From assembly GCA_021297895.1 (NCBI GenBank), contig JAJTHN010000013.1, positions 1-64,000 of the forward strand: a stretch of 64,000 nucleotides of DNA, given 5' to 3'. The notes below the pieces were generated by a model. The model ran no database searches, had not been told where the DNA came from, and was given only the letters and a program-made list of their open reading frames with translations. The position numbers were made by a program, and so were the translations under genes. Positions 1 to 64,000 of this stretch are shown in pieces (position 1 is the stretch's first letter; each line of letters opens with the position of its first letter). This stretch comes from Phycisphaeraceae bacterium (GTDB lineage: Bacteria > Planctomycetota > Phycisphaerae > Phycisphaerales > UBA1924).

Positions 1-107
1 ACACTCCCCACAACCACGGACGCGGGATGGTGCCGCCGCTGCCGCGAGTGTGTGGGAGTTGTCGGCGAATCGGGGCGGTCGTACCGCTGAACCTGGAACC
101 GTCAGCG

Positions 108-213
108 TGTTGACCAAACGCCCAAGCAAAAACGCACCGCCTCGTCGCGACCCCCCAAGCCCCCCCAGCCCGACGAGCCGGTGGCACGCCGCGGAAACCA
201 ACCGGTGCCACGC
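108..213 (-). repeat. Dispersed hairpin repeat, copy 1
   Basis: Arms at 134-147 and 171-184 are near-complementary (GCACCGCCTCGTCG / CGACGAGCCGGTGG). The flank at 108-133 (GTTGACCAAACGCCCAAGC) matches the flank of copy 2, and the tail at 181-213 also matches it. A second small dyad, GTGGCAC/GTGCCAC, is at 181-212. The sequence lies just upstream of the first gene. Confidence 0.6.
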
Positions 214-236
214 ACCCGATGACCGGAGGAGCGTTG

Positions 237-1247
237 ATGTACAGGATCGCCACACTCGCTTTGTTGTTCGTCCTGTCGATGCTCGCCCTCATGCCGGCGT
301 GCGATCGAATCGTCGGCAGACCACCGGCGGTTCCGTTCTGTCTGCCGGTGCATACCGCGAGCATCAGGCTCACTCATGATGACGCATCTCGCCAGTTGGG
401 TCACCTTGGAATCGCCATCTCCAGAACAGACCTTGCCATGCGCAAGAGTTCTGTCGGAAGCGATCGGTACTTGATTCGGAGTGTGCTCGTAGGGCCGCAA
501 AGCCTGCAAGAGACGGCTCGAATGCGTCAGCGGCGGCAACTTGCGCAGGCCACTGGTGACGAAAGCTCTATACCCGATGACGACATCGCTCCGAAGCTCC
601 TGACGCAAGACGAGACCGCGTTCTTTCGCGCTGGCGCGGTGATTGAGTTTGATGTCGCCACCGGTGAGCTCCGTCGCGCCACCAACGCGGACTGGGATGC
701 AGCGGAGCCGACCATTTATGATGATCATCGGCAGAGGAGCGATGTGGATGATCCTCGGCCACCTGCTCCCCGTCCACCTCCTCCCCCTGCCGATGCTCCC
801 CGTGACCTTGACCGACTTATGCAACGCTATGGTGGTCCGGCCTTTCGTCCGTTGCAGCTCGCCCACGAAGGCCGCATGATCGCGGTCGCCACATTCGGTG
901 ACAACCTCGAAGCGGAGCCCCGCGCCGGGTTCGATCCGAGCAAAGGCGTAATCCGGCCGTACAACAACGATGATCCCGAAACGTTCGACGATAAGCGAAT
1001 CTACATCCAGTTTTATGACTACGACACAAGGAGCACGGTCGGATGTCTCACCCGCTGTCAGCGGGTGTCGGTGCTTTACGCCGGGGGTACCTTCGCATCG
1101 ATCCGTACCCCGGATGACCAGTATCTTCTGGTCGTGAGTGCGGAGCCGCTCAGTCTGAAATGGGATGTTGTCGAAGTCACCGTGAGCGCGGTGCGAATCC
1201 CCGAGCCCGCGAAAGTCGGCGTCGATGGAGCCGTCGGTAAAGAATGA
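237..1247 (+). CDS. Exported hypothetical protein
   Basis: Encodes 336 residues of no recognised family. The chosen ATG is preceded by GGAGGA at 225-230; an in-frame ATG at 219 lies upstream of that ribosome site and is less likely. The N-terminus (MYRIATLALLFVLSMLALMPAC) is a hydrophobic export signal ending in a possible but imperfect lipobox, so the product could be a lipoprotein. A Pro-rich low-complexity linker sits around residues 175-190, followed by a beta-rich C-terminal half. Copies of a dispersed hairpin repeat flank the gene on both sides. No catalytic motif was seen, so function is unknown; an envelope location is inferred from the signal sequence. Confidence 0.7.
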   Translation: MYRIATLALLFVLSMLALMPACDRIVGRPPAVPFCLPVHTASIRLTHDDASRQLGHLGIAISRTDLAMRKSSVGSDRYLIRSVLVGPQSLQETARMRQRRQLAQATGDESSIPDDDIAPKLLTQDETAFFRAGAVIEFDVATGELRRATNADWDAAEPTIYDDHRQRSDVDDPRPPAPRPPPPPADAPRDLDRLMQRYGGPAFRPLQLAHEGRMIAVATFGDNLEAEPRAGFDPSKGVIRPYNNDDPETFDDKRIYIQFYDYDTRSTVGCLTRCQRVSVLYAGGTFASIRTPDDQYLLVVSAEPLSLKWDVVEVTVSAVRIPEPAKVGVDGAVGKE

Positions 1248-1578
1248 CGAGGGCGTGGCACGGGACCAGCGATCAAAGTACACTCCCCGTGTTGATCGAA
1301 CGCCCAAGCTAGAACCCACCGGTTCATCGCCACCCCCGAGCCCGACGAACCGGTAGCACTTCGCGGGGACGAACCGGAGCCAAGCGCCCACGACAATGGA
1401 GCAGCCGGGTGCCACGCTTCCGTCCGGACAATGTTCTAGAATACTTGGGTTCGACTATCTGAGCCGCGGCGAAGATCCTGTAAAAGTGAAAAGAGAAGGT
1501 ATTGACTGCAGATGCAGGCTCAGTGTATTCTCGAACATCGTGGCAGTCGGTTCGGACTCTTTCCACAGGAACATCGTC
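1248..1578. other. Intergenic gap with repeat copy 2
   Basis: No credible gene was found. The gap contains dispersed repeat copy 2 (about 1291-1395) and a less GC-rich stretch at about 1425-1570 that probably holds the promoter and leader of the next gene. An in-frame upstream extension from 1396 crosses this stretch but lacks a ribosome site and would bury the signal peptide. Confidence 0.5.
1291..1395 (-). repeat. Dispersed hairpin repeat, copy 2
   Basis: Arms are at 1316-1329 and 1343-1356 (ACCGGTTCATCG / CGACGAACCGGT). The left flank GTTGATCGAACGCCCAAGC and the right tail align with copy 1, in the same orientation about 1.18 kb away. Confidence 0.6.
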
Positions 1579-2754
1579 ATGACTGGCTCATTCTCTGTCG
1601 TCGCGAGTCTTGCTTGCGGGCTCCTCGCTGGTGCTGTCAACGCTCAGGGCCCGTGGACTCCCCCGGTCGCGGCACCGCTTTCTCCCGAGGAGATGCAAGC
1701 GGTCACCTTCGTATCCTCGATGAAGATCGAGGTTGGAAACTGGAGCGTCAAGCCGATCTATCGCCCCCTTCAGTCGCAAGTCCGCGTCATCGGATTCCTC
1801 GTCACGGCCGATCAGGGATCGCGGATCGGCTCGAACTATGGTGCGGTGTTCTTTGAGCGTCCGGCTCAGGACGACACAACGCCCTGGTCCGGGCGGGCCT
1901 GGTCGGCTTCTACCGCCCATACGGCTGCGGGCTGGCTGAAGCAGCACTTCAACATTCCCGACTTTCAGGATCAGGACTGGGAGATGCCGCTTGTCGGCAT
2001 GGATCAGATGGTCGGCCCTGAACCTTATGTGAATGGATTTGCAGTCGAGGATTCACTGGGACAGCTGGTTGCAGCATTCGATCATGAACCCCGCCTCCAT
2101 GTCCTCGAGCTCCTGCAGGTCAACGGGTATCCTGTCGCCGACATTCCCTTTGAGATGGCGAGCTCGCCGGACTCCGCTCGATGGCTTTCGCAGAACGCGA
2201 TGTTCTTCGAAAGCGTGATCGGTCAGAAACTGTCAGCGGAAGAGTTTACGGCCGCTGTTCGCAGAAAGAGCGACCTGGGGCCATGGCCCGCGCGGCCTTT
2301 CTCGTGGGAGCAACCGTGCCTTGCGGAGCGCATCGTTGGTGAGTGGAAACCGATCGGGGTGCCGTGCGCTTGCAGGACCTACGGACCATTTCCCATCGTT
2401 TGCGGAACATTCACCGCGGACGCCCGCGGAAAACTGAGTTTTCGACTGCCTTGGCCGCCGCCGCTCGGGACGTTGGCCGAGTTTGAGTTCGGCGTCAACG
2501 CCGTGGTCAACATTTGTATCTGCGGCTGGGAGCGTCGGTGCTTCGGAGCTGCATCACGTACGGTCAAGATTGTGCATCCCGATTGCACGGTTGAGGAGTA
2601 CAGCGAGATATCAGAATCTGAACGCGCATTCCATGAGTATGGATACGTGGTGGCCGCATCAGAGGCTGCGTGCGCACTCTACCCGCCTCCGGCTCATCTC
2701 CCGCCTGATAGTCAGCCGTGCGGGCTCAGGGTGCCGACCCAACATGATCCATGA
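1579..2754 (+). CDS. Secreted hypothetical protein
   Basis: Encodes 391 residues beginning with a clear signal peptide (MTGSFSVVASLACGLLAGAVNAQ, cleavage probably after NAQ). The ATG at 1579 is chosen because AGGA lies eight bases upstream and the signal peptide starts there. The mature protein is rich in Trp, Pro and acidic residues. A C-terminal stretch has many Cys, including a CACR motif and an ICICGWERRC segment, which suggests disulfides or a metal site. No family was recognised. It sits between repeat-bearing intergenic regions and is not clearly in an operon. An extracytoplasmic role is inferred from the signal peptide only. Confidence 0.7.
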   Translation: MTGSFSVVASLACGLLAGAVNAQGPWTPPVAAPLSPEEMQAVTFVSSMKIEVGNWSVKPIYRPLQSQVRVIGFLVTADQGSRIGSNYGAVFFERPAQDDTTPWSGRAWSASTAHTAAGWLKQHFNIPDFQDQDWEMPLVGMDQMVGPEPYVNGFAVEDSLGQLVAAFDHEPRLHVLELLQVNGYPVADIPFEMASSPDSARWLSQNAMFFESVIGQKLSAEEFTAAVRRKSDLGPWPARPFSWEQPCLAERIVGEWKPIGVPCACRTYGPFPIVCGTFTADARGKLSFRLPWPPPLGTLAEFEFGVNAVVNICICGWERRCFGAASRTVKIVHPDCTVEEYSEISESERAFHEYGYVVAASEAACALYPPPAHLPPDSQPCGLRVPTQHDP

Positions 2755-2891
2755 TGAGCTGTGCTGGACCACGTTGTTGGCCAGATATCATGATGCGCTG
2801 GCCCTTTCTGACCCGCCCGTGATCGGAGCAAGCGGCAAGCACATCGGCCAGTTGCTTCGCCTGACGAACCAACGCACCGGAGCCGATACCC

Positions 2892-3581
2892 ATGCCCCTT
2901 GTGATCTCCGCCGTGGGCGGTCTGGTGCTCGCACTCGCTCTGCACTTCTGGCTTGCCGCGGAGGCGACGGCAACGCTCCGTGCCCGCCGTCCGGGGGATC
3001 CGGGCGTTGTGCTGGTCGCGAGTTTCGGCCGCAACTGGGCCGTGTACTCGGATCGGCGCTGGTGGGCCGAGGTGCACTCGATCGACTCGGGATGGCAGTC
3101 GGCGAGGGTCACCGACGCTTCGGGCCGCGAGATCTTCATGGACCTGCCGTCGTTCGCCGGGAATCACTTTGTGGATGATCTGGACCGCGCGCACGGCGGT
3201 CGGTACAGGGGCCAGATTCTCAGCAGCGGCTGGCCGATGCGGACGTGGGTTGTGGTCAGGGCCAGCGGGCTGGACGCGGGATCCGGCAAGACGGCGCTGG
3301 AGTCGGCGCGGTGGTCCGGGCTTGTTGTCAATGCCGCGGTGTGCGTGATCGGCGTGTTCTGCGTTGAGACCGCACGCCGGCGCTTGTTCGGCCACATCGC
3401 CGCGAAACTCCGCGAGGGCTGGTCGTGCTGCCCGGCCTGCGGGTACTCGCTGGCGGAGCTGCCCGAGGGCCCGCGGGTGTGCCCCGAGTGCGGCGCGGCG
3501 AGCACGGGGGGCGGGGGCGGGGGCAGGGGCGGGGGCGGGAGCGCGGGCGGCGCGGGCGGTGGCGGGGCAGCGGTTGTGTAG
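2892..3581 (+). CDS. Membrane protein with C-terminal zinc ribbon
   Basis: Encodes 229 residues. An N-terminal hydrophobic helix (about residues 3-23) and a second helix (about 140-160) bracket a soluble, probably extracytoplasmic, domain. The C-terminal segment then carries paired CPAC and CPEC knuckles, as in a rubredoxin-like zinc ribbon. The protein ends in a Gly-rich low-complexity tail and stops at TAG. Membrane proteins with terminal zinc ribbons are frequent in Phycisphaerae but have no assigned function. The start is the first ATG giving the complete first membrane helix. Confidence 0.65.
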   Translation: MPLVISAVGGLVLALALHFWLAAEATATLRARRPGDPGVVLVASFGRNWAVYSDRRWWAEVHSIDSGWQSARVTDASGREIFMDLPSFAGNHFVDDLDRAHGGRYRGQILSSGWPMRTWVVVRASGLDAGSGKTALESARWSGLVVNAAVCVIGVFCVETARRRLFGHIAAKLREGWSCCPACGYSLAELPEGPRVCPECGAASTGGGGGGRGGGGSAGGAGGGGAAVV

Positions 3582-4194
3582 CGGCTCGTCCGCTGGAAAC
3601 CTGGGAGCGTGGCACCGGTTCGTCGTGCTTTGGGGTGGCGACGAGCCGGTGCTTTCTCGCTTCGGCGATCGAGAAGCATGGACTCCGCTCGGCGCACGGA
3701 GGTTGACCGTGCCAACGTCTGGCGGACACCCGCCCGGGCCGCCGTTGAGCCCGAAATGCTGCGCCCTTCGTCGCCGGGGGTCGAGCAAGTCCGCGAGCGC
3801 GGCCCCCGGGATGACGCCGCGGCGTGATGCGATTCTGAAGAGGTCGTCGAACATGCGGAGGTTGAGAGCAGCACCGGCGGCTGCGGGGCGAAGCGCGGCA
3901 CGAACGCAATGGCGTGCGCGATGCGGGGGTTCCGCGCGACGACTCGCGACGCGCCCCGGCTATGGATGGGCACGCCGTCGGCCTGCGTGATCGGCAGGGC
4001 TGCGCACCCGTGCCACCAACTCCGAGAGACTCGGCGGCGAGCCCGGCGGCCGGACCGACGCTGAGGGATCGCTCCCCGGCTCCATCGGACGCCGGATCGC
4101 CCACCCACCGACGCACCGAAGCGCAGAACCACCGAAGCGCCGGATCCTCACCACTCCCCCACTCCTCCTCTCCCCGACTCCCCCCACCCTCCGA
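3582..4194. other. Gene-poor gap with repeat copy 3
   Basis: About 610 bases without a convincing gene. The gap holds dispersed repeat copy 3 (about 3597-3720) and a C-rich, pyrimidine-biased stretch at about 4140-4195 next to the 3' end of the following minus-strand gene. Open frames across it are uninterrupted on several frames at once, which is typical of GC-rich non-coding DNA. Confidence 0.5.
3597..3720 (+). repeat. Dispersed hairpin repeat, copy 3 (inverted)
   Basis: GCACCGGTTCGTCG at 3612-3625 pairs with CGACGAGCCGGTGC at 3639-3652 around a 13-base loop: 13 Watson-Crick pairs and one wobble. It matches the reverse complements of copies 1 and 2. The design recalls the hairpin repeats seen between genes in many planctomycete genomes. 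Confidence 0.6.
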
Positions 4195-4851
4195 TCACCC
4201 GCCGGACTTCAGGTCGGTGGGCTTGTTGACGGTGTAGAGCGTTGGGAGGAGGTAGTTCCGGCCCTTGTACACGAAGACCTGGCCGGAGACGGTGAACGAG
4301 ATGGACTCGCCGCCGCGTTCGGCGAGCTTTTCCATGGCCATGAGGTTGAGGCAGGGCATGAGGACCATGGGGGCGATGGCGGTGCCCTTGGCGTCGTTCT
4401 CGAAGGTCAGGAGCCACTCGCCCGCAGCGCCGCGGGCCATGCGGCCGGCGCGGGAGGCGATGAACGATCCCTCGCGCAGCAGGCTGCCCGAAACGGTCGC
4501 GACCCCCGGGGCATTCGGCCCAGCATTGGGGCCAGCACCAGGGCCAACACCGGGAGTGGTGCCGGGAGTCGCGCTCGGCAGCGGGCGGCCGACTTCGCGT
4601 GCGGCCTTTTCCAGATCCTTCATCACCTCTTCCGGCACGGCGTTGCCCGGGGGCGCGGAGGGAGCGCCGGGGGCCGGGGAGGCCGGGGGGGTTGCGGGGG
4701 CGGGTGTTGCGGTGGCGGGGGCTGGCGGCGTGCTGCTTTGGCCGGAGGCGGCCGGGGAGATCAAGCCGCCGAGCGTGAGCCCGAAGCCGATGCCGGTGAT
4801 CAGGATGACCGATGCCCCGCCCAAGGATCGAAGCGTGCCCTGCTGTGCCAT
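4195..4851 (-). CDS. Exported or anchored hypothetical protein
   Basis: Encodes 218 residues. The ATG at 4851 has GGAGG seven bases upstream; a longer frame upstream is Arg/Pro low complexity over a GC-rich spacer and is rejected. A hydrophobic segment (SVILITGIGFGLTLGGLIS, about residues 13-32) is a signal or anchor. A Pro/Ala-rich linker follows to about residue 65, then a short helical segment, a second linker of alternating Gly/Pro/Asn, and a compact beta-rich C-terminal domain of about 100 residues (SFIASRAGRMARG... to PTDLKSGG). No known family was recognised. The topology suggests a domain presented outside the membrane on a flexible linker. Confidence 0.65.
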   Translation of the reverse strand: MAQQGTLRSLGGASVILITGIGFGLTLGGLISPAASGQSSTPPAPATATPAPATPPASPAPGAPSAPPGNAVPEEVMKDLEKAAREVGRPLPSATPGTTPGVGPGAGPNAGPNAPGVATVSGSLLREGSFIASRAGRMARGAAGEWLLTFENDAKGTAIAPMVLMPCLNLMAMEKLAERGGESISFTVSGQVFVYKGRNYLLPTLYTVNKPTDLKSGG

Positions 4852-5183
4852 GTGAGTGCCTCCGGGAAGTTGGAGCAAGGGTAGACGATCGGGACGACCG
4901 GGCGGGACGGAGCCTGGGCGGGGGCGAGGGCGAGGGCGGCGGCGGCGGCGGGCGGCGGGGCGGCGGCGGCGGCGGCGGCGGGGCGGCGACAGCAGTCCGG
5001 CGCGAATTTGAGGTACCCCGAACGTTCTCGGGCGGGCGAAACGAGGCTTGTCCTTTGCGATCGGTGTGCGTTGGGGCATTTGCGGCGCACACATGACGCA
5101 TGGTCTTGGCCGGCGGCGGCCATTGATGTCATTGTGCCGCGGATGCGGACTTGAGGAGGAAGAAGATCAGCGATCCAGCCTCG
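4852..5183. other. Divergent intergenic region with GGC-repeat tract
   Basis: Lies between divergent genes. Positions 4918-4985 are an almost pure GGC/GGGC low-complexity tract. An inverted repeat, CCCGA-ACGTTC-TCGGG, lies at 5017-5032 beside an AGGTACCCC motif (5011-5019). That motif recurs in other intergenic regions of the window. Confidence 0.4.
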
Positions 5184-5780
5184 ATGCCGGTGACCCAGTT
5201 GCTGCACGCCGCGGGCGATGGTGACTCGCGCGCGGCCAGCGCGCTGCTGCCGATGGTGTACGAGGAGCTGCGGCAGCTTGCCTCGGCGCGGCTGGCACGC
5301 GAGCCGGGCGGCGGGGCGGGGTTCACGCTGCAGCCGACGGCGCTGGTGCACGAGGCGTACATGCGCCTGGTCGGCTCGGCGGATGTTCGCTGGGATGGCA
5401 GGGCGCACTTCTTCGGCGCGGCGGCGCTGGCGATGCGGCGGATCCTCGTCGAGCGGGCGCGTCAGAAGTCGCGGATCAAGCACGGCGGGAACGTGCCGCG
5501 GGCGGATGTGGATGTCGAGCATCTGGCGCAGGTCGAGGGCGAGCCAGAGCCCGAGTCGCTGCTGGCACTGGACAGCGCGCTGGAGCAACTGGCGGCGCTG
5601 GACCAGCGCAAGCACGAGGTCGTGATGCTGCGGTACTTCGCGGGGCTGAGCATCGAGGACACGGCGCAGGCGGTGGGCGTTTCTCCGGCGACGGTCAAGA
5701 ACGACTGGGTCTTTGCGCGGGCGTGGCTCAAGCGCGCGATCGCGCAGGCCGATGAGCAGGGCTCGGGACGCGGCGCATGA
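5184..5780 (+). CDS. ECF-type RNA polymerase sigma factor
   Basis: Encodes 198 residues of the planctomycete ECF sigma group. Region 2 is visible as PMVYEELRQLASARLA, with the downstream ALVHEAYMRLV helix; region 4 is a helix-turn-helix around LSIEDTAQAVGVSPATVKNDW. It directs RNA polymerase to alternative promoters. The start is uncertain: ATG 5184 begins immediately before the conserved VTQLLHAA helix, while a TTG at 5151 would add 11 residues, and the only purine-rich site (5153-5165) fits neither well. Its stop overlaps the start of the next gene (ATGA at 5777), so it was co-transcribed with the kinase-WD40 gene, a pairing common in planctomycetes. Confidence 0.88.
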   Translation: MPVTQLLHAAGDGDSRAASALLPMVYEELRQLASARLAREPGGGAGFTLQPTALVHEAYMRLVGSADVRWDGRAHFFGAAALAMRRILVERARQKSRIKHGGNVPRADVDVEHLAQVEGEPEPESLLALDSALEQLAALDQRKHEVVMLRYFAGLSIEDTAQAVGVSPATVKNDWVFARAWLKRAIAQADEQGSGRGA

Positions 5781-8700
5781 ACCCCGGCGCGGAGAACGAG
5801 CGTGGGATCACGCCCGCGCGGCAGCACGGATCGGGCGGCATGGGCGCGGTGTACCTGGCCGATCAGGAGCGGCCGCGGCGGCCGGTGGCGCTGAAGCTCA
5901 TGCGGCGGACGCTCGGGGCCTCGCACTCCAGCCCCGCCTATGCGCGGCTGCTGCGGCGGTTCGAGCACGAGGCCGATGTGCTGGCGCGGCTGAAGCACCC
6001 GGGCATCGCGCAGATCTACGAGGCCGGCACGTTCGAGCTCGACGGTCTGCGGCACCCGTACATCGCGATGGAACTCGTCCCGGGCGTCTCGCTCACGCAG
6101 CACGTGCGCGACAAGCGGCTGTCCACGCGCGGGCGCTGCCTGCTGCTGGCCAAGGTCTGCGACGCGGTGACGCACGCGCACCGCAACGGCATCATCCGCC
6201 GCGACCTCAAGCCCGCGAACATCCTCGTTGACGAGCAGGGCGAGCCGAAGATCCTGGACTTCGGCGTCGCGCGGGCCGACAACGCCCAGGCGTAGATGAC
6301 CAGCGTGCACACCGGCGTCGGGCAGCTCATCGGCACGCTGCCGTACATGAGCCCGGAGCAGGTGCAGGGGACCGAGAGCATCGACAGCCGCAGCGATGTC
6401 TACGCGCTGGGCGTGCTGCTGTACGAACTGCTGGCCGACTGCCTGCCGTACGACGTGCGCAACTGCTCGCTGCCGGAAGCGGCGCGGATCATCCGCGATC
6501 AGGAGCCGCGGCGGCTGAGCACGATCGACCGCGTGTTCCGCGGCGATCTGGAGGTCATCACCCTCAAGGCGCTGAACAAGGACCGCGACCGGCGGTACCA
6601 GACCGCGCAGGATCTGGGCGCGGACCTGCGGCGGTTCACCGCCGGAGAGGCGATCGCGGTGCGTCGGGACTCGGCGCTGTACGTGCTGCGCAAGCAGATC
6701 GAGCGGCACCGCGGGCTGTCGATCGCCGCCGCGTGCGTGGCGGCGGTGATCCTGGGGCTCGGGGTCTTCAGCGCGGTGCAGGCGATCACCGCCAGCAGGC
6801 TGGCGCGTTCGGAGGGGCTGGCCAAGACCGAGGCGCTGAGCTCGCTGGAGCAGGCCCGGCGCGAGCGGGCCCGCGCCGACGAAGCCGCGGCCCGGGCAAA
6901 CCGCGAACTTGCGCGCAGCCAGGTCGAGCAGGGCCGGCTGCAGGCCATCGCGGGCAACGCCACGACGGCCGAGCAGCTCATCTGGCCCGAGCACCTGCGG
7001 AACCCGGAGTCCCGGTACACGTTCTACGCGCTCTGGGAGCTGTACCTCAACCAGCCGGTGCTCGCGACATTCGCCAACGCGAGCACGGGGGGCTTTGCGA
7101 TCGCGACACGCCCGGAACGGACCGATGCGGCCGGCGATGCGGCGTTCATCGCGGGCAACGACGCGGGAGAACTGCGGGCGTTCGCCGACGACTTCTCCCG
7201 CGTGGTCTGGTCAACGCGGGCGCACGATCGCCCGCTGACCGCGACGGCCTTCGCGGGCGGCGCATCGCTGGTGGTCTCGGGCGATTCGGAGGGGCTGCTG
7301 CGCATCTGGCGATCACGCGATGGAGCGCACGTGCGCGACCTTTCGCTGTGCGGCGCACCGATCCGGGAGATCCTGAGCGTCGCGATGCCCAGCAGCGAAG
7401 ACCCATCGCGATCGGCGGTCCTCTGCCTGGTCAACGAGAACGAACTGCGGGTGATCGATCTTCAGGACGGACGAGAGCTGGCCGCGTAGACCGGCGATGC
7501 CAGGAGGATTGTCGATATCACGATGCACCCCGATGGTGCCAGCGTTGTCGCGGCGTTGCAGGGCGGACTGATCATCCGCAGCGATCTGCAGGGCCGGGAG
7601 CTCGGCCGCTTGCATGCCGATGATGCGATGGAAATCCACCGCGTGGCCGTCTCGCCCGATGGAACCATGCTCGCGGTCGGGCTGTCGATGCACGGCGTCC
7701 GCGTTCTGGACAGCGCGACGGGCAGGGTGATCGCCCGCATCCCCATCGGCATCTCCAGCGTGCAGACGCTCGCGTTCACGGATGACTCGCGGCGGCTGAT
7801 CTCCGGCTCGTGGTGGGGCGTATCGGTGGATGATCCTCGCACCGGTCGGCGCGAGCAGCGCGTGGCGACCGCCACGAGCACTCGCGGCGGCGCGTTCATC
7901 GGCGGCACGACCCACTTTGTCACGCTGTGCGAAGACGCGGTCCGCGTCATCGACCTCTCCGAACGACCGGGTCGTACGCTCAACACCGAAGCCGAGACGC
8001 TCGCGGTCGTCGCCTTCAGCCCGGACGGCGCGACGACGGCCATCGCCGATGCACGCGGCTCGGTCCGGCTCTATGACACCCACACCGGCGAGCTCCAGCG
8101 GACGCTAAGCGACGCGCCGGTGAACGCCCGCCCGCGCGGGCTGCGCTTCGATCCCACCGGACGCTGGCTGATCCGCACGACCATGACGCACAGCGTGGCG
8201 ATGTGGGACCTCTCCAAGCAGGCCGGCACCGATGGCGCTCGCGCCAGACGCGGGCCCGCGGCGGTGATGCACTCGCGCACGCCGCGGAGCCTGGACTTCT
8301 CGCCCGATGGCTCGCTGATGGCCACCGCGGCGTGGGGCGGCAGGGGGCCGCGGTTCTCGATCATCGACACGCGCGACTGGTCCGAGGTCCGCTCCTGGTC
8401 GACCGACGGGGCCGAGCCCATGTCCGTGTCGTTCGCGCCCGATGGGCGGCGCATCGCCACGGCGGACCGCTCGGGCGTGATCCGGATCGTCGATGCCCTC
8501 AGCGGCGAGGTGCTCGACACGATCCGAACAGACCTTACGCCATGGGTCGTGCGGTTCAGCCCGGATGGGCAGCGGGTGGTCTGGGGGAACTGGACGCGCC
8601 GCATCTATGTGTACGACGTCGGCGAGCGTCGCATCGCACGCGAGTTGACGGGGCACTCAGCGCTGATCATCGACATCGACTTCCAACCCGGCGAGCCGAC

Positions 8701-9121
8701 GATCTTCGCCAGCGCATCGACCGACGGCGTCGTGAAGCTCTGGGACATTCAGGGCCAAGATGAGCCGGCGCTGCTGACGATCCCCGCATCGACCAGCGGG
8801 GAGATTTCCAGCATCGCCTTCTGCCCCGCCGCGGCGAAGCTGCCCATGCTGGCCATCGCCGGGGCCAACCCCGATGCGAGCAACAACACCCGCGGCGAGG
8901 TGCAGTTCTGGAACCTGCGGTACTTCAACCGGCACATTGCCGGCGCGCTGCAGCACAAGCTCGACACCGGCGACCCGCGCGTCGTCGGCTCGCCAAACGA
9001 GGCGTCGCTCCGCGAGCAACTGGAGCTGCTGCGACGCTACTCCGGCTGGAGCCCGGGTTCGATGCTCGAGCGGCCGCGGAACCCGCCTGTTCAGACCGGC
9101 GCCAGGGACCACCAGCCCTGA
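5777..9121 (+). pseudogene. Broken Ser/Thr kinase-WD40 gene with two in-frame TAG codons
   Basis: One uninterrupted reading frame of 1115 codons except for two TAG codons, at 6293-6295 (codon 173) and 7487-7489 (codon 571). The first third is a protein kinase: GSGGMGAVYLA P-loop, Lys40, catalytic loop and DFG at 161-163. The first stop falls in the activation segment, just before TGVGQLIGTLPYMSPEQ. A membrane helix follows near codons 314-340, then a coiled coil and WD40-type beta-propeller repeats to the end. The catalytic HRD is replaced by RRD (Arg141). The segment before the P-loop is also short. Several intact genes nearby stop at TAG, so general amber reassignment is unlikely; two nonsense mutations in a decaying gene is the simplest reading. 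Its 3' end overlaps the convergent MBL gene by 31 bases. Confidence 0.85.
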
Positions 9122-10074
9122 CCATCGCTGACCACGCGGCGGAGCGGCTCGCCCGGCTCGTGGTCAAGGTACAGCAGCCAGCCGTTCTCGCACGCGCGCC
9201 GGAGCAGCCAGCCGCGGGAGCGCATGCTCGTGTAGGGCTCGACGTCGTACGCGAGCGAGTACGCGCGACCCGCGTGCCACGCGGTCGGCATCACATCGGG
9301 CGTGAAGACGATCATGCGGCCCATCTCGTCCTCGAACCGCACCGCCTGCTGGCCCCAGGTGTGCCCCGGCACACGCATGACCCAGATGCCCGGCATGATC
9401 ATCGTCTCGAGTTCCGCATCGGGTCGCTCGGGGCGCGTCGGGTCGCCCGGCGCGGGGCCCGCATCAGGGAGCGTGAACGGGCTCGGGGTGTCGGCGAGCT
9501 CGATGTGCTCGCGCAGCGGCAGGATGTGATCGCTGAAGTACGTCCGCGTCATCATGCCGCGGCCGGCCAGCGCATCCTCCCACTCGCGACGCTGCACGTG
9601 CACGCGCGCGTTCGGGAACGTGCGTCGAACGCCGTGCGTGATCGCGCCCTCCTTGCCCGTGAACGCCCCGGCCGGCCCGACCCACTCGGGCTCCTCGCCC
9701 GCACGGACCTTTCGCGTCAGCCCGCCGGCGTGATCAAAGTGCAGGTGGCTGATCACGACCGCGTCGATGCGCTCGCTGGCGACACCCAGTTCATCCAGCG
9801 CCGTCTGGACCCATCGCCCATCAAGGTCGAAGAGCTTGCGCGAGGCCTCGTCGAGCTTGTCGCCGGTGCCGGCCTCGATCACCACGAGCCGTGGGCCGGG
9901 GCCGGTCCCCAGCCGCTCAAGCAGCAGGCAGTTGTGGCACAACGTCACACGGTTGCGATCGTCGGTCGGAACCGAGCGGGACCAGACGACCCGGGGGATC
10001 AGGCCCATCATGCAGCCGGCATCGAGCTTGAACGCACCCGCACGCAACGCGTTGAATCGATATCGAACGCTCAT
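9091..10074 (-). CDS. MBL-fold metallo-hydrolase
   Basis: Encodes 327 residues of the metallo-beta-lactamase superfamily. The dinuclear metal motif is SHLHFDH, followed by the later conserved His in VPGHTWGQQ and Asp in FTPDVMPT. The start at MSVRYRFNAL is the first ATG before the conserved N-terminal beta-strands; upstream in-frame codons are Arg/Ala shadow sequence. The overall shape (NCLLLE, then VIEAGTGDK, then the His motif) resembles lactonase and quinolone-lactonase type hydrolases, but the substrate cannot be told. It is cytoplasmic, with no signal peptide. It lies about 55 bases downstream of the secreted peptidase-like gene and overlaps the convergent pseudogene. Confidence 0.85.
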   Translation of the reverse strand: MSVRYRFNALRAGAFKLDAGCMMGLIPRVVWSRSVPTDDRNRVTLCHNCLLLERLGTGPGPRLVVIEAGTGDKLDEASRKLFDLDGRWVQTALDELGVASERIDAVVISHLHFDHAGGLTRKVRAGEEPEWVGPAGAFTGKEGAITHGVRRTFPNARVHVQRREWEDALAGRGMMTRTYFSDHILPLREHIELADTPSPFTLPDAGPAPGDPTRPERPDAELETMIMPGIWVMRVPGHTWGQQAVRFEDEMGRMIVFTPDVMPTAWHAGRAYSLAYDVEPYTSMRSRGWLLRRACENGWLLYLDHEPGEPLRRVVSDGQGWWSLAPV

Positions 10075-10129
10075 GCGGTCAGCGTAGACCGACCGCGCTG
10101 ACCGCGCACGACCGCGCCGAGCAGGATCA

Positions 10130-11686
10130 TCACGGGGCACGCAGCGTCAGCGTGAATGTTCGCGGCTCGTTCCCGCCGCGGCGGATGACCACCTCCACAC
10201 GGTCGCCCGCGGCCATCGGCGCCAGCACCCGGGCCAGATCGTTCAGGTCGTGAACACGCCGCCCCGCGACCGACAGCACGACATCGCGGATCCGCACCCC
10301 CGCGAGATTCGCCTCGCCCGTGGTCACATCCGAAACCTCCAGCCCGTCGCCGGCCGGGCGGATGCTCAGCGGCAGTTCGACCTTGGCCGCATCGTTCTGG
10401 TCGGGCACGCGCTCGAGCGTGCGGATCCACGCGCGCCACTGCTTCTCGACCTCCGCCGCGGACATTCCGAAGGCCGACTCGATCGCGGCCTTGCCCGTCG
10501 GATCGGCATCGAAGCCCGCGACATAAGCGGTGTACCACGCGCGCAGCACGCCGCGCTCGTGCATGAACAGGAAGATCGACCGCGCCACGGCGTAGTTGGC
10601 CAGCGGGTTGCTCGAGACGAAACGATCGGCATCCTTGGCGAAGAACTTCTCCCACGCGGGCAGGTTGCCCACGCGCGCCATGCCCAGCACCTGGTTGGTG
10701 CGCCAACTGCTGATCGGCACCAGCCTCTCGCGCCCGTCCGGATCGGTCTCGATGCGGATGTCCTCGACCAGCGAGCAGAGACCCTCCTGGATCCACGTCG
10801 GCTGCACGCGCCCGCGCCGGGCCATGTCACGCCAGTGCAGAACGTGCAGGTATTCATGGCGCAGCGAGGAGCCGAGGTTCTGCGTGATGAGTTCCTTGCG
10901 ATCGTGGTCGTACACACCGCCGACGCTGCCGGCCTTGGCGCCCATGGTCTGCGCGGCCCAGCGGTTGAAGTCCCGCACCGTCGGCAGAACAACGAGCACC
11001 CACGGATCCGGGCGTCGCGGGTCGGCGCTCATCGCGCTCTCGCCCTCGGGCAGCACGCTCTGCTCCCACCACGCGGTGAGACGGTCGATCTCCTCGCGCA
11101 CGCCGCGGAGGCTGCTGGCGGGATAGCCGCTGAGAAACGCCAGCCGCCGCTGCTCATCGCGCTGCGCGACATAGGTCTTGCCGAAGCCATTCTGGGCGCG
11201 CTCGAGCCGGGCGTCGATCGTTGCGTCCTGAACCTCGCGCCACGCATCGAGCACACGGGCCACGCCGTCGCGCTCGCGGAGCGGGCGCATCGCCGGATCG
11301 CGGACGAGCGGGTGAAAGTCGACGAAACCGCGCACAACGGCCTGCTGGAACGCCTCCTCGGCATCATCCATGCGCCCGCGCATCGTCAGCACGCACGCGA
11401 GGTTGTACCACGCGATGTACTCATCGGGCGTCAGCTCGATGATCCTGCGAACGAGCCCCTCGGCCTTGGCGTAGTCGCGAGCGAAGAAGGCCTCGACGAA
11501 CCGCTCGTTGATCGCTCTGGCCTCGCGCCGAGCGTCGCTCTCGCTGCGAACGGAGATCGGCGGGCGGGCGTCGCTCTGCGCATACGCCGCGACCGGGCCG
11601 AGCCGCGATCCGGCCGCGAGCGGAATCGCAAACACGCCCGCCAGCAGCATGACGCGGTAAGCAGCGCGTTGCGGCGTGCGGATCAT
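10130..11686 (-). CDS. Secreted TPR/zinc-peptidase-like/PDZ protein
   Basis: Encodes 518 residues. An N-terminal signal segment (VMLLAGVFAIPLAAG) is followed by TPR-like helices (about residues 40-120, ALINERF... and EYIAWYNLACVLTMRGRMDDAEEAF). Next comes a gluzincin-like core with HEYLH near residue 277 and a downstream glutamate in WIQEGLCSLVED. A C-terminal PDZ domain (about 430-518, VRIRDVVLSVAGRRVHDLNDLARVL) completes it. HExxH proteins of this kind (DUF1570-like) are common exported proteins in planctomycetes. ATG 11686 overlaps the purN stop (ATGA), so translational coupling supports this start. A periplasmic protease role is plausible but unproven. Confidence 0.8.
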   Translation of the reverse strand: MIRTPQRAAYRVMLLAGVFAIPLAAGSRLGPVAAYAQSDARPPISVRSESDARREARAINERFVEAFFARDYAKAEGLVRRIIELTPDEYIAWYNLACVLTMRGRMDDAEEAFQQAVVRGFVDFHPLVRDPAMRPLRERDGVARVLDAWREVQDATIDARLERAQNGFGKTYVAQRDEQRRLAFLSGYPASSLRGVREEIDRLTAWWEQSVLPEGESAMSADPRRPDPWVLVVLPTVRDFNRWAAQTMGAKAGSVGGVYDHDRKELITQNLGSSLRHEYLHVLHWRDMARRGRVQPTWIQEGLCSLVEDIRIETDPDGRERLVPISSWRTNQVLGMARVGNLPAWEKFFAKDADRFVSSNPLANYAVARSIFLFMHERGVLRAWYTAYVAGFDADPTGKAAIESAFGMSAAEVEKQWRAWIRTLERVPDQNDAAKVELPLSIRPAGDGLEVSDVTTGEANLAGVRIRDVVLSVAGRRVHDLNDLARVLAPMAAGDRVEVVIRRGGNEPRTFTLTLRAP

Positions 11687-12417
11687 GCCCCGGGCCTCCG
11701 CGAACCCCACGGTCCATCGGCGGCGACGCGGGCGACGCCGCGGCGGATCGCCACGCGACCGGTCGCCAATGCGTGCACGGCCATCGGCAGCGCGATGAGT
11801 TCCTCATCAAAGACCCGCCGGGCGAGCGATTCGGGCGTGTCGGCCGGGTCATCGAGCACGGGGCAGGTGCGCTGCAGCACGATCGGGCCCGTGTCGAAAC
11901 GCTCATCGACCATGTGCACGGTGCAGCCGGAGACCTTCGCTCCCGATGCGAGCACCGCCGCGTGGGCGTGGTGGCCATACATGCCCTTGCCGCCGAAGGC
12001 CGGCAGCAGCGCGGGGTGGATGTTGACGCAGCGATGCTCGAAGCCCGCGGGGATTCGCAGGAGCTTGAGATAGCCCGCGAGCACGACAAAGTCGATCGCG
12101 CGTGCCGCGAGTTCCCGGCCGAGCAACTCGGGCGCGATCACGCCGGGCATCGTCAGCGTCTCGATCCCGGCGACGCGGGCACGCTCGGCGCCGGCGCAGG
12201 GTCCGGAGGCGATGACCAGTTCGACGCGTGCGCCGATGCGCTCGGAACCGACGGGCCCGCCGCCCGCGCAGCACGCGTGCAGGTTCATGAGCGACCGCCC
12301 GCCGCCGCTGATCATCACGCACAGACGAGCGACAGGACCGGCGGGCATCGGCACGGTCCAATCGTCAGGGCCGGTCGGAGCCGACTCGCCGCCGGGCTGT
12401 CGGCCCGCGTGCGTCAC
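11683..12417 (-). CDS. purN: Phosphoribosylglycinamide formyltransferase
   Basis: Encodes 244 residues. PurN transfers a formyl group from 10-formyl-THF to GAR in purine synthesis. Visible signatures are the phosphate-binding loop VMISGGGRSLMNL, the folate and catalytic segment CVNIHPALLPAFGGKGMYG (Asn and His), and GCTVHMVDERFDTGPIVLQ with the catalytic Asp. The family usually has about 200 residues; here an extra N-terminal stretch of about 25 precedes the core. The GTG start overlaps the STAS gene stop (GTGA). ATG at 12348 would trim the N-terminal extension and is the alternative. Confidence 0.9.
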   Translation of the reverse strand: MTHAGRQPGGESAPTGPDDWTVPMPAGPVARLCVMISGGGRSLMNLHACCAGGGPVGSERIGARVELVIASGPCAGAERARVAGIETLTMPGVIAPELLGRELAARAIDFVVLAGYLKLLRIPAGFEHRCVNIHPALLPAFGGKGMYGHHAHAAVLASGAKVSGCTVHMVDERFDTGPIVLQRTCPVLDDPADTPESLARRVFDEELIALPMAVHALATGRVAIRRGVARVAADGPWGSRRPGA

Positions 12418-12764
12418 TTGGCCGCCTTCACCGCCGAGGACTCATCGCGCACGAGCGTCAGACCGCTGTCGAGTTTAGTCGCTTTGAGCAGGTGCGTCAG
12501 GTTGTCCGAGAGGCCGAAGATGGCCATCTTGCCCTTGCCCGCGCGGCAGTTGCGGTTGAGCGTCACGAGCATGCCCAGGCCGACGGACGAGACGAGCTGA
12601 ACGCTGGAAAAGTCCAGTGCCAGGCGGTGGCCCGTGTTGCGGACCGCCGGGAGCAGTTCGCCCTCGATGATCCCCGTCTCATACTGCCCGATCTTCTCGC
12701 AAACGATCGTCGCGACGAGCACCCCGTCGATCATCTTCGCCTTGATCAGCGTGGACTGCAGCAT
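12414..12764 (-). CDS. STAS-domain protein (anti-sigma antagonist-like)
   Basis: Encodes 116 residues. A single STAS domain is recognisable from EKIGQYETGIIEGELL and LALDFSSVQLVSSVGLGMLVTLNR. STAS proteins act in partner-switching signalling, binding anti-sigma factors or kinases. The ATG at 12764 has GAGGA just upstream. At the position of the phospho-Ser of SpoIIAA (DSSGLG) this protein reads SSVGLG, so the canonical Ser appears to be Val, though a neighbouring Ser is retained. It is a close paralogue of the next gene upstream and overlaps purN. Confidence 0.82.
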   Translation of the reverse strand: MLQSTLIKAKMIDGVLVATIVCEKIGQYETGIIEGELLPAVRNTGHRLALDFSSVQLVSSVGLGMLVTLNRNCRAGKGKMAIFGLSDNLTHLLKATKLDSGLTLVRDESSAVKAAK

Positions 12765-12897
12765 GTCATCCTCGTTCCGCCCCCCCACCCGCGTTGAGTT
12801 CAACCGCACAGAGGATAGCGTCCCGCCCCGCGAACGCGCGGCGGTTGGCTGCCCGACCGGTGACTTGTCGATCGCGAACTGGCCCGCGCCGGCGGGA

Positions 12898-13254
12898 TCA
12901 GCTCGCGGCCCGAATGGCCGACTCCTGGTCGCTCTTGATGTAGATGCTGCTCCAGACGGGCGTCATCTTCAGGAGTTTGACCAGATCCTTGTTGACGTTG
13001 AACAGCACGAGCCGGCCCTTCTTGGCGGCACAGGCCTTGTACAGGTCCGTCAGCAGGCCCAGACCCATCGGGGCGACCATGGTCACATCGCCGAAGTTCA
13101 ACGCGAGCTTGCCGTTGAGTTTCCCGACCAGTTCGAGCAGGTCGGTACGGATGGCGTCGACCTCGTACCGGTCGATTTTCTCGCACGTCAGCTTCGCCAC
13201 GAGCACGCCGTTGTGCATCTCGGCTTGAACGTGCGTTGAACTCACCAGACTCAT
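12898..13254 (-). CDS. STAS-domain protein, tandem paralogue
   Basis: Encodes 118 residues similar to the adjacent STAS protein along its whole length (EKIDRYEVDAIRTDLLEL; LALNFGDVTMVAPMGLGLLTDLYK). At the usual phosphorylation motif it reads APMGLG, with no Ser or Thr, so it is unlikely to be switched by the standard SpoIIAB-type phosphorylation. Start ATG 13254 follows AAGGGG. The pair probably arose by tandem duplication. No anti-sigma factor or RsbW-like kinase gene lies beside them. Confidence 0.82.
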   Translation of the reverse strand: MSLVSSTHVQAEMHNGVLVAKLTCEKIDRYEVDAIRTDLLELVGKLNGKLALNFGDVTMVAPMGLGLLTDLYKACAAKKGRLVLFNVNKDLVKLLKMTPVWSSIYIKSDQESAIRAAS

Positions 13255-13690
13255 GCGAACCCCTTACGCATCCTGTGCGCTCGAGCGAACCCACCAAGCC
13301 AACCGGCCGCGCTCTACCACGAGTCCGAACGCGTGAAGAACTCAGAACTTTGCACCCCAGGGCCAAAAGAACATCGGCCCTTTCAATCCTCGACTCCTAG
13401 AGAGTACACCCTGTTTATACCGAATGCAAGGCGATCAGATCATGAGGAATTCTCCAAGTTGCCGGCCGAATGGATCGAGCTTCTTCGGCCATCTCTCGTG
13501 ATCATGCTTCGTACTTTAGTCAAAGTCCGTGAAATAGCACGATCATCATCAATTACCCCAACAGATCACTATTCCGACTCAACTGGGGAAGGGCTCCCAC
13601 GCCTCGGATGACTGCTCAACCACTCATGCGGAGGATCATCCGGAGTTCGGCCACTGGTCTCAGCGAATACAGCGGCGAGTCGGCCGCGGA
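13255..13690. other. Less GC-rich intergenic region
   Basis: 436 bases between the divergent STAS and thioesterase genes, visibly richer in A and T than its surroundings. It should carry both promoters. On the minus strand TTGCAT followed by TATAAA/TGTACT-like stretches (about 13400-13435) could serve STAS transcription, but no confident hexamer pair was found. A 92-codon open frame inside has no family resemblance and was not accepted. Confidence 0.4.
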
Positions 13691-14167
13691 ATGTCGGCCG
13701 TATCCTCCGGAATGCCATCTTCTCCGACGGTCGCCGACCCCCACATCCCGGAGCCCGGTGATGCCGACCTTTCGACGCATCGACTGGCGCTCCGCGTGGT
13801 CACGATGCCCAAGGAGACGAACCAGTACGGCACGATCTTCGGCGGGGTGATCCTGTCGTACATCGACCAGGCCGGGTTCGTTCAGGCGCGGCGTCATGCG
13901 TGTCTGCGATGGGTGACCGTCGCGATCGACCGGGTCGAGTTCAAGCAGCCGGTGCAACTGGGAGATGTTGTCGACTTCTACGCACGCACGGTGCGGACCG
14001 GGCGCACGAGCGTGACCGTCGAGGTGGACGTGTTCGCGGAGCGGTACGCCTCGGCCCAGCGTGTTCCGGTGACCAGCGCGACACTGGTGATGGTCGCGGT
14101 GGATGAACACGGGCGGTCGATCCCGTTCGCCAGCGCGCCATCGAGCTCGCCGAACGAGGTGGCCTGA
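13691..14167 (+). CDS. Acyl-CoA thioesterase, hotdog fold
   Basis: Encodes 158 residues of the YciA/BACH-type hotdog thioesterases. The signature NQYGTIFGGVILSYIDQAG contains the conserved Asn, Gly-Gly and Asp of the family, and RVEFKQPVQLGDVVDFYARTVRTGRTSVTVEV covers the following strands. It hydrolyses acyl-CoA to free acid and CoA in the cytoplasm. The start at 13691 gives a leader of about 30 residues; ATG 13712 is possible. It is followed at 34 bases by the DinB-like gene on the same strand. Confidence 0.85.
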   Translation: MSAVSSGMPSSPTVADPHIPEPGDADLSTHRLALRVVTMPKETNQYGTIFGGVILSYIDQAGFVQARRHACLRWVTVAIDRVEFKQPVQLGDVVDFYARTVRTGRTSVTVEVDVFAERYASAQRVPVTSATLVMVAVDEHGRSIPFASAPSSSPNEVA

Positions 14168-14200
14168 CGCCCTGCCGCGTGCCGGCGCGTACGCTCGTGC

Positions 14201-14821
14201 ATGAGCGCTCCTGAGCATGTTCATCCCGGCCCGCGTGTCACACCGCCCGCAAAGCGGAGCGAACAGCCCGATCGCCAGCTCGTCGCGGGCCTGTCATCGG
14301 CCAAACTTCTCGAGCGGTACGCGGTGGGCGTTGAGAACTTCGATCGCCGCGTCTTCTCGCTCAACGATGAGCAACTCGACATGGCCTTCCTTCCCGACGC
14401 CAAGGTCGGGCGCTGGCCGGTTCGCGTGCTGGTCGGACATTGTGCCGACGCGGAGCTGTCGTTCGTGCACCGCCTCCGCCGAACCGCGGCCGAAGATGGA
14501 CCGGTGCTCGGCGCGTGGGATGAGAACGCGTTCATCGATCGCGGGCTGTACGGCCAAGCGACGCCGCTGGCGCCCAAGGGCCTGCCGATCGCGGGCGCGG
14601 TCGCGACGATCCACACGCTCCGCCAGTGGACCGGCGAGTGGCTCCGCCACGCGTTCGCGCTCGAGGGTGAGGGTCTCATGCAACGCCCGGCGATGCACAC
14701 CGAACTCGGGCCAATGGTGCTCCGCGACATTCTGGTCTACAGCGTCTGGCACATCGAGCACCACGGCTGGTACCTCAACCGCAAGGTCGAGAGGTTCCTC
14801 GGGCCGGCCGAGGGGCACTGA
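14201..14821 (+). CDS. DinB/YfiT-like metal-dependent protein
   Basis: Encodes 206 residues predicted to form the four-helix DinB bundle. The metal-binding His triad can be placed at LVGHCADAE and at WHIEHHGWYLN. Members include thiol transferases and uncharacterised proteins, so the substrate cannot be assigned. No signal peptide. It follows the thioesterase gene closely and may share its transcript; it converges on the carbonic anhydrase gene, whose stop is 13 bases away. Confidence 0.8.
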   Translation: MSAPEHVHPGPRVTPPAKRSEQPDRQLVAGLSSAKLLERYAVGVENFDRRVFSLNDEQLDMAFLPDAKVGRWPVRVLVGHCADAELSFVHRLRRTAAEDGPVLGAWDENAFIDRGLYGQATPLAPKGLPIAGAVATIHTLRQWTGEWLRHAFALEGEGLMQRPAMHTELGPMVLRDILVYSVWHIEHHGWYLNRKVERFLGPAEGH

Positions 14822-14833
14822 GCACCGCCGGCG

Positions 14834-16000
14834 TTACTGGCCGTGATCGTCGGAGACCCCGGCGTGCGCGGGTACGCCTGCCGGCTGATTCGGCGCGGCG
14901 GGCGATTGCTTGCCCGGGGGCGTGTTCCCCGCCGCGTGCGCCGGAGCGGGCTGGCCCGTGTTCAGCGCCGTGAGCAGCTCGGTCTGCCAGGGATGCTGAC
15001 CGAGCCAGTCGACCTTTCCGCTCGAGATGTCGTAGATCGCGCCGACAAGCCGGACGCGGCCCGACGTGACGGCCGATCGCAGCTCATCGCTGGTGCGGAG
15101 CAGATCAAACATGCTCTGCCAAATGTTCTCGGTGATCACCACGCGAGCAAGCTCGTCCTGTTCGAGTCCCGGGTTCGCGCGGCGGGCGCGTTCAACCGCG
15201 GGGCGGATCCGATCAACCAGTCCGCCCAGTGCGCCATGCAACTCCGCGCCGCTCGCCGCGACCGCGACGGCGCCGCAGCGGGTGTGACCCATGACCACAA
15301 GCAGCGGCGTGTTGAGGTGGCCGACGCCGTACTCGATCGTTCCCGATTCGCTGGGACCGGCGATGTTTCCGGCGACGCGAACAACGAACGCCTCGCCGAC
15401 GCCGCGATCGAACACCCGCTCGATGGGAATGCGGGAGTCCGCGCACGTCAGCACCGTGACGAACGGCTTCTGTCCCTTCTCGGCGGTGTTCGAGCGGCGG
15501 GCGGCGTCGGTCGACGGGTTCTGAGCCTCTCCGGCGACCCATCGCGCGTTGCCCTCGCTCAGCAGTGTCAGCGCTCGATCCGCGTCGACCGGCTCGGCCG
15601 CGACTTCGGCTGGTTTGCTCGCGCCAGATCGCTCTGTCCGTGACTTGGGAGCGGCAGCCGGCTCGGCGGGCTCACTCGTGCCGCCCGGCGCAGTCGCGGT
15701 GCGAGAAGAGGCGGGCCCGGCGGCCGCGGGTGTGCCAGACGGCGTGCCCGATGGCGTACGCGGCCTGGCTCGCTCGCCGGCCGCGGGTGACTTTGTCGCG
15801 GGCTTGGCGCCGGGTGCCGCGGGCGTGGCCGGTGCAGCGGGGGCCGGGGCGGGGGCCGAGGCAGGAGAGTGACCGGCGGGGTGATCATCATGATCCGGAG
15901 CGGCCAGCGAGGTCGGCGCGACCATCAATCCCGCGCACGCCACGATACCAACAAGTGAGCGGCAGACACGCGAAGAACGCCGACGGTGCGGATGATTCAT
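14834..16000 (-). CDS. Exported beta-carbonic anhydrase
   Basis: Encodes 388 residues. A signal peptide (SLVGIVACAGLMVAPTSLAA, about residues 15-34) precedes a long Ala/Pro-rich linker to about residue 140. A beta-carbonic anhydrase domain follows, with zinc ligands Cys186 (CADSR), His239 and Cys242 (HTRCG) and the Asp-Arg dyad in CADSR. It interconverts CO2 and bicarbonate, here probably outside the cytoplasmic membrane. The C-terminus is again Pro/Ala-rich. The family is usually about 200-250 residues, so the linkers are unusual and suggest display away from the membrane. Confidence 0.9.
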   Translation of the reverse strand: MNHPHRRRSSRVCRSLVGIVACAGLMVAPTSLAAPDHDDHPAGHSPASAPAPAPAAPATPAAPGAKPATKSPAAGERARPRTPSGTPSGTPAAAGPASSRTATAPGGTSEPAEPAAAPKSRTERSGASKPAEVAAEPVDADRALTLLSEGNARWVAGEAQNPSTDAARRSNTAEKGQKPFVTVLTCADSRIPIERVFDRGVGEAFVVRVAGNIAGPSESGTIEYGVGHLNTPLLVVMGHTRCGAVAVAASGAELHGALGGLVDRIRPAVERARRANPGLEQDELARVVITENIWQSMFDLLRTSDELRSAVTSGRVRLVGAIYDISSGKVDWLGQHPWQTELLTALNTGQPAPAHAAGNTPPGKQSPAAPNQPAGVPAHAGVSDDHGQ

Positions 16001-16266
16001 CGGTCAACTCCCAAGACGTGCGCACGGGCGTGCGCAGCATGCCGGAGCCAAACCGAGCCGAGAGGTCGCAACGCGCGCCCGATCGATCGTGAGGCTCCAC
16101 GATGGAGTCATCGGCGAGCGGCGAGCGCGGCAGAACGCAACCCGGGGCAACCCCCGCGCAATCACCCCAGCAAGGGCGGAGCAGTGCCCCGCACAAACCG
16201 AGGGGGCTCGACGTTCTCGGGCGTGAAGTCGCACGAGTTCCGCGCCGCGGCGATCGCGCCACGCGA

Positions 16267-17316
16267 TCACGATCGGCGGGGATCGATCCTGTCCAGACCC
16301 AATCGGACCTTCTTCTCCTCCCACTCCGTCTGCTCGCGCTTGTTGTCGCTGGCGATTCGTCCGGAGCCGCCGGAAAGCGCATCGCGGATCGCGTCGAGCT
16401 CCAGTCTGGTCAGGTGCATCGCCTGCTGGTGATAGTCTCGCCACGCTTCCATCGTCAGCGGCACGATGGGCGCGATCAGGTCGTGCATCGCGGTGGCGTA
16501 CGCCCGGATCTCCTCCTGAGCATGAGCGTCCATGCGCAGCGAGAGGAAGTGCAGAATGTTGTGCAGGTCGCACTTCCAGTACCACTGGGTGTACTGCGAG
16601 ACGGGCAGGCCGATTCGGGCGAGTTCACGCGACACGCCGCGCTCGGCGAGGCTGAGGTACTCGGCGTGAAGCGCCTGGGCGCGATCGAGATACGCGAGAA
16701 AGTCCTTGGCGGTGGCCAGCTCTTCGGGGGCGTCGGCATCGGTGCGGAACAGGTCGCCGGAGCCCTGACGGTTGCTGGCGCTCTGCTTGCGCACGGCCTC
16801 GAGTGTCGGGCGGTAGAACTCGTCGGGCATGACGCTGTATCGCCCGCTGTACTCGTTGACGTTCGCGGTGCGATGGCGGATCCACTGGCGCGCGATGAAG
16901 ATCGGCATGCACACGTGGAACTTGAACTCAACCATCTCGAATGGCGTGGTGTGGCGGTGTCGCAGCAGGTAGCGGATGAGCCCGCGGTCCTCGCTGACCT
17001 TCTTGGTCCCCGCGCCGTAGGACACGCGCGCGGCCTGCACGATCGCGCTGTCGGCGGTCTGGCCCGCGGGCACCAGCCTGGGCATCGCGTCCATCAGCGC
17101 CACGAAGCCGTGGTCGTAGAGCCGGATTTCCTGACGCTGGCTGCCATTCATCACATCGCGGAACGGAACCTCGGCGGCCGTGCTGACGATGCGCGATGCG
17201 GCCGCGCCCGCGGGGACACCGGGGACGGGAACCTCGATCGGCCGGCCCGGCACGGGAACCGCGCCGGGGCTTGTCGAGTGCCGATCGCCGTCGATACCGG
17301 AGGCCTGATGGGTCAT
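16267..17316 (-). CDS. thyX: FAD-dependent thymidylate synthase
   Basis: Encodes 349 residues. ThyX methylates dUMP to dTMP using methylene-THF, with FAD and NADPH. The diagnostic motif RHRxxxxNExSxRYS is present at residues 147-161 (RHRTANVNEYSGRYS); QYTQWYWKCDLHNILHFLSLR covers the C-terminal dUMP and FAD region. The length exceeds the usual 220-300 because of a Pro-rich N-terminal extension of about 50 residues. No thyA is in the window. It is followed at about 266 bases by the carbonic anhydrase gene. Confidence 0.93.
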   Translation of the reverse strand: MTHQASGIDGDRHSTSPGAVPVPGRPIEVPVPGVPAGAAASRIVSTAAEVPFRDVMNGSQRQEIRLYDHGFVALMDAMPRLVPAGQTADSAIVQAARVSYGAGTKKVSEDRGLIRYLLRHRHTTPFEMVEFKFHVCMPIFIARQWIRHRTANVNEYSGRYSVMPDEFYRPTLEAVRKQSASNRQGSGDLFRTDADAPEELATAKDFLAYLDRAQALHAEYLSLAERGVSRELARIGLPVSQYTQWYWKCDLHNILHFLSLRMDAHAQEEIRAYATAMHDLIAPIVPLTMEAWRDYHQQAMHLTRLELDAIRDALSGGSGRIASDNKREQTEWEEKKVRLGLDRIDPRRS

Positions 17317-17444
17317 GGCGGCAGTTTACGCTCAAGAGACGGAGACGCCAGCGAGAAGAACATGTCCGTGACGCAGTCGACAGGTTGGCCAGAACGGCCG
17401 GACCGCCGCTATGCTCGATGAGGAATCGGCCCAAACGGGCCTTT

Positions 17445-17517
17445 GACCCCATAGCTCAACGGTTAGAGCAGGCGACTCATAATCGCTTGGTTCCCGGTTC
17501 GAATCCGGGTGGGGTCA
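17445..17517 (+). tRNA. tRNA with CAU anticodon, probably tRNA-Ile2
   Basis: A full cloverleaf: acceptor GACCCCA/TGGGGTC (17445-17451 with 17510-17516), discriminator A, anticodon loop CTCATAA, and T arm CCCGG-TTCGAAT-CCGGG. The anticodon arm AGGCGACTCATAATCGCTT equals that of E. coli ileX, unlike elongator tRNA-Met. It is therefore likely modified by TilS (lysidine) to read AUA. CCA is not encoded. Confidence 0.85.
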
Positions 17518-17645
17518 TTGGTGGTCGGCGGGGCGCGGCTTTAGCGTGGGCGGTGGCGCGTGGCGGAGCCGGGGGACGGCGCTGCGGCGATGCGCGGCTC
17601 CTGGGTCATCGAACAGACGCATCCAAAACCGCTGGCAGCAAAAAG

Positions 17646-17679
17646 CCGACGGACCCGCGGGCTGGTGCGGGTCCGTCGG
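17646..17679 (-). terminator. Rho-independent terminator of first PEP-CTERM gene
   Basis: A perfect 13-bp stem (CCGACGGACCCGC / GCGGGTCCGTCGG) with an 8-base loop, followed on the minus strand by CTTTTTG. It is about 70 bases past the stop of the gene ending at 17747. Confidence 0.85.
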
Positions 17680-17746
17680 AGAGAATCTCAACTGGCTGCG
17701 GGAAGGACTCCCGCAGATCGCTCGGAAAGGCCGAGACGAATCCGAA

Positions 17747-18469
17747 TCAGGCGCGACGACGACGCATCGCGACCAGGCCACCCAGGCCCATCAGAGCCGC
17801 GGCCCCGGGGGTCGGGACGAGCTTGACGTTGCCGGAGAACGAGGCGTTGGCCTGGAAGTTGGCGAAGATGCCCTGACCGTTCACCAGCGCGGCGGGAGGC
17901 TGGCCGCCGGTGAGGATGTCGGTCAGCGAGAACGAGCCTTCCTGAGCCGCAACGCCGTTGACCAGGTCGGGGCTGGCGATCGTGCGGCCGGGCAGGAGGA
18001 GGGCCTGGAGCGGGGAGCCGAGCGTGTAGCCCAGGCCGTCCAGATCCGAGAACAGGAACGAGTTCGTACCGGAGAACCGGACGAAGGAGCCGCCGCTGGC
18101 GTCAGCGCGGAGAATGTCCACGTTCTCGTTGTTGGCGTCGTAGATGCGGAAGAAGCCGCGGAGGGGAGCGACAAAGTTGCCGCCGCCGATCGGGGTCGCC
18201 TGGCCCAGGATGAGATTCATCTCCATCCGGGCGTTGGTGAACAGAGCGGAGAAGCTGTTGGGCTCGGAGCTGCCGTCGACCAGGAACCGCAGGACTGCGG
18301 ACTTATCGTACGTGAGCTGCCCAGTGCCCGGACCGGCGATGTTGTTCGCCGTGTGCGTGACCTGACGGCCATTGATCGGGTCAGCGAACGAGAAGGACAG
18401 GTCGGCGTGAGCCGCCCCGGCAATTGAGGCCACCAACAGGGTGGCGGAAACCGCGCGAAGAATCGACAT
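17747..18469 (-). CDS. PEP-CTERM-type secreted protein
   Basis: Encodes 240 residues. The signal peptide MSILRAVSATLLVASIAGAAHA is followed by a beta-rich domain (LSFSFADPINGRQVTHT..., GFFRIYDANNEN). The C-terminal tripartite sorting signal is VPTP, then a hydrophobic stretch GAAALMGLGGLVA, then MRRRRA. Such signals are cut by an exosortase during export to the envelope or biofilm matrix. The ATG at 18469 has GGGAG six bases upstream; upstream in-frame codons were rejected. It is a paralogue of the next gene upstream, sharing layout and many motifs, and has its own terminator. No exosortase gene is in this window. Confidence 0.85.
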   Translation of the reverse strand: MSILRAVSATLLVASIAGAAHADLSFSFADPINGRQVTHTANNIAGPGTGQLTYDKSAVLRFLVDGSSEPNSFSALFTNARMEMNLILGQATPIGGGNFVAPLRGFFRIYDANNENVDILRADASGGSFVRFSGTNSFLFSDLDGLGYTLGSPLQALLLPGRTIASPDLVNGVAAQEGSFSLTDILTGGQPPAALVNGQGIFANFQANASFSGNVKLVPTPGAAALMGLGGLVAMRRRRA

Positions 18470-18666
18470 AAGACACTCCCTTTCCGTCGAGCTTCCGCCC
18501 GAAAGATCCACAAACTGCCCGCCGCCGACGGGGAGAGACCCGCCATGACGGCCGACACGACACCAGAGTTTAGTACCAAAGTGGCACAAGGCCAGCTACT
18601 TCGGAACACAATCTTGCGCAGAAGTCACAGATACCCCTTTTTGGGGGTATCCGACCGGCGATGAAT

Positions 18667-18702
18667 GCAAAAAGCCGCGATCGGATAGACCGATCGCGGC
18701 TT
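18667..18702 (-). terminator. Rho-independent terminator of second PEP-CTERM gene
   Basis: Perfect 13-bp stem AAGCCGCGATCGG / CCGATCGCGGCTT (18672-18684 with 18690-18702), 5-base loop, then a TTTTTGC run on the minus strand. Confidence 0.88.
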
Positions 18703-18738
18703 GACTAGCGAAAAAAAGCCACGTTAAGGCGGAGGCAA

Positions 18739-19416
18739 TCAGCGGCGGCGACGAGTCGCAACCAGGCCACCAATGGCCATGAGGGCCGCGGCACCGGGGG
18801 TCGGGATGATCGTCACCGAGCCGGTGAAGGCCGTATCAGCCGTAAACGACGGGACCATGCCCGCACCGATGTTCAGCGGCGCACCGCTCGGAGCGCGGAC
18901 GTTGGTCAGGGTGAACACGCCGTCCTGGACCGGGGAGGTCGGAACGCGGCCCGGGGCCAGCAGGGCGATTAAATCGGCCCCGAAGGTGTAGACCAGGCCG
19001 ACGGGGTCCGAGAACAGCAGAGCGTTCGACGAGCCGAAACGGACGAACGCACCCGAACCCGCGTCGCCACGGAGGATGTCGTTGCCGGTGTCGGCGTTAT
19101 AGATCCGGAAAAAGCCGCTCAGCGGGGCGGAAACGACGCCCATGAACGACGACGCAGTGCCGATGGCCATGTCCAGCTCCATACGCGCGTTGGGGAACGC
19201 GGTCAGGAACGGGGTGGGCTCGGTGGCACCGTTGACGATGAAGTTCAGCACCGCCGACGAGTTGTACGTCAGCCGGCCGACACCGGGGGAGGTGCCATTC
19301 GTCGTGTTGGTGATCTCGCCGGGAGTGGCGTCGGAAAACGTGAAGGACAAATCAGCAGACGCCGCACCTGCCGAAGAGAGCAGGGCCAAAGCCGAAACAG
19401 CAAGTGATCGCATCAT
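18739..19416 (-). CDS. PEP-CTERM-type secreted protein, paralogue
   Basis: Encodes 225 residues with signal peptide MMRSLAVSALALLSSAGAASA, a beta-rich domain like its neighbour (LSFTFSDATPGEI, GFFRIYNADTGND, LLFSDPVGLVYTFG) and the C-terminal signal IPTPGAAALMAIGGLVATRRRR. Two adjacent ATG codons (19416 and 19413) are possible starts, with GAGAAGAG just upstream. The separate terminator argues that the two paralogues are transcribed independently. Function is unknown; surface or matrix localisation by exosortase is inferred. Confidence 0.85.
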   Translation of the reverse strand: MMRSLAVSALALLSSAGAASADLSFTFSDATPGEITNTTNGTSPGVGRLTYNSSAVLNFIVNGATEPTPFLTAFPNARMELDMAIGTASSFMGVVSAPLSGFFRIYNADTGNDILRGDAGSGAFVRFGSSNALLFSDPVGLVYTFGADLIALLAPGRVPTSPVQDGVFTLTNVRAPSGAPLNIGAGMVPSFTADTAFTGSVTIIPTPGAAALMAIGGLVATRRRR

Positions 19417-19602
19417 CTCTTCTCGGACTTGCTTTCGCGAGACATTTTGCGGTTTCCACATACCGCGGTGAGAAAACATATCACGAGTTTCTGAAAACTC
19501 AAAGATACGGGACGAGAAATCTCACAGATACGGACGTTCACACGAACGGCATAAGGGCTTTCCGAACCGAACAAGCCCTCGCCCAGCCAGAGTTATCCAG
19601 AC

Positions 19603-21375
19603 TCACACAACAATACCAAACAAAGACAGAGCGGATGCGTGATCGATTCTCGTTCGGACGATTTGGCCAAGCATGGAATCGGGCGCGACACCGGTGGGCG
19701 GCTCGAAGAGCACGATGAGGTCCCCTTCGGTTCGGCCCTGGAGCTGGACTGCGCCTCGCCGCTCGGCCGCGCCGCCGGCATCAGCACCCACGCTCGGCAT
19801 CGCCGCCGCGTCCGTGCTGGTCTCGGCCTTGCCGCGGGCCGAGAGCGCGACGCCCCCCACTGTCAGCGCGACCCCGCCGGGACTGGTGCTGCACGCACCG
19901 CTTGCATCGACCTTGCGGGCGGCCTTTTGCTCTTTGCGCGAGAGGCCCTGCACGAACACGTCGAGCGTCTGGCCGACGAACGAGCGGGAAACCTCGTCGG
20001 AAATCGTGTTCTGGATCGCCAGCAGTTCGTTGTTTCGGCGGCGTTTGACCTCGTCGGGCACATCATCGACCAGGTTCTTCTCGGCGATCGTGCCGGGCCG
20101 CGGCGAGTACTTGAAGATGAAGCAGTTCTTGTACCGCACACGCCGGAGCAGATCGGCGGTGGCCTGATGGTCGGCGTCGGTCTCACCCGGAAAGCCCACG
20201 ATGATGTCTCCGGCGAGCGTGAGCGGTCGCCCGATTTCCGGCTGATGCAGGAATGAGCGGGCGCGATCGATGAACTCGAGATACTCGCCGACGGTGTAGC
20301 CGCGGTTCATGGCGCGGAGCATGGTGTCCGAACCACTCTGCGCCGGGACGTGCAGATACCGGCAGATCCGGGGGCAGTCCCGCATGACCTGGAGGATGTC
20401 ATCGCCGAACGATCTCGGGAAACTGGTCACAAATCGGAGCCGCTTGATGGCGGGAACCTGCTCGTGAATGCGGTGCAAAAGGTCGGCGAAACTGGTGACG
20501 TGCTCGCCCTTTTCGAGCTTGTAGGGGTCGTGGTGGATGCCGTGCTTGTGTGTGTATGCCCGGCCCTTCTGGGGCTGAATCACGCCGTCGATGGTCACGG
20601 CGTGGTCATGCTCAAATCGGTAGTGATTGACGGTCTGACCAAGCAGGGTGACCTCGATGACGCCGGCATCGGCCAGTCGCTTGCACTCATCGATGATGTG
20701 CTCGGGCGGGCGGTGGACCTCCGCGCCGCGCGTGAACGGCACGACGCAGTACGTGCAGAACTTATTGCAGCCGCGGGTGATGCGGACGTACGCGGAGCCC
20801 TGATGATCGTCGGGCGAGGTGGCGCGGGAAAGGTCCAGCAATTCAAGGGAATCCGCCGCGGCGGCCAGGGTGCTGCTTCGCCGGTTGGTGGTACCGTGTG
20901 ATCCCGCGCCGTGCAGCGCGACCTGGCGCGCCGAGCGCAATCGGCTCACATCGGGCTTCTCATCCTCGGGCGTCGCGGCGAGTTCCTGAACGCTCTCATC
21001 GCTGAGCAGGCTCGCCCGCGTGCGCAGGGCGTTATCGAGCAACCCGGGGAGTTTGTCGAGTTCCGCCGGGCCGATGAGCACATCGACAACGGGCATGCGC
21101 TTGATCAGGGCCTCGCCCTCTCGCTCGGCCATGCAGCCCAGCACGCCGACGACCAGCGCGGGCTGGCGGGCCTTGCGCAGGGCAAGTTCGCCCAGGCGCG
21201 ACCAGACCTTCTGCTCGGCGTGCTCGCGCACGGAGCACGTGTTGTACAGCACCACGTCGGCCTGATCGCTCTCGGGTGTGAAGGTGTACCCGAGTGTCCG
21301 CAACTGGCTGGAAACCAGTTGCGAATCCAGTTCGTTCATCTGACAGCCGAAGGTCTCGAGGTACACGCGGGGCAT
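19603..21375 (-). CDS. miaB: tRNA-2-methylthio-N6-dimethylallyladenosine synthase
   Basis: Encodes 590 residues. MiaB adds a methylthio group to i6A37 of tRNAs, using two 4Fe-4S clusters. The UPF0004 domain is at the N-terminus (YLETFGCQMNELDS, NTCSVREHAE, GVLGCMAERE). The radical SAM motif GCNKFCTYCVVPF follows near residue 205, and a TRAM-like tail ends the protein. It is longer than the usual 440-480 residues. Extra sequence lies between the Fe-S and radical SAM domains (about 125-195), within the SAM domain (an HDHAVTIDGVIQPQKGRAYT stretch) and in the tail (about 490-550, Ala/Gly-rich). The mostly low-complexity character of these inserts suggests surface loops. Confidence 0.92.
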   Translation of the reverse strand: MPRVYLETFGCQMNELDSQLVSSQLRTLGYTFTPESDQADVVLYNTCSVREHAEQKVWSRLGELALRKARQPALVVGVLGCMAEREGEALIKRMPVVDVLIGPAELDKLPGLLDNALRTRASLLSDESVQELAATPEDEKPDVSRLRSARQVALHGAGSHGTTNRRSSTLAAAADSLELLDLSRATSPDDHQGSAYVRITRGCNKFCTYCVVPFTRGAEVHRPPEHIIDECKRLADAGVIEVTLLGQTVNHYRFEHDHAVTIDGVIQPQKGRAYTHKHGIHHDPYKLEKGEHVTSFADLLHRIHEQVPAIKRLRFVTSFPRSFGDDILQVMRDCPRICRYLHVPAQSGSDTMLRAMNRGYTVGEYLEFIDRARSFLHQPEIGRPLTLAGDIIVGFPGETDADHQATADLLRRVRYKNCFIFKYSPRPGTIAEKNLVDDVPDEVKRRRNNELLAIQNTISDEVSRSFVGQTLDVFVQGLSRKEQKAARKVDASGACSTSPGGVALTVGGVALSARGKAETSTDAAAMPSVGADAGGAAERRGAVQLQGRTEGDLIVLFEPPTGVAPDSMLGQIVRTRIDHASALSLFGIVV

Positions 21376-21453
21376 AGGAGAGAAGGATAGGAGCGGGTGC
21401 GTCCGGCGCGGCCGGGGGCAGCCGGCAGCGGACCTTCCGCGTGTTGCGTTGTC

Positions 21454-22917
21454 CTAGTCCTCCGCTCGCTCACCCTCGGGAGCCATCTTGACGATCCGGG
21501 GGTCGAAGCGGGCGACCACGTCGATCAGATCGCTCTGCGCGGCGATCACGGCGTGGATGTCCTTGTAGACGCCCGGGGCCTCGTCGATCCCTGCGGAAAG
21601 CAGTTCGACGCCGCCGGCCTCGAGCTCACGCCGAACATTGCCCCAGACGAACGCCTCGCGGGCGCGCGTGCGCGACATGACCCGGCCCGCACCGTGGCTG
21701 GCCGAGGCGAGCGATGCCGTCTCGCCCTTGCCGCGGACGACGAACCCCGGGGCGTTCATCGAGCCGGGGATCACGCCAAGAACGCCTTCGCCCGCGGGGG
21801 TTGCGCCCTTTCGGTGTACGACGACCTCGCGACGGCCCAGACCGGCGATGTCGTGCGTCTCCAGCCACGCGAAGTTGTGGTGGTTCTCGATGTCCAGCAG
21901 CCGCGTTGCGCCGAGTTCACGCGCGATCGAGTCGTGGATGCACGCGTGGTTCGCCGCGGCGTACTGGCCCATGAGGTTCATCGCCATCCAATACTCGCGT
22001 CCGGGCTCGGAGTCCAGATCCAGCCACGCGAGCCTGCGGAGCGCAGGGTCCAGGTGCGGATGCAGGTCCATCGCGATCCTGGAGTAGTGATCGCAGACCG
22101 CAGCGCCCGTGCCGCGGGAGCCGGAGTGCGAAAGGAGCGCGAGATACTGGCCCGGCGCAAGGCCGTTGAGCAGCGCGGGGTCGGCGGCGGTCTTCGCGTG
22201 CTCATCGGTGATCGTCAGAACGCCCCACTCGACGAAGTGGTTGCCGCTGCCGGAAGTCCCCAGTTGTGCGCGGGCCTTGTCTTTCAGCCTGCGGGTGACG
22301 GGCGAAACGGTCCAGTCGGCATCAAGGACGTCGTGCTCGTGGGGCTTTTGGAACTCCGCGCCGACACCGAAGCGCGTGCACGATTCGATCGCGCGCACGA
22401 GCGCTCGTCGGCGGGCGGCATCGGCGAGGGCCTGCGCGGGGATGTCGAGCACGCTGAGCTTCATTCGGCACGCGATGTCGACACCCACTGCGTACGGAAT
22501 GACGCTGTTGACCGTCGCCAGCACGCCGCCGATGGGCAGGCCGTAGCCGACGTGCGCATCGGGCATGAGCGCGCACGCGGCAGAGATCGGCAGTCGGCAC
22601 GCGTCGCGGGCCTGGTCCATCGCCGCGGCGTCGATGGCCAGACGCGGATCATCGAGCCCCCAGACGTTCAGCGGCGCGGGCTGATCGCGCTTCGGCTCGG
22701 GGGTCCGCTGAGACTCGGGCGTACCGACGAGTGCGCGGGCGAACGGACCGAGCACCTCATCGCTCACGAACTGACCCGGCCGGGCCAGCAGATTGGTGAT
22801 GGTTTCGCGGACATCATGCCGCGATCGCCCCGCCTTGGCGAGGTCCGCACAGGTCGCGGCGGCGAGCTTGAGCAGCGCCTTGGGGACACCGAGATTGTCG
22901 AGTTCACGCGCCTTCAT
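21454..22917 (-). CDS. rtcB: RtcB-family RNA-splicing ligase
   Basis: Encodes 487 residues. RtcB joins 2',3'-cyclic-phosphate or 3'-phosphate RNA ends to 5'-OH ends with GTP and Mn2+. Signatures visible: MPDAHVGYGLPIGG and GVDIACRM (metal-binding Asp and Cys), GTSGSGNHFVEWG, LLSHSGSRGTG, and ASHGAGRVMSR with the guanylylated His. ATG 22917 follows AGAGGTG. No archease or RtcA gene is adjacent, so it may act in RNA repair rather than splicing. It ends with TAG. Confidence 0.92.
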   Translation of the reverse strand: MKARELDNLGVPKALLKLAAATCADLAKAGRSRHDVRETITNLLARPGQFVSDEVLGPFARALVGTPESQRTPEPKRDQPAPLNVWGLDDPRLAIDAAAMDQARDACRLPISAACALMPDAHVGYGLPIGGVLATVNSVIPYAVGVDIACRMKLSVLDIPAQALADAARRRALVRAIESCTRFGVGAEFQKPHEHDVLDADWTVSPVTRRLKDKARAQLGTSGSGNHFVEWGVLTITDEHAKTAADPALLNGLAPGQYLALLSHSGSRGTGAAVCDHYSRIAMDLHPHLDPALRRLAWLDLDSEPGREYWMAMNLMGQYAAANHACIHDSIARELGATRLLDIENHHNFAWLETHDIAGLGRREVVVHRKGATPAGEGVLGVIPGSMNAPGFVVRGKGETASLASASHGAGRVMSRTRAREAFVWGNVRRELEAGGVELLSAGIDEAPGVYKDIHAVIAAQSDLIDVVARFDPRIVKMAPEGERAED

Positions 22918-22965
22918 GGTCACCTCTCGTGCGCCGAGAAGTGTGCCCGAACGGCGCGTCGGGGG

Positions 22966-23907
22966 TCAGAGCCAGCCGAGTTTCTTCAGGTCGTTGGTCG
23001 GATCGTCGTAACTGCACGAGCCGAAGCAGATGGCGAAGTTCTCTCTGGCGTGTTCGACATCCTTGACGCTCATGGCGCTGCCTCGCCAGGAAAGACCGGA
23101 ATCGTCGAACCTGAACGCGTCGGGCGATTGCTCGCGGATGACCTCGACGACCTTTTCGGCCGGGATTCGATCCGCGCACAGCAGGCTCGCGGCGACGAAC
23201 ACGTTCAGGAAGCCGTGCATCATGCCCGTCGGCGAGTTGGGCTCGTACGTGAGCGCCTGAACACTGCGGATCGGGTGGTGCAGCCCGGCGGTGGCCTTGA
23301 ACGGGACCTCGCCGGCGTGCATGACCGTGATGAACTCGGCGATCTTCTCCGCCGGCGGGAACATCTCGGGGGTCACGCCGCCGGTGCGGATCTTGGCACC
23401 GAAGCCGGTGCCCGCAAGGGCCGCGGCGAAACCGCGGATGTCGCCGTCGAGCGGGAACTCGATGAAGGGGAAGAGATCCTCCGGGAGCATCTCGACCGCC
23501 GCGTCGACGATGTCGGGCGTCTGGGCCTTGATCTCGACGGTATCGACCACCGCGGTGTGGGCGTGCTTGTGGCTGCTGGTGCCGTTCTGGTGGGCCTGAT
23601 TGAACCGGTCGATGGCGTCGAGATTCTCCTCGATCTTGCCGTCGATCAGCACCGTCAGTCGCCACGGCATCGGCGGGGCCTGCTCGTCGCGCTCGGGGAT
23701 CTGCTTGAGGTAGCGGTCCGCGGCGGAGGAGAACTCGCCCAATCGCGAAACGGGCACCACGAAGCGGGCCAGCCCATAGGCGTGGTCGCTCTCGAGATGC
23801 CGCGCGAACGCCTCGACAGCACGCGGCATGTCGAGTTTCGCGGGCGGAAAGAGACCCGCGTAGTCGACCAGTTCCTTCATCAATGCCTTGATCGCGGCGG
23901 ATGCCAT
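22966..23907 (-). CDS. Conserved hypothetical protein
   Basis: Encodes 313 residues, cytoplasmic, no signal or membrane segment. The alternation of helices and strands (VEIKAQTP; FPFIEFPLDGDIRGFAAAL; GAKIRTGGVTPEMFPP; VPFKATAGLHHPIR) suggests a TIM-barrel-like enzyme, and the TAGLHHPIR segment might be catalytic. I do not recognise a named family. It sits 48 bases upstream of rtcB on the same strand and downstream of mnmA, so co-transcription with RNA-modification genes is possible. Confidence 0.75.
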   Translation of the reverse strand: MASAAIKALMKELVDYAGLFPPAKLDMPRAVEAFARHLESDHAYGLARFVVPVSRLGEFSSAADRYLKQIPERDEQAPPMPWRLTVLIDGKIEENLDAIDRFNQAHQNGTSSHKHAHTAVVDTVEIKAQTPDIVDAAVEMLPEDLFPFIEFPLDGDIRGFAAALAGTGFGAKIRTGGVTPEMFPPAEKIAEFITVMHAGEVPFKATAGLHHPIRSVQALTYEPNSPTGMMHGFLNVFVAASLLCADRIPAEKVVEVIREQSPDAFRFDDSGLSWRGSAMSVKDVEHARENFAICFGSCSYDDPTNDLKKLGWL

Positions 23908-23979
23908 GGGGGGAATGCTAGCGCGTTGACGGCACGACTTGAAGTACCTTCAGCGCAATGCGCCAATCTTGGCGCATAC

Positions 23980-25179
23980 TCACCCGATTCGGCGTGCCCG
24001 GGCGATCCAGCCGCCGCCCACCAGCCGGTCCGTTCGATCGAAGATCACGATCGCCTGACCCGGCGCGACCGCCTCCTGCGGCTCGTCGAACCGCACCTCC
24101 AGCCACGAGTCCCGCCCTGAGTAGTTCGGCGCATCCGACGGGATCTCGGCCGGGGCCGTTGCCAGCGCCCGCACGCTCGCGGGAACGGGGTCTGCGTTGG
24201 AGCGGAACTGCGCCAGACAGGGCGTCCAGTCCCGCGGCACCTGGTCATCACTCACGAGCCAGTTTGCCTCACCGGCGATGCACGACTGAGCCAGAAGGTG
24301 CTCGCGCTGGCCCACCGTGACGGTGTTTGCTCCGGGATCGCGATCGATGACGAAGATCGGGTGCCCCAACGCTACGCCGATGCCGCGGCGCTGGCCGATG
24401 GTGAATCGGTGCTGGCCGGCGTGCCGGCCCAGAACCCTTCCGTCGGCATCGATGATGTTGCCCGGGGTGGCGGCGTCGGGCCGCTGACGCTCGACGAATC
24501 CTGCGTAGTCGTTGTCGGGAATGAAGCAGATTTCCTGACTATCGGGCTTGTTGAACACCGGCAGGCCGAGGCGTCTGGCATGCTCGCGGACATCGGGCTT
24601 GCGCATCGCGCCGATCGGCAGGAGCATTTGCCCGAGTCGATCACGCGGCACGCCGAAAAGCACGTACGACTGGTCCTTATCGAGGTCGAGCCCTCGCATC
24701 AGCGCGGGTTGGCCATCCGGCCCGGGCTGCACGCGCGCGTAGTGACCGGTGGCGACAAGATCGGCGTCGATCTGGCGGGCGTAATCGTGGAGTTTGCCGA
24801 ACTTGAGCCAGTCGTTGCAGCGGACGCAGGGGTTCGGCGTGCGGCCCGAGGTGTACTCCTGCGCGAAGTACTCCATGATCCGCCCGAAGTCCTTCTTGAA
24901 ATTCACGACGTAGAACGGGATGCCAAGGCCCGCGGCGACGAGTCGCGCATCCGCCGCGTCGTTGATCGAGCAGCAGCCCTGATGCCCGACCTTCAGCGGC
25001 TTGGCGCACGCCGCGGGCGTGGCGTCGGCGATGAGTTCATCGAGCGACTCGCCCGGCGAGCCGAGCCGCATGAAGACCCCGACGACGTCGTACCCGCGCT
25101 CGAGCAGCAACGCCGCGGCGACGGAGCTATCGACCCCGCCGGACATGGCCAAGAGCACTTTTTGGCGACGCGCGGACAT
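23980..25179 (-). CDS. mnmA: tRNA-specific 2-thiouridylase
   Basis: Encodes 399 residues. MnmA thiolates U34 of tRNA Lys, Glu and Gln. The PP-loop SGGVDSSVAA is at residues 13-22. The catalytic Cys pair is in TPNPCVRCNDWLKFG and in QSCIAGEANWL, and the family segment DKDQSYVLFG is present. A Cys-containing insert early in the protein (AACAKPLKVGHQGCCSINDAADAR) resembles that of other bacterial homologues. It starts at ATG 25179. It lies with miaB and rtcB in a minus-strand run devoted to RNA. Confidence 0.93.
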   Translation of the reverse strand: MSARRQKVLLAMSGGVDSSVAAALLLERGYDVVGVFMRLGSPGESLDELIADATPAACAKPLKVGHQGCCSINDAADARLVAAGLGIPFYVVNFKKDFGRIMEYFAQEYTSGRTPNPCVRCNDWLKFGKLHDYARQIDADLVATGHYARVQPGPDGQPALMRGLDLDKDQSYVLFGVPRDRLGQMLLPIGAMRKPDVREHARRLGLPVFNKPDSQEICFIPDNDYAGFVERQRPDAATPGNIIDADGRVLGRHAGQHRFTIGQRRGIGVALGHPIFVIDRDPGANTVTVGQREHLLAQSCIAGEANWLVSDDQVPRDWTPCLAQFRSNADPVPASVRALATAPAEIPSDAPNYSGRDSWLEVRFDEPQEAVAPGQAIVIFDRTDRLVGGGWIARARRIG

Positions 25180-25256
25180 GAGGCGGGATGGTAGAGCGCA
25201 CCGCCGGCGTAGGGGCTCGCGGGCGCCAGATCGGCCCGCGAGCCTTGGTTCACGGA

Positions 25257-27767
25257 TCAGGGCGTTCGAGCCTTGGTCAGGAGTTCTTCGGCTTGCCTGG
25301 CCAGGGCCGCGAACGACTCGTCGCGGGTGTCGGCGGCGATTTCCGCGAAGAGATCGCGTGCTTCGGCCGCTCGGTCGGCGGCGCGTGCCTTGTCGCCGGT
25401 GGCCAGAAGAGCCCTGGCGAAAACAAGTGAACAGTCGCCCATGCCGGAGCGGATGCGAGGATCGAGTTTGGCGTTGGGCGCGAGCTTGCCACGGAAGATC
25501 GCGGCCAAGTCCGTCGAGCGCTGATGGGCCTTGGTCGCGGCGGCCAGCGCTGCCGCGTTATCCCCCGACTCGAGCAAGGCGTTGGCCTGCGCGGCGCTCG
25601 CCCTGAGAATGTCCCAGGCGTTGCGGATGTCGTTCGGGTTCTCATCGCGGATCGAAAGGTACTCCTGTGCCACCTGCTCGAAGGTTGTCGCGGCGTCGGT
25701 GGCTCGCTTCATGGCAAGGAGCACGCGGCCGCGTGCCTCGCGGGCGACCTGAACATCCCGTCGAGCACGCAGAGTGGACTCCTGTGCGAGTATGCGCTCG
25801 CGCATGCGAATCGAGTCATCCCAGGATGCCAGTGCGCGAGTGCTGTCGCCCGCGGCCAACTGCGCATCACCCAACCTGCCCGCACCGATGGCAAGGTCAC
25901 GGACGAGTGTCGAGTCATCCGGAACTCGCGCCAATTGCCCGGCGCGGATCTCGTACGAACGCTGATATCGTCGCACACGCTCCTGAGTCTGCGACGGATC
26001 GAGACGATCCGCCGAGTTCTGAAGGGCCGTTGCGAGCGTTCGATTGAAGCGGCTTTCCTGCGGCCGATCGGTCACCGCACGCTGCGCGACGTTCATAGCT
26101 TCTTCGTAGAGCTTCAAGGACTCGGGTCGGCCGCGACCCTCGACGCGATCGATGATGTCGCCGGCGAAGATCAGCGCCACGGCCAAGTCGTGCTGCGCAG
26201 CCGGATCATTCGGAGCGTCTGCGGCGAGCGCTCGCCGCTCCGCGAGCGCCTGTTCGATCACCCTCGCGCCTTCGCTCACGAATCCGAGCGATGAGCCTCG
26301 GATGCCCGCGAGCGAAACGGCGATCGCCTCACTCGCGGCCGCGGCAGCTCGGCGCGTTGATGGCTTATCCCTCAGCGCGGTGCCTTCAAGCGACTTGACA
26401 TACGCCTGAACACTCTCACCCGCGGCCTTCTGAACCGCCTCCGCCCCCGCCTGCTTGCTCATGGTCAGGAGCACACCTTCAAGGAAGTCACGGACCAGTT
26501 CGCCAGCGCTCGCCTCGATGGCGGTCGCGACCTGTTCGGCCGCAACGGCACGGTTGCGCTCGGCGATCGTGCGGTTCCACATCACCGTCGTGGTGATACC
26601 CCAACCGACCAGCAGCGCAACGATCAGGCCCGCCGCGGCGACGCCGCCGCGGTTGCGGAGCATGAATCGGGTCGCGACGTACACGAAGGTTTTGGGCCGG
26701 GCCTCGACGGGCTCGTTGTTCAGGTGGCGGCGGATGTCCTCGCTCAGCGCCTCGACGCTGCGATAGCGACGGCCGGCGACCTTCTCCATGGCCTTGACGA
26801 CGATGTTGTCGATATCGCCGTCGAGCTGCCGTCGGAGCGAGCGTGGCTCGGTGTCGCGGGCCCGCGCGATGGTGTCGGGGTCGCGCGTCAGGCCGGCGGT
26901 GCCGACGGTGATCGTCTTGGCCACGCGCGTGCTCGGGCGCTCGGGCTCGGTCTTGAGTTTGCGCTCGTACTCGTCGTGGCTGTACTTCTCGAAGGCGTAC
27001 GGTCGCACGCCGGTCATGAGTTCGTACAGCAGCACGCCCAGCGAATAGACATCGCTCGCGATCGTGACCGGATCGCCGAAGAGCTGCTCGGGGCTGGCGT
27101 ACTCGGGGGTCATCACCCGGGACTCGGGCCGCGTGATGAGGGCCTGGTCCTCGTTGGAGTCCATGAGTTTGGCGATGCCGAAGTCCAGCAGCTTGGGCAC
27201 GCCGGCGGGAGTCACGAGAATGTTGCTGGGCTTGAGATCGCGGTGGACCACGAGCCTGCCGTGGGCGTGGGCGACGGCGTCGCAGACCCGCCGGAACAGT
27301 TCCAGCCGCTGGCGGATGGTCAGTTCGTTCTTGTCGCAGTACACATCGATGGGCTGGCCCTCGACGTGCTCCATGACGATGTACGGCCTGCCGTCGGGCA
27401 TGGTGCCCGCGTCGAGCATCTGCGCGATGTTGGGGTGCTTCATCAGCCCCTGGACCCGCTGCTCACGCCGGAAGCGCCGCACGATCTCGTCGCTGTCCAT
27501 GCCGCGCCGAATGACCTTGATCGCCACGCGCTGGGCGACCTGCCCGTCATCGCGGATTCCGGCGTAGACGTTGCCCATGCCGCCGCCGCCGATTTCGCCC
27601 TCGATGCGATACGGCCCGATCCGCTCGGGATGCGCCTGAGGGTGGCGATCGCTCCAGTGACGATCCGCCGAGGACGCACGCATGATGGGATCGTGGGCAC
27701 CGGGAGCGATGGTCGGCGCGGACTGATCCGAGGCGCCGGGCGGCACGGTCGGCAGGTTGTCTGACAT
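25257..27767 (-). CDS. Membrane Ser/Thr protein kinase with TPR-like sensor
   Basis: Encodes 836 residues. The kinase domain (about 50-345) has the P-loop GEIGGGGMGNVY, Lys84, HRD at 175-177, DFG at 195-197 and the APE-like segment TPEYASPEQLF. One membrane helix follows near residues 375-397 (AAGLIVALLVGWGITTTVMW), then a long all-helical, TPR-like region to the end, probably extracytoplasmic. The ATG at 27767 is preceded by AAGGAG at a good distance; an upstream extension of 47 codons was rejected. All catalytic motifs are intact, in contrast to the broken kinase near 6 kb. Confidence 0.9.
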   Translation of the reverse strand: MSDNLPTVPPGASDQSAPTIAPGAHDPIMRASSADRHWSDRHPQAHPERIGPYRIEGEIGGGGMGNVYAGIRDDGQVAQRVAIKVIRRGMDSDEIVRRFRREQRVQGLMKHPNIAQMLDAGTMPDGRPYIVMEHVEGQPIDVYCDKNELTIRQRLELFRRVCDAVAHAHGRLVVHRDLKPSNILVTPAGVPKLLDFGIAKLMDSNEDQALITRPESRVMTPEYASPEQLFGDPVTIASDVYSLGVLLYELMTGVRPYAFEKYSHDEYERKLKTEPERPSTRVAKTITVGTAGLTRDPDTIARARDTEPRSLRRQLDGDIDNIVVKAMEKVAGRRYRSVEALSEDIRRHLNNEPVEARPKTFVYVATRFMLRNRGGVAAAGLIVALLVGWGITTTVMWNRTIAERNRAVAAEQVATAIEASAGELVRDFLEGVLLTMSKQAGAEAVQKAAGESVQAYVKSLEGTALRDKPSTRRAAAAASEAIAVSLAGIRGSSLGFVSEGARVIEQALAERRALAADAPNDPAAQHDLAVALIFAGDIIDRVEGRGRPESLKLYEEAMNVAQRAVTDRPQESRFNRTLATALQNSADRLDPSQTQERVRRYQRSYEIRAGQLARVPDDSTLVRDLAIGAGRLGDAQLAAGDSTRALASWDDSIRMRERILAQESTLRARRDVQVAREARGRVLLAMKRATDAATTFEQVAQEYLSIRDENPNDIRNAWDILRASAAQANALLESGDNAAALAAATKAHQRSTDLAAIFRGKLAPNAKLDPRIRSGMGDCSLVFARALLATGDKARAADRAAEARDLFAEIAADTRDESFAALARQAEELLTKARTP

Positions 27768-28095
27768 TCCAATTCTCCTTTGTGGCTCATCCGGATCTTT
27801 GAAGACAGTCAAACTGGGCGATGCGGGGAACCTGGGCGAAATCGGCTTGTCCGCAAAACCGGACCTTGACCAAACTCTCGCCGCGGGACGACGACTTCGC
27901 CAGCACATTCGCCTCTTGAATAAGCGGAAAAGGCGCTCGCGAGATGTCGCGCGACATTCGCGATCGCGCTCGCCGCTCGAAACTGGAGGCTGCGATCGCC
28001 AAACCCTATCGCAATTTCACCTACACGGTATCACAGATCCAAGCGAGTCCTCGGGTAATCTGATCAATGCGCCATCCACTCCGATTCGCCGAGAA
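27768..28095. promoter_or_regulatory. Divergent promoter region with 27-bp dyad
   Basis: Separates the kinase (minus) from the decayed beta-helix gene (plus). The main structure is a dyad at 27937-27963: TCGCGAGATGTCGC followed directly by GCGACATTCGCGA, complementary except for one extra base. It includes the 14-bp perfect palindrome ATGTCGCGCGACAT (27944-27957). It is a candidate operator; no confident promoter hexamers were identified. Confidence 0.4.
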
Positions 28096-29013
28096 ATGCC
28101 CATGTTTGGCTCACGATTCATCGTTCTGGCGAGTGTCGGCATTGTGACTCTTGCCGCTCCGTGCTTCGCGCAAGTTGTGCTCAGGGTTCGTCCCGGTGCC
28201 CAAACTGGCGGGGATGGCACGACGTGGAACTCGGCCTTCTCGAACCTGTCAGACGCACTCACTGCGGGGCGTGCTCTCAACTCACCGACGGGGGTGCAGA
28301 TCTGGCTGGCCGCGGGAACCTACAAGCCCGCGAGCATTGTCGGAGGCTGCGGCAGCGTGACGCTCGCCGAGCGCTCGGCGAGCTTTGAGATGTTCTCGCG
28401 CCTGACGATCCTGGGCGGCTTCCCCGCGACGGGCGAGCCGGGGCTGAGCGAGCGCAACAGCGCTCAGTTCGAGACGATTCTCTCCGGCGATCTCTGCGGC
28501 GATGATCCGGTCGATCCGTTGATCATCGCCAATCGCGCCGACAACTCCCTGCACGTTGTCACCGTCGACTTCGCCGTGCAGGCGGTGATCGATGGCGTGA
28601 CCATCCGCGGCGGGAACGCGGACGCCCCGGGCGCGACCAGGGGCGGCGCGATCAATGAGGCGGCGGACTTCAAGGCACCCCACTCCGAGGATGGATAAGT
28701 CCACGCCGAACGCCGACGCCGCAGCCCGATCCGCGGCGGTGAAGCGTTCTTCAACACGCCAAACGACCTGCAGGTCGGCGGCAAGCAGGATCTTGTCACC
28801 ATCAGTGGTCACCATCAGCGAGTCCGGAGGCACGCCCCCTGGTGGCCGCGGGCCGATGAGCCTTGGCCGCCCGCTCCGCAATCGCGCCGTCACCGGGCCG
28901 GTGTCCTGCTCAACGCCGACATCGCCAACACCGATGGTGATCCCGGCAGCGACGGTCAGGTTGACAACGGCAACTTCAACGTCTTCTTCAGCTTCTTCTT
29001 CCTTGGCTGCTGA
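28096..29013 (+). pseudogene. Decayed beta-helix surface protein gene
   Basis: The frame starts with MPMFGSRFIVLASVGIVTLAAPCFAQ, a signal peptide. It continues as a POMP/parallel beta-helix protein (LRVRPGAQTGGDGTTWNSAF; WLAAGTYKP; ILGGFPATGEPG; VIDGVTIRGGNADAPG). A TAA at 28696-28698 interrupts it. The same frame then runs on without another stop to 29013 and ends with the anchor module ADIANTDGDPGSDGQVDNGNFNVFFSFFFLGC, which is like the tail of the secreted protein ending at 57373. The stretch between (28699-28900) is Arg/Pro/His-rich and only partly protein-like, so an internal deletion or rearrangement besides the nonsense codon is likely. Only about 305 codons remain, short for this family. 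It overlaps the 3' end of pssA by 26 bases. Confidence 0.72.
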
Positions 29014-29854
29014 GGCCCGCGCCCGCCGATGCCCGCTCGTGGCGACGGTGCAGCACCACCGCGATCGGAAACGTCGCCAGATACAGGAGGAAGAACACCG
29101 ATCCCGTCAGCCACGCGTCTTTCATCACGCCCAGCGCGAGAATGCCGACGCCCGCCATCAACGGCAGGATCAGCCGGCGGCTGATCCGCACGCCCTTGAT
29201 CGAGAGCATCGGTATCGTGCTGACCATGAACACGCTCAGCAGCAGCAGCCACGCCACCGCCGCCCAGTACGGCGTGACGAACGAAGCGCTGCTGAGCGAG
29301 AGCATCGCCGGGACCAGCGCCGCGCCGCCTGATGCCGGTGCCGGCAGGCCCTGGAAGAACGGCGTGGTCGGCGCGCCGAGTTTCTTGCGCCGGGCCTGCA
29401 TGGTGAATCGCGCCAGGCGGATCGCGGCGCACAGCGCGTAGATCACGACCACCAGCGCAACCAGCGCCTCCCACGGCTGCGAACTCTTGACCGCGTGGGT
29501 CTGCACGATCCACTGGTACATGATGAACGCCGGGGCCGCGCCGAAGGCAGTGAAGTCCGCAATGGAGTCGAACGTCTCGCCGAATCTGCTCGTGGCTTTT
29601 AGCAGCCGCGCCATCCGCCCATCCAGACCATCGAGCACGAACGCGACGACGATCGCGCCGATCGCCTTCTCGAAAGCGCCCTGCTGGGCAAAGTGCACCC
29701 CCGCCACGCCCGCGCAAAGGGACGCGGCGGTGATGAGATTCGGAATGAGTTTGCGCAGCGGAATCGTCGCGTCGCGCACACGCACGTTTCGCTCGCGCGC
29801 CGGGCCGGGGGCGCCCTGCTCTCCCCCGCCGATGCCGGTCGAGCCTCCGCTCAT
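28988..29854 (-). CDS. pssA: CDP-diacylglycerol-serine O-phosphatidyltransferase
   Basis: Encodes 288 residues. It makes phosphatidylserine from CDP-DAG and serine in the membrane. The CDP-alcohol phosphotransferase signature DGxxAR(x8)Gx3Dx3D is intact (LDGLDGRMARL, then FGETFDSIADF). Several hydrophobic helices follow (LVALVVVIYALCAAI; WAAVAWLLLLSVFMVSTI; GSVFFLLYLATFPIAVVL). The start ATG overlaps the psd stop by four bases, so the two steps of phosphatidylethanolamine synthesis are translationally coupled. Confidence 0.92.
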   Translation of the reverse strand: MSGGSTGIGGGEQGAPGPARERNVRVRDATIPLRKLIPNLITAASLCAGVAGVHFAQQGAFEKAIGAIVVAFVLDGLDGRMARLLKATSRFGETFDSIADFTAFGAAPAFIMYQWIVQTHAVKSSQPWEALVALVVVIYALCAAIRLARFTMQARRKKLGAPTTPFFQGLPAPASGGAALVPAMLSLSSASFVTPYWAAVAWLLLLSVFMVSTIPMLSIKGVRISRRLILPLMAGVGILALGVMKDAWLTGSVFFLLYLATFPIAVVLHRRHERASAGAGLSSQGRRS

Positions 29855-30624
29855 CCGTTCGCACCCGCCTGTACCGTCGTCCGCGCCGTCGCGGCCGTGA
29901 CCACGCCGGCCGGGGCCGCGGGCAGACGCGCCATCTGGCTCTGTCCAGCGACAACATGCTCGCCGACGCGTACCAGCATCTCGCTGCCCTGGGGCAGGAA
30001 TACCTCGGCGCGGGAACCGAAACGAATGAGCCCGAACCGCTCACCCGCGACGACGCTCTGGCCTTCGCGCAAGTGGTTGACGATCCGCCGCGCGATGAGC
30101 CCGGAGATCTGGATGAACACGATCAGACGATTGCTCGAGTCGCGCATGATCGCGCTGGAACGCTCGTTGTCCGTGCTGGCCTTGTCAACGCCCGCGTTGA
30201 GGAACATCCCCGGGCGATACAGCAGCGAGAGAACCTTGCCGCTGGTCGGAACGCGGTTGACGTGAACGTTCAGCAGGTTCAGAAAGATCACGATGCGCGG
30301 CAGGATGACAGGCTGGTCGCTGCCCGGACCGCTGGTCGGCAGTCCGGCGTGGCGGCGATACTCCTGTGCAACCTCCGGCGGAAGGGGCGCACGATCGACC
30401 TTGATCACCTTGCCGTCGGCCGGGCTGAAGATCATGCCCACCGTCTGCGGCGTGGTCCGGACCGGATCCCGAAAGAACCAGAACGCCCAGAAAATCAGCA
30501 GCGCGGCGACAGTCAGCAGCGGGAGCGAGAAGAGCCCGATCAGCCAGTACGCACCACCCGCGAGCAGCGCGAGCGCCGCCACGAACGGAACAATCACGAT
30601 CCAACCTTCAGGAGCGATTCGCAC
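29851..30624 (-). CDS. psd: Phosphatidylserine decarboxylase
   Basis: Encodes 257 residues. Psd decarboxylates phosphatidylserine to phosphatidylethanolamine. An N-terminal pair of hydrophobic segments (about residues 8-50) anchors it. SPADGKVIKV and the LNVHVNRVP segment are family marks. The self-cleavage site for pyruvoyl formation is FGSR near residue 205 (LIRFGSRAEVFLP). It is the shorter archaetidyl-type form. The start is a GTG with GAGGG upstream. First gene of the psd-pssA pair. Confidence 0.92.
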   Translation of the reverse strand: MRIAPEGWIVIVPFVAALALLAGGAYWLIGLFSLPLLTVAALLIFWAFWFFRDPVRTTPQTVGMIFSPADGKVIKVDRAPLPPEVAQEYRRHAGLPTSGPGSDQPVILPRIVIFLNLLNVHVNRVPTSGKVLSLLYRPGMFLNAGVDKASTDNERSSAIMRDSSNRLIVFIQISGLIARRIVNHLREGQSVVAGERFGLIRFGSRAEVFLPQGSEMLVRVGEHVVAGQSQMARLPAAPAGVVTAATARTTVQAGANG

Positions 30625-30692
30625 GCGGAGCCCTCGGAGCGTCCGAGCACCGGACGCGGCGGCATTCTAGCGGGCGGCCCGCCGCCGAGCGC

Positions 30693-31613
30693 TCAACCGA
30701 ACGGGCCCTTGAGCTGGGAAATCCCGCCGAGCTGCCCGGCTGGGCTTGCGGTCAGCATACCGGTCGCGAAAGCGGCCAGTTCGGCCATCGAGTTGCCGAC
30801 CATCACGCCGGGGAGCTTCGCCGCGGGAACGCCCGCGAGCCCTCGCCCGCCGACAACGAGGTTGGCCTTGATCGGCTCGAGTTCATCGGCCAGCTTCAGG
30901 ATCTCGATGATGAGTTTGTCCATGTCCGGCGCGACGCTCACGGTCAGCCACACCACCCGCGCGTGGTAGTGCATCGATGCGTTGCGAAGCACGCGCATCG
31001 GCGTGAGCGGGCCGAGGTTCACATCCGCAAAGCCGGCGTCCGCCAGCACCATCGACGCCATGAGAGACGGCAGGATGTACGCGTCTGCCTCCGCCGCGGC
31101 ACCGACGGCCACCGGACCGACCTCGGTCCTGGGCGGGATCAGCGACCGCATCTGGCTGATCGCCTGGATCGCGATGTTCGTCGCCCGGTGCTCCACGACC
31201 AGCCCCCACTCGGCGTGCAGCCACAACTGCCCGATCCGCGCCATCGCATCGCGCAACGGCTCATCGAAGATCCAAGCCATCGACTTGCCCGAAAGATACA
31301 GCGCCTGCAGCATCCCGCGAACCGTCGACGCATTTCCCGCTTCCAACGCCGCGTAGAGCCCCTCGCCAGGGTTCTGCGCCTTGAGCCAATCGGCATCGAT
31401 CGCCGAGGCCTCGTGCAGACCCAGCAAGTCGGGCCGAACCACTTGTGCGCCGGTTTGCCGAATGAACCGAACCGCCTCGGACAACGCGATCCGCCGATGC
31501 CCCCCGACCGTCCGCGCCGCCTGAAGCAGCCCATCGTCGCTCCACCGCTTGAGCGACGACTCGCTGACGCCGATGGCCTCGGCGACCTTCTTGGGTGTGA
31601 GCAGGACTTCCAT
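30693..31613 (-). CDS. MerR-type regulator with CarH-like B12-binding fold
   Basis: Encodes 306 residues. The MerR winged helix (LLTPKKVAEAIGVSESSLKRWSDDGLL, then TVGGHRRI) spans residues 4-50. A helical-bundle domain follows and then a Rossmann-like cobalamin-binding fold ending LVVGGRGLAG. The CarH/LitR signature W-x9-EH is intact at Trp131, Glu141 and His142. At the lower-ligand ExHxxG motif the sequence is EADAYI, with Asp177 replacing the cobalt-binding His and no Gly. Base-off cobalamin binding as in CarH is therefore doubtful. ATG 31613 has AAGGAA upstream. It diverges from folE and probably controls folE and phr. Confidence 0.85.
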   Translation of the reverse strand: MEVLLTPKKVAEAIGVSESSLKRWSDDGLLQAARTVGGHRRIALSEAVRFIRQTGAQVVRPDLLGLHEASAIDADWLKAQNPGEGLYAALEAGNASTVRGMLQALYLSGKSMAWIFDEPLRDAMARIGQLWLHAEWGLVVEHRATNIAIQAISQMRSLIPPRTEVGPVAVGAAAEADAYILPSLMASMVLADAGFADVNLGPLTPMRVLRNASMHYHARVVWLTVSVAPDMDKLIIEILKLADELEPIKANLVVGGRGLAGVPAAKLPGVMVGNSMAELAAFATGMLTASPAGQLGGISQLKGPFG

Positions 31614-31640
31614 GGGGTTCCTTGGGGGTGAAACGACCGT

Positions 31641-31667
31641 GAACGATACGACCGATTTGACCGATTG
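31641..31667 (+). repeat. Three tandem 9-bp repeats, candidate operator
   Basis: GAACGATAC, GACCGATTT and GACCGATTG follow each other without gaps. They overlap a possible minus-strand -10 (TACAAT at 31669-31664) of the regulator gene and resemble the GAACGTTTT pair on the folE side. Confidence 0.5.
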
Positions 31668-31732
31668 TACATTCTCTTTGTGGCTTGGCCCAGTCGAAAT
31701 CGACATAACGCACGAATTCCAGAAAATTCAGG

Positions 31733-31747
31733 AGAGAATCATTCTCT
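31733..31747. promoter_or_regulatory. 15-bp perfect palindrome
   Basis: AGAGAATCATTCTCT, arms of seven around a central C, midway between the two divergent genes. The half-site ATTCTCTT also occurs at 31671, and ATTCTCCTT at 31795. Confidence 0.4.
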
Positions 31748-31770
31748 TCAGAGATTCTTGAAAACTCTGC

Positions 31771-31799
31771 TTGACAGACTGACGATCATCCACTATTCT
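31771..31799 (+). promoter_or_regulatory. Sigma70-type promoter of folE
   Basis: TTGACA at 31771-31776 and TATTCT at 31794-31799 with exactly 17 bases between them, 37 bases before the folE ATG. It is the clearest consensus promoter in the window. Confidence 0.65.
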
Positions 31800-31804
31800 C
31801 CTTC

Positions 31805-31822
31805 TGAACGTTTTGAACGTTT
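31805..31822 (+). repeat. Two perfect tandem 9-bp repeats, candidate operator
   Basis: GAACGTTTT occurs twice in direct succession. It starts five bases after the folE -10 and ends just before the GGAG ribosome site, so a bound regulator there would block transcription. Confidence 0.5.
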
Positions 31823-31835
31823 TCCGGAGCCCGCC

Positions 31836-32489
31836 ATGATTCTCGGAAGCCCGTCTTCTTCATGCTGCGGCGGAGTTGAGAACCGCACAAAGCGCACCTC
31901 CTCGAGGGGTGCGACGGAAGGAACCGTGGACCTAGCTCGCATCGAGCGGGCGGTCCGCGAGATTCTTCTGGCTGTCGGCGAGGATCCTGATCGTGAGGGT
32001 CTTGTCGAGACCCCGGCCCGGGCCGCGAAGGCCTATGCGACGATCTTCGCCGGCCTGAGCCAGTCCCCCGAGAAGCATCTGGGCCGCGTGTTCCACGAGC
32101 GGACCGACGATGTGGTGATCTGCCGAAACATCGAGTTTTACTCGATGTGCGAGCATCACCTTCTCCCGTTCTTCGGCAAGGCGCACGTGGCCTATCGCCC
32201 GGACGGTCAGGAAGTGGTCGGGCTGAGCAAACTCGCCCGCACGGTCGAGGTGTACGCGCGTCGACCGCAGGTGCAGGAACGACTGACCAATGAGGTTGCC
32301 GACGCGATCGCGACGTTCCTGCAGCCCAAGGGCGTGCTGGTGGTGATCGAGTCCGAGCATCTGTGCATGAAGATGCGTGGCGTGAACAAGCAGCACGCCG
32401 ACATGGTCACCACCGCCGCACGTGGCTGCTTTGTTGAAGACGCGGCGATGAGGGCGGAAGTGATCAGCCTGATGATGCAACGCGCCTGA
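31836..32489 (+). CDS. folE: GTP cyclohydrolase I
   Basis: Encodes 217 residues. FolE converts GTP to dihydroneopterin triphosphate, the first step to folates. Zinc ligands are Cys105 and His108 ([21 protein letters not shown]) and Cys177 ([10 protein letters not shown]); GLSKLAR is the family substrate segment. The ATG at 31836 is preceded by GGAG at seven bases. Its position between a CarH-like regulator and a photolyase gene is notable: class I photolyases often use methenyl-THF as antenna, and light-induced folE copies are known in CarH/LitR regulons. Confidence 0.93.
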
Positions 32490-32591
32490 CGGAAGGCGCT
32501 CTGCGGACTTGCGGCTCGCGGACCTGGTGGCGCGGGACCATCGGGAACCGGTTTGTTCGAGGTGGGCAACCCCACGAGCCGCATTCGGGCG

Positions 32592-32636
32592 GGCCGGTCG
32601 GCGAAAGCCAGCCGGCCTCGCTCACTTTTGCGAGGC
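32592..32636 (+). terminator. Structured folE-phr spacer, possible terminator
   Basis: A GAAA-loop hairpin (GGCCGGTCGGC / GCCAGCCGGCC, 32592-32617, one mismatch) is followed by a second stem, GCCTCGC/GCGAGGC (32615-32621 with 32630-32636), that shares three bases with the first and has a TTTT in its loop. The two stems are partly exclusive, so this could be a weak terminator or an attenuator before phr. Confidence 0.35.
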
Positions 32637-32668
32637 AATGATCCGCGACTCTCGTGGAGCTCCCATCG

Positions 32669-34123
32669 ATGCGCAGCCTTGTGTGGTTCAGAAACGACCT
32701 TCGTGTCAGCGACAACACCGCGATGCACAACGCCTTCGACCACGCGGGGGCCTCGTGCGTGGCGCTGCACGTAATCTGTCCGGGCGACTACGTACGGCAT
32801 GACACCGCACCGTACCGCGTTGAGTTCATCCTGCGGACCCTCGCGGTGCTGAGCGCCGACCTGAAGAAGCTCAACATTCCGCTGCTTATCCGTGTCGCGC
32901 CGACACACCGTGATGTGCCGCAGATCGTCGCTCAGGTGGTCCGCGAGGTGAAGGCCGATCGGGTGCTGGCCAATCGGGAGTACGAGGTCAACGAATCCCG
33001 GCGCGATGAAGCGGTCAGCGCAGTGCTGGTCCGCCAGGGCACCAAGTTCACCACATTCACCGATACCGTCGCGATCTGTCCGACCGAGCTCCGCACCGGC
33101 GCCGGCGGGCCGTACACCGTCTTCACGCCATTTAAGCGCGCGTGGATCAAGCGGTTCGACGAACGCGGCGGCGCGCCCGTGCTGCCCGCGCCGCGGCGGC
33201 AGGCGGACACGGGCATCTCCGGCGACAAGGTGCCGGATCGGGTCGAGGGATTCTCGAGCGCGGTTGCCGCGGACCTCTGGCCCGCGGGTGAGCACGCGGC
33301 GATGGCCCGACTTCGCACGTTCTCGGATCGCTCGCTGCGCAGCTACAAGGCCCGCCGCGACTTTCCATCCGCCGACGGCACCAGCGCGATTTCGCCGTAC
33401 CTGGCCTGCGGGGCGGTCTCGTCGCGAACCTGTCTGGCTCTGGCGATGGAGGCGAACGCCGGTCGCCTCGACGACAAGGGCCCGGGCGGCGAGGGCGCTG
33501 CGACATGGGTCAGCGAGATCATCTGGCGCGAGTTTTATAAGTCGATCGTGCATCACTTCCCGCGGGTGTGCATGGGCCGGGCCTTCAAGCCCGAGACCGA
33601 CGCCATTCGTTGGGAAGACAACCCTGCCCACCTTCAAGCCTGGAAGGATGGCCGCACGGGCGTGCCGATCGTCGACGCGGCGATGCGTCAACTCTCCGCC
33701 ACAGGCTGGATGCACAACCGCGCTCGCATGATCGTGGCGATGTTCCTGTCGAAGGATCTGTTCCTGAACTGGCGACACGGTGAGAAGCACTTCATGCTCA
33801 ACCTCATCGACGGCGACCTGGCCAGCAACAACGGCGGCTGGCAGTGGTCGGCCAGCACGGGCACCGACGCCGCGCCGTACTTCCGCATCTTCAACCCGAT
33901 CAGCCAGAGCCGGAACTTCGACCCCGATGGCGCGTACATCCGCCGATGGGTGCCGGAGTTGTCGGGGATCGAGGGCGCGGCGATTCACGCGCCGCACGAT
34001 GAGGACGATGGCCTGCCGCCGATCGCGAGGATGAAGCTCGACTACCCGCGTCCGATCGTCGATCGCGCGAAGGTTCGCGATCGCGTCATGGCCGCGTTCC
34101 AGGGCCTCAAGCCGCGGGCCTGA
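32669..34123 (+). CDS. phr: Deoxyribodipyrimidine photolyase
   Basis: Encodes 484 residues of class I photolyase. It uses FADH- and light to split cyclobutane pyrimidine dimers. The N-terminal antenna domain begins RSLVWFRNDLRVSDNTA. The FAD-binding helical domain shows WVSEIIWREFYKSI, GVPIVDAAMRQLSATGWMHNR, FLNWRHGEKHFM and NNGGWQWSASTGTDAAPYFR, covering Trp-chain positions and the Asn near FAD N5. The ATG at 32669 starts exactly at the conserved strand. It lies 179 bases after folE on the same strand and its stop is 12 bases from the convergent pdeM stop. Confidence 0.94.
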   Translation: MRSLVWFRNDLRVSDNTAMHNAFDHAGASCVALHVICPGDYVRHDTAPYRVEFILRTLAVLSADLKKLNIPLLIRVAPTHRDVPQIVAQVVREVKADRVLANREYEVNESRRDEAVSAVLVRQGTKFTTFTDTVAICPTELRTGAGGPYTVFTPFKRAWIKRFDERGGAPVLPAPRRQADTGISGDKVPDRVEGFSSAVAADLWPAGEHAAMARLRTFSDRSLRSYKARRDFPSADGTSAISPYLACGAVSSRTCLALAMEANAGRLDDKGPGGEGAATWVSEIIWREFYKSIVHHFPRVCMGRAFKPETDAIRWEDNPAHLQAWKDGRTGVPIVDAAMRQLSATGWMHNRARMIVAMFLSKDLFLNWRHGEKHFMLNLIDGDLASNNGGWQWSASTGTDAAPYFRIFNPISQSRNFDPDGAYIRRWVPELSGIEGAAIHAPHDEDDGLPPIARMKLDYPRPIVDRAKVRDRVMAAFQGLKPRA

Positions 34124-34134
34124 TCGGCGCTCGC

Positions 34135-34902
34135 TCAGCGGGCCCACAGCGCACGGGGCGCCTCGATCACCCGACCCGGCCCGACGGCCAGCACGCGCGT
34201 CGGCGCGATATCCGGCGGCAGCGTCGCGATGCTCGCTCCGCCGGTGAAACTGCCGAACGCCGGCACGATCATCAGCCCGCTCCGGATGGCAAAGCACGCC
34301 GACCGCTCCCGGCCGCCCAGCGTGACCATCGGGTGAATGTGCCCCGCGATCGCCAGCGAGCCGGGCACGAGCGCGGGCTCGTGCAACCCCACGACGGCGG
34401 GCCGCGGCTCCCCGCCGGGCCCCGGCGTGCTCGCGAGCAGGCCCCACGGACCGGACACCACGCGCATGCCCCACGAACTCGGCGGGTCGCCCGCGTGTCG
34501 GTCGTGATTGCCGCGGACAAGCGTGAACGTCAGCGGCGCGATCAGCGGCTCGGCCCGCCACGATGCAACCTCGCTCATCACGCCCGGATCTCTTGCGGCA
34601 CGGTTGTGAATCAGGTCGCCGAGGACACCAAGCTCGGTCGCACGCGTCTGGCGAACAAGCGTCGAGAGGCGATCGAGGTCGGCCCGGGCGATGCGCATCG
34701 CCAGGTCACCCGCGATCGGCCGACCGAGAGCGCCGAAACTCGCGGCCTTGCCAAGATGCAGGTCCGCAACGAGCACAACCCGCCGCGACCCATCGGAGAT
34801 GAGCACCGCCGGGCCCGCGGGCGGCGGCACGAGCACGAGCGAGTGTCCATCGACATCGATCGATGTCGCCCCGACGACCTCGTGGATCGATTCGCGGCTC
34901 AT
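34135..34902 (-). CDS. pdeM: Ligase-associated DNA-repair phosphoesterase
   Basis: Encodes 255 residues of calcineurin-like metallophosphoesterases. Motifs: VADLHLGKA, VLGDLIHNR, LVRGNHDRHAGD, and a terminal AGHIHPMV. This type is found with Lhr-like helicase, ATP-dependent ligase and an MBL exonuclease in DNA damage response clusters. Here it is the last gene of exactly that set; its start overlaps the helicase stop by four bases. It is cytoplasmic. Confidence 0.9.
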   Translation of the reverse strand: MSRESIHEVVGATSIDVDGHSLVLVPPPAGPAVLISDGSRRVVLVADLHLGKAASFGALGRPIAGDLAMRIARADLDRLSTLVRQTRATELGVLGDLIHNRAARDPGVMSEVASWRAEPLIAPLTFTLVRGNHDRHAGDPPSSWGMRVVSGPWGLLASTPGPGGEPRPAVVGLHEPALVPGSLAIAGHIHPMVTLGGRERSACFAIRSGLMIVPAFGSFTGGASIATLPPDIAPTRVLAVGPGRVIEAPRALWAR

Positions 34903-37631
34903 CGCGAGCCTCCGCCGCTGCCGCGCCCGCGCCGACCGCCCCGCCCACCACCGCGTCCGCGCAGCCGCGCGCTGCGCTCAACGCGTCGCTCCTCCGCCAA
35001 CTGCGCATCGACGTCGGCAAGGCTCCCGCGCGCGTCGGGCGCATCCGGATTCGGCCGCAACTCCGCACCGACACGCCGCGGCACCTGCAGCGGCAACCCG
35101 TCGCCGGGCAGCGGCTCATCCGCAGTCGCCGAGCCGTCGGCGTATTGCTCAAGGCTCGCGACCATGCGTTGCACCCTGTCGGCCCATTGCTCGCTGGTCA
35201 GGCTCTCGCGCAAACGATCGGCCCAGAGCGGAAACGCGAACGGCGTAAGCCGCGGCGTCTCGATGATCCGGACGCTCCCGGCCTCGAGTCGTTCAAGGCA
35301 CCCCCGCAGCCGGGCGAGCTCCAGTTGCCGATCCATCACCTCGCGCCGCGCCTGATCCAGCAGCAGGTTCCGCGGATCAAACTCGCTGAAGACATCAAAG
35401 AACAGCTCGCTCGACGCCTGCGTCTGACGGCTGCCGCGCTGCGCACCGGGGAAGCTCGGAACCAGCAGCCCGGCGACGCGGGCCACCTCGCGGAACTGCC
35501 TCCGCGCAAGCGCCCCCGCGTTCACGCATGCGATGAGGTCCTCCGTCAGCCCCTCGGTGCTCAGCAGTTCACGCCACCGCTCCGGATCAGGCCAGAACGC
35601 CGTTGTGCTCAGCAGCTCGAAGCCGTAGTCGTTGTACGCCAGACTGAACGTGCGCGGCTCGGCGCGCGCCAGCCTTGCGGCGCACAGCGCGGCGAGCCCC
35701 TCGTGCACAAGCCGTCCCTCCAGCGGGTACACGAACGCGTGCCAGCCCTCGCGCGTGCGGCAATGCTCGATAAGCAACTCATCGCTCACCGGCAGTCGCG
35801 ACCAACGCATCTGCACCGCCAGCACACCCTCGGCGCAGCGCAACTCGGGCGACTCGAGCCGGCCCGAACGCGCCACGGCCAGCGTCCGCCGGACGCGCCG
35901 TGCCAGCTCGTTGCTCAGCGGCATCCGCGATCCCTGCCACGACACGACGCTGCCCGATCGCTTCCGCGCGGGCCTGGTGTACGCGCTCATCTCGCGGACG
36001 CGCACCAGTTCCAGCCTGCGGCCCGCGTAGACGAACACGTCGCCCGGCTTCATCCTCGCGACGAACGACTCCTCGATCGTTCCGAGCGATGCGCCGCTCA
36101 TGGAACGCACGATCATCGCGCTGGCGCTGTCGATGGTGCCGATGCCCAGCCGATGCACCTTGGCCAGCGGCTCGCCCGCGACGCGCCATCGGCCATCGAC
36201 CTGCACCAGGCGCTGAAACCGGTCGTACGTTCGCAGCGCCGCGCCGCCGCGGGCCGCAAAGTCCATGCACCAGCCCCACTGCTCATCGCTCAGCGCGGCG
36301 AACGCGTGGGTCCCGCGCACCTCGTCGCGCAGTTCCGACTCGACGAATCCGTCCCCGCACGCGACGGTCAGCAGATGCTGGCAGAGCACATCGAGACACA
36401 TCGTCAGCGGCTCGCGTCCCTCAACATCACGGTCCATCATCGCGCCGCGCGCCGCATCGAACTCGATGAGTTCCAGCGCGTGCGTCGGCACGCAGACGAT
36501 CGACGAGACACGCCCGGGCTGATGCCCCGACCGGCCCGCACGCTGCAGCAGCCGCGCGACGCCCTTGGGCGATCCGATCTGGATCACCTGATCAACCGGC
36601 GGGAAGTCCACGCCCAGGTCCAGGCTCGACGTGCACACGACCACGCGCACCCGCCCCGCCTTCAACTCGCCCTCGACCACGCCGCGCAGGTCGCGATCGA
36701 GCGAGCCATGATGAATCGCGAGCCTGCCCGTTGGCATCTGCTCACCCGTATCGGTGTTCACGATCGGCTCGATCCAGTCGGGCCGCGCCCGCGCCAGCGC
36801 CTGGAACCAGATCTCCGCCTGCCCGCGCGTGTTGGTGAACAACAGAGTCGTTCCGGCGCTCTCGATCTTCTCCAGCACCGCCGGCAGGAGCCGCAGGCCC
36901 AGGTGCCCCGCCCACGGGAACCGCTCGATGTCCTTTGGCAGCAGCGTCTGCACCTCGATGCGCTTGGTGTCCTCCGCACGCACGAGTTCACCCGCCGGCG
37001 CGCTCGCACCGCCCCGTCCGAGCAGCGCGGCCATCGCGCCCGGCAAGTTCGCCAGCGTGGCCGATACGCCCCAGACTCGCAGCGCCGGTACCAAGGCGCG
37101 AAGGCGAGCCAGCGCCAGTTCCACCTGCACGCCGCGTTTGGTTCCCAGCAGTTCGTGCCACTCATCGACAACGCTCAGCCGCGTCCCCGCGAACATCCGG
37201 TCACAACCCGCGTACGACATCAGCAGACTCAGGCTCTCGGGCGTGGTCACCAGCGCATCGGGCATGCGCTCGCGCTGGCGCTTCTTGATCGCCGCGGCCG
37301 TATCGCCGGTGCGCAGTTCGACCGTCCAATCGAGCCCCATCGCATCCGCCGCGGCCTGCAGCGAGGCCCGCGTGTCGCTCGCCAGCGCCCGCAGCGGCGT
37401 GATCCACAGCGCCTTGAGCCCCGGCCCACGCGCAACCGCCGCGTCGCCCGCCGCCTCATTGAGCAGGCCCATCCACACCGCGAGCGTCTTGCCCGCACCC
37501 GTCGGCGCGTTGAGCAGCCCCGACCGGCCGCACGCATAGGCGTCCCACACGCGCTCCTGAAACGGCGCCGGCACCCAGCCGCGCTGCGCGAACATCGTGT
37601 GCGCAGGGGTCTGACATGAGCGATCGCTCAT
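34899..37631 (-). CDS. Ligase-associated DEXH-box helicase (Lhr-like)
   Basis: Encodes 910 residues. A superfamily 2 helicase: Walker A NAPTGAGKTLAVW near residue 45, motif II as DEWHELLG, motif III SATLAN, and motifs V and VI in VVCTSSLDLGVDFPPVDQVIQIGSPKGVARLLQRAGRSGH. A winged-helix and Lhr-core region follows. It probably unwinds DNA or DNA-RNA hybrids with 3'-5' polarity during repair, by analogy with Lhr. Four-base overlaps on both sides couple it to the ligase and pdeM. The length agrees with the ligase-associated subfamily (about 800-900). Confidence 0.92.
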   Translation of the reverse strand: MSDRSCQTPAHTMFAQRGWVPAPFQERVWDAYACGRSGLLNAPTGAGKTLAVWMGLLNEAAGDAAVARGPGLKALWITPLRALASDTRASLQAAADAMGLDWTVELRTGDTAAAIKKRQRERMPDALVTTPESLSLLMSYAGCDRMFAGTRLSVVDEWHELLGTKRGVQVELALARLRALVPALRVWGVSATLANLPGAMAALLGRGGASAPAGELVRAEDTKRIEVQTLLPKDIERFPWAGHLGLRLLPAVLEKIESAGTTLLFTNTRGQAEIWFQALARARPDWIEPIVNTDTGEQMPTGRLAIHHGSLDRDLRGVVEGELKAGRVRVVVCTSSLDLGVDFPPVDQVIQIGSPKGVARLLQRAGRSGHQPGRVSSIVCVPTHALELIEFDAARGAMMDRDVEGREPLTMCLDVLCQHLLTVACGDGFVESELRDEVRGTHAFAALSDEQWGWCMDFAARGGAALRTYDRFQRLVQVDGRWRVAGEPLAKVHRLGIGTIDSASAMIVRSMSGASLGTIEESFVARMKPGDVFVYAGRRLELVRVREMSAYTRPARKRSGSVVSWQGSRMPLSNELARRVRRTLAVARSGRLESPELRCAEGVLAVQMRWSRLPVSDELLIEHCRTREGWHAFVYPLEGRLVHEGLAALCAARLARAEPRTFSLAYNDYGFELLSTTAFWPDPERWRELLSTEGLTEDLIACVNAGALARRQFREVARVAGLLVPSFPGAQRGSRQTQASSELFFDVFSEFDPRNLLLDQARREVMDRQLELARLRGCLERLEAGSVRIIETPRLTPFAFPLWADRLRESLTSEQWADRVQRMVASLEQYADGSATADEPLPGDGLPLQVPRRVGAELRPNPDAPDARGSLADVDAQLAEERRVERSARLRGRGGGRGGRRGRGSGGGSR

Positions 37632-39550
37632 CGCGGCCCCCCTCGGGCACGTGAGCGCCCACGCAAGGAAGCGGGCACCGCATCCATCGCCGATGTCGGC
37701 AGCATCGCGCGCAGCGCGGCGAGCGTATCGGCCTCCGCAGGCTTCTTGTCCGTGCGCCAGCGGCTCATCCGCGGGAATCGGACGCTCAGGCCGGACCTGT
37801 GCCGCGTGCTGATCGCCACACCCTCAAAGGCGATCTCGAACACAAGTTCAGGGCGAACGACGCGAAAGCCCGAGCCCGCGCGATCCGCACCGGCCCGGTC
37901 GATCGCCGCCTCTCGGACAAACGCATCGACCCGCGCCATCTCCTCATCGCTCAGCCCCGAATACGCCTTGGCGAACGGCACCAACTCGCCCTCGCCGCGT
38001 TCAGGCCCGGACCAAAGCGCAAAGGTGTAGTCCGAGTACAGCGATGCGCGCCGACCGCTGCCGCGCTGGGCGTACACGAGCACCGCGTCGAGCGTGTACG
38101 GATCGATCTTCCACTTCCACCAGCCGCGTGCCCCCTCGCCCGCATCCGCCGAGGCGCTCGCGTCCACACGCCGTCCCTGCCCGTACGGCGAGAGCCGGTG
38201 CTTGAGCATGAGCCCCTCGACACTAATCTCGCGCGAACGCGCCCGCAGCGCCGCCAGTTCGGCCCACGTCGCCACGCCCGTGCCGCTCGATTCTCCGCCA
38301 CCGGCCACTTGCGGCGAAAGCAGCATGGTCCGCCGCGCATCGCCGTCAAGCCCCTCGACGATCGACTCCAGCAGCGCACGACGCTCAAACTGAGGCAGCC
38401 CGCGAACATCGCGTCCTCCATGCTCCAGCACGTCGTACGCGACGAAGACCACCGGCACATCATGAAACAGCCGATCGCTCTGCCCCTTTCGCTGCATGCG
38501 CGTCTGAAGCATGGCGAACGGGGCGGGCCGCCCGGGCATCGCCAGCGGACCCTGCACCGGGCCCCCAGAACCAGCCGAATCCCACGCGAGCACCTCGCCA
38601 TCGAGCACCGTGCCCGGACCGAGCGATTGCGCGGCACGCGCAACCTCCGGAAACCGATCGGTCGTGACCTCCTCGCCGCGTGACCAGAGCATCGGCAGCG
38701 ACGCGTCATCGCCGCGCCGAATCAACTGACATCGCACGCCATCGAACTTCCACTCCGCCATCCACGGCCCCGGCTCGCCCAGCGTGCGTGCGGGCTCATC
38801 GGCATTCGTCGGCAACTGCAGGGCCAGGTAGAACGGATACGGCTGGGACTCATCCATCGCGTGCGCTGCGCCGGGCTCATTGACCGGCGCATGCTCCCCG
38901 CCGCCACCGCCGCTCGAGGACGGTCCCGCCTCACCTCTCGCCGTCGCGCTGCGCGCCGGCGCGCAGATTCTCGCCAGCGCTTCGGGCGTCGCGTTCCACT
39001 GTCCCATCACCCGATGCTCGATCACCGCCGGGTCGACACCCACCGCCGCCGCGAGGCCGCGGACCGCCATCGCGCGCGACACGCCCACGCGATACGTACC
39101 GCTGACGAGCTTGTGCAGCACGAACCGCTCCCGCGGCTCGAGCACGCTCCAGAGCCCGATCATCCGCTCGCGGCGTTCCGCCGCGCCCATCCGCCGCATC
39201 GGGATGAGGTGCCGCTCGATGACCTCCGCCAGCGTCGGGGCCAGTCGATCACCACCGGCGGTGCCAGCCTCGCGCCTGGGCAGCAGCAGCGCAATGGTCT
39301 CACCAAGATCGCCCACGCTCGCGTAGCACTCATCGAGCATCCATGAAGCGACCCCCGCGCTCTGGCAGGCCCACTGCCGAAGTTCCGTGCTCGTGACCAC
39401 GCGCTTCAGCCTGTTGCCCACCAGCAGCCAAAGGGCCCACGCCGCGTCGCCTGGTGGCGCATCGCGGAAGTACCGCTCGATCGCGGCGAGCTTCTCGCTC
39501 GTGCGCGTCGTCGCGTCCAGCTCGTCGTACATCTTCGTGAAGCGCATCAT
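37628..39550 (-). CDS. ATP-dependent DNA ligase, repair-cluster type
   Basis: Encodes 640 residues. The N-terminal DNA-binding domain ([17 protein letters not shown]) is followed by the adenylation domain with nucleophile Lys268 in WMAEWKFDGVRCQ, motif IV-like SVEGLMLKH and motif V WWKWKIDPYTLDAVLV, then an OB fold. A Ser/Gly-rich linker is visible at about residues 200-235. The subfamily normally has about 530 residues, so the linker and another insert (about 320-340) lengthen it. It seals nicks in coupled work with the exonuclease, helicase and phosphoesterase encoded alongside. Confidence 0.92.
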   Translation of the reverse strand: MMRFTKMYDELDATTRTSEKLAAIERYFRDAPPGDAAWALWLLVGNRLKRVVTSTELRQWACQSAGVASWMLDECYASVGDLGETIALLLPRREAGTAGGDRLAPTLAEVIERHLIPMRRMGAAERRERMIGLWSVLEPRERFVLHKLVSGTYRVGVSRAMAVRGLAAAVGVDPAVIEHRVMGQWNATPEALARICAPARSATARGEAGPSSSGGGGGEHAPVNEPGAAHAMDESQPYPFYLALQLPTNADEPARTLGEPGPWMAEWKFDGVRCQLIRRGDDASLPMLWSRGEEVTTDRFPEVARAAQSLGPGTVLDGEVLAWDSAGSGGPVQGPLAMPGRPAPFAMLQTRMQRKGQSDRLFHDVPVVFVAYDVLEHGGRDVRGLPQFERRALLESIVEGLDGDARRTMLLSPQVAGGGESSGTGVATWAELAALRARSREISVEGLMLKHRLSPYGQGRRVDASASADAGEGARGWWKWKIDPYTLDAVLVYAQRGSGRRASLYSDYTFALWSGPERGEGELVPFAKAYSGLSDEEMARVDAFVREAAIDRAGADRAGSGFRVVRPELVFEIAFEGVAISTRHRSGLSVRFPRMSRWRTDKKPAEADTLAALRAMLPTSAMDAVPASLRGRSRARGGPR

Positions 39551-40677
39551 GCGTCGCGCTCCGCGCCGGTACCGCCGCTCGCGTCACCAACCGGCTCGCC
39601 GTCCGCTTCACCATCCTCGGCCGCTGCTCCCGGCGCTTCGCCCACGTACCGCGTCGCGACCGCGAACGCGTCGACACCCGTTTCGCGCAGGTGCCGAACC
39701 ATCGGGCTGACAAACCCGTGCGTCACGCCCACACGCTCCGCGCCGGTCTGGCGGATCGTTCCCATCAGGCCGGGCCAGTCGGCGTGGTCGGAGATCACAA
39801 ACCCGCGGGCCAGACCCGCCCTGCGGCGCACGCCGCGGAGTTGCATCCATCCCGAAGCCGACGCGATCGCGAGGTCATCCGCCCCGCTCGCACGCTCGAT
39901 GCCGCGCAGCCACGCCGACCCCGCGATCGATGCCGGGCCGATCACCAGCGCCTTGCTCCCCGCGGCCTTGGCGCTCGCCTTGGTCGCATGCTCGAATGCA
40001 GGCAGCACCGCGCCCGCTCGCGCGTACGCCGCCGTGAGTTCAACCGCCGCGCCGTGCAGCAGAATCGGCCCGGCCAGCCCCGCACGGGCCAGACCGGCCA
40101 TCAGCCGCTGCGTCTTGCCGAGTGAGTACGCCAGCAGAACGCTCAGGCATCCGTTCGCCGCGTTGTGGTGCCACCACGCCGAGACCTCTCGCATGAGTTC
40201 TTCGTTGCTCCGCCAGCGATAGATCGGTAGCCCGAATGTGCTCTCGGTGATGAACGTGTCGCATCGCACAGGCTCGAACGCCTCACTCACGCCGTCATCG
40301 GCGACCTTGTAGTCGCCCGATACCACCCACGTTTCGCCCTTCGGCCCCGCGCTCCCGCCGATCCGCTCGACGCGCACCTGCGCCGATCCGAGCACGTGCC
40401 CCGCCGGGTGCAGCGAGACACGCACATCGCCCAGCCTGACCGCCCCGGCCAGGCCCCACGGAATCGCGGTGATCTTCGCGCCCGGCCCGAGCCGCGCTCG
40501 CAGCACGTGCTCGCCCGATGGCGAGGTAAGATATTCATCGGCACCAGCGCGCGCGTGGTCCGAGTGCGCATGCGTGATGATCGCGCGCACACCCGCCCGC
40601 GGCCGCCACGGGTCCACCGCGAACCCGCCGTCGGCACAGAACAGCCCGACCTCGCTCGTGTCCAGCAGTGCGGACAT
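39547..40677 (-). CDS. Ligase-associated DNA exonuclease, MBL fold
   Basis: Encodes 376 residues. A metallo-beta-lactamase/beta-CASP-like nuclease: [10 protein letters not shown] carries the metal ligands, [14 protein letters not shown] the next His, VVSGDYKV the Asp, and [17 protein letters not shown] is typical of this group. It processes DNA ends in the LHR-type repair cluster. ATG 40677 begins at the conserved N-terminus ([26 protein letters not shown] shortened here); upstream codons are shadow sequence. First gene of the four-gene minus-strand operon. C-terminal 30 residues are acidic low complexity. Confidence 0.9.
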
Positions 40678-40753
40678 CGCCCCGAAGATAGGCACCCGAA
40701 CAGGCTCCGAGCATTCGCCTCTTCCAAAACGCCGATCAGTTCCAGAGTTCACC

Positions 40754-41176
40754 GTGCCCGACCGCCGACACAAGTCCACGCCGAACGCGCACCTGCCCAC
40801 CAAGCCCTGCGCCGTCTGCGGCCGCTCGATCACCTGGCGCAAGAAGTGGGAACGCGACTGGGAGAACATTCGCTACTGCTCAGACGCCTGCCGCCGCGCG
40901 GGCGTTACCGACACCGATGCCGCACTGGAACTGGCGATCCTCCGGCTGCTCAGGGAGCTCCGCGCCGCCGACGCGACCATCTGCCCCAGTCAGGCCGCGA
41001 TCGCCGTCGCCGGGAACGTGCCGGAAGCGTGGCGACCGCTCATGGAGCCGGCTCGAGCCGCGGCTCGAAGGCTCGTCGATAAGGGCCAGATCGACATCAC
41101 CCAGGGCGGTCGAGTCGTTGACCCCAGCACCGCCCGCGGCCCGATTCGCCTGCGACTTCGCCGCTCCGCCCGATGA
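40754..41176 (+). CDS. DUF2256-DUF3253 fusion protein
   Basis: Encodes 140 residues. The N-terminal half is a DUF2256 zinc knuckle ([18 protein letters not shown], then RYCSDACRR). The C-terminal half is a DUF3253 winged-helix-like domain ([24 protein letters not shown]). Such fusions occur in many bacteria, often near photolyase/cryptochrome genes, without an assigned function. The start is a GTG at 40754, the first in-frame start after the divergent exonuclease gene; the ribosome site is weak. DNA or nucleotide binding is inferred only. Confidence 0.82.
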
Positions 41177-41279
41177 TCGCCCGAACCCCGCCGCGAGGGA
41201 TCCCCCGTGCCTGTATGCTCGTACGGATTCCCGGGCGATCGCGCCCGAACCTCGCACCCTCGCAGGAACCGGGACACAC

Positions 41280-41552
41280 ATGGGCAAAGCAGTCGTCGAT
41301 CCGGCCGAACTCCGTCGCTTCGCGATGGACCTCAAGCGCTTCACGGCCAACCTGCAGGGCCAGATGGCGGTCCTTTCCGGTCGGCTCGTTACGCTGGGCC
41401 AGTCCTGGCGGGATCAGGAGCAGGTCAAGTTCGTCGAGGAGTTCGAGCAGACGATGAAGGTGCTCAACCGCTTCAACGACCTCTCGACCCAGCACATCCC
41501 GTTCCTGATCAAGAAGGCCGAAAAGATCGAGGAGTATCTCAACCAGCGCTGA
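41280..41552 (+). CDS. WXG100-like small protein
   Basis: Encodes 90 residues, all predicted helical. It is the size of WXG100 (ESAT-6-like) proteins, with Trp43 in a QSWRDQEQ turn in place of the canonical WxG, between two helices (LRRFAMDLKRFTANLQGQM and KFVEEFEQTMKVLNRFNDL). No signal peptide, as expected of type VII substrates. The C-terminus ends YLNQR, not the classic YxxxD/E tail. It is first in a four-gene set with an FtsK/SpoIIIE ATPase, which is the main reason for the assignment. Confidence 0.72.
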   Translation: MGKAVVDPAELRRFAMDLKRFTANLQGQMAVLSGRLVTLGQSWRDQEQVKFVEEFEQTMKVLNRFNDLSTQHIPFLIKKAEKIEEYLNQR

Positions 41553-41618
41553 AGCGAGCCCTGCTCCGCCGCATCCTCGGCGGCAAGCTCGATCGGCACG
41601 GGATGAGCAGCCCACGAC

Positions 41619-42758
41619 ATGCCCGCCGCACGCGTGACATCCGTTGAAGCCCTGCGCGACGCCAAGACCGCACTGGCGAAGTTCGTGCACGAGGTCAGCA
41701 CCGCGCTGGGCGAGGTCGATGTCGAAGCCGGACGCACGATCCAATGGCTCCGCATGGAGCAGGTCCCGTTCTGGAAGAACCAGATCATCCGCCGCAGCGA
41801 ACTGCTCGCCCGCGCCCGCTCGGAACTTCTTCGCAAACAACTCTCGAGCATGCAGGAAAATCCGTCCTGCGTCGACGAACGCAAAGCGGTCGAAAAGGCC
41901 AAGGCCGCGCTGGCCGATGCCGAGGTTCGCCTCAAGCGTACGAAGTTCTGGATCACCGAACTCGACCGCGAGTGGACGCTATACCGCGGCTCGATCACCG
42001 CGCTCCAGGATCTGACGCAGCGCGACGCGCCAAAGGGCCTCGCCCGCATCGAGAAACTCATCCGCACGCTGTACGCGTACGCGGCGGTCTCGCTCGACCC
42101 GAACGCCGAAAACGCCAAGGCCGCCGCGAGCACAGAAGCCCCCGGAGACGCCGACGCCGCCGCGGCACTGCTCTCGGCGATCATCGAGCACGCCAAGCGT
42201 CTCCGACCGCGCGTCCCTACGCCCGAGCAACGCGCCGCCGCCCCCGCCGTCGATCGCCCGTGGGGCGCCTTCTCACCGCGACGCGCCGAGCCCAAGCCCG
42301 CGGCCCCGGTCGCGACGAGCGACTCGTCCGCCGACGCATCCGCCCCGCAGCACGACACCTCGCCCGATGCCACGCCGGCCGTGTCAACCGAAGCAGCCGA
42401 AGAACCCGCCGCGGAGCTCTCGCTGCTCGATCGCGCCGGCCTGAGCGCCGCGCTGCCCGCTCCCGATCGTCGCGTCGTCATCGCTCAGGGCGTCTTCGAC
42501 GGTGCCGATCCATTTCTCGTCCGCCTGTCTCCCGCCTCGCCGAGCGACTCGGGCTGGTACATCGGCGGATCCGACGAGGGCGCGGGTGCCGCGCCGGTCC
42601 CCGCGACGATCGCGGCGTTGAGCATCGAGCAGATTCTCGCTGCGCGTCCGGACTGGCGAGACCTTCTGGCTCTGCCCGAGGGCACACTCGCGGTTCTGAG
42701 CCCGTCGGGCGTCGAACTGCTGCTGGACTCGACCGACGAAGTGGTCTGGAGCCCATGA
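41619..42758 (+). CDS. Coiled-coil component of type VII-like locus
   Basis: Encodes 379 residues. The first 160 or so form long helices with two Trp-containing segments (TIQWLRMEQVPFWKNQIIRR; RTKFWITELDREWTLYRG), like an enlarged WXG hairpin. An Ala/Pro/Ser-rich linker follows (about 200-265). A compact C-terminal domain of about 110 residues ends the protein (GVFDGADPFLVRLSP; LPEGTLAVLSPSGVELLLDS). No signal peptide. I do not recognise the family. Position between two WXG-like genes and before the ATPase suggests a secreted or chaperone-type partner. Confidence 0.72.
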   Translation: MPAARVTSVEALRDAKTALAKFVHEVSTALGEVDVEAGRTIQWLRMEQVPFWKNQIIRRSELLARARSELLRKQLSSMQENPSCVDERKAVEKAKAALADAEVRLKRTKFWITELDREWTLYRGSITALQDLTQRDAPKGLARIEKLIRTLYAYAAVSLDPNAENAKAAASTEAPGDADAAAALLSAIIEHAKRLRPRVPTPEQRAAAPAVDRPWGAFSPRRAEPKPAAPVATSDSSADASAPQHDTSPDATPAVSTEAAEEPAAELSLLDRAGLSAALPAPDRRVVIAQGVFDGADPFLVRLSPASPSDSGWYIGGSDEGAGAAPVPATIAALSIEQILAARPDWRDLLALPEGTLAVLSPSGVELLLDSTDEVVWSP

Positions 42759-42800
42759 ACCCGTGACCGCACGCACACCCACTCGCGAAGGAACGAACCG

Positions 42801-43025
42801 ATGAGCATGGCCGTGGCACAGACCAAACTCCGCGATGCGCTGCGCGACTTCCGTGCCCGCTGGGAGCGCACACGCGATCACTGGGACGACCCCGCCCGCA
42901 AGAGCCTCGATGACGAACTGGTCCGCCCGATGGACTCCAAGGTCTTCGCCGCCCACAGCGGCATCGGCAAACTCGCAGAACTCTTCGCCACCGCGCGCCG
43001 CGAGTGCTCGCGCGAGCAGGACTAG
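42801..43025 (+). CDS. Second WXG100-like small protein
   Basis: Encodes 74 residues, helical, with Trp21 and Trp28 in RARWERTRDHWDDPARKSLDDE, which places a WxxP-type turn between two helices as in WXG100 relatives. It is shorter than the usual 95-100 residues. It has no signal peptide and stops at TAG. It is 42 bases after the coiled-coil gene and 77 before the ATPase gene, so an operon is very likely. It may pair with the 90-residue protein as a heterodimer. Confidence 0.68.
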   Translation: MSMAVAQTKLRDALRDFRARWERTRDHWDDPARKSLDDELVRPMDSKVFAAHSGIGKLAELFATARRECSREQD

Positions 43026-43102
43026 CCCGCCCGTACCGTTGCACACGCCGATCGCTCACTCCCCTCTCCCCCCTCCGCCCCGCCGACCTCGCGAGCCCAC
43101 GA

Positions 43103-46100
43103 ATGTCCGAAGGCCCCCTGAACCTCAGCCAGCGTCAGATGCTCCGCTCGCTCACCGCGCTCTCCGGCGACCGCGCCAAGCGCGAGGAGGAGATCCGCAC
43201 AACGCTGGATACACGACAGCGCCGCGCACGCGCCGAGCACGACACGAATCTCGCCGCCCTGACCGATCGCACCTCCGCCGCGCGCGACGCCGCCGATACC
43301 GAACTTCGCGAGGGCACCGAGCGCATCACCGCCGATGCCCAGAGCCAGCGCTCCCGCATCACGCTGCAACTCCAGGGCGAACGCGGCAGCATCGTCGAAC
43401 GCGCCGAGGTCGACCGCACCGCCGCCAAGAAACGCCTGCAGGAGGCCGTCTGGATGGGCGACACCATCCTCGACGGCGCGATGAGCAAAGAGCGCGAGAA
43501 GTTCAACAAACTCGACAAGCAACTGACCGAGAACGACGCCGCGCTGACCAAGATCGATGCCGCCGCCGTGCTGCTCTCACGCTACGTCCCCACGCGCGCA
43601 GGCACAACCCCCGCGTGGCTCGACGGAATCTCGCCGAGCGAGACCCAGTTCCCCAGCCCGGCCGACACCATCAAGGACCAGACCGCCGCGGCCAATGTCC
43701 AGCTCGATCGCCTCGCGAGCATGCCGCTGCCCCCCATGATGATGCAGCCGCTGCCGTGGGTCTACGCACTGCTCGCCGCCGGCGGCGTCGGCGCGGGCGT
43801 CGCGTGGCTGCGGGCATGGCAAGTCGACAACATCACCATCGCCGTAGCGGTCGCGTCGCTGGTGGTCTTCTGCGTGTTCGCATTCCTGGCCCTGGGCGCC
43901 GTCCGGCGCAGCGTGATCAGGATCGCCCGCCCCCTGCACACGAGCCTCGCCACCGCCCGCGCCGCGATCGCCCACGCACGCACCGTCGCCACGCACGAGC
44001 GCGCCGAGGCCGAGGCCAAGGCCCAGGCCAAGCGCGAACGCGAGGTCACGTTCGCCAAGGAGCAGTACGAGGAAACACGCCAGGAACTCGCCCAGATCCG
44101 CGAACGCAAACTCTCGGACATCGACAACCGCCTTAAGTCCAAACTCGAGGCCATCGACCGCGCCTGCGCCGATGCGCTCCGCGAACTCCAGGAACGCTGC
44201 GCCGCCGCGGCGGCCGCTGCGGAACTCGACCTCCGCGAAGGCACCGCCGCGCTGGCCGAGACCCTCGACTCAACGCTCTCACAGGCACAACGCGACCACG
44301 ACCAGGCCCGCGCCGACCTCATCCGCGACTGGACTCAGGGCCTTCGCGACGCCCGCGCCGTCGATGCCCTGGTCTCCGACACCCGCGCGCCCTTCCTCCC
44401 ATGGTCCGCCGACCGCTGGGCCCCCGATGCGCCCGACTCCGGCCCGAACGCCTGGACACCCGCCGCCACCAGCCCGCGAGCCATTCCCGTTGCGCACGCC
44501 ACGCTCTCGCTCGCGTCGCTGCCCGGCGGCGTTTCGGCCGATGCAGAGCTCTCGCTCTCGCCCGCCGGCGCGCCGGGCCCCGACACGCTCCACCCCGCCG
44601 CGTTCCTCGAACTGCCCGATCACGCCTCGCTCCTGCTGCAGTTCGCCGGAGACAAGTCCGGCGGCACCGCCCGCACAGAGGCCATCAACGTCCTCCGCTC
44701 GACCATGCTCCGGCTGCTGACGAGTTTCCCGCCCGGCAAACTCCGCTTCACCATCCTCGACCCGGTCGGCCTCGGCCAGAGCTTCGCCGGCTTCATGCAC
44801 CTTGCCGACTACGAGGATGCGCTGGTCACCGACAGAATCTGGACCGAGCCCCGCCACATCGAGGCCCGCCTGACCGACCTGACCGAGCACATGGAGAACG
44901 TGATCCAGAAGTACCTCCGCAACCAGTTCAAGAGCATCGAGGAGTACAACGAGCAGGCCGGCGAAATCGCCGAGCCCTATCGCTTCCTGGTCATCGCGGA
45001 CTTCCCCGCGAACTTCTCCGAAGTCTCCGCCAAGCGCCTCGCCTCCATCCTCGCCAGCGGCCCCCGCTGCGGCGTGTACACGCTCATCGCAATGGACACC
45101 CGCCAGCAACTCCCCGCAGGTCTGACCGCCGCCGACCTGAAGCGCAACGCCCTTCGCTTCACGTACCGCAAGGGCGATCCCGCCGCCACTCCCCCCACCG
45201 CCCCCGGCCTGGTCTGGGACGACCCGGACTTCGGCTCGCTCCCCGTCGCCGTCGAGCAGCCGCCCGATGATGAGCGATTCAACGCCCTGGTTCACCGCGT
45301 CGGCGTCGCCAGCAAGGACGCCAACCGCGTGCAGGTCCCCTTCGCCATGATCGCTCCGCAGCGCGAGCAACTCTGGACCATGAGCTCCGCCTCGGAGGTC
45401 CGCGTCGCGCTCGGACGCGCCGGCGCAACCAAACTCCAGCACCTCTCCCTCGGCCGCGGCACCAGCCAGCACGCCCTCATCGCCGGCCGCACCGGCTCGG
45501 GCAAGTCCACGCTCCTCCACGCGATCATCACCAACCTCGCCATGTGGTACACCCCCGATGAGGTCGAACTCTACCTCATCGACTTCAAAAAGGGTGTCGA
45601 GTTCAAGGCCTACGCCTCCCTCGGCCTCCCGCACGCCCGCGTCATCGCCATCGAGAGCGAACGCGAGTTCGGCCTCAGCGTCCTCCGCAAACTCGACGCC
45701 GAGCTCAAGCGCCGCGGCAACCTCTTCCGCGATCAGGAGGTTCAGGACCTCAAGTCCTTCCGCTCAGCCCGCGCCGATGTGCCCATGCCCCGCATCATGC
45801 TCATCGTCGACGAGTTCCAGGAACTCTTCGTCGAAGACGACAAGCTCGCGCAGGAAGCATCGCTCCTGCTCGACCGCCTCGTGCGCCAGGGCCGCGCCTT
45901 CGGCATGCACGTCATCCTCGGCAGCCAGACCCTCGGCGGCGCGTACTCCCTCGCCCGCGCCACCATCGGGCAGATGGCCGTCCGCATCGCCCTTCAGTGT
46001 TCCGAGGCCGACGCCATGCTCATCATGAGCGACGACAACTCCGCCCCGCGCCTGCTCAACCGCCCGGGCGAGGCGATCTACAACGACGCCAGCGGCGCAA

Positions 46101-47173
46101 TCGAGGGCAACAGCCCCTTCCAGGTCGCCTGGCTCCCCGATGAGCAGCGCGAGCACTTCCTCTCGCAGGTCCGCTCGCGGATCCCGACACTCCCCGAGTC
46201 CACCCGCGCACGCCTTGTTCCGCCCATCGTCTTCGAGGGCAACGTGCCGGCCAACATCGAGGCCAACCATCCGCTCTCGCTCGCGCTCGCCGCCGCGGCG
46301 CCCGTTGAGCACGGCAAGCCCACAAACGCCTGGCTGGGCGACGCGATCGCGATCAAGGACCCGTCCGCCGGCATCTTCCGCCGCCAGGCCGGCGCGAACC
46401 TGCTCATCGTGGGCCAGAAGGACGACTCGGCGCTGGCCATGATGGTCGCATCCATTCTCTCGCTTGCCGCGCAGCACGCCCAGCGCGCCGGCACCGACGC
46501 CGCGTCGCCCGCGCCGCGCATCTACCTGCTCGATGGCACCCCCGCCGACCAGCCCGGCTTCGGCGTGCTGCCGAAGCTCGCCGCCTCATTGTCCGACGTG
46601 CTGGACATCCGCGTCATCGCCCTGCGCGATGTGCCCGGCGCGATGAACGAACTCAACGCGGAACTCTCGCGCCGCACGGCCCTGGCCGCCGAGAGCGAGT
46701 CTGGCAGCGCGCAGCCTCCGAGTTGGTACCTCTTCGTCCACGCGCTGCAGCGCTACCGCGCCCTGCGGCGCAGCGAGAACGAGTTCGACTTCTCCGCCAG
46801 CACCGGCGACGAGCCGGACGCGCAGGTCGCGCCCGAGAAGGCCTTCGCGAACATCATGCGCGAGGGCGCGGCCATGGGCATCCACACCCTCTGCTGGTGC
46901 GACACCGTGGCCAACCTCACGCGCACGCTCGAGCGCAACGCCCTCCGCGAGTTCGACCAGCGCGTGCTGTTCCAGATGTCTGGCGCCGACTCCTCGGCAC
47001 TCATGGACACCCCGTTCGCCGGCACCATCGGCAACAACCGCGCGCTGCTGTACAGCGAGGAACAGGGCTCCGTCGAGAAGTTCCGCCCGTACGCCATGCC
47101 CGGCGACGCGTGGCTCGCCGCCACCATCAACCGCCTGACCCGCCGCACGCCCACTCCCGAGCCAACGCGATGA
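43103..47173 (+). CDS. FtsK/SpoIIIE-type membrane ATPase of type VII-like system
   Basis: Encodes 1356 residues. An Arg/Glu-rich coiled coil covers about residues 10-200. Two membrane helices follow (about 217-269: YALLAAGGVGAGVAWL and ITIAVAVASLVVFCVFAFLAL), then a second coiled coil (about 285-420). Next comes an FtsK-like array: a first domain without a P-loop (about 520-760), a central one with Walker A GRTGSGKS at 795-802 and Walker B LIVDEFQ (Asp903), and a third without a P-loop (LLIVGQKDDSALAM, near 1103). The three-domain array matches EccC/EssC engines, while the coiled-coil flanks do not. It probably powers export of the WXG-like products. Confidence 0.85.
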   Translation: MSEGPLNLSQRQMLRSLTALSGDRAKREEEIRTTLDTRQRRARAEHDTNLAALTDRTSAARDAADTELREGTERITADAQSQRSRITLQLQGERGSIVERAEVDRTAAKKRLQEAVWMGDTILDGAMSKEREKFNKLDKQLTENDAALTKIDAAAVLLSRYVPTRAGTTPAWLDGISPSETQFPSPADTIKDQTAAANVQLDRLASMPLPPMMMQPLPWVYALLAAGGVGAGVAWLRAWQVDNITIAVAVASLVVFCVFAFLALGAVRRSVIRIARPLHTSLATARAAIAHARTVATHERAEAEAKAQAKREREVTFAKEQYEETRQELAQIRERKLSDIDNRLKSKLEAIDRACADALRELQERCAAAAAAAELDLREGTAALAETLDSTLSQAQRDHDQARADLIRDWTQGLRDARAVDALVSDTRAPFLPWSADRWAPDAPDSGPNAWTPAATSPRAIPVAHATLSLASLPGGVSADAELSLSPAGAPGPDTLHPAAFLELPDHASLLLQFAGDKSGGTARTEAINVLRSTMLRLLTSFPPGKLRFTILDPVGLGQSFAGFMHLADYEDALVTDRIWTEPRHIEARLTDLTEHMENVIQKYLRNQFKSIEEYNEQAGEIAEPYRFLVIADFPANFSEVSAKRLASILASGPRCGVYTLIAMDTRQQLPAGLTAADLKRNALRFTYRKGDPAATPPTAPGLVWDDPDFGSLPVAVEQPPDDERFNALVHRVGVASKDANRVQVPFAMIAPQREQLWTMSSASEVRVALGRAGATKLQHLSLGRGTSQHALIAGRTGSGKSTLLHAIITNLAMWYTPDEVELYLIDFKKGVEFKAYASLGLPHARVIAIESEREFGLSVLRKLDAELKRRGNLFRDQEVQDLKSFRSARADVPMPRIMLIVDEFQELFVEDDKLAQEASLLLDRLVRQGRAFGMHVILGSQTLGGAYSLARATIGQMAVRIALQCSEADAMLIMSDDNSAPRLLNRPGEAIYNDASGAIEGNSPFQVAWLPDEQREHFLSQVRSRIPTLPESTRARLVPPIVFEGNVPANIEANHPLSLALAAAAPVEHGKPTNAWLGDAIAIKDPSAGIFRRQAGANLLIVGQKDDSALAMMVASILSLAAQHAQRAGTDAASPAPRIYLLDGTPADQPGFGVLPKLAASLSDVLDIRVIALRDVPGAMNELNAELSRRTALAAESESGSAQPPSWYLFVHALQRYRALRRSENEFDFSASTGDEPDAQVAPEKAFANIMREGAAMGIHTLCWCDTVANLTRTLERNALREFDQRVLFQMSGADSSALMDTPFAGTIGNNRALLYSEEQGSVEKFRPYAMPGDAWLAATINRLTRRTPTPEPTR

Positions 47174-47361
47174 GGCGGCGTGGCACAGACCGCTTTGCCG
47201 ATCGCCGTGATTGGACGAAGCACCTGCCGTCGACCGGGCGTTCGTGATCACACCAGGCCGTCGGGCCACGCCCACGACCGCGCTCGCGGCATGGAGTTCG
47301 CAACTTCATCCAACAGCCGCTTGTGCCCGCGACGCTGGCAATCGGGCGACATCGACGGGGA

Positions 47362-48618
47362 TCAACTCGGATCGCTGTATCGCTTGATGCTCTGCGCAAC
47401 ACCCATCGCCCATTCGCGATCAGAATCCTCGACGAACGTGATTGTCGCAAGGCAGAGGCAGGGTCCACTCGAGCCGATGACGAACAGCGAGTGGTAGGAG
47501 TCCGCCTCCTCCACGATCTTCTCCAGGTGCGCCGCGAACTTTGCCTGACCGTTCGTCCAGATCTTCAACTTCGCCCGAGGATTCTGCTCACGGATCATCT
47601 CTTCGGGATCCCGCTCCTCCGCAGAATCTTCAGATGCTCTCATGAGCGTCAATCGTACCGAACGGGTCTCATCGAAGGCGACCCACTCATCGCCGTACTG
47701 AAGCTCAAGGGACCCCGGGAGCGTCAGTTCCCATCCGGGCAGGCGGTGAACGACGGGAGCTCGCCGGTAGCCGATCCGAGGCATCGCTCCCGAGCGAACG
47801 TTGGCGTCAACGATGGCTCGTGACGCTGGGCGCTCTCCGGTACCAGATTCGATCTGGCCAAGAATCTCTCGCCATTCAGGCCAAGGGAGGTCGAGTTCCG
47901 AGTCCAGAGCATTCGCTTGCTCAAGGCAACTGTTGACATCCTTCAGCACTCCGGTCGATTCCGGCGTGAGCGGACGCGTCCAGTGGACGTCGCACCACAT
48001 ACGAACGACGGCGCGATCGCGAAGGGTGCGTGCCGTCAAGCCTTTGTCCCACCACGCAAAAAAGTCCGTCCCGCTCATCGGATCCGCGGCAACTTGCTCG
48101 ATCCAAGCCCTCGACCGCGGGCCCGTCGGTGTTGCCACCGCAGCGTCGACTTTGAACCCATGCCTCATGTCCATGCAAAGCGCGATCCCGCTCGCGTTCT
48201 CGGTGTCCCCCAGCAGAACCTCGGCGAGGCGCCGAAGCCATGACAGCATGCTGCCCCGCAGAGCGCTCCAGTCGCCTGTGTCGAAGTACTCCGTGTCATC
48301 ATCGGCCTCCCAAACCACACCGAGGTGCGCGGCGAGCCCTTTGGCCAACGTGCAGACATAGTCGTGGTAGCCGGGACCGGGAAAGTTTGTCCGAGCCTCA
48401 AGGCCCAGCCGACCCGCCGAGGCCGTAACGAAAACGTCCTGGGCTTGCGGAAAGAGCGATGCCGCGATCATGCTGCCGTCATCGGTCGGCAACATCGTCG
48501 TCGGCGCAACCAACACAAACCTCGCGGCCTGATCGATCCACGCCTTGGCTCGCGAAAGGACCTCTTCCGGTGGTGCATTTCTGGGGAGCTTTGCGGTGAG
48601 ACAAATGTCGATGCCCAT
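47362..48618 (-). CDS. Unknown protein convergent to the type VII-like locus
   Basis: Encodes 418 residues, cytoplasmic, no recognised family. It starts at ATG 48618 after AGGAGGTG, an unusually perfect ribosome site for this window. The sequence is Trp- and acid-rich (AHLGVVWEADDDTEYFDTGDW; WCDVHWTRPLTPEST), and the second half has a beta-rich domain (WELTLPGSLELQYGDEWVAFDETRSVRLTLMR). Its base composition is visibly less GC-rich than the flanking genes, so recent acquisition is possible. It faces the ATPase gene with about 190 bases between stops. An immunity or effector-related role is speculative. Confidence 0.65.
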   Translation of the reverse strand: MGIDICLTAKLPRNAPPEEVLSRAKAWIDQAARFVLVAPTTMLPTDDGSMIAASLFPQAQDVFVTASAGRLGLEARTNFPGPGYHDYVCTLAKGLAAHLGVVWEADDDTEYFDTGDWSALRGSMLSWLRRLAEVLLGDTENASGIALCMDMRHGFKVDAAVATPTGPRSRAWIEQVAADPMSGTDFFAWWDKGLTARTLRDRAVVRMWCDVHWTRPLTPESTGVLKDVNSCLEQANALDSELDLPWPEWREILGQIESGTGERPASRAIVDANVRSGAMPRIGYRRAPVVHRLPGWELTLPGSLELQYGDEWVAFDETRSVRLTLMRASEDSAEERDPEEMIREQNPRAKLKIWTNGQAKFAAHLEKIVEEADSYHSLFVIGSSGPCLCLATITFVEDSDREWAMGVAQSIKRYSDPS

Positions 48619-48738
48619 GGCAATCACCTCCTGCTTTCGTCGGAACGCAACGGCATGCCTCTACGCCGCGAAGCGATCGCACATCATCTGAGTCGACCCC
48701 GCCGCCTCCCGGTGCAACCGCACCGCGGCGGGCACGGC

Positions 48739-48906
48739 CTACCCCCCGAAAATCGCCAGCAGCAGCGCCGCGAAAATCAGCACGATCACGATCGCGATGA
48801 TCACCACCAGCGCGTTCGCCAGCCGGGCCTTGGGCCTGATCATCCCATCATGAATCGTCGGCACGCCGCCCTCGCCCGAACGCTTCTTCCGCTTCCGCTG
48901 CTTCAT
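48739..48906 (-). CDS. Small single-pass membrane protein
   Basis: Encodes 55 residues. A strongly basic head (MKQRKRKKRSGEGG) is followed by one C-terminal hydrophobic helix, LVVIIAIVIVLIFAALLLAIFGG, and a TAG stop. GGAG lies eight bases before the ATG. It lies 31 bases after the ABC ATPase gene on the same strand and could be the last gene of that operon. Tail-anchored topology with a cytoplasmic basic N-terminus is inferred. No family recognised. Confidence 0.55.
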   Translation of the reverse strand: MKQRKRKKRSGEGGVPTIHDGMIRPKARLANALVVIIAIVIVLIFAALLLAIFGG

Positions 48907-48937
48907 CGGCCGATCTCCGTTTCTCCGCGCCGCTCCA

Positions 48938-50542
48938 TCAGTGCCTCACCGTCGCCAGACGCAGGATGTTCTCCTGCGTCATCTTCTCGCCGATGAGTTC
49001 GCCGGTGATCTCGCCGTCGCACATGACCACGATCCGATCCGACAGCGCCAGCAACTCCGGCATTTCGCTGCTGACCAGCAACACCGCCAGCCCCTCATCG
49101 GCCGCCGCTCGCACAAGCCGATAAATCTCCGTCTTGGTCCCGACATCGATCCCGCGCGTCGGCTCATCCAGCAGCAGCACGCACGTCTCCTTCGCCAGCC
49201 ACCGCGCCAGCAGCAGCTTCTGCTGGTTCCCGCCCGACAGTTCGCCCGGCAGCGAGGTGTACCGCGCCGTCTTGACCTGGAACTTCTTCACGCGCTCGGC
49301 CACCTCGTTCCGCTCGGCGCTCCGCAGGCGGATCCCCAGCTTCGCAAGCAGCGGCATCTTCGGCGCGATGATGTTCTCATCCACACCCAGCAGGAAAAAC
49401 AACCCCTGCAAGCGCCGATCCTCGGGCACATAGCCCACGCCCGCCACGATCCGCTCCCGCGGCCGCCCCGGCGTGAACGTCCGCCCGGGGATCGAAACAC
49501 CCCCAGACGCCGAGCCGTCGAGCCCGAAAATCGCGTCCAGCAACTCCGACCGACCCGAACCGACCAGCCCCCCCACCCCAAGCACCTCGCCCTTGTGCAC
49601 CTTCAGCGACACGTTCTTGAGCCGCCCCGGCGAACTCAGCCCCGAGACCTCCAGCAGCACCGGCTCGCCATCAAAGGCGTGCGGTCGCCGATCGCCCTCG
49701 ACCATCTGCGACCGGCCCGATCGGTACGACTTGGATGAGTCGATCCTCCGACCAATCATCTGCGCAACCAGGTCCGCCTCACCGATCGCCCTGACCTCGC
49801 TGGTGGCGACGTACTTGCCGTCGCGCAGCACTGTCACGCGATCGCACACGGAGAAAATCTCTCCCATCCGGTGCGACACGTAAATGCACAGCAGCCCCTT
49901 GCTCGCAAGGTCCCGCACAATCGCCCCGAGCCGGTCCGCCTCCGCCACCGAAAGCGAACTGGTCGGCTCGTCGAAAATGATCACCCGCGCCGCCGGCTCC
50001 GGCCTGCCGTCAGGACCGACACGCTCCTCCAGCGACGCGGCGATCTGCACAATCTGCCGCCGACCCGGCGCGAGCGATCCCAGCGGCGAACGCACATCGA
50101 TCTCCGGCGCCAGTGCCGAAAGCAGCCGCGACGCCCGCTCCTCCATCATCCGCCGGCTCAGCACACCGCCACGCGTCGGCAGGTCGTGCAGGCACAGGTT
50201 CTCCGCCACCGACAGGTTCGGGCACTGCGCCAGTTCCTGGTGCACGATCCTCACACCCGCCCCGAACGCGTCATCGATGTCACCCAGCCTCAGCTCGCGG
50301 CCATCGAGCACGATCGAGCCCGTGTCCGGCTTGTGCAGCCCGGCGATCGCCTTGCCCAGCGTGCTCTTTCCCGCCCCGTTCTCCCCCATCAACGCGTGAA
50401 CCTCGCCCGCCCGGAACGTCACGCTCACACCGTCCAGCGCCTGCGTGATCCCGAACCGCTTGCTCACGTTCGTCACGACCAACAGGTCGCTCCCGATCCG
50501 CGTGCGCGCCCCGGCCGATGGTTCCGCAGTCGCTGTGCTCAT
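48938..50542 (-). CDS. Sugar ABC transporter ATP-binding protein
   Basis: Encodes 534 residues with two ABC cassettes, as in RbsA/MglA/XylG. First cassette: Walker A GENGAGKST, signature LAPGRRQIVQ, Walker B VIIFDEPTSSL. Second: degenerate P-loop region GLVGSGRSEL, signature LSGGNQQKLLLARWLA, Walker B VLLLDEPTRGIDVG. It energises import by the adjacent permease. The start is ATG 50542. The gene order here is permease, binding protein, ATPase. A stem-loop terminator lies between the binding-protein and ATPase genes, so expression may be stepped. Confidence 0.93.
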   Translation of the reverse strand: MSTATAEPSAGARTRIGSDLLVVTNVSKRFGITQALDGVSVTFRAGEVHALMGENGAGKSTLGKAIAGLHKPDTGSIVLDGRELRLGDIDDAFGAGVRIVHQELAQCPNLSVAENLCLHDLPTRGGVLSRRMMEERASRLLSALAPEIDVRSPLGSLAPGRRQIVQIAASLEERVGPDGRPEPAARVIIFDEPTSSLSVAEADRLGAIVRDLASKGLLCIYVSHRMGEIFSVCDRVTVLRDGKYVATSEVRAIGEADLVAQMIGRRIDSSKSYRSGRSQMVEGDRRPHAFDGEPVLLEVSGLSSPGRLKNVSLKVHKGEVLGVGGLVGSGRSELLDAIFGLDGSASGGVSIPGRTFTPGRPRERIVAGVGYVPEDRRLQGLFFLLGVDENIIAPKMPLLAKLGIRLRSAERNEVAERVKKFQVKTARYTSLPGELSGGNQQKLLLARWLAKETCVLLLDEPTRGIDVGTKTEIYRLVRAAADEGLAVLLVSSEMPELLALSDRIVVMCDGEITGELIGEKMTQENILRLATVRH

Positions 50543-50659
50543 GAGGCCCCAAGCGTACACGACCCCCGGCCCATCGCCAACATCAGCCTCCCCAATCGCG
50601 GCACGCCGAACACGCCCCCTCGAACTCCCCGGGGTACCCCGATGCCCGAAAATGCGAAC

Positions 50660-50690
50660 AGGCCCGCCGCGAGTTCTTCGCGGCGGGCCT
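50660..50690 (-). terminator. Stem-loop after binding-protein gene
   Basis: A perfect 13-bp stem AGGCCCGCCGCGA / TCGCGGCGGGCCT with a 5-base loop. The following minus-strand bases (GTTCGCATTTTC) give only a weak U tract, so termination may be partial. Confidence 0.55.
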
Positions 50691-50774
50691 GGCGTTGTTC
50701 ACCGACATGTCCTTGATCGGCCCGGGCTCATCGCCACGGGCCGAGGGTCTTGTTCATCCTGCCGCGCCGGGCGA

Positions 50775-51782
50775 TTACTTGCTCTTGCCCAGCCAGCGGT
50801 CCCAGTTCTTGCCGTACTCGTCGACGTTGGCCTTGTTCACGACCACCAGCGGCGCGTTGACGATCGGGCTGGCCGGCTGCTTGTTCTCGACCAGCTTCTC
50901 CATGATCAACTGCACGCTCGTGGTGCCCCACTCGTAAACCTGCTGAGCCAGCAGCGTGTCAACCTCGCCCGAGCGGACATAATCCAGCTGCGCCGGCAGA
51001 GCGTCGACCGCCACCACCTTCGCACGCCCGGCCACGCTCTTGAGAGCGTTCTGCGTGAACAGCGGCCAGCCGCCCACCATCGCCCAGCCCGTGATCTGCG
51101 GATTGGCCGCCATCACCTGCTCAACCTTCAGCACCGCGTCCTGCGGCGTCTCGGCGTGGTAGTACGTGTCCAGGATCTGAATGTCCTTGAACGCCTTCAT
51201 CCCCTCCCGCACGCCGCGAACGCGGGCCTGCAGGTTCGGCGCGTTCTGGTTGCCCGCCAGGATCGCCACCACGCCCTTGTTGCCCATGCTCTTGGCCAGT
51301 TCGCCGGCCAACTGCTTGCCGCACTCAAAGTCGTTGGTGCCGAAGTACGCCAGTCGCTGCGAGTCGGGCACGTCCGAGTCGAACGTCACCACAACCGTGC
51401 CGCGCTCCACGGCCGAGTCGATCGCGGCCTTGAGCAGCTTCGCATCGCTGGCCGAAACCGCGATGCCGTCGGCACCGCCCGCGACCAACTGCTCGATCGC
51501 CTCGGCCTGCTTCTGGCCGTCCTCCGCCACCGGCGTACGCCAGTCGATGCGGATATCCACGCCCAGCTTCTTCCCCCACGCCTTGGCCGCGTCCTCCGCG
51601 CCCGTCCGGGCCGCGAGGAACACCGGATTGCTGTTGCTCTTGGCCACCATCCCGATGACGTACTGAGACTTCTTCGGCTTTGCCGCCTCGGTCTTCTTCG
51701 CGTCGGGCGCCGCGGCCATCGCCGCCATCGCCAGGCCGGCGACCGCACCGACCGTCAGAAGCCCCTTGATCCAGTTGCGCAT
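50775..51782 (-). CDS. Periplasmic sugar-binding protein of ABC transporter
   Basis: Encodes 335 residues of the periplasmic-binding-protein type 1 fold (RbsB/XylF-like). The signal peptide MRNWIKGLLTVGAVAGLAMA precedes an Ala/Lys-rich spacer. The first strands read YVIGMVAKSNSNPVF, GGADGIAVSASDAKLL and VVVTFDSDVPDSQR, typical ligand-site segments. ATG 51782 has GGAG seven bases upstream. It delivers ligand, probably a monosaccharide, to the permease encoded just upstream. Confidence 0.92.
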   Translation of the reverse strand: MRNWIKGLLTVGAVAGLAMAAMAAAPDAKKTEAAKPKKSQYVIGMVAKSNSNPVFLAARTGAEDAAKAWGKKLGVDIRIDWRTPVAEDGQKQAEAIEQLVAGGADGIAVSASDAKLLKAAIDSAVERGTVVVTFDSDVPDSQRLAYFGTNDFECGKQLAGELAKSMGNKGVVAILAGNQNAPNLQARVRGVREGMKAFKDIQILDTYYHAETPQDAVLKVEQVMAANPQITGWAMVGGWPLFTQNALKSVAGRAKVVAVDALPAQLDYVRSGEVDTLLAQQVYEWGTTSVQLIMEKLVENKQPASPIVNAPLVVVNKANVDEYGKNWDRWLGKSK

Positions 51783-51948
51783 GCTGTGCTCCAGAGTTGA
51801 ATTCCCGCCAGGGTTCCGACCCCGGCCTCCTGCTTTCGCCGCCCCACGCAGAGCGGACGCAACCCATCCCCGATTCACCCTCCACCCACCAGCACACCCC
51901 CAAGAACGTGCCGCCAGAAGCCCCCACCGCCACAAACAGACTAACAGT

Positions 51949-53541
51949 CTACTTCTTGTTCGTCGTCAGTCGGTACTTGGCCTGATCAACCACCACGGCC
52001 AGCACGATCGCCAGACCGATGACGATCTGCCGGTAGTTCTGATCCAGACCGAGCACGTCGAAGCCGTTGTTGATCAACTGGATGATCAGCGCCCCGAGCA
52101 CCGCGCCCAGCGCCGAGCCGCGCCCACCGGACAGCGACGCCCCACCCACCACCGCCGCGGCGATCACGTTCAGTTCGTACCCGTTGCCCGCGTCGGAACT
52201 GGCGGCCCCGAAGTAGCCGAGCATCAGCACCGCCGACAGCCCGGCGAGCATGCCGCAGATCGTGAACGACCAGATCTTCGTCGCCCCGACCGGCACACCG
52301 GCGTACTTGGCCGCGGTCTCGTTGCCGCCGATGGCGAAGATCCGCCGGCCGAAGACCGTCAGCGAGAAGACGAGTGCGCCGATGATGCCGATGACGAACA
52401 TCAGCAGCATCGGCACCGGCGAAACGCCCAGCGCCGACCACTTGATCACGCTCTGAAGCCCCGGCGGGAAGTCGCCGATGGACAGCCCCTTGCTGCCCAC
52501 GAACGCCACGCCGCGGTACACCGCCATGCCGCCGAGGGTGATGATGAACGGGTGAACATTCAGCCCGACACTCGCGGCACCATTGATGAACCCGCACACC
52601 GCGCCCACGCCGCAACAGACCAGCAGCGCCACCCCCACCGCCGCCAGCACGCCGCCGTCGCCGGCAAAAATCGGCGAAGACGCGAAACTGTTGAGCACAA
52701 TCGCCCCGATGACCGCCGACAACGCGTAGATCGACCCGACCGACAGATCGATTCCGCCGAGCACGATGATCGCCGTCATACCAACAGCCATGATCGCGAT
52801 GAACGACGCCTGCGTCGCGACGAGCACGAGATTCTCAAGCCGCAGGAACCGATTGACCCGCGGCTCGCGCTCGATGGCGTTGGTCGCATCGCGCGACATG
52901 CGCCAACCGTCGCGGGCGTAGTACTCCTCAACCGTCGAACCCCGCGTCACGCGCACGCCCGATGGGATGTCGTTCACCCGCACGCCCGAAGGGATCTCGA
53001 TGCGTTCCTTCTTGACGTTGCCCTGAGCGTCGGTGTCCTCGCGCTCCATCGCGCGGCCGGTCGCACTCTCGACCAAGTCCCACCCGTCGCCACGGATGTA
53101 CTCGCGTGCCTCCTGCCCGGGCAGCGCGAACCTCCACCCCGGCCGAATGACCGAGACCGTCGCGTCGGCGAACTCCCGCCGCTCGATGCGTTCGATGATC
53201 TGCCTGCCCGCTCGCTCGGTCAGACGCCAGCCGGAGCCCGTGCTGAACGTTCGCTCCTGGGCCGCGCCATCGGCGGTGAACGCCACACGGATCACGCCGC
53301 CCTCGGTCGTGACCGTCGCGCCGGCGGGAGCCTCAAACTCGCGGCTGCTGCGCTGCTCGGGGATGAGCGGGCTGGCCAGCGTCAGGCCGAGCATCATCAC
53401 CGCGATGACGATGCAAAGGCCGAATTCCTGCAGCGTGGCCAATCGCACCCACAGCGGCTTGGCCGCGGGTGTGCGCGTGGGTGCTGGTCCGGCGCTGGGG
53501 GCGGGCTGGTCTGAACGGCTTGGAGAAGAGTCCGACTTCAC
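51949..53541 (-). CDS. Sugar ABC transporter permease with large insertion
   Basis: Encodes 530 residues; RbsC-type permeases usually have about 320-350. The first helix (FGLCIVIAVMMLGLTLASPLI, about 40-60) is separated from the rest by about 170 hydrophilic residues (about 62-235). The standard core then follows: MTAIIVLGGIDLSVGSIYALSA, NVHPFIITLGGMAVYRG and VVGGASLSGGRGSALGAVLGAL. The insertion contains repeated GW(R/D)-type units (GSGWRLTERAGRQIIERIE; GDGWDLVESATGRAMERE; RDGWRMSRDATNAIERE) and should lie outside the membrane. First gene of the transporter set; it stops at TAG. Confidence 0.9.
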   Translation of the reverse strand: MKSDSSPSRSDQPAPSAGPAPTRTPAAKPLWVRLATLQEFGLCIVIAVMMLGLTLASPLIPEQRSSREFEAPAGATVTTEGGVIRVAFTADGAAQERTFSTGSGWRLTERAGRQIIERIERREFADATVSVIRPGWRFALPGQEAREYIRGDGWDLVESATGRAMEREDTDAQGNVKKERIEIPSGVRVNDIPSGVRVTRGSTVEEYYARDGWRMSRDATNAIEREPRVNRFLRLENLVLVATQASFIAIMAVGMTAIIVLGGIDLSVGSIYALSAVIGAIVLNSFASSPIFAGDGGVLAAVGVALLVCCGVGAVCGFINGAASVGLNVHPFIITLGGMAVYRGVAFVGSKGLSIGDFPPGLQSVIKWSALGVSPVPMLLMFVIGIIGALVFSLTVFGRRIFAIGGNETAAKYAGVPVGATKIWSFTICGMLAGLSAVLMLGYFGAASSDAGNGYELNVIAAAVVGGASLSGGRGSALGAVLGALIIQLINNGFDVLGLDQNYRQIVIGLAIVLAVVVDQAKYRLTTNKK

Positions 53542-53596
53542 GGGGCGGATGATACCGGTTCCACGATGCCAATGCCGGTGAGATCAACCCCGATTT

Positions 53597-54550
<954 letters not shown>

Positions 54551-55048
54551 TGGGACCTCCGATTGTTTCCCGGCGACTTTCCGCCGCTCCCGCCCCGCGA
54601 GGCATGCACACACACCCCCGACACCTCTGAGATTATCGAACGTCGCCGGCGGTATGCAAACTCCTTCTGCCCATTTTCCGCCGAATCGTTGACGCCTGTA
54701 TACAGCCCCTCGTGCCAACGCCTGCCCGATCGATCGTGTCGGGCTTTGCCGACTCGATTCCCTCCGTGGCATGGAACGCCATTCCCGGCCACAGTCCGCC
54801 CAATCCCCCATCCTGAGCCCGCATACCGAGACAAATTAGGGGTACCCCGGGACGGTGGACCGCCGGGTCAAATTTCCGGTGATTTTGGGCATCCGTACAC
54901 GCCGACGCGGTGTTTTTTGGCCTTCGCCGGAGCACGCGGTACTCTTTATCTCAGTGCGCATACGGGCGCATTCACCACGCCGCCGGTCCGTCGCGTCCTC
55001 GGGTTCTCCGAGCGCGTTCGTGCCCGGCTCACTTCCAGGGAGTTCGAG
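54551..55048. other. Divergent intergenic region
   Basis: 498 bases between the pilin-like gene and the large secreted-protein gene, with no credible gene. It includes GGGGTACCCC (54839-54848) and, further on, an A/T-rich step TTTTTTGGCC...TACTCTTTATC (about 54912-54950) that could hold a promoter for the plus-strand gene. A small dyad, TGCGC/GCGCA, lies near 54955-54970. Confidence 0.35.
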
Positions 55049-57373
55049 ATGAAGAAGAATCAGATGTATCCCGCTCTGCTGCTGCTGGCTGTTGCCGGCG
55101 CCGCCATCGCCGCCCCCGTCGTTGACGGTCTCAAGGGCGCCTCCGACGGCTACGGCCCGGCCCAGTGGCTCAACAACGTTCCCACCGGCTTCGGCGACAA
55201 CGTCCAGGGTGCAGGCGCCGGCGCCGGTGACGTCGGTACCCCCGCCACCGTCGTCCGCGGCATCGAACTGGTCGTCCCCAAGGCCTCCGTCGGCTACACC
55301 AGCGGTCCCATCCGCGTCATTGCCGCCATCAACGGCCAGGGCAATGACTTCTTCTCCAACCAGTTCCTCTTCTCCCGCGGCAGCAACTCCTCCGCCGGCG
55401 GCCTCGGTCTGAACACCCCGAACCTCGGCTTCCCGCGTGATGTGAACCTCGCCGACATCCCCGGCGTCGTCGTCTCCAACATCACCCCCGCCACCGTCAC
55501 CACCGCACCGGTCATCGACGGCCAGCGCGACAACCCCACCGCCCCGCTGACGATCTACGGCAACCGCTTCGCGCTGCAGACCAATTACACCGGCTTCGGC
55601 AAGGCCTCCCACGGCAACATCATCGCCGGGCCCGATGGCACCAACGGCTCCGAGCTCGACGCCCTGTACGTCGTTCAGGACGCGACGAACCTCTACTTCT
55701 TCCTCGCAGGCAACCTCGAGGCCAACAACAACAAGCTGAACCTCTTCATCGACACCGTCGCCGGTCAGGGCCAGAACCGTCTGGTCCAGGCCAACCCGCA
55801 GGAACTGGCCACCATGAGCGACGACGGCTCGGGCAACGGCCTGCGCTTCCCGACGAACTTCGATGCCGACTATCTCCTGGTCCTCGGCGCGAATCGCAAC
55901 GGCGAGACCCAGCCGGTCGTCTTCCCGACCCCGGGCCCCGACCGCGGCCAGATCTACGTCGACTTCTACCCGCTGCCGGCTGGCGGCGGCTCGAAGCTCT
56001 ACGCGGGCGTCACCGGCTTCGCCGGCGCCCTCGACCCCTCCGCTCTCGACCCCCTGGCCCCCGCCGGCACGCTGGCCGGTGGTGACGCCGGCGCGCCCGC
56101 CATCCGCGTGACGGTCGACAACTCCAACATCGCCGGCGTGGTCGGTCAGGAAGTCGGCTCCACCAACGCCGCCCCCAACCAGAACCGCGCCTACGGCTCG
56201 GAGCTCAACGCCCTCTACGCCGCGCGTGACGGCGACATGCTCTACCTGCTCGTCACCGGCAACCTCGAGACGAACTTCAACAAGCTCGTTCTGTTCTTTG
56301 ACGTTGATCCCAACGACGGTCAGAACCGTCTCCGCGGCCGCACCGATAGCGCCCTCTGGCCGGGCTATCGCGGCAACCCCCGCATGGACTCCGACGGTCT
56401 CTGGCGCATGGGCGCCCGCGTGCAGTCGGGCACCACGCCTCCGCTGCCGATCGACCCGACCGACCCGGTCGCTTCGGGCGGCTGGACGTTCGACGAGGGC
56501 TTCACCGCTGATTACGTCGTTGCGGTGACCAACGGCGGCAACCCCGTCTCGGCCTTCACCAACGCCGCGGTCCTCCGCGCCAGCGGCCGCCGCGAGGACT
56601 TCCAGTTCCGCAGCCTCGATTACGGTGCGTTCACCGGCGGCGCCAAGTCTCTGCCGCCCGTCAACAACCCGATGCGCTTCAACGGCCCCGCTGCGCCGCT
56701 GCCCCCCACGGCCGACGGGCACATCACCGCCAACCACCCGCCCCGCGGCCTGGCGGATCTGCTCCAGCTCGACCTGAACACCGAGCTCTACTTCTTCTCC
56801 AGCCCGCCCGCATCGCTGAACGACCGCATCGTCGTCGCGATCGACAACAGCAACGTTCTGGGCGTCACCGGCACCGCCGCGGATCCGAACGATGCCCGCG
56901 CCGTGAACTCGGGCATCGAGATCGCCATCTCCCTGACCGAGCTCGGCTGGGACGGCGTCACGCCGATCCGCGTCGCGGGCGGCATCAACGGCTCGAACTA
57001 CGACTTCATGTCCAACCAGGTCCTCGGTGGCCTGCCGGTCGGCACCAACGGCCAGGCCGCGAACCTCGCCGATCCCCGCAACATCAACTTCAGCACCATC
57101 GCCGGTGACCAGTTCGTCACCCTCAACCTCACCACCATCGCCGGCTGCTCGCCCGCCGACATCGCCAACACCGACGGCGATCCGACGCCGGACAACACCG
57201 TCGACAACGGTGACTTCGGCCTCTTCTTCGCGTCGTTCTTCCTCGCAGAGGGCGACCCGAACCGCCTCGTTGCCGACATCGCCAACACCGACGGCGATCC
57301 GGGTGCCGACGGCACCGTCGACAACGGCGACTTCACCCTCTTCTTCGCCACCTTCTTCGTCGGCTGCCCGTAA
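55049..57373 (+). CDS. Large secreted protein with dockerin-like tail
   Basis: Encodes 774 residues. The signal peptide is MKKNQMYPALLLLAVAGAAIA. The body has internal repeats: GSELDALYVVQDATNLYFFLAGNLEANNNKL is echoed by GSELNALYAARDGDMLYLLVTGNLETNFNKL (each shortened in use), and IRVIAAINGQGNDFFSNQFL by IRVAGGINGSNYDFMSNQVL. The C-terminus has two copies of ADIANTDGDP(x)DNTVDNGDFGLFF-type units, which look like EF-hand/dockerin calcium loops. GGGAG lies before the ATG. The product is probably an abundant surface or extracellular protein; no enzyme motif seen. A strong terminator follows. Confidence 0.85.
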   Translation: MKKNQMYPALLLLAVAGAAIAAPVVDGLKGASDGYGPAQWLNNVPTGFGDNVQGAGAGAGDVGTPATVVRGIELVVPKASVGYTSGPIRVIAAINGQGNDFFSNQFLFSRGSNSSAGGLGLNTPNLGFPRDVNLADIPGVVVSNITPATVTTAPVIDGQRDNPTAPLTIYGNRFALQTNYTGFGKASHGNIIAGPDGTNGSELDALYVVQDATNLYFFLAGNLEANNNKLNLFIDTVAGQGQNRLVQANPQELATMSDDGSGNGLRFPTNFDADYLLVLGANRNGETQPVVFPTPGPDRGQIYVDFYPLPAGGGSKLYAGVTGFAGALDPSALDPLAPAGTLAGGDAGAPAIRVTVDNSNIAGVVGQEVGSTNAAPNQNRAYGSELNALYAARDGDMLYLLVTGNLETNFNKLVLFFDVDPNDGQNRLRGRTDSALWPGYRGNPRMDSDGLWRMGARVQSGTTPPLPIDPTDPVASGGWTFDEGFTADYVVAVTNGGNPVSAFTNAAVLRASGRREDFQFRSLDYGAFTGGAKSLPPVNNPMRFNGPAAPLPPTADGHITANHPPRGLADLLQLDLNTELYFFSSPPASLNDRIVVAIDNSNVLGVTGTAADPNDARAVNSGIEIAISLTELGWDGVTPIRVAGGINGSNYDFMSNQVLGGLPVGTNGQAANLADPRNINFSTIAGDQFVTLNLTTIAGCSPADIANTDGDPTPDNTVDNGDFGLFFASFFLAEGDPNRLVADIANTDGDPGADGTVDNGDFTLFFATFFVGCP

Positions 57374-57426
57374 TCGGCTCGACGAACTCGCGCCCGCAAC
57401 GCGGGCATGAGATGCACGCAACTCCG

Positions 57427-57455
57427 CAGCGCCCCGGCCCCGTGCCGGGGCGCTG
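57427..57455 (+). terminator. Rho-independent terminator of secreted-protein gene
   Basis: Perfect 12-bp stem CAGCGCCCCGGC / GCCGGGGCGCTG with loop CCCGT, followed by TCTTTTTG, 54 bases after the stop codon. Confidence 0.88.
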
Positions 57456-57494
57456 TCTTTTTGCTCCCGCCCATTTTGCCGCGATCCGCGGAGT

Positions 57495-58472
57495 TCACGC
57501 CTCGCCCGCGGCTCGCCGCTGATTCTCCATCGCCGTCGCCGCGTTGCGTCTGATCATTTCCAGCGTCGCCCGCTTCATCGCCGAGCCGCGCAGTTCGCGC
57601 GCTCGATCCTCCGCCGTCCAACCCAGCACCGCCAGCAAATCCAGCCCGCGACGAGGTCCGCGATACGCGTCGTTCACCCGCGGGGCGTAACGCTCGTCAT
57701 CGGCCGCGGCCCGCACCGGCGCGTTGTGCGGGCAGACCTCCTGGCACACATCGCACCCGAAGATCCAATCGCTCACCTTCTCGCGCAGGTCCGGAGGCGT
57801 CGGCTCGCGCCGCTCGATCGTCAGGTAACTGATGCACCGGGACGCATCCACGCTGTACGCCGAGATCGCCCCCGTCGGGCACGCATCGATGCACCGCGTG
57901 CACGAGCCGCAGTGATCCTCGTGCCGCTCCTGCTCCCGCGGCGGCACCAGCGGCAGGCTCGTCAGCAGCCCGCCCAGCAGCGTGTACGAGCCCAGCCGCG
58001 GGTGAATCAGCAGCGTGTTCTTTCCGATCCACCCCAGCCCCGCACGCTGCGCGTGCTCTCGCTCGAGGATCGGCGCGGTATCGCAGAACGCACGGAAGTG
58101 CTCACCGGGATGCTCGGCGATGAGTTCATCGCGCAGCGCGTGCAGCCGGTCCTTGATCAGCACGTGATAGTCCTCGCCGTGCGCGTACCGGGCAACGCGG
58201 CCCACACCATCGCGTTTGACCGGAGATGCATCACCCCGTGGGGCGTACTGATCAGCAACAACGATGATCGCCCTCGCCTCGGGCAGCACCCGCCGCGGGT
58301 CCAGCCGCTCCTCGCCCAGGCGGGCAAGATACGCCATGCTGCCGTGACGCCCCTGCGCGAACCACGCTCGCACATGCTCGGCGTGCTCGCTCGGCGAACA
58401 CTCGCACACCCCCGCCAGCGCAAAGCCCATCGCGCGGCAACGCGCGATCACGGCCCGCGAGAGCACTTCCAT
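57495..58472 (-). CDS. queG: Epoxyqueuosine reductase
   Basis: Encodes 325 residues. QueG reduces epoxyqueuosine to queuosine at tRNA position 34 with cobalamin and two 4Fe-4S clusters. Cluster motifs are CGSCTRCIDACPTGAI and CDVCQEVCPHN; the B12 and substrate side shows VGRVARYAHGEDYH, the FCDTAPILER Asp and AGLGWIGKNTLL. ATG 58472 has GGGAG close by; a GTG at 58511 would add 13 residues. It is another tRNA-modification gene in the window, not adjacent to other queuosine genes. Confidence 0.92.
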   Translation of the reverse strand: MEVLSRAVIARCRAMGFALAGVCECSPSEHAEHVRAWFAQGRHGSMAYLARLGEERLDPRRVLPEARAIIVVADQYAPRGDASPVKRDGVGRVARYAHGEDYHVLIKDRLHALRDELIAEHPGEHFRAFCDTAPILEREHAQRAGLGWIGKNTLLIHPRLGSYTLLGGLLTSLPLVPPREQERHEDHCGSCTRCIDACPTGAISAYSVDASRCISYLTIERREPTPPDLREKVSDWIFGCDVCQEVCPHNAPVRAAADDERYAPRVNDAYRGPRRGLDLLAVLGWTAEDRARELRGSAMKRATLEMIRRNAATAMENQRRAAGEA

Positions 58473-58553
58473 CCGCTCCCGCTGCCCGGCGTTCTCAGCG
58501 CTCTCGCCCACGCGCTACTCGCATTCCTCAGCGCTCACCCGCGCCGATCGCTC

Positions 58554-59462
58554 TCAGGCCCGCGCCATCGGCGTTCGCGACGGTGCGCCCGCCGCGGCCT
58601 GAGCACCGGCTGCTCGCACGATCGCCTCGCACGCCGCGGGCAGCACGCTCTCGGCAGAGGCCAGCCCGGGGAGCCAGGCACGGTCGTACTCGAAGATCAC
58701 CGGCATCGCCCCGCCGCTGACGCCCCCGCCGCTGACCCGGGCCGCGGCCATCGCCACGCTCGGCGCGAACGGCACGACGCCCGCCCCCAGTGCCGCCGGC
58801 TTCATCACGCCGTCGCTGCCGCGCGCAAGGTCCTTGACACGCAAAGCCATCAGGCTCGTGCCCGCGGCCGCGATCGCCGACTCGCCGCCCTCATCCGCCA
58901 CAAACGAATTGGCGATGTTCGCGCACACGCCCAGCAGGGGGCTGTTCACCTCGCGCACGACATCCATCAGGCTCTGCACGCTCATGAACGATCCGGCGTT
59001 CTCGATCATCACGCTCACGCCCGTGCGGTGCGCATGATCGATCACCCGGCCGAGACGGTCCGCCACGCGGGCCACGCCCAGCGAACGCTTTTCCCGCGTC
59101 GGCAACTCAAAGCCGAACACCCGCACAAGCGGACACTCAAGGCTGATCGCCAGGTCGATCGCCCGCTTGGCCGCCCGCACGCTGACCTCGCTGTCGGTGA
59201 TCACGTTGCCGATCACCGGCGGCGTGATCGCCTCGCCGAAGCCAAGCCCCGTCGCCAGCGACGCGACGGTCAGGCCGCGATCGCCGAACCACCGCCGGAT
59301 CTTCTCCGGGTTCGTCAGCGCCGGGTCGCACGCGAAGGACCGCGATGCATCGCCGAAGGTCCGCAGCTCGACCGCGTGATAGCCCCAGCTCTGCGCAGCC
59401 TGGGCGATCGTTTCAAGCGTCCATTCCGGACACGCCACCGTGCTCATAGCGACTTTGATCAT
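58554..59462 (-). CDS. Xylose-isomerase-like TIM barrel protein
   Basis: Encodes 302 residues of the AP-endonuclease-2/sugar epimerase superfamily. Strands and metal-site residues appear in VAMSTVACPEWTLE, YHAVELRTFGD, LVRVFGFELP, GVSVMIENAGSF and GVCANIANSF, with a late PVIFEYDRAW Glu. Substrate unknown; sugar-phosphate isomerase or epimerase is likely. The ATG at 59462 fits the first beta strand, and upstream codons are Arg-rich shadow. It is between queG and the histidine kinase on the same strand, about 80 bases from each. Confidence 0.82.
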   Translation of the reverse strand: MIKVAMSTVACPEWTLETIAQAAQSWGYHAVELRTFGDASRSFACDPALTNPEKIRRWFGDRGLTVASLATGLGFGEAITPPVIGNVITDSEVSVRAAKRAIDLAISLECPLVRVFGFELPTREKRSLGVARVADRLGRVIDHAHRTGVSVMIENAGSFMSVQSLMDVVREVNSPLLGVCANIANSFVADEGGESAIAAAGTSLMALRVKDLARGSDGVMKPAALGAGVVPFAPSVAMAAARVSGGGVSGGAMPVIFEYDRAWLPGLASAESVLPAACEAIVRAAGAQAAAGAPSRTPMARA

Positions 59463-59543
59463 CGCCCGGAGTGTACGCGAGCGACCCCACTCCCGCCTCC
59501 GCGCCCATCTCCGCGCCCGGCGCGGCCTGCCCACGGTGTCGCG

Positions 59544-60464
59544 TCAGCGTCCGCCGCGCCCCGCCGGTCCCCGGTCCGGCGTTCCGCCGTCGTGCGGCAG
59601 CGTCGGCCCGGCGACGGGCAGCACGATGGTAAAGTCCGTTCCGCGACCGGGCTCGGAGTACAGGTCGAGCCGCCCGGCGTGCCCCTCGATCGCGCGCCGA
59701 GCCGTCGGCAGGCCGAGCCCCGTCCCGCCGGACTTGGTCGTGAAGTACGGCTCAAAGATGCGGGAACGGTTCTCCGGCGTGATGCCCGGCCCCGTGTCGA
59801 TCACGTGGATCTTCACCACCTCGCGCCCCTCTTCGACCAGCGTCTGCGTTCGCAGAATGAGCTCTCCGGCGGTCGCGCCGACCGTCGGTCCGCCCGACGC
59901 GGCACGAACCCCGCTCATGGCCTGCACCGCGTTGAGCATCAGGTTGAGCAGCGCCTGCTTGATCAGCCTCGTGTCGAGCCGCGCGTGGATCGCACCGGGC
60001 GCCAGATCCGCCCGCAGTCGCACGCCCGCGCGCTCGGCCTCGGGCGCGTAGAAGTCGATCAATTCGCCGACCAGCGCGTTGACGTCGACCCGCTCGGGAT
60101 GCAGCCGCAGTTCGCCCGCATAATCGAGAAAGTCGCTGAGAATGCCCTTGAGCCGCTCGGTCTCACGCCGAAGCGTCCGCACGCGATTGGTCAGTCGCGT
60201 GCGCAGCTCGCCGTCGCTCACGCCGTCCTCGATCGCCTCGCTGAGCAGTTGGGCGTTGAGCCCGATGGTCGACAGCGGGTTCTTGATCTCGTGCGCCAAG
60301 CCGCTGGTCATCGATCCGACTTCCGCCAGCCGCTCGGCCGTCCGCGCCCGGCGCTCCGCCGACCGCACGCGCGCCAGCCGCCGGCGAAACAGCGCGTACA
60401 GCACCCCCGACGCCAGCACCAGGCCCAGCGAGAGCCCCGCCCCGAACCACATCACCTCGTTCAT
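59544..60464 (-). CDS. Sensor histidine kinase
   Basis: Encodes 306 residues. One N-terminal membrane helix (FGAGLSLGLVLASGVLYALF), a short coiled coil, HisKA with phospho-acceptor His in GLAHEIKNPLSTI, and HATPase_c with N box NLMLNAVQAM, G1 DTGPGI and G2 GGTGLGLPTARRAIEG. No separate sensor domain is present, so it resembles NtrB-like simple kinases. No response regulator gene is adjacent. ATG 60464 is chosen; GTG 60470 is two codons upstream. Confidence 0.9.
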   Translation of the reverse strand: MNEVMWFGAGLSLGLVLASGVLYALFRRRLARVRSAERRARTAERLAEVGSMTSGLAHEIKNPLSTIGLNAQLLSEAIEDGVSDGELRTRLTNRVRTLRRETERLKGILSDFLDYAGELRLHPERVDVNALVGELIDFYAPEAERAGVRLRADLAPGAIHARLDTRLIKQALLNLMLNAVQAMSGVRAASGGPTVGATAGELILRTQTLVEEGREVVKIHVIDTGPGITPENRSRIFEPYFTTKSGGTGLGLPTARRAIEGHAGRLDLYSEPGRGTDFTIVLPVAGPTLPHDGGTPDRGPAGRGGR

Positions 60465-60495
60465 CAGCACGCCCGATTATCCGCGCGCCGGCCTC

Positions 60496-60780
60496 TCACC
60501 GCCGCGGCGTCCTGGCGTACGTCCGTCGCGCCGTCGCAGCGTCCTCGACGCCCGGAGCCCGAACGACGCGCGAGGCGTTCCAGCCCTTGTCGCCGCGCTC
60601 GGCGTCGTAGAAGACCGACGACCCGTCCTTGAGCACGCGGAAGCCCTCTCCCTCAATCTTGCTGAAGTGAACGAAGATGTCCTGGCCCTGCGGCCCGATG
60701 ATGAAGCCGAAGCCCTTCTTCGGGTCGAACCACTTGACCGTTCCCTCGACATTCACCAGCCGATCGACAGACATATCCAT
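60496..60780 (-). CDS. Cold-shock domain protein
   Basis: Encodes 94 residues. The cold-shock domain is clear: GTVKWFDPKKGFGFIIG (RNP1-like) and DIFVHFSKIEGEGFRVL (RNP2). The usual 67 residues are extended by a basic C-terminal tail (about 70-94) that may add RNA affinity. GGGTGA precedes the ATG at 60780. It binds single-stranded RNA or DNA as a chaperone. The long upstream spacer could contain a structured 5' UTR, as in other csp genes. Confidence 0.92.
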   Translation of the reverse strand: MDMSVDRLVNVEGTVKWFDPKKGFGFIIGPQGQDIFVHFSKIEGEGFRVLKDGSSVFYDAERGDKGWNASRVVRAPGVEDAATARRTYARTPRR

Positions 60781-61127
60781 AAGTCACCCTTGCATACACG
60801 AATCGCCGTCTGTCGAGGGTTTCAGCTCTCCGTCAAAACCCTCGCATAGCCCTCGTGGGGACGCCCATGCGATCCCTTCCTGAGAGGCAATCTCGTGCAC
60901 GTCTAGGGTACCCCAGCCGGGGCAATCCGTCGTACGAAACGTTCATTTTAAGGAAAACTCCCGATCAGCATCCCATCCTCCCAAGCTGATCCAAACACCA
61001 ACCAAATGGTCGACCTATTCAATCCGCCCATTCAGGGATGGTCGATAAAAAAGCCCGCCGGCGGATGCCGGCGGGCTTGGGGTTTATGCATCGACCGTCT
61101 GGGGATGCGAGCCGCGGGCCGTCGGGC
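60781..61127. other. Spacer holding csp leader and pnp terminator
   Basis: 347 bases with no gene. It contains AGGGTACCCC at 60905-60914, a less GC-rich stretch at about 60935-61045 that may include the csp promoter and leader, and the pnp terminator at 61051-61078. Confidence 0.45.
61051..61078 (-). terminator. Rho-independent terminator of pnp
   Basis: Perfect 12-bp stem AAGCCCGCCGGC / GCCGGCGGGCTT, 4-base loop, then TTTTATC on the minus strand (six T in a row including the stem end), about 50 bases after the pnp stop. Confidence 0.9.
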
Positions 61128-63311
61128 TCACATCTTCGGTGCGTTGGAAGCGCCGCCCGCGGCCATCGCGTCGTCGCGCATCGCCTGCTTGCGGCTGAGC
61201 TTGATGCGGCCCTGCTCATCGACGAGGATGACCTTGACCTTGACCATGTCGCCGATCTTGACAACATCGCCCACGCTCTTGACGTAGCCGTCGGCCAGTT
61301 CGGAGATGTGGCACATGCCGTCGGTGCCGGGAGCCAGCTCGATGAACGCGCCGAAGTCCTTGGTACTGACAACCTTGCCGGTGTAGACCGTCCCGACCTT
61401 GATGTCCTCGCACAGGGCCTCGATCTCGCCCCGGGCGCCGGCCATCGCGTCGCCGTCGTTGGCGGCGATCTGCACGGAGCCGTCGTCCTCGACCTCGATC
61501 GTCACGCCCCACTTCTCCTGCATGCCGCGGATCGTCTTGCCGCCCGGGCCGATGAGCTTGCCGATCTTCTCGGGGTTGATCATGATCGTGACCAGTCGCG
61601 GCGCGTACGGCGAGATCTCCGGCCGCGGCTTGGCGATGATGCGCTCCATGATGTCCAGGATCTCCAGCCGACCCTTGCGGGCCTGCACGAAGATCTTCTC
61701 GCACTGGGCCAGGGTCAGGCCGCGAATCTTCAGATCCAGCTGAATGCCCGTGATGCCCTCGCGCGTGCCGGCGACCTTGAAGTCCATATCGCCGAAGAAG
61801 TCCTCTTCGCCGATGATGTCGGTGACGAAGACCTCCTTGTTGCCGTGATCATCGGTGAACCGGCCGACGCTGATGCCCGCGACGGGCGCACGCAGGGGGA
61901 CGCCTGCATCCATGAGCGCCAGGCAGCCGCCGCAGACCGACGCCATCGACGATGAGCCGTTGGACTCGGTGATGTCGCTGACCACGCGGATCGTGTACGG
62001 GAACTCGTCGGGCGAGGGGATCACGCCCAGCAGCGAACGCTCCGCCAGCGCGCCGTGGCCGATTTCGCGGCGACCCGGCGCCATGATGCGCTTGACCTCG
62101 CCGGTGGAGAACGGCGGGAAGTTGTAGTGCAGCATGAACTTCTTGCTGTACTCCGGCAGCAGGCCGTCGACGATCTGCTCGTCCTTGCCCGTGCCCAGCG
62201 TCACGCTGACGATCGACTGCGTCTCGCCGCGCTGGAAGAACGCCGAGCCGTGCGTGCGCTGGAGGATCGAAACCTCGCCCTCGATCGGCCGGATCTGCAG
62301 AGCCGAGCGGCCGTCGGCGCGGATGCCGCTCTCGGCGATCAGGCGACGCGTCACCTTCTCCTCAAGGCGCTTGAAGGCCTCCTTGGCCTGCATGCGACGC
62401 TTGAAGGACTCGTTGTACTGCCCCATCGTGCCGTCGCTCTTGAGGGCGAAGTGCTGATCGAGGATTTCGCTGCGGAGCGCATCGACGGCCTTGTTGCGCT
62501 CCTGCTTGCCCTTGAGCTGACGGGCGGCGACGAGCCGGGTCTCCGCGAGGCTCGCGATGGCCTGCGTGACCTCCGGCGCGGGCAGGAACAGGTCGCCGAC
62601 AATCTTCTCACGACCCGCCTTGGCCTTGAGTTCGTTGATCATCGCCAGAACTTCGTGGATCTGGCCGTAGCCGAAGTTCAGCGCGGCCATCATGTCCTGC
62701 TCGCTGATCTCCGCCGCGCCGACCTCGATCATGTTGATCCCGTCGGCGTGACCGGACAGCACCAGGTCCAGATCGCTGAACTCCAACTGGGAAACAGTGG
62801 GGTTCAGGACGAACTTGGCGCCGTCATCGGTGTGCACGCGGCCGACGCGGATCGTGGCGATCGGCCCCTCGAAGGGCACATCGCTGATCGTCAGCGCCGC
62901 ACTGGCCGCGGTGCCGGCGATCACGTCGGCGTCGTTCTCCTGATCGTGGCTGAGCACGAAGCACTGGAGAAGAACCTCGTCGAAGTAGCCATCGGGGAAC
63001 AGCGGACGGATCGGGCGATCGATCATCCGCATCGTGAGGATTTCCTTCTCGCTGGGCGGGCCTTCGCGCTTCTTGAAGCCGCCGGGGAACTTGCCCGCCG
63101 CGGCGGTCTTCTCGCGATAGTCGACCGTCAGCCCGAGGAAGTCGGGGAAGTCGCCGCGGGGCTTGCCGCGGGTCACCGTCGCCAGCACCGTCGTCCCGCC
63201 GTAGGTGGCGATGACGGCGGCGGAACACAGCTTGGCGACCTTGCCGGTCTCCAGCCGGAGCACCCGGCCGCCGATTTCCTTCTCGATCACAATGGGGGTC
63301 ACGCTACTCAT
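61128..63311 (-). CDS. pnp: Polyribonucleotide nucleotidyltransferase
   Basis: Encodes 727 residues. PNPase degrades RNA 3'-5' with phosphate. Two RNase PH domains (first near ATYGGTTVLATVTRG and KREGPPSEKEILTMRMIDRPIRPLF; second near RGETQSIVSVTLGT and SDITESNGSSSMASVCGG), an all-helical linker, a KH domain (IGKLIGPGGKTIRGM) and an S1 domain (DFGAFIELAPGTDGMCHISEL). ATG 63311 has AAGGA eight bases upstream. It lies downstream of rpsO, the conserved bacterial order. Confidence 0.95.
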   Translation of the reverse strand: MSSVTPIVIEKEIGGRVLRLETGKVAKLCSAAVIATYGGTTVLATVTRGKPRGDFPDFLGLTVDYREKTAAAGKFPGGFKKREGPPSEKEILTMRMIDRPIRPLFPDGYFDEVLLQCFVLSHDQENDADVIAGTAASAALTISDVPFEGPIATIRVGRVHTDDGAKFVLNPTVSQLEFSDLDLVLSGHADGINMIEVGAAEISEQDMMAALNFGYGQIHEVLAMINELKAKAGREKIVGDLFLPAPEVTQAIASLAETRLVAARQLKGKQERNKAVDALRSEILDQHFALKSDGTMGQYNESFKRRMQAKEAFKRLEEKVTRRLIAESGIRADGRSALQIRPIEGEVSILQRTHGSAFFQRGETQSIVSVTLGTGKDEQIVDGLLPEYSKKFMLHYNFPPFSTGEVKRIMAPGRREIGHGALAERSLLGVIPSPDEFPYTIRVVSDITESNGSSSMASVCGGCLALMDAGVPLRAPVAGISVGRFTDDHGNKEVFVTDIIGEEDFFGDMDFKVAGTREGITGIQLDLKIRGLTLAQCEKIFVQARKGRLEILDIMERIIAKPRPEISPYAPRLVTIMINPEKIGKLIGPGGKTIRGMQEKWGVTIEVEDDGSVQIAANDGDAMAGARGEIEALCEDIKVGTVYTGKVVSTKDFGAFIELAPGTDGMCHISELADGYVKSVGDVVKIGDMVKVKVILVDEQGRIKLSRKQAMRDDAMAAGGASNAPKM

Positions 63312-63537
63312 GAGGCACATCCTTGCCGGGAGAATCCCGGTTGCTACGCGAGCCCGACCAATCAGCCGCAACGTTTCCGGCCGATGCCTGGGACACGCGG
63401 GGCTTTCGGACGCACCGCAGGGGGCAGAAGGCGCCGGGCAGTTCCGACGATCGCGGGCTCATCGCCCTTGGCGTCGCGGAACTGCACGAGGCCGACTGCC
63501 TCCGTGTACGTCCGTCACCCGAGTTGTCAAAAACAAT

Positions 63538-63567
63538 CAGGCCCGCGGAGTTTCTCCCGCGGGCCTG
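63538..63567 (-). terminator. Rho-independent terminator of rpsO
   Basis: Perfect 11-bp stem CAGGCCCGCGG / CCGCGGGCCTG with an 8-base loop, followed on the minus strand by ATTGTTTTTG. It lies between rpsO and pnp, so pnp is reached by read-through or from its own promoter. Confidence 0.85.
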
Positions 63568-63578
63568 TTGAGGGTCGA

Positions 63579-63848
63579 TTACTTGCGCAGGCCCAGTCGG
63601 CCGATCAGATCAATGTACCGCGGTCGGTCGGCGCGGGCCAGATACTTCAGAAGCCGGTTGCGCTTGGCCGCCATCAGCACCAGACCGCGACGCGACGCGT
63701 TGTCCTTCATGTGCAGCCTCAGGTGCTCGGTCAGGTCGTTGATCCTCTCGGTCAGCAACGCCACCTGCACCTCGGGCGAGCCCGAGTCCTTCGCGTGCGT
63801 CTGGAACTTCTTGACAAGATTCGTACGATGCTCGGCGGTCGTGGTCAT
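63579..63848 (-). CDS. rpsO: 30S ribosomal protein S15
   Basis: Encodes 89 residues, the standard S15 length. Family segments: SPEVQVALLTERINDLTEHL, HMKDNASRRGLVLMAAKRNRLLKYL. It binds 16S rRNA at the central domain early in 30S assembly. ATG 63848 gives the canonical N-terminus; 48 in-frame codons further upstream are non-conserved. It is followed by its terminator and then pnp. Confidence 0.96.
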   Translation of the reverse strand: MTTTAEHRTNLVKKFQTHAKDSGSPEVQVALLTERINDLTEHLRLHMKDNASRRGLVLMAAKRNRLLKYLARADRPRYIDLIGRLGLRK

Positions 63849-64000
63849 GGTCAATCTTCGCTGAAATCTGTCAGGGGTGCTCGCGGCTCGGCTCGTCACA
63901 GCCTCGCCGCCCAAGACTCGTCTCCCCAAGGCTCCGGCCCCAAGGTCGATCCAACTTTCTTGGCCCAATACTAGACCCCGCCCCCCCGTCAATCAAACCC

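What the first reader, a model, noticed from the sequence alone, without database searches (positions are those of the whole stretch)
41280..47173. Compact type VII secretion-like locus in a planctomycete
Two small helical WXG100-like proteins (90 and 74 residues), a Trp-bearing coiled-coil protein and a 1356-residue membrane FtsK/SpoIIIE ATPase lie in one direction with short gaps (42-77 bases). No EccB, EccD, EccE, mycosin or EsaA/EssA/EssB-like gene is nearby. The set therefore resembles a minimal export system without the known actinobacterial or firmicute partners.
Basis: partly seen in the sequence, partly recalled or inferred. Interest (0 to 1): 0.75.

Follow-up and report, generated by a model that had tools for sequence, protein, structure and literature searches.

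The report
Stripped-down type VII-like export locus
Four adjacent genes in a planctomycete bacterium look like the bare core of a protein-export machine best known from Gram-positive bacteria, kept as a set across this group of two-membraned bacteria but so far untested in the laboratory.

Summary
Genes at 41280-47173 encode a WXG100 protein (90 aa), a long helical hairpin protein (379 aa), a second WXG100-like protein (74 aa) and a 1356-aa EccC/EssC-like ATPase. Its predicted structure aligns with EccC across three ATPase domains, but only the middle one keeps a P-loop (60 of 60 rows). Both small families carry WxD instead of WxG (32 of 32 each). The three small genes stand beside the ATPase in 83 of 92 loci with 2 kb upstream. 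In 101 relatives WXG100 and ATPase co-occur 40:1:1:59, even in split loci. Inheritance looks mostly vertical. The class is not new: a 2012 footnote names planctomycete 'solo WXG' with such an ATPase as mobile T7SS (PMC3482391); CoCoNuT and Helicobacter relatives are published. New here, as far as my searches show: the four-gene core, paired hydrophobic segments not seen in five plasmid relatives, and a second gene without recognised toxin where a Helicobacter plasmid carries a nuclease. Export is inferred, not shown.

The parts
41280..41552 (+). Gene 1, P0001, 90 aa, WXG100 family with WRD in place of WXG
   Evidence: Pfam WXG100 4e-7, above cut-off; profile best PDB match HP0062, 8.2e-12; only WXG100 above cut-off in the genome
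41406..41414 (+). WRD motif (residues 43-45)
   Evidence: W43 and D45 invariant in 32 of 32; WRD 29, WQD 2, WKD 1
41619..42758 (+). Gene 2, P0002, 379 aa, helical hairpin plus C-terminal Imm33-like domain; proposed effector/carrier slot
   Evidence: AlphaFold2 model mean pLDDT 83.5; Pfam Imm33-like 7.5e-8
41643..42092 (+). Long helical hairpin of P0002 (residues 9-158)
   Evidence: Helices 9-76 and 85-158 in the model
42426..42710 (+). Imm33-like (PF24719) domain of P0002 (residues 270-364)
   Evidence: D[ST]GW motif in 21 of 95 family members, one of these genomes counted twice
42801..43025 (+). Gene 3, P0003, 74 aa, second WXG100-like protein
   Evidence: 13 of 32 family members hit Pfam WXG100 at E <= 0.5, best 1.5e-6; hhalign probability 80 against family 1
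42882..42890 (+). WDD motif (residues 28-30) of P0003
   Evidence: W28 and D30 invariant in 32 of 32
43103..47173 (+). Gene 4, P0004, 1356 aa, membrane EccC/EssC-like ATPase
   Evidence: FtsK_SpoIIIE 6.3e-37; Foldseek best match EccC 4nh0_A 5.2e-29
43103..43732 (+). Charged, probably coiled-coil N-terminal region (residues 1-210)
   Evidence: composition only
43751..43807 (+). Hydrophobic segment 1 (residues 217-235)
   Evidence: hydropathy 1.41; two or more such segments in 106 of 109 full-length proteins at threshold 1.3
43838..43894 (+). Hydrophobic segment 2 (residues 246-264)
   Evidence: hydropathy 2.95
44609..45277 (+). Degenerate ATPase domain D1 (about residues 503-725), no P-loop but strongly conserved
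   Evidence: model and structural alignment; P-loop absent
45392..46102 (+). Active ATPase domain D2 (about residues 764-1000)
45485..45508 (+). Walker A GRTGSGKS (residues 795-802)
   Evidence: P-loop in 60 of 60 rows
45809..45817 (+). Walker B DEF (residues 903-905)
   Evidence: 60 of 60 rows
46280..47122 (+). Degenerate ATPase domain D3 (about residues 1060-1340)
   Evidence: alignment spans EccC ATPase 3; P-loop replaced

Best explanation
The locus is a membrane-anchored, stripped-down T7SS-like module. P0004 sits in the inner membrane through two helices, with its EccC/EssC-like triple ATPase in the cytosol, and probably works as a hexamer. Only D2 hydrolyses ATP; D1 and D3 have lost the P-loop and probably gate and bind substrate. 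The two small WxD hairpins (P0001, P0003) pair with the long hairpin of P0002 as a pre-secretion complex, as Lap1 and Lap2 do with LXG domains, and present it to the ATPase. The ATPase then moves the complex across the inner membrane. Shown by computation: gene set, order, co-occurrence, EccC-like architecture, single P-loop, paired hydrophobic segments, predicted hairpin of P0002, homology of the two small families. Inferred: the complex, the hexamer, the membrane location, export and its direction. Unknown: how anything would cross the outer membrane, and what cargo matters.
For: EccC 4nh0_A is the best Foldseek match of residues 476-1356 (5.2e-29) and aligns over 726 residues spanning all three ATPase domains (Z 27.8, rmsd 12.8; I take the large rmsd as domain shifts). 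FtsK motor structures score higher over one domain only (Z 31.7, 278 residues). Two or more hydrophobic segments in 106 of 109 full-length homologues, one in 1, none in 2. P0001 is WXG100. P0003 is related to it. All three small genes lie beside the ATPase in 83 of 92 loci with 2 kb upstream; where all three are present (89 loci), the order is the same in 88. ATPase and WXG100 co-occur in 40, with 1, 1 and 59, of 101 genomes (Fisher 7e-26). In three split genomes the three small genes stay together elsewhere. Plasmid relatives hold a comparable set, with a nuclease in slot 2 of the Helicobacter one. Lap1, Lap2 and LXG form a heterotrimer needed for export (PMC9600955: abstract and one Results section read).
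Against: No YxxxD/E-type motif: [YF]xxx[DE] in the C-terminal half of 0 of 32 (family 1) and 1 of 32 (family 3), and none in the C-terminal ends. EccC/EssC equivalog cut-offs are missed by far (110 against 509, 102.7 against 778). D1, which has Walker motifs in EssC according to PMC11090510, has none here. No pore or periplasmic partner was found among the three searched. The hairpin of P0002 has no specific structural relative, only generic coiled coils. In the Caballeronia and Helicobacter plasmid loci slots 2 and 3 correspond to the planctomycete genes by position only: the hairpin and 74-aa profiles do not find them, and their slot-3 proteins hold no Trp. Published relatives lack membrane helices and sit in defence loci, so the shared ancestral role need not be export. 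The Fisher value ignores shared descent.
Confidence: 0.55

Rival explanations
1. An intracellular, membrane-tethered defence or stress complex. The ATPase uses the small hairpins as adaptors, as the EssC-like extension of CoCoNuT and TerY-P loci may do, and nothing leaves the cell.
For: The only plasmid record that P0001 itself finds, Caballeronia, has its module in a VWA, CARF, phosphatase and kinase locus, and a Rhodococcus relative lies beside TerD genes. CoCoNuT authors describe the same ATPase class without membrane helices. Padloc models SspH and mad8 match the ATPase domain.
Against: No conserved neighbour beyond the four genes: the largest cluster of flanking ORFs covers 14 of 121 loci, on either side, many of the 121 with short flanks. 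Paired hydrophobic segments in 106 of 109. The padloc matches cover only the generic ATPase core.
Confidence: 0.22
2. A toxin-delivery module that lost its toxin. Slot 2 once carried a nuclease; only the hairpin, sometimes with an Imm33-like immunity domain, remains, and the present role is protective or residual.
For: Slot 2 is a helical protein ending in a WHH/colicin-DNase nuclease, followed by a SUKH immunity gene, in Helicobacter. In Planctomycetota slot 2 is hairpin alone or with an Imm33-like domain. Imm33 is an immunity family for HNH toxins in PMC3482391.
Against: The ATPase and P0001 remain strongly conserved between deep lineages, which a residual system would not be expected to show. 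Most slot-2 proteins lack the Imm33 motif: 21 of 95 have it.
Confidence: 0.12
3. A DNA translocase in which WXG-like proteins are regulatory subunits.
For: D2 matches FtsK motor domains at Z 31.7 over 278 residues.
Against: Three tandem domains in EccC order and the association with WXG100.
Confidence: 0.06

Closest known systems
Solo WXG with YueA-like three-domain ATPase ('mobile versions of T7SS'), PMC3482391 Table 1 footnote 6
   Same: Names planctomycetes; solo WXG; three FtsK/HerA domains with only the middle one active (passages read)
   Different: The passages read do not mention a second small protein, the hairpin protein, membrane helices or the gene order; here inheritance looks mostly vertical rather than mobile
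EssC-like extension of Type III-A CoCoNuTs, PMC11090510
   Same: Three ATPase domains with D2 active; two WXG100-like proteins, one without the motif; a coiled-coil protein in the set (passages read)
   Different: Those ATPases lack membrane helices and lie in VWA/TerY-P operons; their coiled-coil protein carries a nuclease fold
Helicobacter pylori HP0062/HP0066
   Same: Small hairpin with WRD in a gene cluster with an FtsK/SpoIIIE-domain protein (PMC3397514, passages); WxG and FtsK called a minimal T7SS set (PMC4978471, passages)
   Different: HP0066 was not compared here; a Helicobacter plasmid relative carries a nuclease and immunity pair
T7SSa, T7SSb and T7SSc-j (PMC11217815, abstract and passages)
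   Same: EccC/EssC ATPase plus WXG100 protein as the shared core
   Different: That survey covers Actinomycetota and Bacillota; here no YukD or EssB found, WxD motifs, D1 without P-loop
LXG effector with Lap1 and Lap2 targeting factors (PMC9600955)
   Same: An effector domain with two WXG100-like partners
   Different: No LXG match listed for P0002 in Pfam

Membership tests
T7SS (T7SSa/T7SSb/T7SSc-j) | EccC/EssC-type ATPase with three tandem FtsK domains | tested here: met
   EccC 4nh0_A Z 27.8 over 726 residues, rmsd 12.8; Foldseek 5.2e-29
T7SS (T7SSa/T7SSb/T7SSc-j) | Two membrane helices ahead of the ATPase domains | tested here: met
   Two or more hydrophobic segments in 106 of 109 full-length proteins, by hydropathy only
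T7SS (T7SSa/T7SSb/T7SSc-j) | Walker motifs in D1 and D2 (EssC, as stated in PMC11090510) | tested here: not met
   Only D2 has a P-loop, 60 of 60 rows
T7SS (T7SSa/T7SSb/T7SSc-j) | NCBIfam EccC/EssC equivalog cut-offs | tested here: not met
   110 against 509 (EccCa); 102.7 against 778 (EssC)
T7SS (T7SSa/T7SSb/T7SSc-j) | WXG100-family small protein | tested here: met
   Pfam 30.7 bits against 27.3; the NCBIfam TIGR03930 cut-off is missed, 26.1 against 44.85
T7SS (T7SSa/T7SSb/T7SSc-j) | Literal W-x-G turn | tested here: not met
   WxD in 32 of 32
T7SS (T7SSa/T7SSb/T7SSc-j) | YxxxD/E export motif | tested here: not met
   Family 1: 0 of 32 in the last 20 residues; family 3: 0 of 32 in the last 25; the looser [YF]xxx[DE] in the C-terminal half occurs in 0 and 1 of 32
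T7SS (T7SSa/T7SSb/T7SSc-j) | YukD/EsaB-like ubiquitin-fold partner | tested here: not met
   No match in the genome (97% complete); control rings in B. subtilis
T7SS (T7SSa/T7SSb/T7SSc-j) | EssB (T7SSb) | tested here: not met
   No match; controls ring in four genomes, B. subtilis among them
T7SS (T7SSa/T7SSb/T7SSc-j) | EccB (T7SSa) | tested here: inconclusive
   No match, but no control genome rang
T7SS (T7SSa/T7SSb/T7SSc-j) | EccD, EccE, mycosin, EsaA, EssA | not tested
   Not searched by profile
T7SS (T7SSa/T7SSb/T7SSc-j) | Secretion of the WXG100 protein dependent on the ATPase | not testable with these tools
   Needs experiment
[quoted passage not shown]
   (activity judged by P-loop only)
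Solo WXG / three-domain ATPase class (PMC3482391) | Mobile element | tested here: inconclusive
   Tree follows family labels, 10 changes against a minimum of 8 and a shuffled mean of 32.7; patchy presence 41 of 101
CoCoNuT EssC-like extension (PMC11090510) | No membrane helices, flanked by VWA/TerY-P genes | tested here: not met
   Hydrophobic segments present; no recurrent flanking gene beyond 14 of 121 loci and no VWA among five window flanks
LXG effector system | LXG domain in the effector | tested here: inconclusive
   No LXG among the Pfam families listed for 32 members, 25 of 30 shown; fold search lists only generic hairpins

The most novel reading that the evidence does not exclude
Planctomycetota, bacteria with an outer membrane, keep a vertically inherited, toxin-free T7SS core of four proteins. 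A single-active-domain EccC-like ATPase exports a WxD/WxD/hairpin complex across the inner membrane as a physiological function, not a weapon, and represents either the simplest known T7SS or a domesticated form of the mobile one.
Probability: 0.3. Interest if true: 0.8.

Novelty: new variant of a known kind. Interest (0 to 1): 0.55.

Why it matters
If it exports protein, it would show which T7SS parts are truly needed: an EccC-like pump with one live ATPase domain plus small hairpins, without EccB/EssB-type partners. It would also place a working T7SS-like core in bacteria outside Actinomycetota and Bacillota, with a stable, non-weapon role to discover; one survey of secretion systems left ESX out as absent from diderm bacteria with LPS (PMC4793230, passages). 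The comparison with plasmid relatives suggests an evolutionary path between toxin-carrying mobile modules and a resident system.

Tried and rejected
A canonical T7SS was rejected: equivalog cut-offs missed, no P-loop in D1, YukD and EssB not found. A CoCoNuT or TerY-P extension was rejected: no such recurrent neighbours, and hydrophobic segments present. A hidden toxin in slot 2 was sought and not found: in Pfam on 32 members (E <= 0.1; 25 of 30 families shown) the families matching more than one member were Imm33-like (8) and Imm33 (3); the C-termini of the other homologues were checked by length and one motif only. Unlinked substrates were sought: no second copy of the hairpin protein and no second WXG100 above cut-off in the genome; one weak match, E 0.18. 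Fold search of P0002 listed no T7SS effector in the rows shown, only generic coiled-coil hairpins; that is an absence from a list, not a test. PDB search with family 3 gave nothing significant (best 0.055; ESAT-6-like and EsxA chains at 0.24-0.87). Promoter and terminator scan: no promoter-like site, terminator-like sites not above chance. A kinase link to the flanks was not supported: a strict motif count gave 3 ORFs in 3 of 121 loci; a loose cluster of 14 loci, kinase-like by eye in its longest member, lies on either side.

Results that do not fit, told in full. 9 of 92 loci with 2 kb upstream lack some or all small genes beside the ATPase. For four of them a WXG100 gene was found elsewhere in the genome; the hairpin and 74-aa genes were beside it in three (G029, G061, G097), and only the WXG gene was detected in G088. 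L077, L088, L091, L120 and L125 were not followed. 28 loci have under 2 kb upstream and were dropped from that count; six of them hold all three genes. My first count (89 of 98, 86 in order by ORF midpoints) had let those six in and is replaced; one locus (L083) still fails the order test. 9 of 42 ATPase matches show one in-frame stop; not followed. One of 119 ATPase frames with the main P-loop (besides the window's) shows a second match to the P-loop pattern, in its N-terminal part (L095). In one search the WxD pattern for family 3 was matched in 31 of 32 because of the slice used; the alignment shows 32 of 32. Of five plasmid loci, one (L178) has no Trp in its WXG-like candidate.

Limits. 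The coiled coil of P0004 was judged by composition only. The tree is the quick method; 6 of 65 loci fell out by my length filter (L006, L023, L057, L061, L068, L156), and two genomes appear twice. The named-genome scan kept the best 80 of 501 confirmed relatives, so relatives outside the phylum could be among the 421 not seen. Of 512 plasmid records five were opened. No phylum-wide census was obtained.
Full report
What is there. P0001 (90 aa) passes Pfam WXG100 at 30.7 bits against a cut-off of 27.3. Its family profile finds the H. pylori hairpin protein HP0062 first (8.2e-12), then EsxB (1.1e-9) and EsxA (2.3e-5) structures. P0004 (1356 aa) matches FtsK_SpoIIIE at 6.3e-37. The genome holds one P0004, with one remote FtsK-like match elsewhere, one WXG100 above cut-off and one hairpin protein. 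That it is a planctomycete of the Phycisphaerae is inferred: a genome of the same family (G020, locus L052) has the same ATPase DNA as L152, a record titled Phycisphaerae.

The 74-aa protein. Alone it matches nothing. Its family of 32 (window plus 31 relatives) does: 13 members hit Pfam WXG100 at E <= 0.5, best 1.5e-6, and the profile aligns to the P0001 profile with 80% probability, W on W and D on D. So there are two WXG100-like families in the locus. Both carry W-x-D at the turn: WRD 29, WQD 2, WKD 1 of 32 in family 1; W28 and D30 invariant in 32 of 32 in family 3. HP0062 also has WRD (PMC3397514, passages read). In four of five plasmid loci the main WXG-like protein shows WQD, WGD, WKD or WQD; in the fifth (L178) the candidate has no Trp. 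The YxxxD/E motif of T7SS substrates is absent from the C-terminal ends of all 64; the looser [YF]xxx[DE] occurs in the C-terminal half of 1 of the 64.

The 379-aa protein. An AlphaFold2 model on 50 rows has mean pLDDT 83.5. It shows two long helices (9-76, 85-158), a linker of low confidence and a small beta domain. The C-terminal domain is Imm33-like (7.5e-8). Across 95 homologues, 25 exceed 300 aa and 21 carry the D[ST]GW motif that I use as a marker of this domain (my reading, not a curated motif; L042/L117 and L052/L152 are the same genomes). The rest are shorter or lack the motif. Among 41 genomes the Imm33-like model matched in 3, the window's included, at E <= 1e-4; by position all three matches fall in this gene.

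The ATPase. Residues 476-1356 were modelled on 60 rows (mean pLDDT 89.5, pTM 0.83). The best Foldseek match is the cytoplasmic domain of T. curvata EccC (4nh0_A, 5.2e-29). It aligns over 726 residues across all three ATPase domains (Z 27.8, rmsd 12.8); FtsK motors score higher (Z 31.7) but over 278 residues. Only the middle domain has a P-loop, in 60 of 60 rows; no row has two. In the wider set 119 of 120 frames that hold the main P-loop have one match to the P-loop pattern and one has a second, near its N-terminus. D1 has no P-loop yet is strongly conserved. Two or more hydrophobic segments (19 residues, mean hydropathy 1.3 or more) precede the ATPase part in 106 of 109 full-length homologues, one in 1 and none in 2. 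In the five plasmid relatives examined no such pair was seen: one or two separate segments in four, none in the first 400 residues of the fifth (Deinococcus), which has no recognisable P-loop.

Conservation. P0004 homologues at E <= 1e-40 occur in 41 of 101 genomes, the window's included, and at E <= 1e-60 in 95 of 298 genomes of the class. A scan of named genomes kept the best 80 of 501 confirmed relatives: by title 29 Phycisphaerae, 27 Planctomycetia, 23 without a class name, and one labelled Alphaproteobacteria. Of 120 loci outside the window, 92 have at least 2 kb upstream of the ATPase; 83 of these hold all three small genes with it, 9 do not; six of the 28 shorter ones also hold all three. 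By profile-match midpoints the order WXG, hairpin, 74-aa, ATPase on one strand holds in 88 of these 89 (two genomes counted twice). Among flanking ORFs of 80 aa or more no cluster covers more than 14 of 121 loci. In 101 genomes WXG100 and ATPase co-occur: 40 both, 1 each alone, 59 neither (Fisher 7e-26 without correction for shared descent). Both exceptions lie where a contig ends: G005 and G018, where no strong ATPase match was found. In G029, G061 and G097 the three small genes sit together away from the ATPase gene, and in G088 at least the WXG gene does. They keep each other's company even when the locus is split.

Mobile or resident. A quick tree of the D1-D2 core from 59 rows (6 of 65 loci dropped by my length filter) needs 10 changes of family label; the least possible is 8 and shuffles average 32.7. 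Support is mixed (20 of 54 inner branches starred) and f1 needs 5 changes, so single transfers are not excluded. The plain reading is mostly vertical descent with many losses.

Relatives outside the phylum. tblastn against 72,556 plasmid records matched 512 records; none covers 80% of P0004. I opened the best five. The match spans all three domains in two Rhodococcus and one Deinococcus plasmid, and D1-D2 in Caballeronia and Helicobacter. Caballeronia: VWA, WXG100 (89 aa), coiled-coil protein 436 aa, 113 aa, 76 aa, ATPase 927 aa, CARF, VWA, PP2C, kinase. Helicobacter sp.: 89-aa WXG protein, a 340-aa protein ending in a WHH/colicin-DNase domain (1.1e-11, 9.8e-9), SUKH immunity protein (1.6e-6), 77 aa, ATPase 823 aa. 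Rhodococcus AH-ZY2: ATPase 1322 aa, a 314-aa protein matching the hairpin profile at 4.5e-7, 73 aa with WRD, 87-aa WXG protein, TerD genes; its C-terminal part has no Pfam match. In Caballeronia and Helicobacter the second and third slots correspond to the planctomycete genes by position only; the profiles do not find them. With that caution, the second slot looks like an effector slot. On the Helicobacter plasmid it carries a nuclease with its immunity protein; in Planctomycetota it carries the bare hairpin or a hairpin with an immunity-like domain.

How it most likely works. By analogy with LXG effectors, which need two WXG100-like partners to be exported as a heterotrimer (PMC9600955: abstract and one Results section), the two small proteins would dress the hairpin of P0002 for the ATPase. 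The ATPase, anchored in the inner membrane, would push the complex through. The complex, hexamer, export and direction are inference. Nothing found here explains passage through the outer membrane (its presence in planctomycetes is recalled knowledge, not tested).

What is known already. PMC3482391 (2012; passages read) states in a table footnote that lineages including planctomycetes have solo WXG domains with a distinct YueA-like ATPase of three FtsK/HerA domains, only the middle one active, and calls them mobile versions of T7SS. PMC11090510 (passages) describes the CoCoNuT-linked form without membrane helices and cites a 2012 paper by Anantharaman et al. for the stand-alone form; I have not seen that paper. 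PMC4978471 (passages) calls WxG plus FtsK a minimal set of T7SS. PMC11217815 (abstract and passages) adds eight T7SS subtypes, in Actinomycetota and Bacillota only. My paper searches listed no title on this planctomycete locus; several listed papers that name planctomycetes were not opened, and the library holds open-licence papers only. Hence 'new variant of a known kind'.

Scores. Observation confirmed; interpretation partly supported; interest 0.55. It is a clean, widely conserved and directly testable locus, but its class has been in print since 2012 and its function is unproven.

Noticed in passing
window 34899-40869, - strand: An ATP-dependent DNA ligase (Pfam) between a large helicase-like ORF and a metallo-beta-lactamase-like ORF with no Pfam hit; it looks like a ligase-associated DNA repair operon (helicase and nuclease labels recalled, not tested).
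   Followed up: partly
window 40469-41176, + strand: DUF2256 and DUF3253 in one ORF directly upstream of the locus.
   Followed up: partly
window 48938-53541, - strand: ABC transporter ATPase (Pfam) followed by substrate-binding-like and permease-like ORFs, perhaps a sugar uptake operon (last two labels and function by eye).
   Followed up: no
L181 8027-9438 (Helicobacter sp. plasmid): A helical protein ending in a WHH/colicin-DNase-like nuclease, plus a SUKH immunity gene, inside a WXG and FtsK module; [quoted passage not shown]
   Followed up: partly
L177 14489-15958 (conjugative Rhodococcus plasmid): A hairpin protein related to P0002 with an unrecognised C-terminal part, near TerD-family genes.
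   Followed up: partly
L179 9617-12460 (Deinococcus plasmid): A relative annotated FtsK in which the P-loop patterns used found no match; surrounded by several small proteins.
   Followed up: no
L151 (PBMH01000006.1): A genome labelled Alphaproteobacteria carries the full planctomycete-type locus; perhaps a mislabelled bin, or a transfer.
   Followed up: no
G017, G033, G036, G061, G074, G075, G077, G078, G099: Nine ATPase matches carry one in-frame stop in the aligned stretch; could be alignment overrun, sequence error or decay.
   Followed up: no
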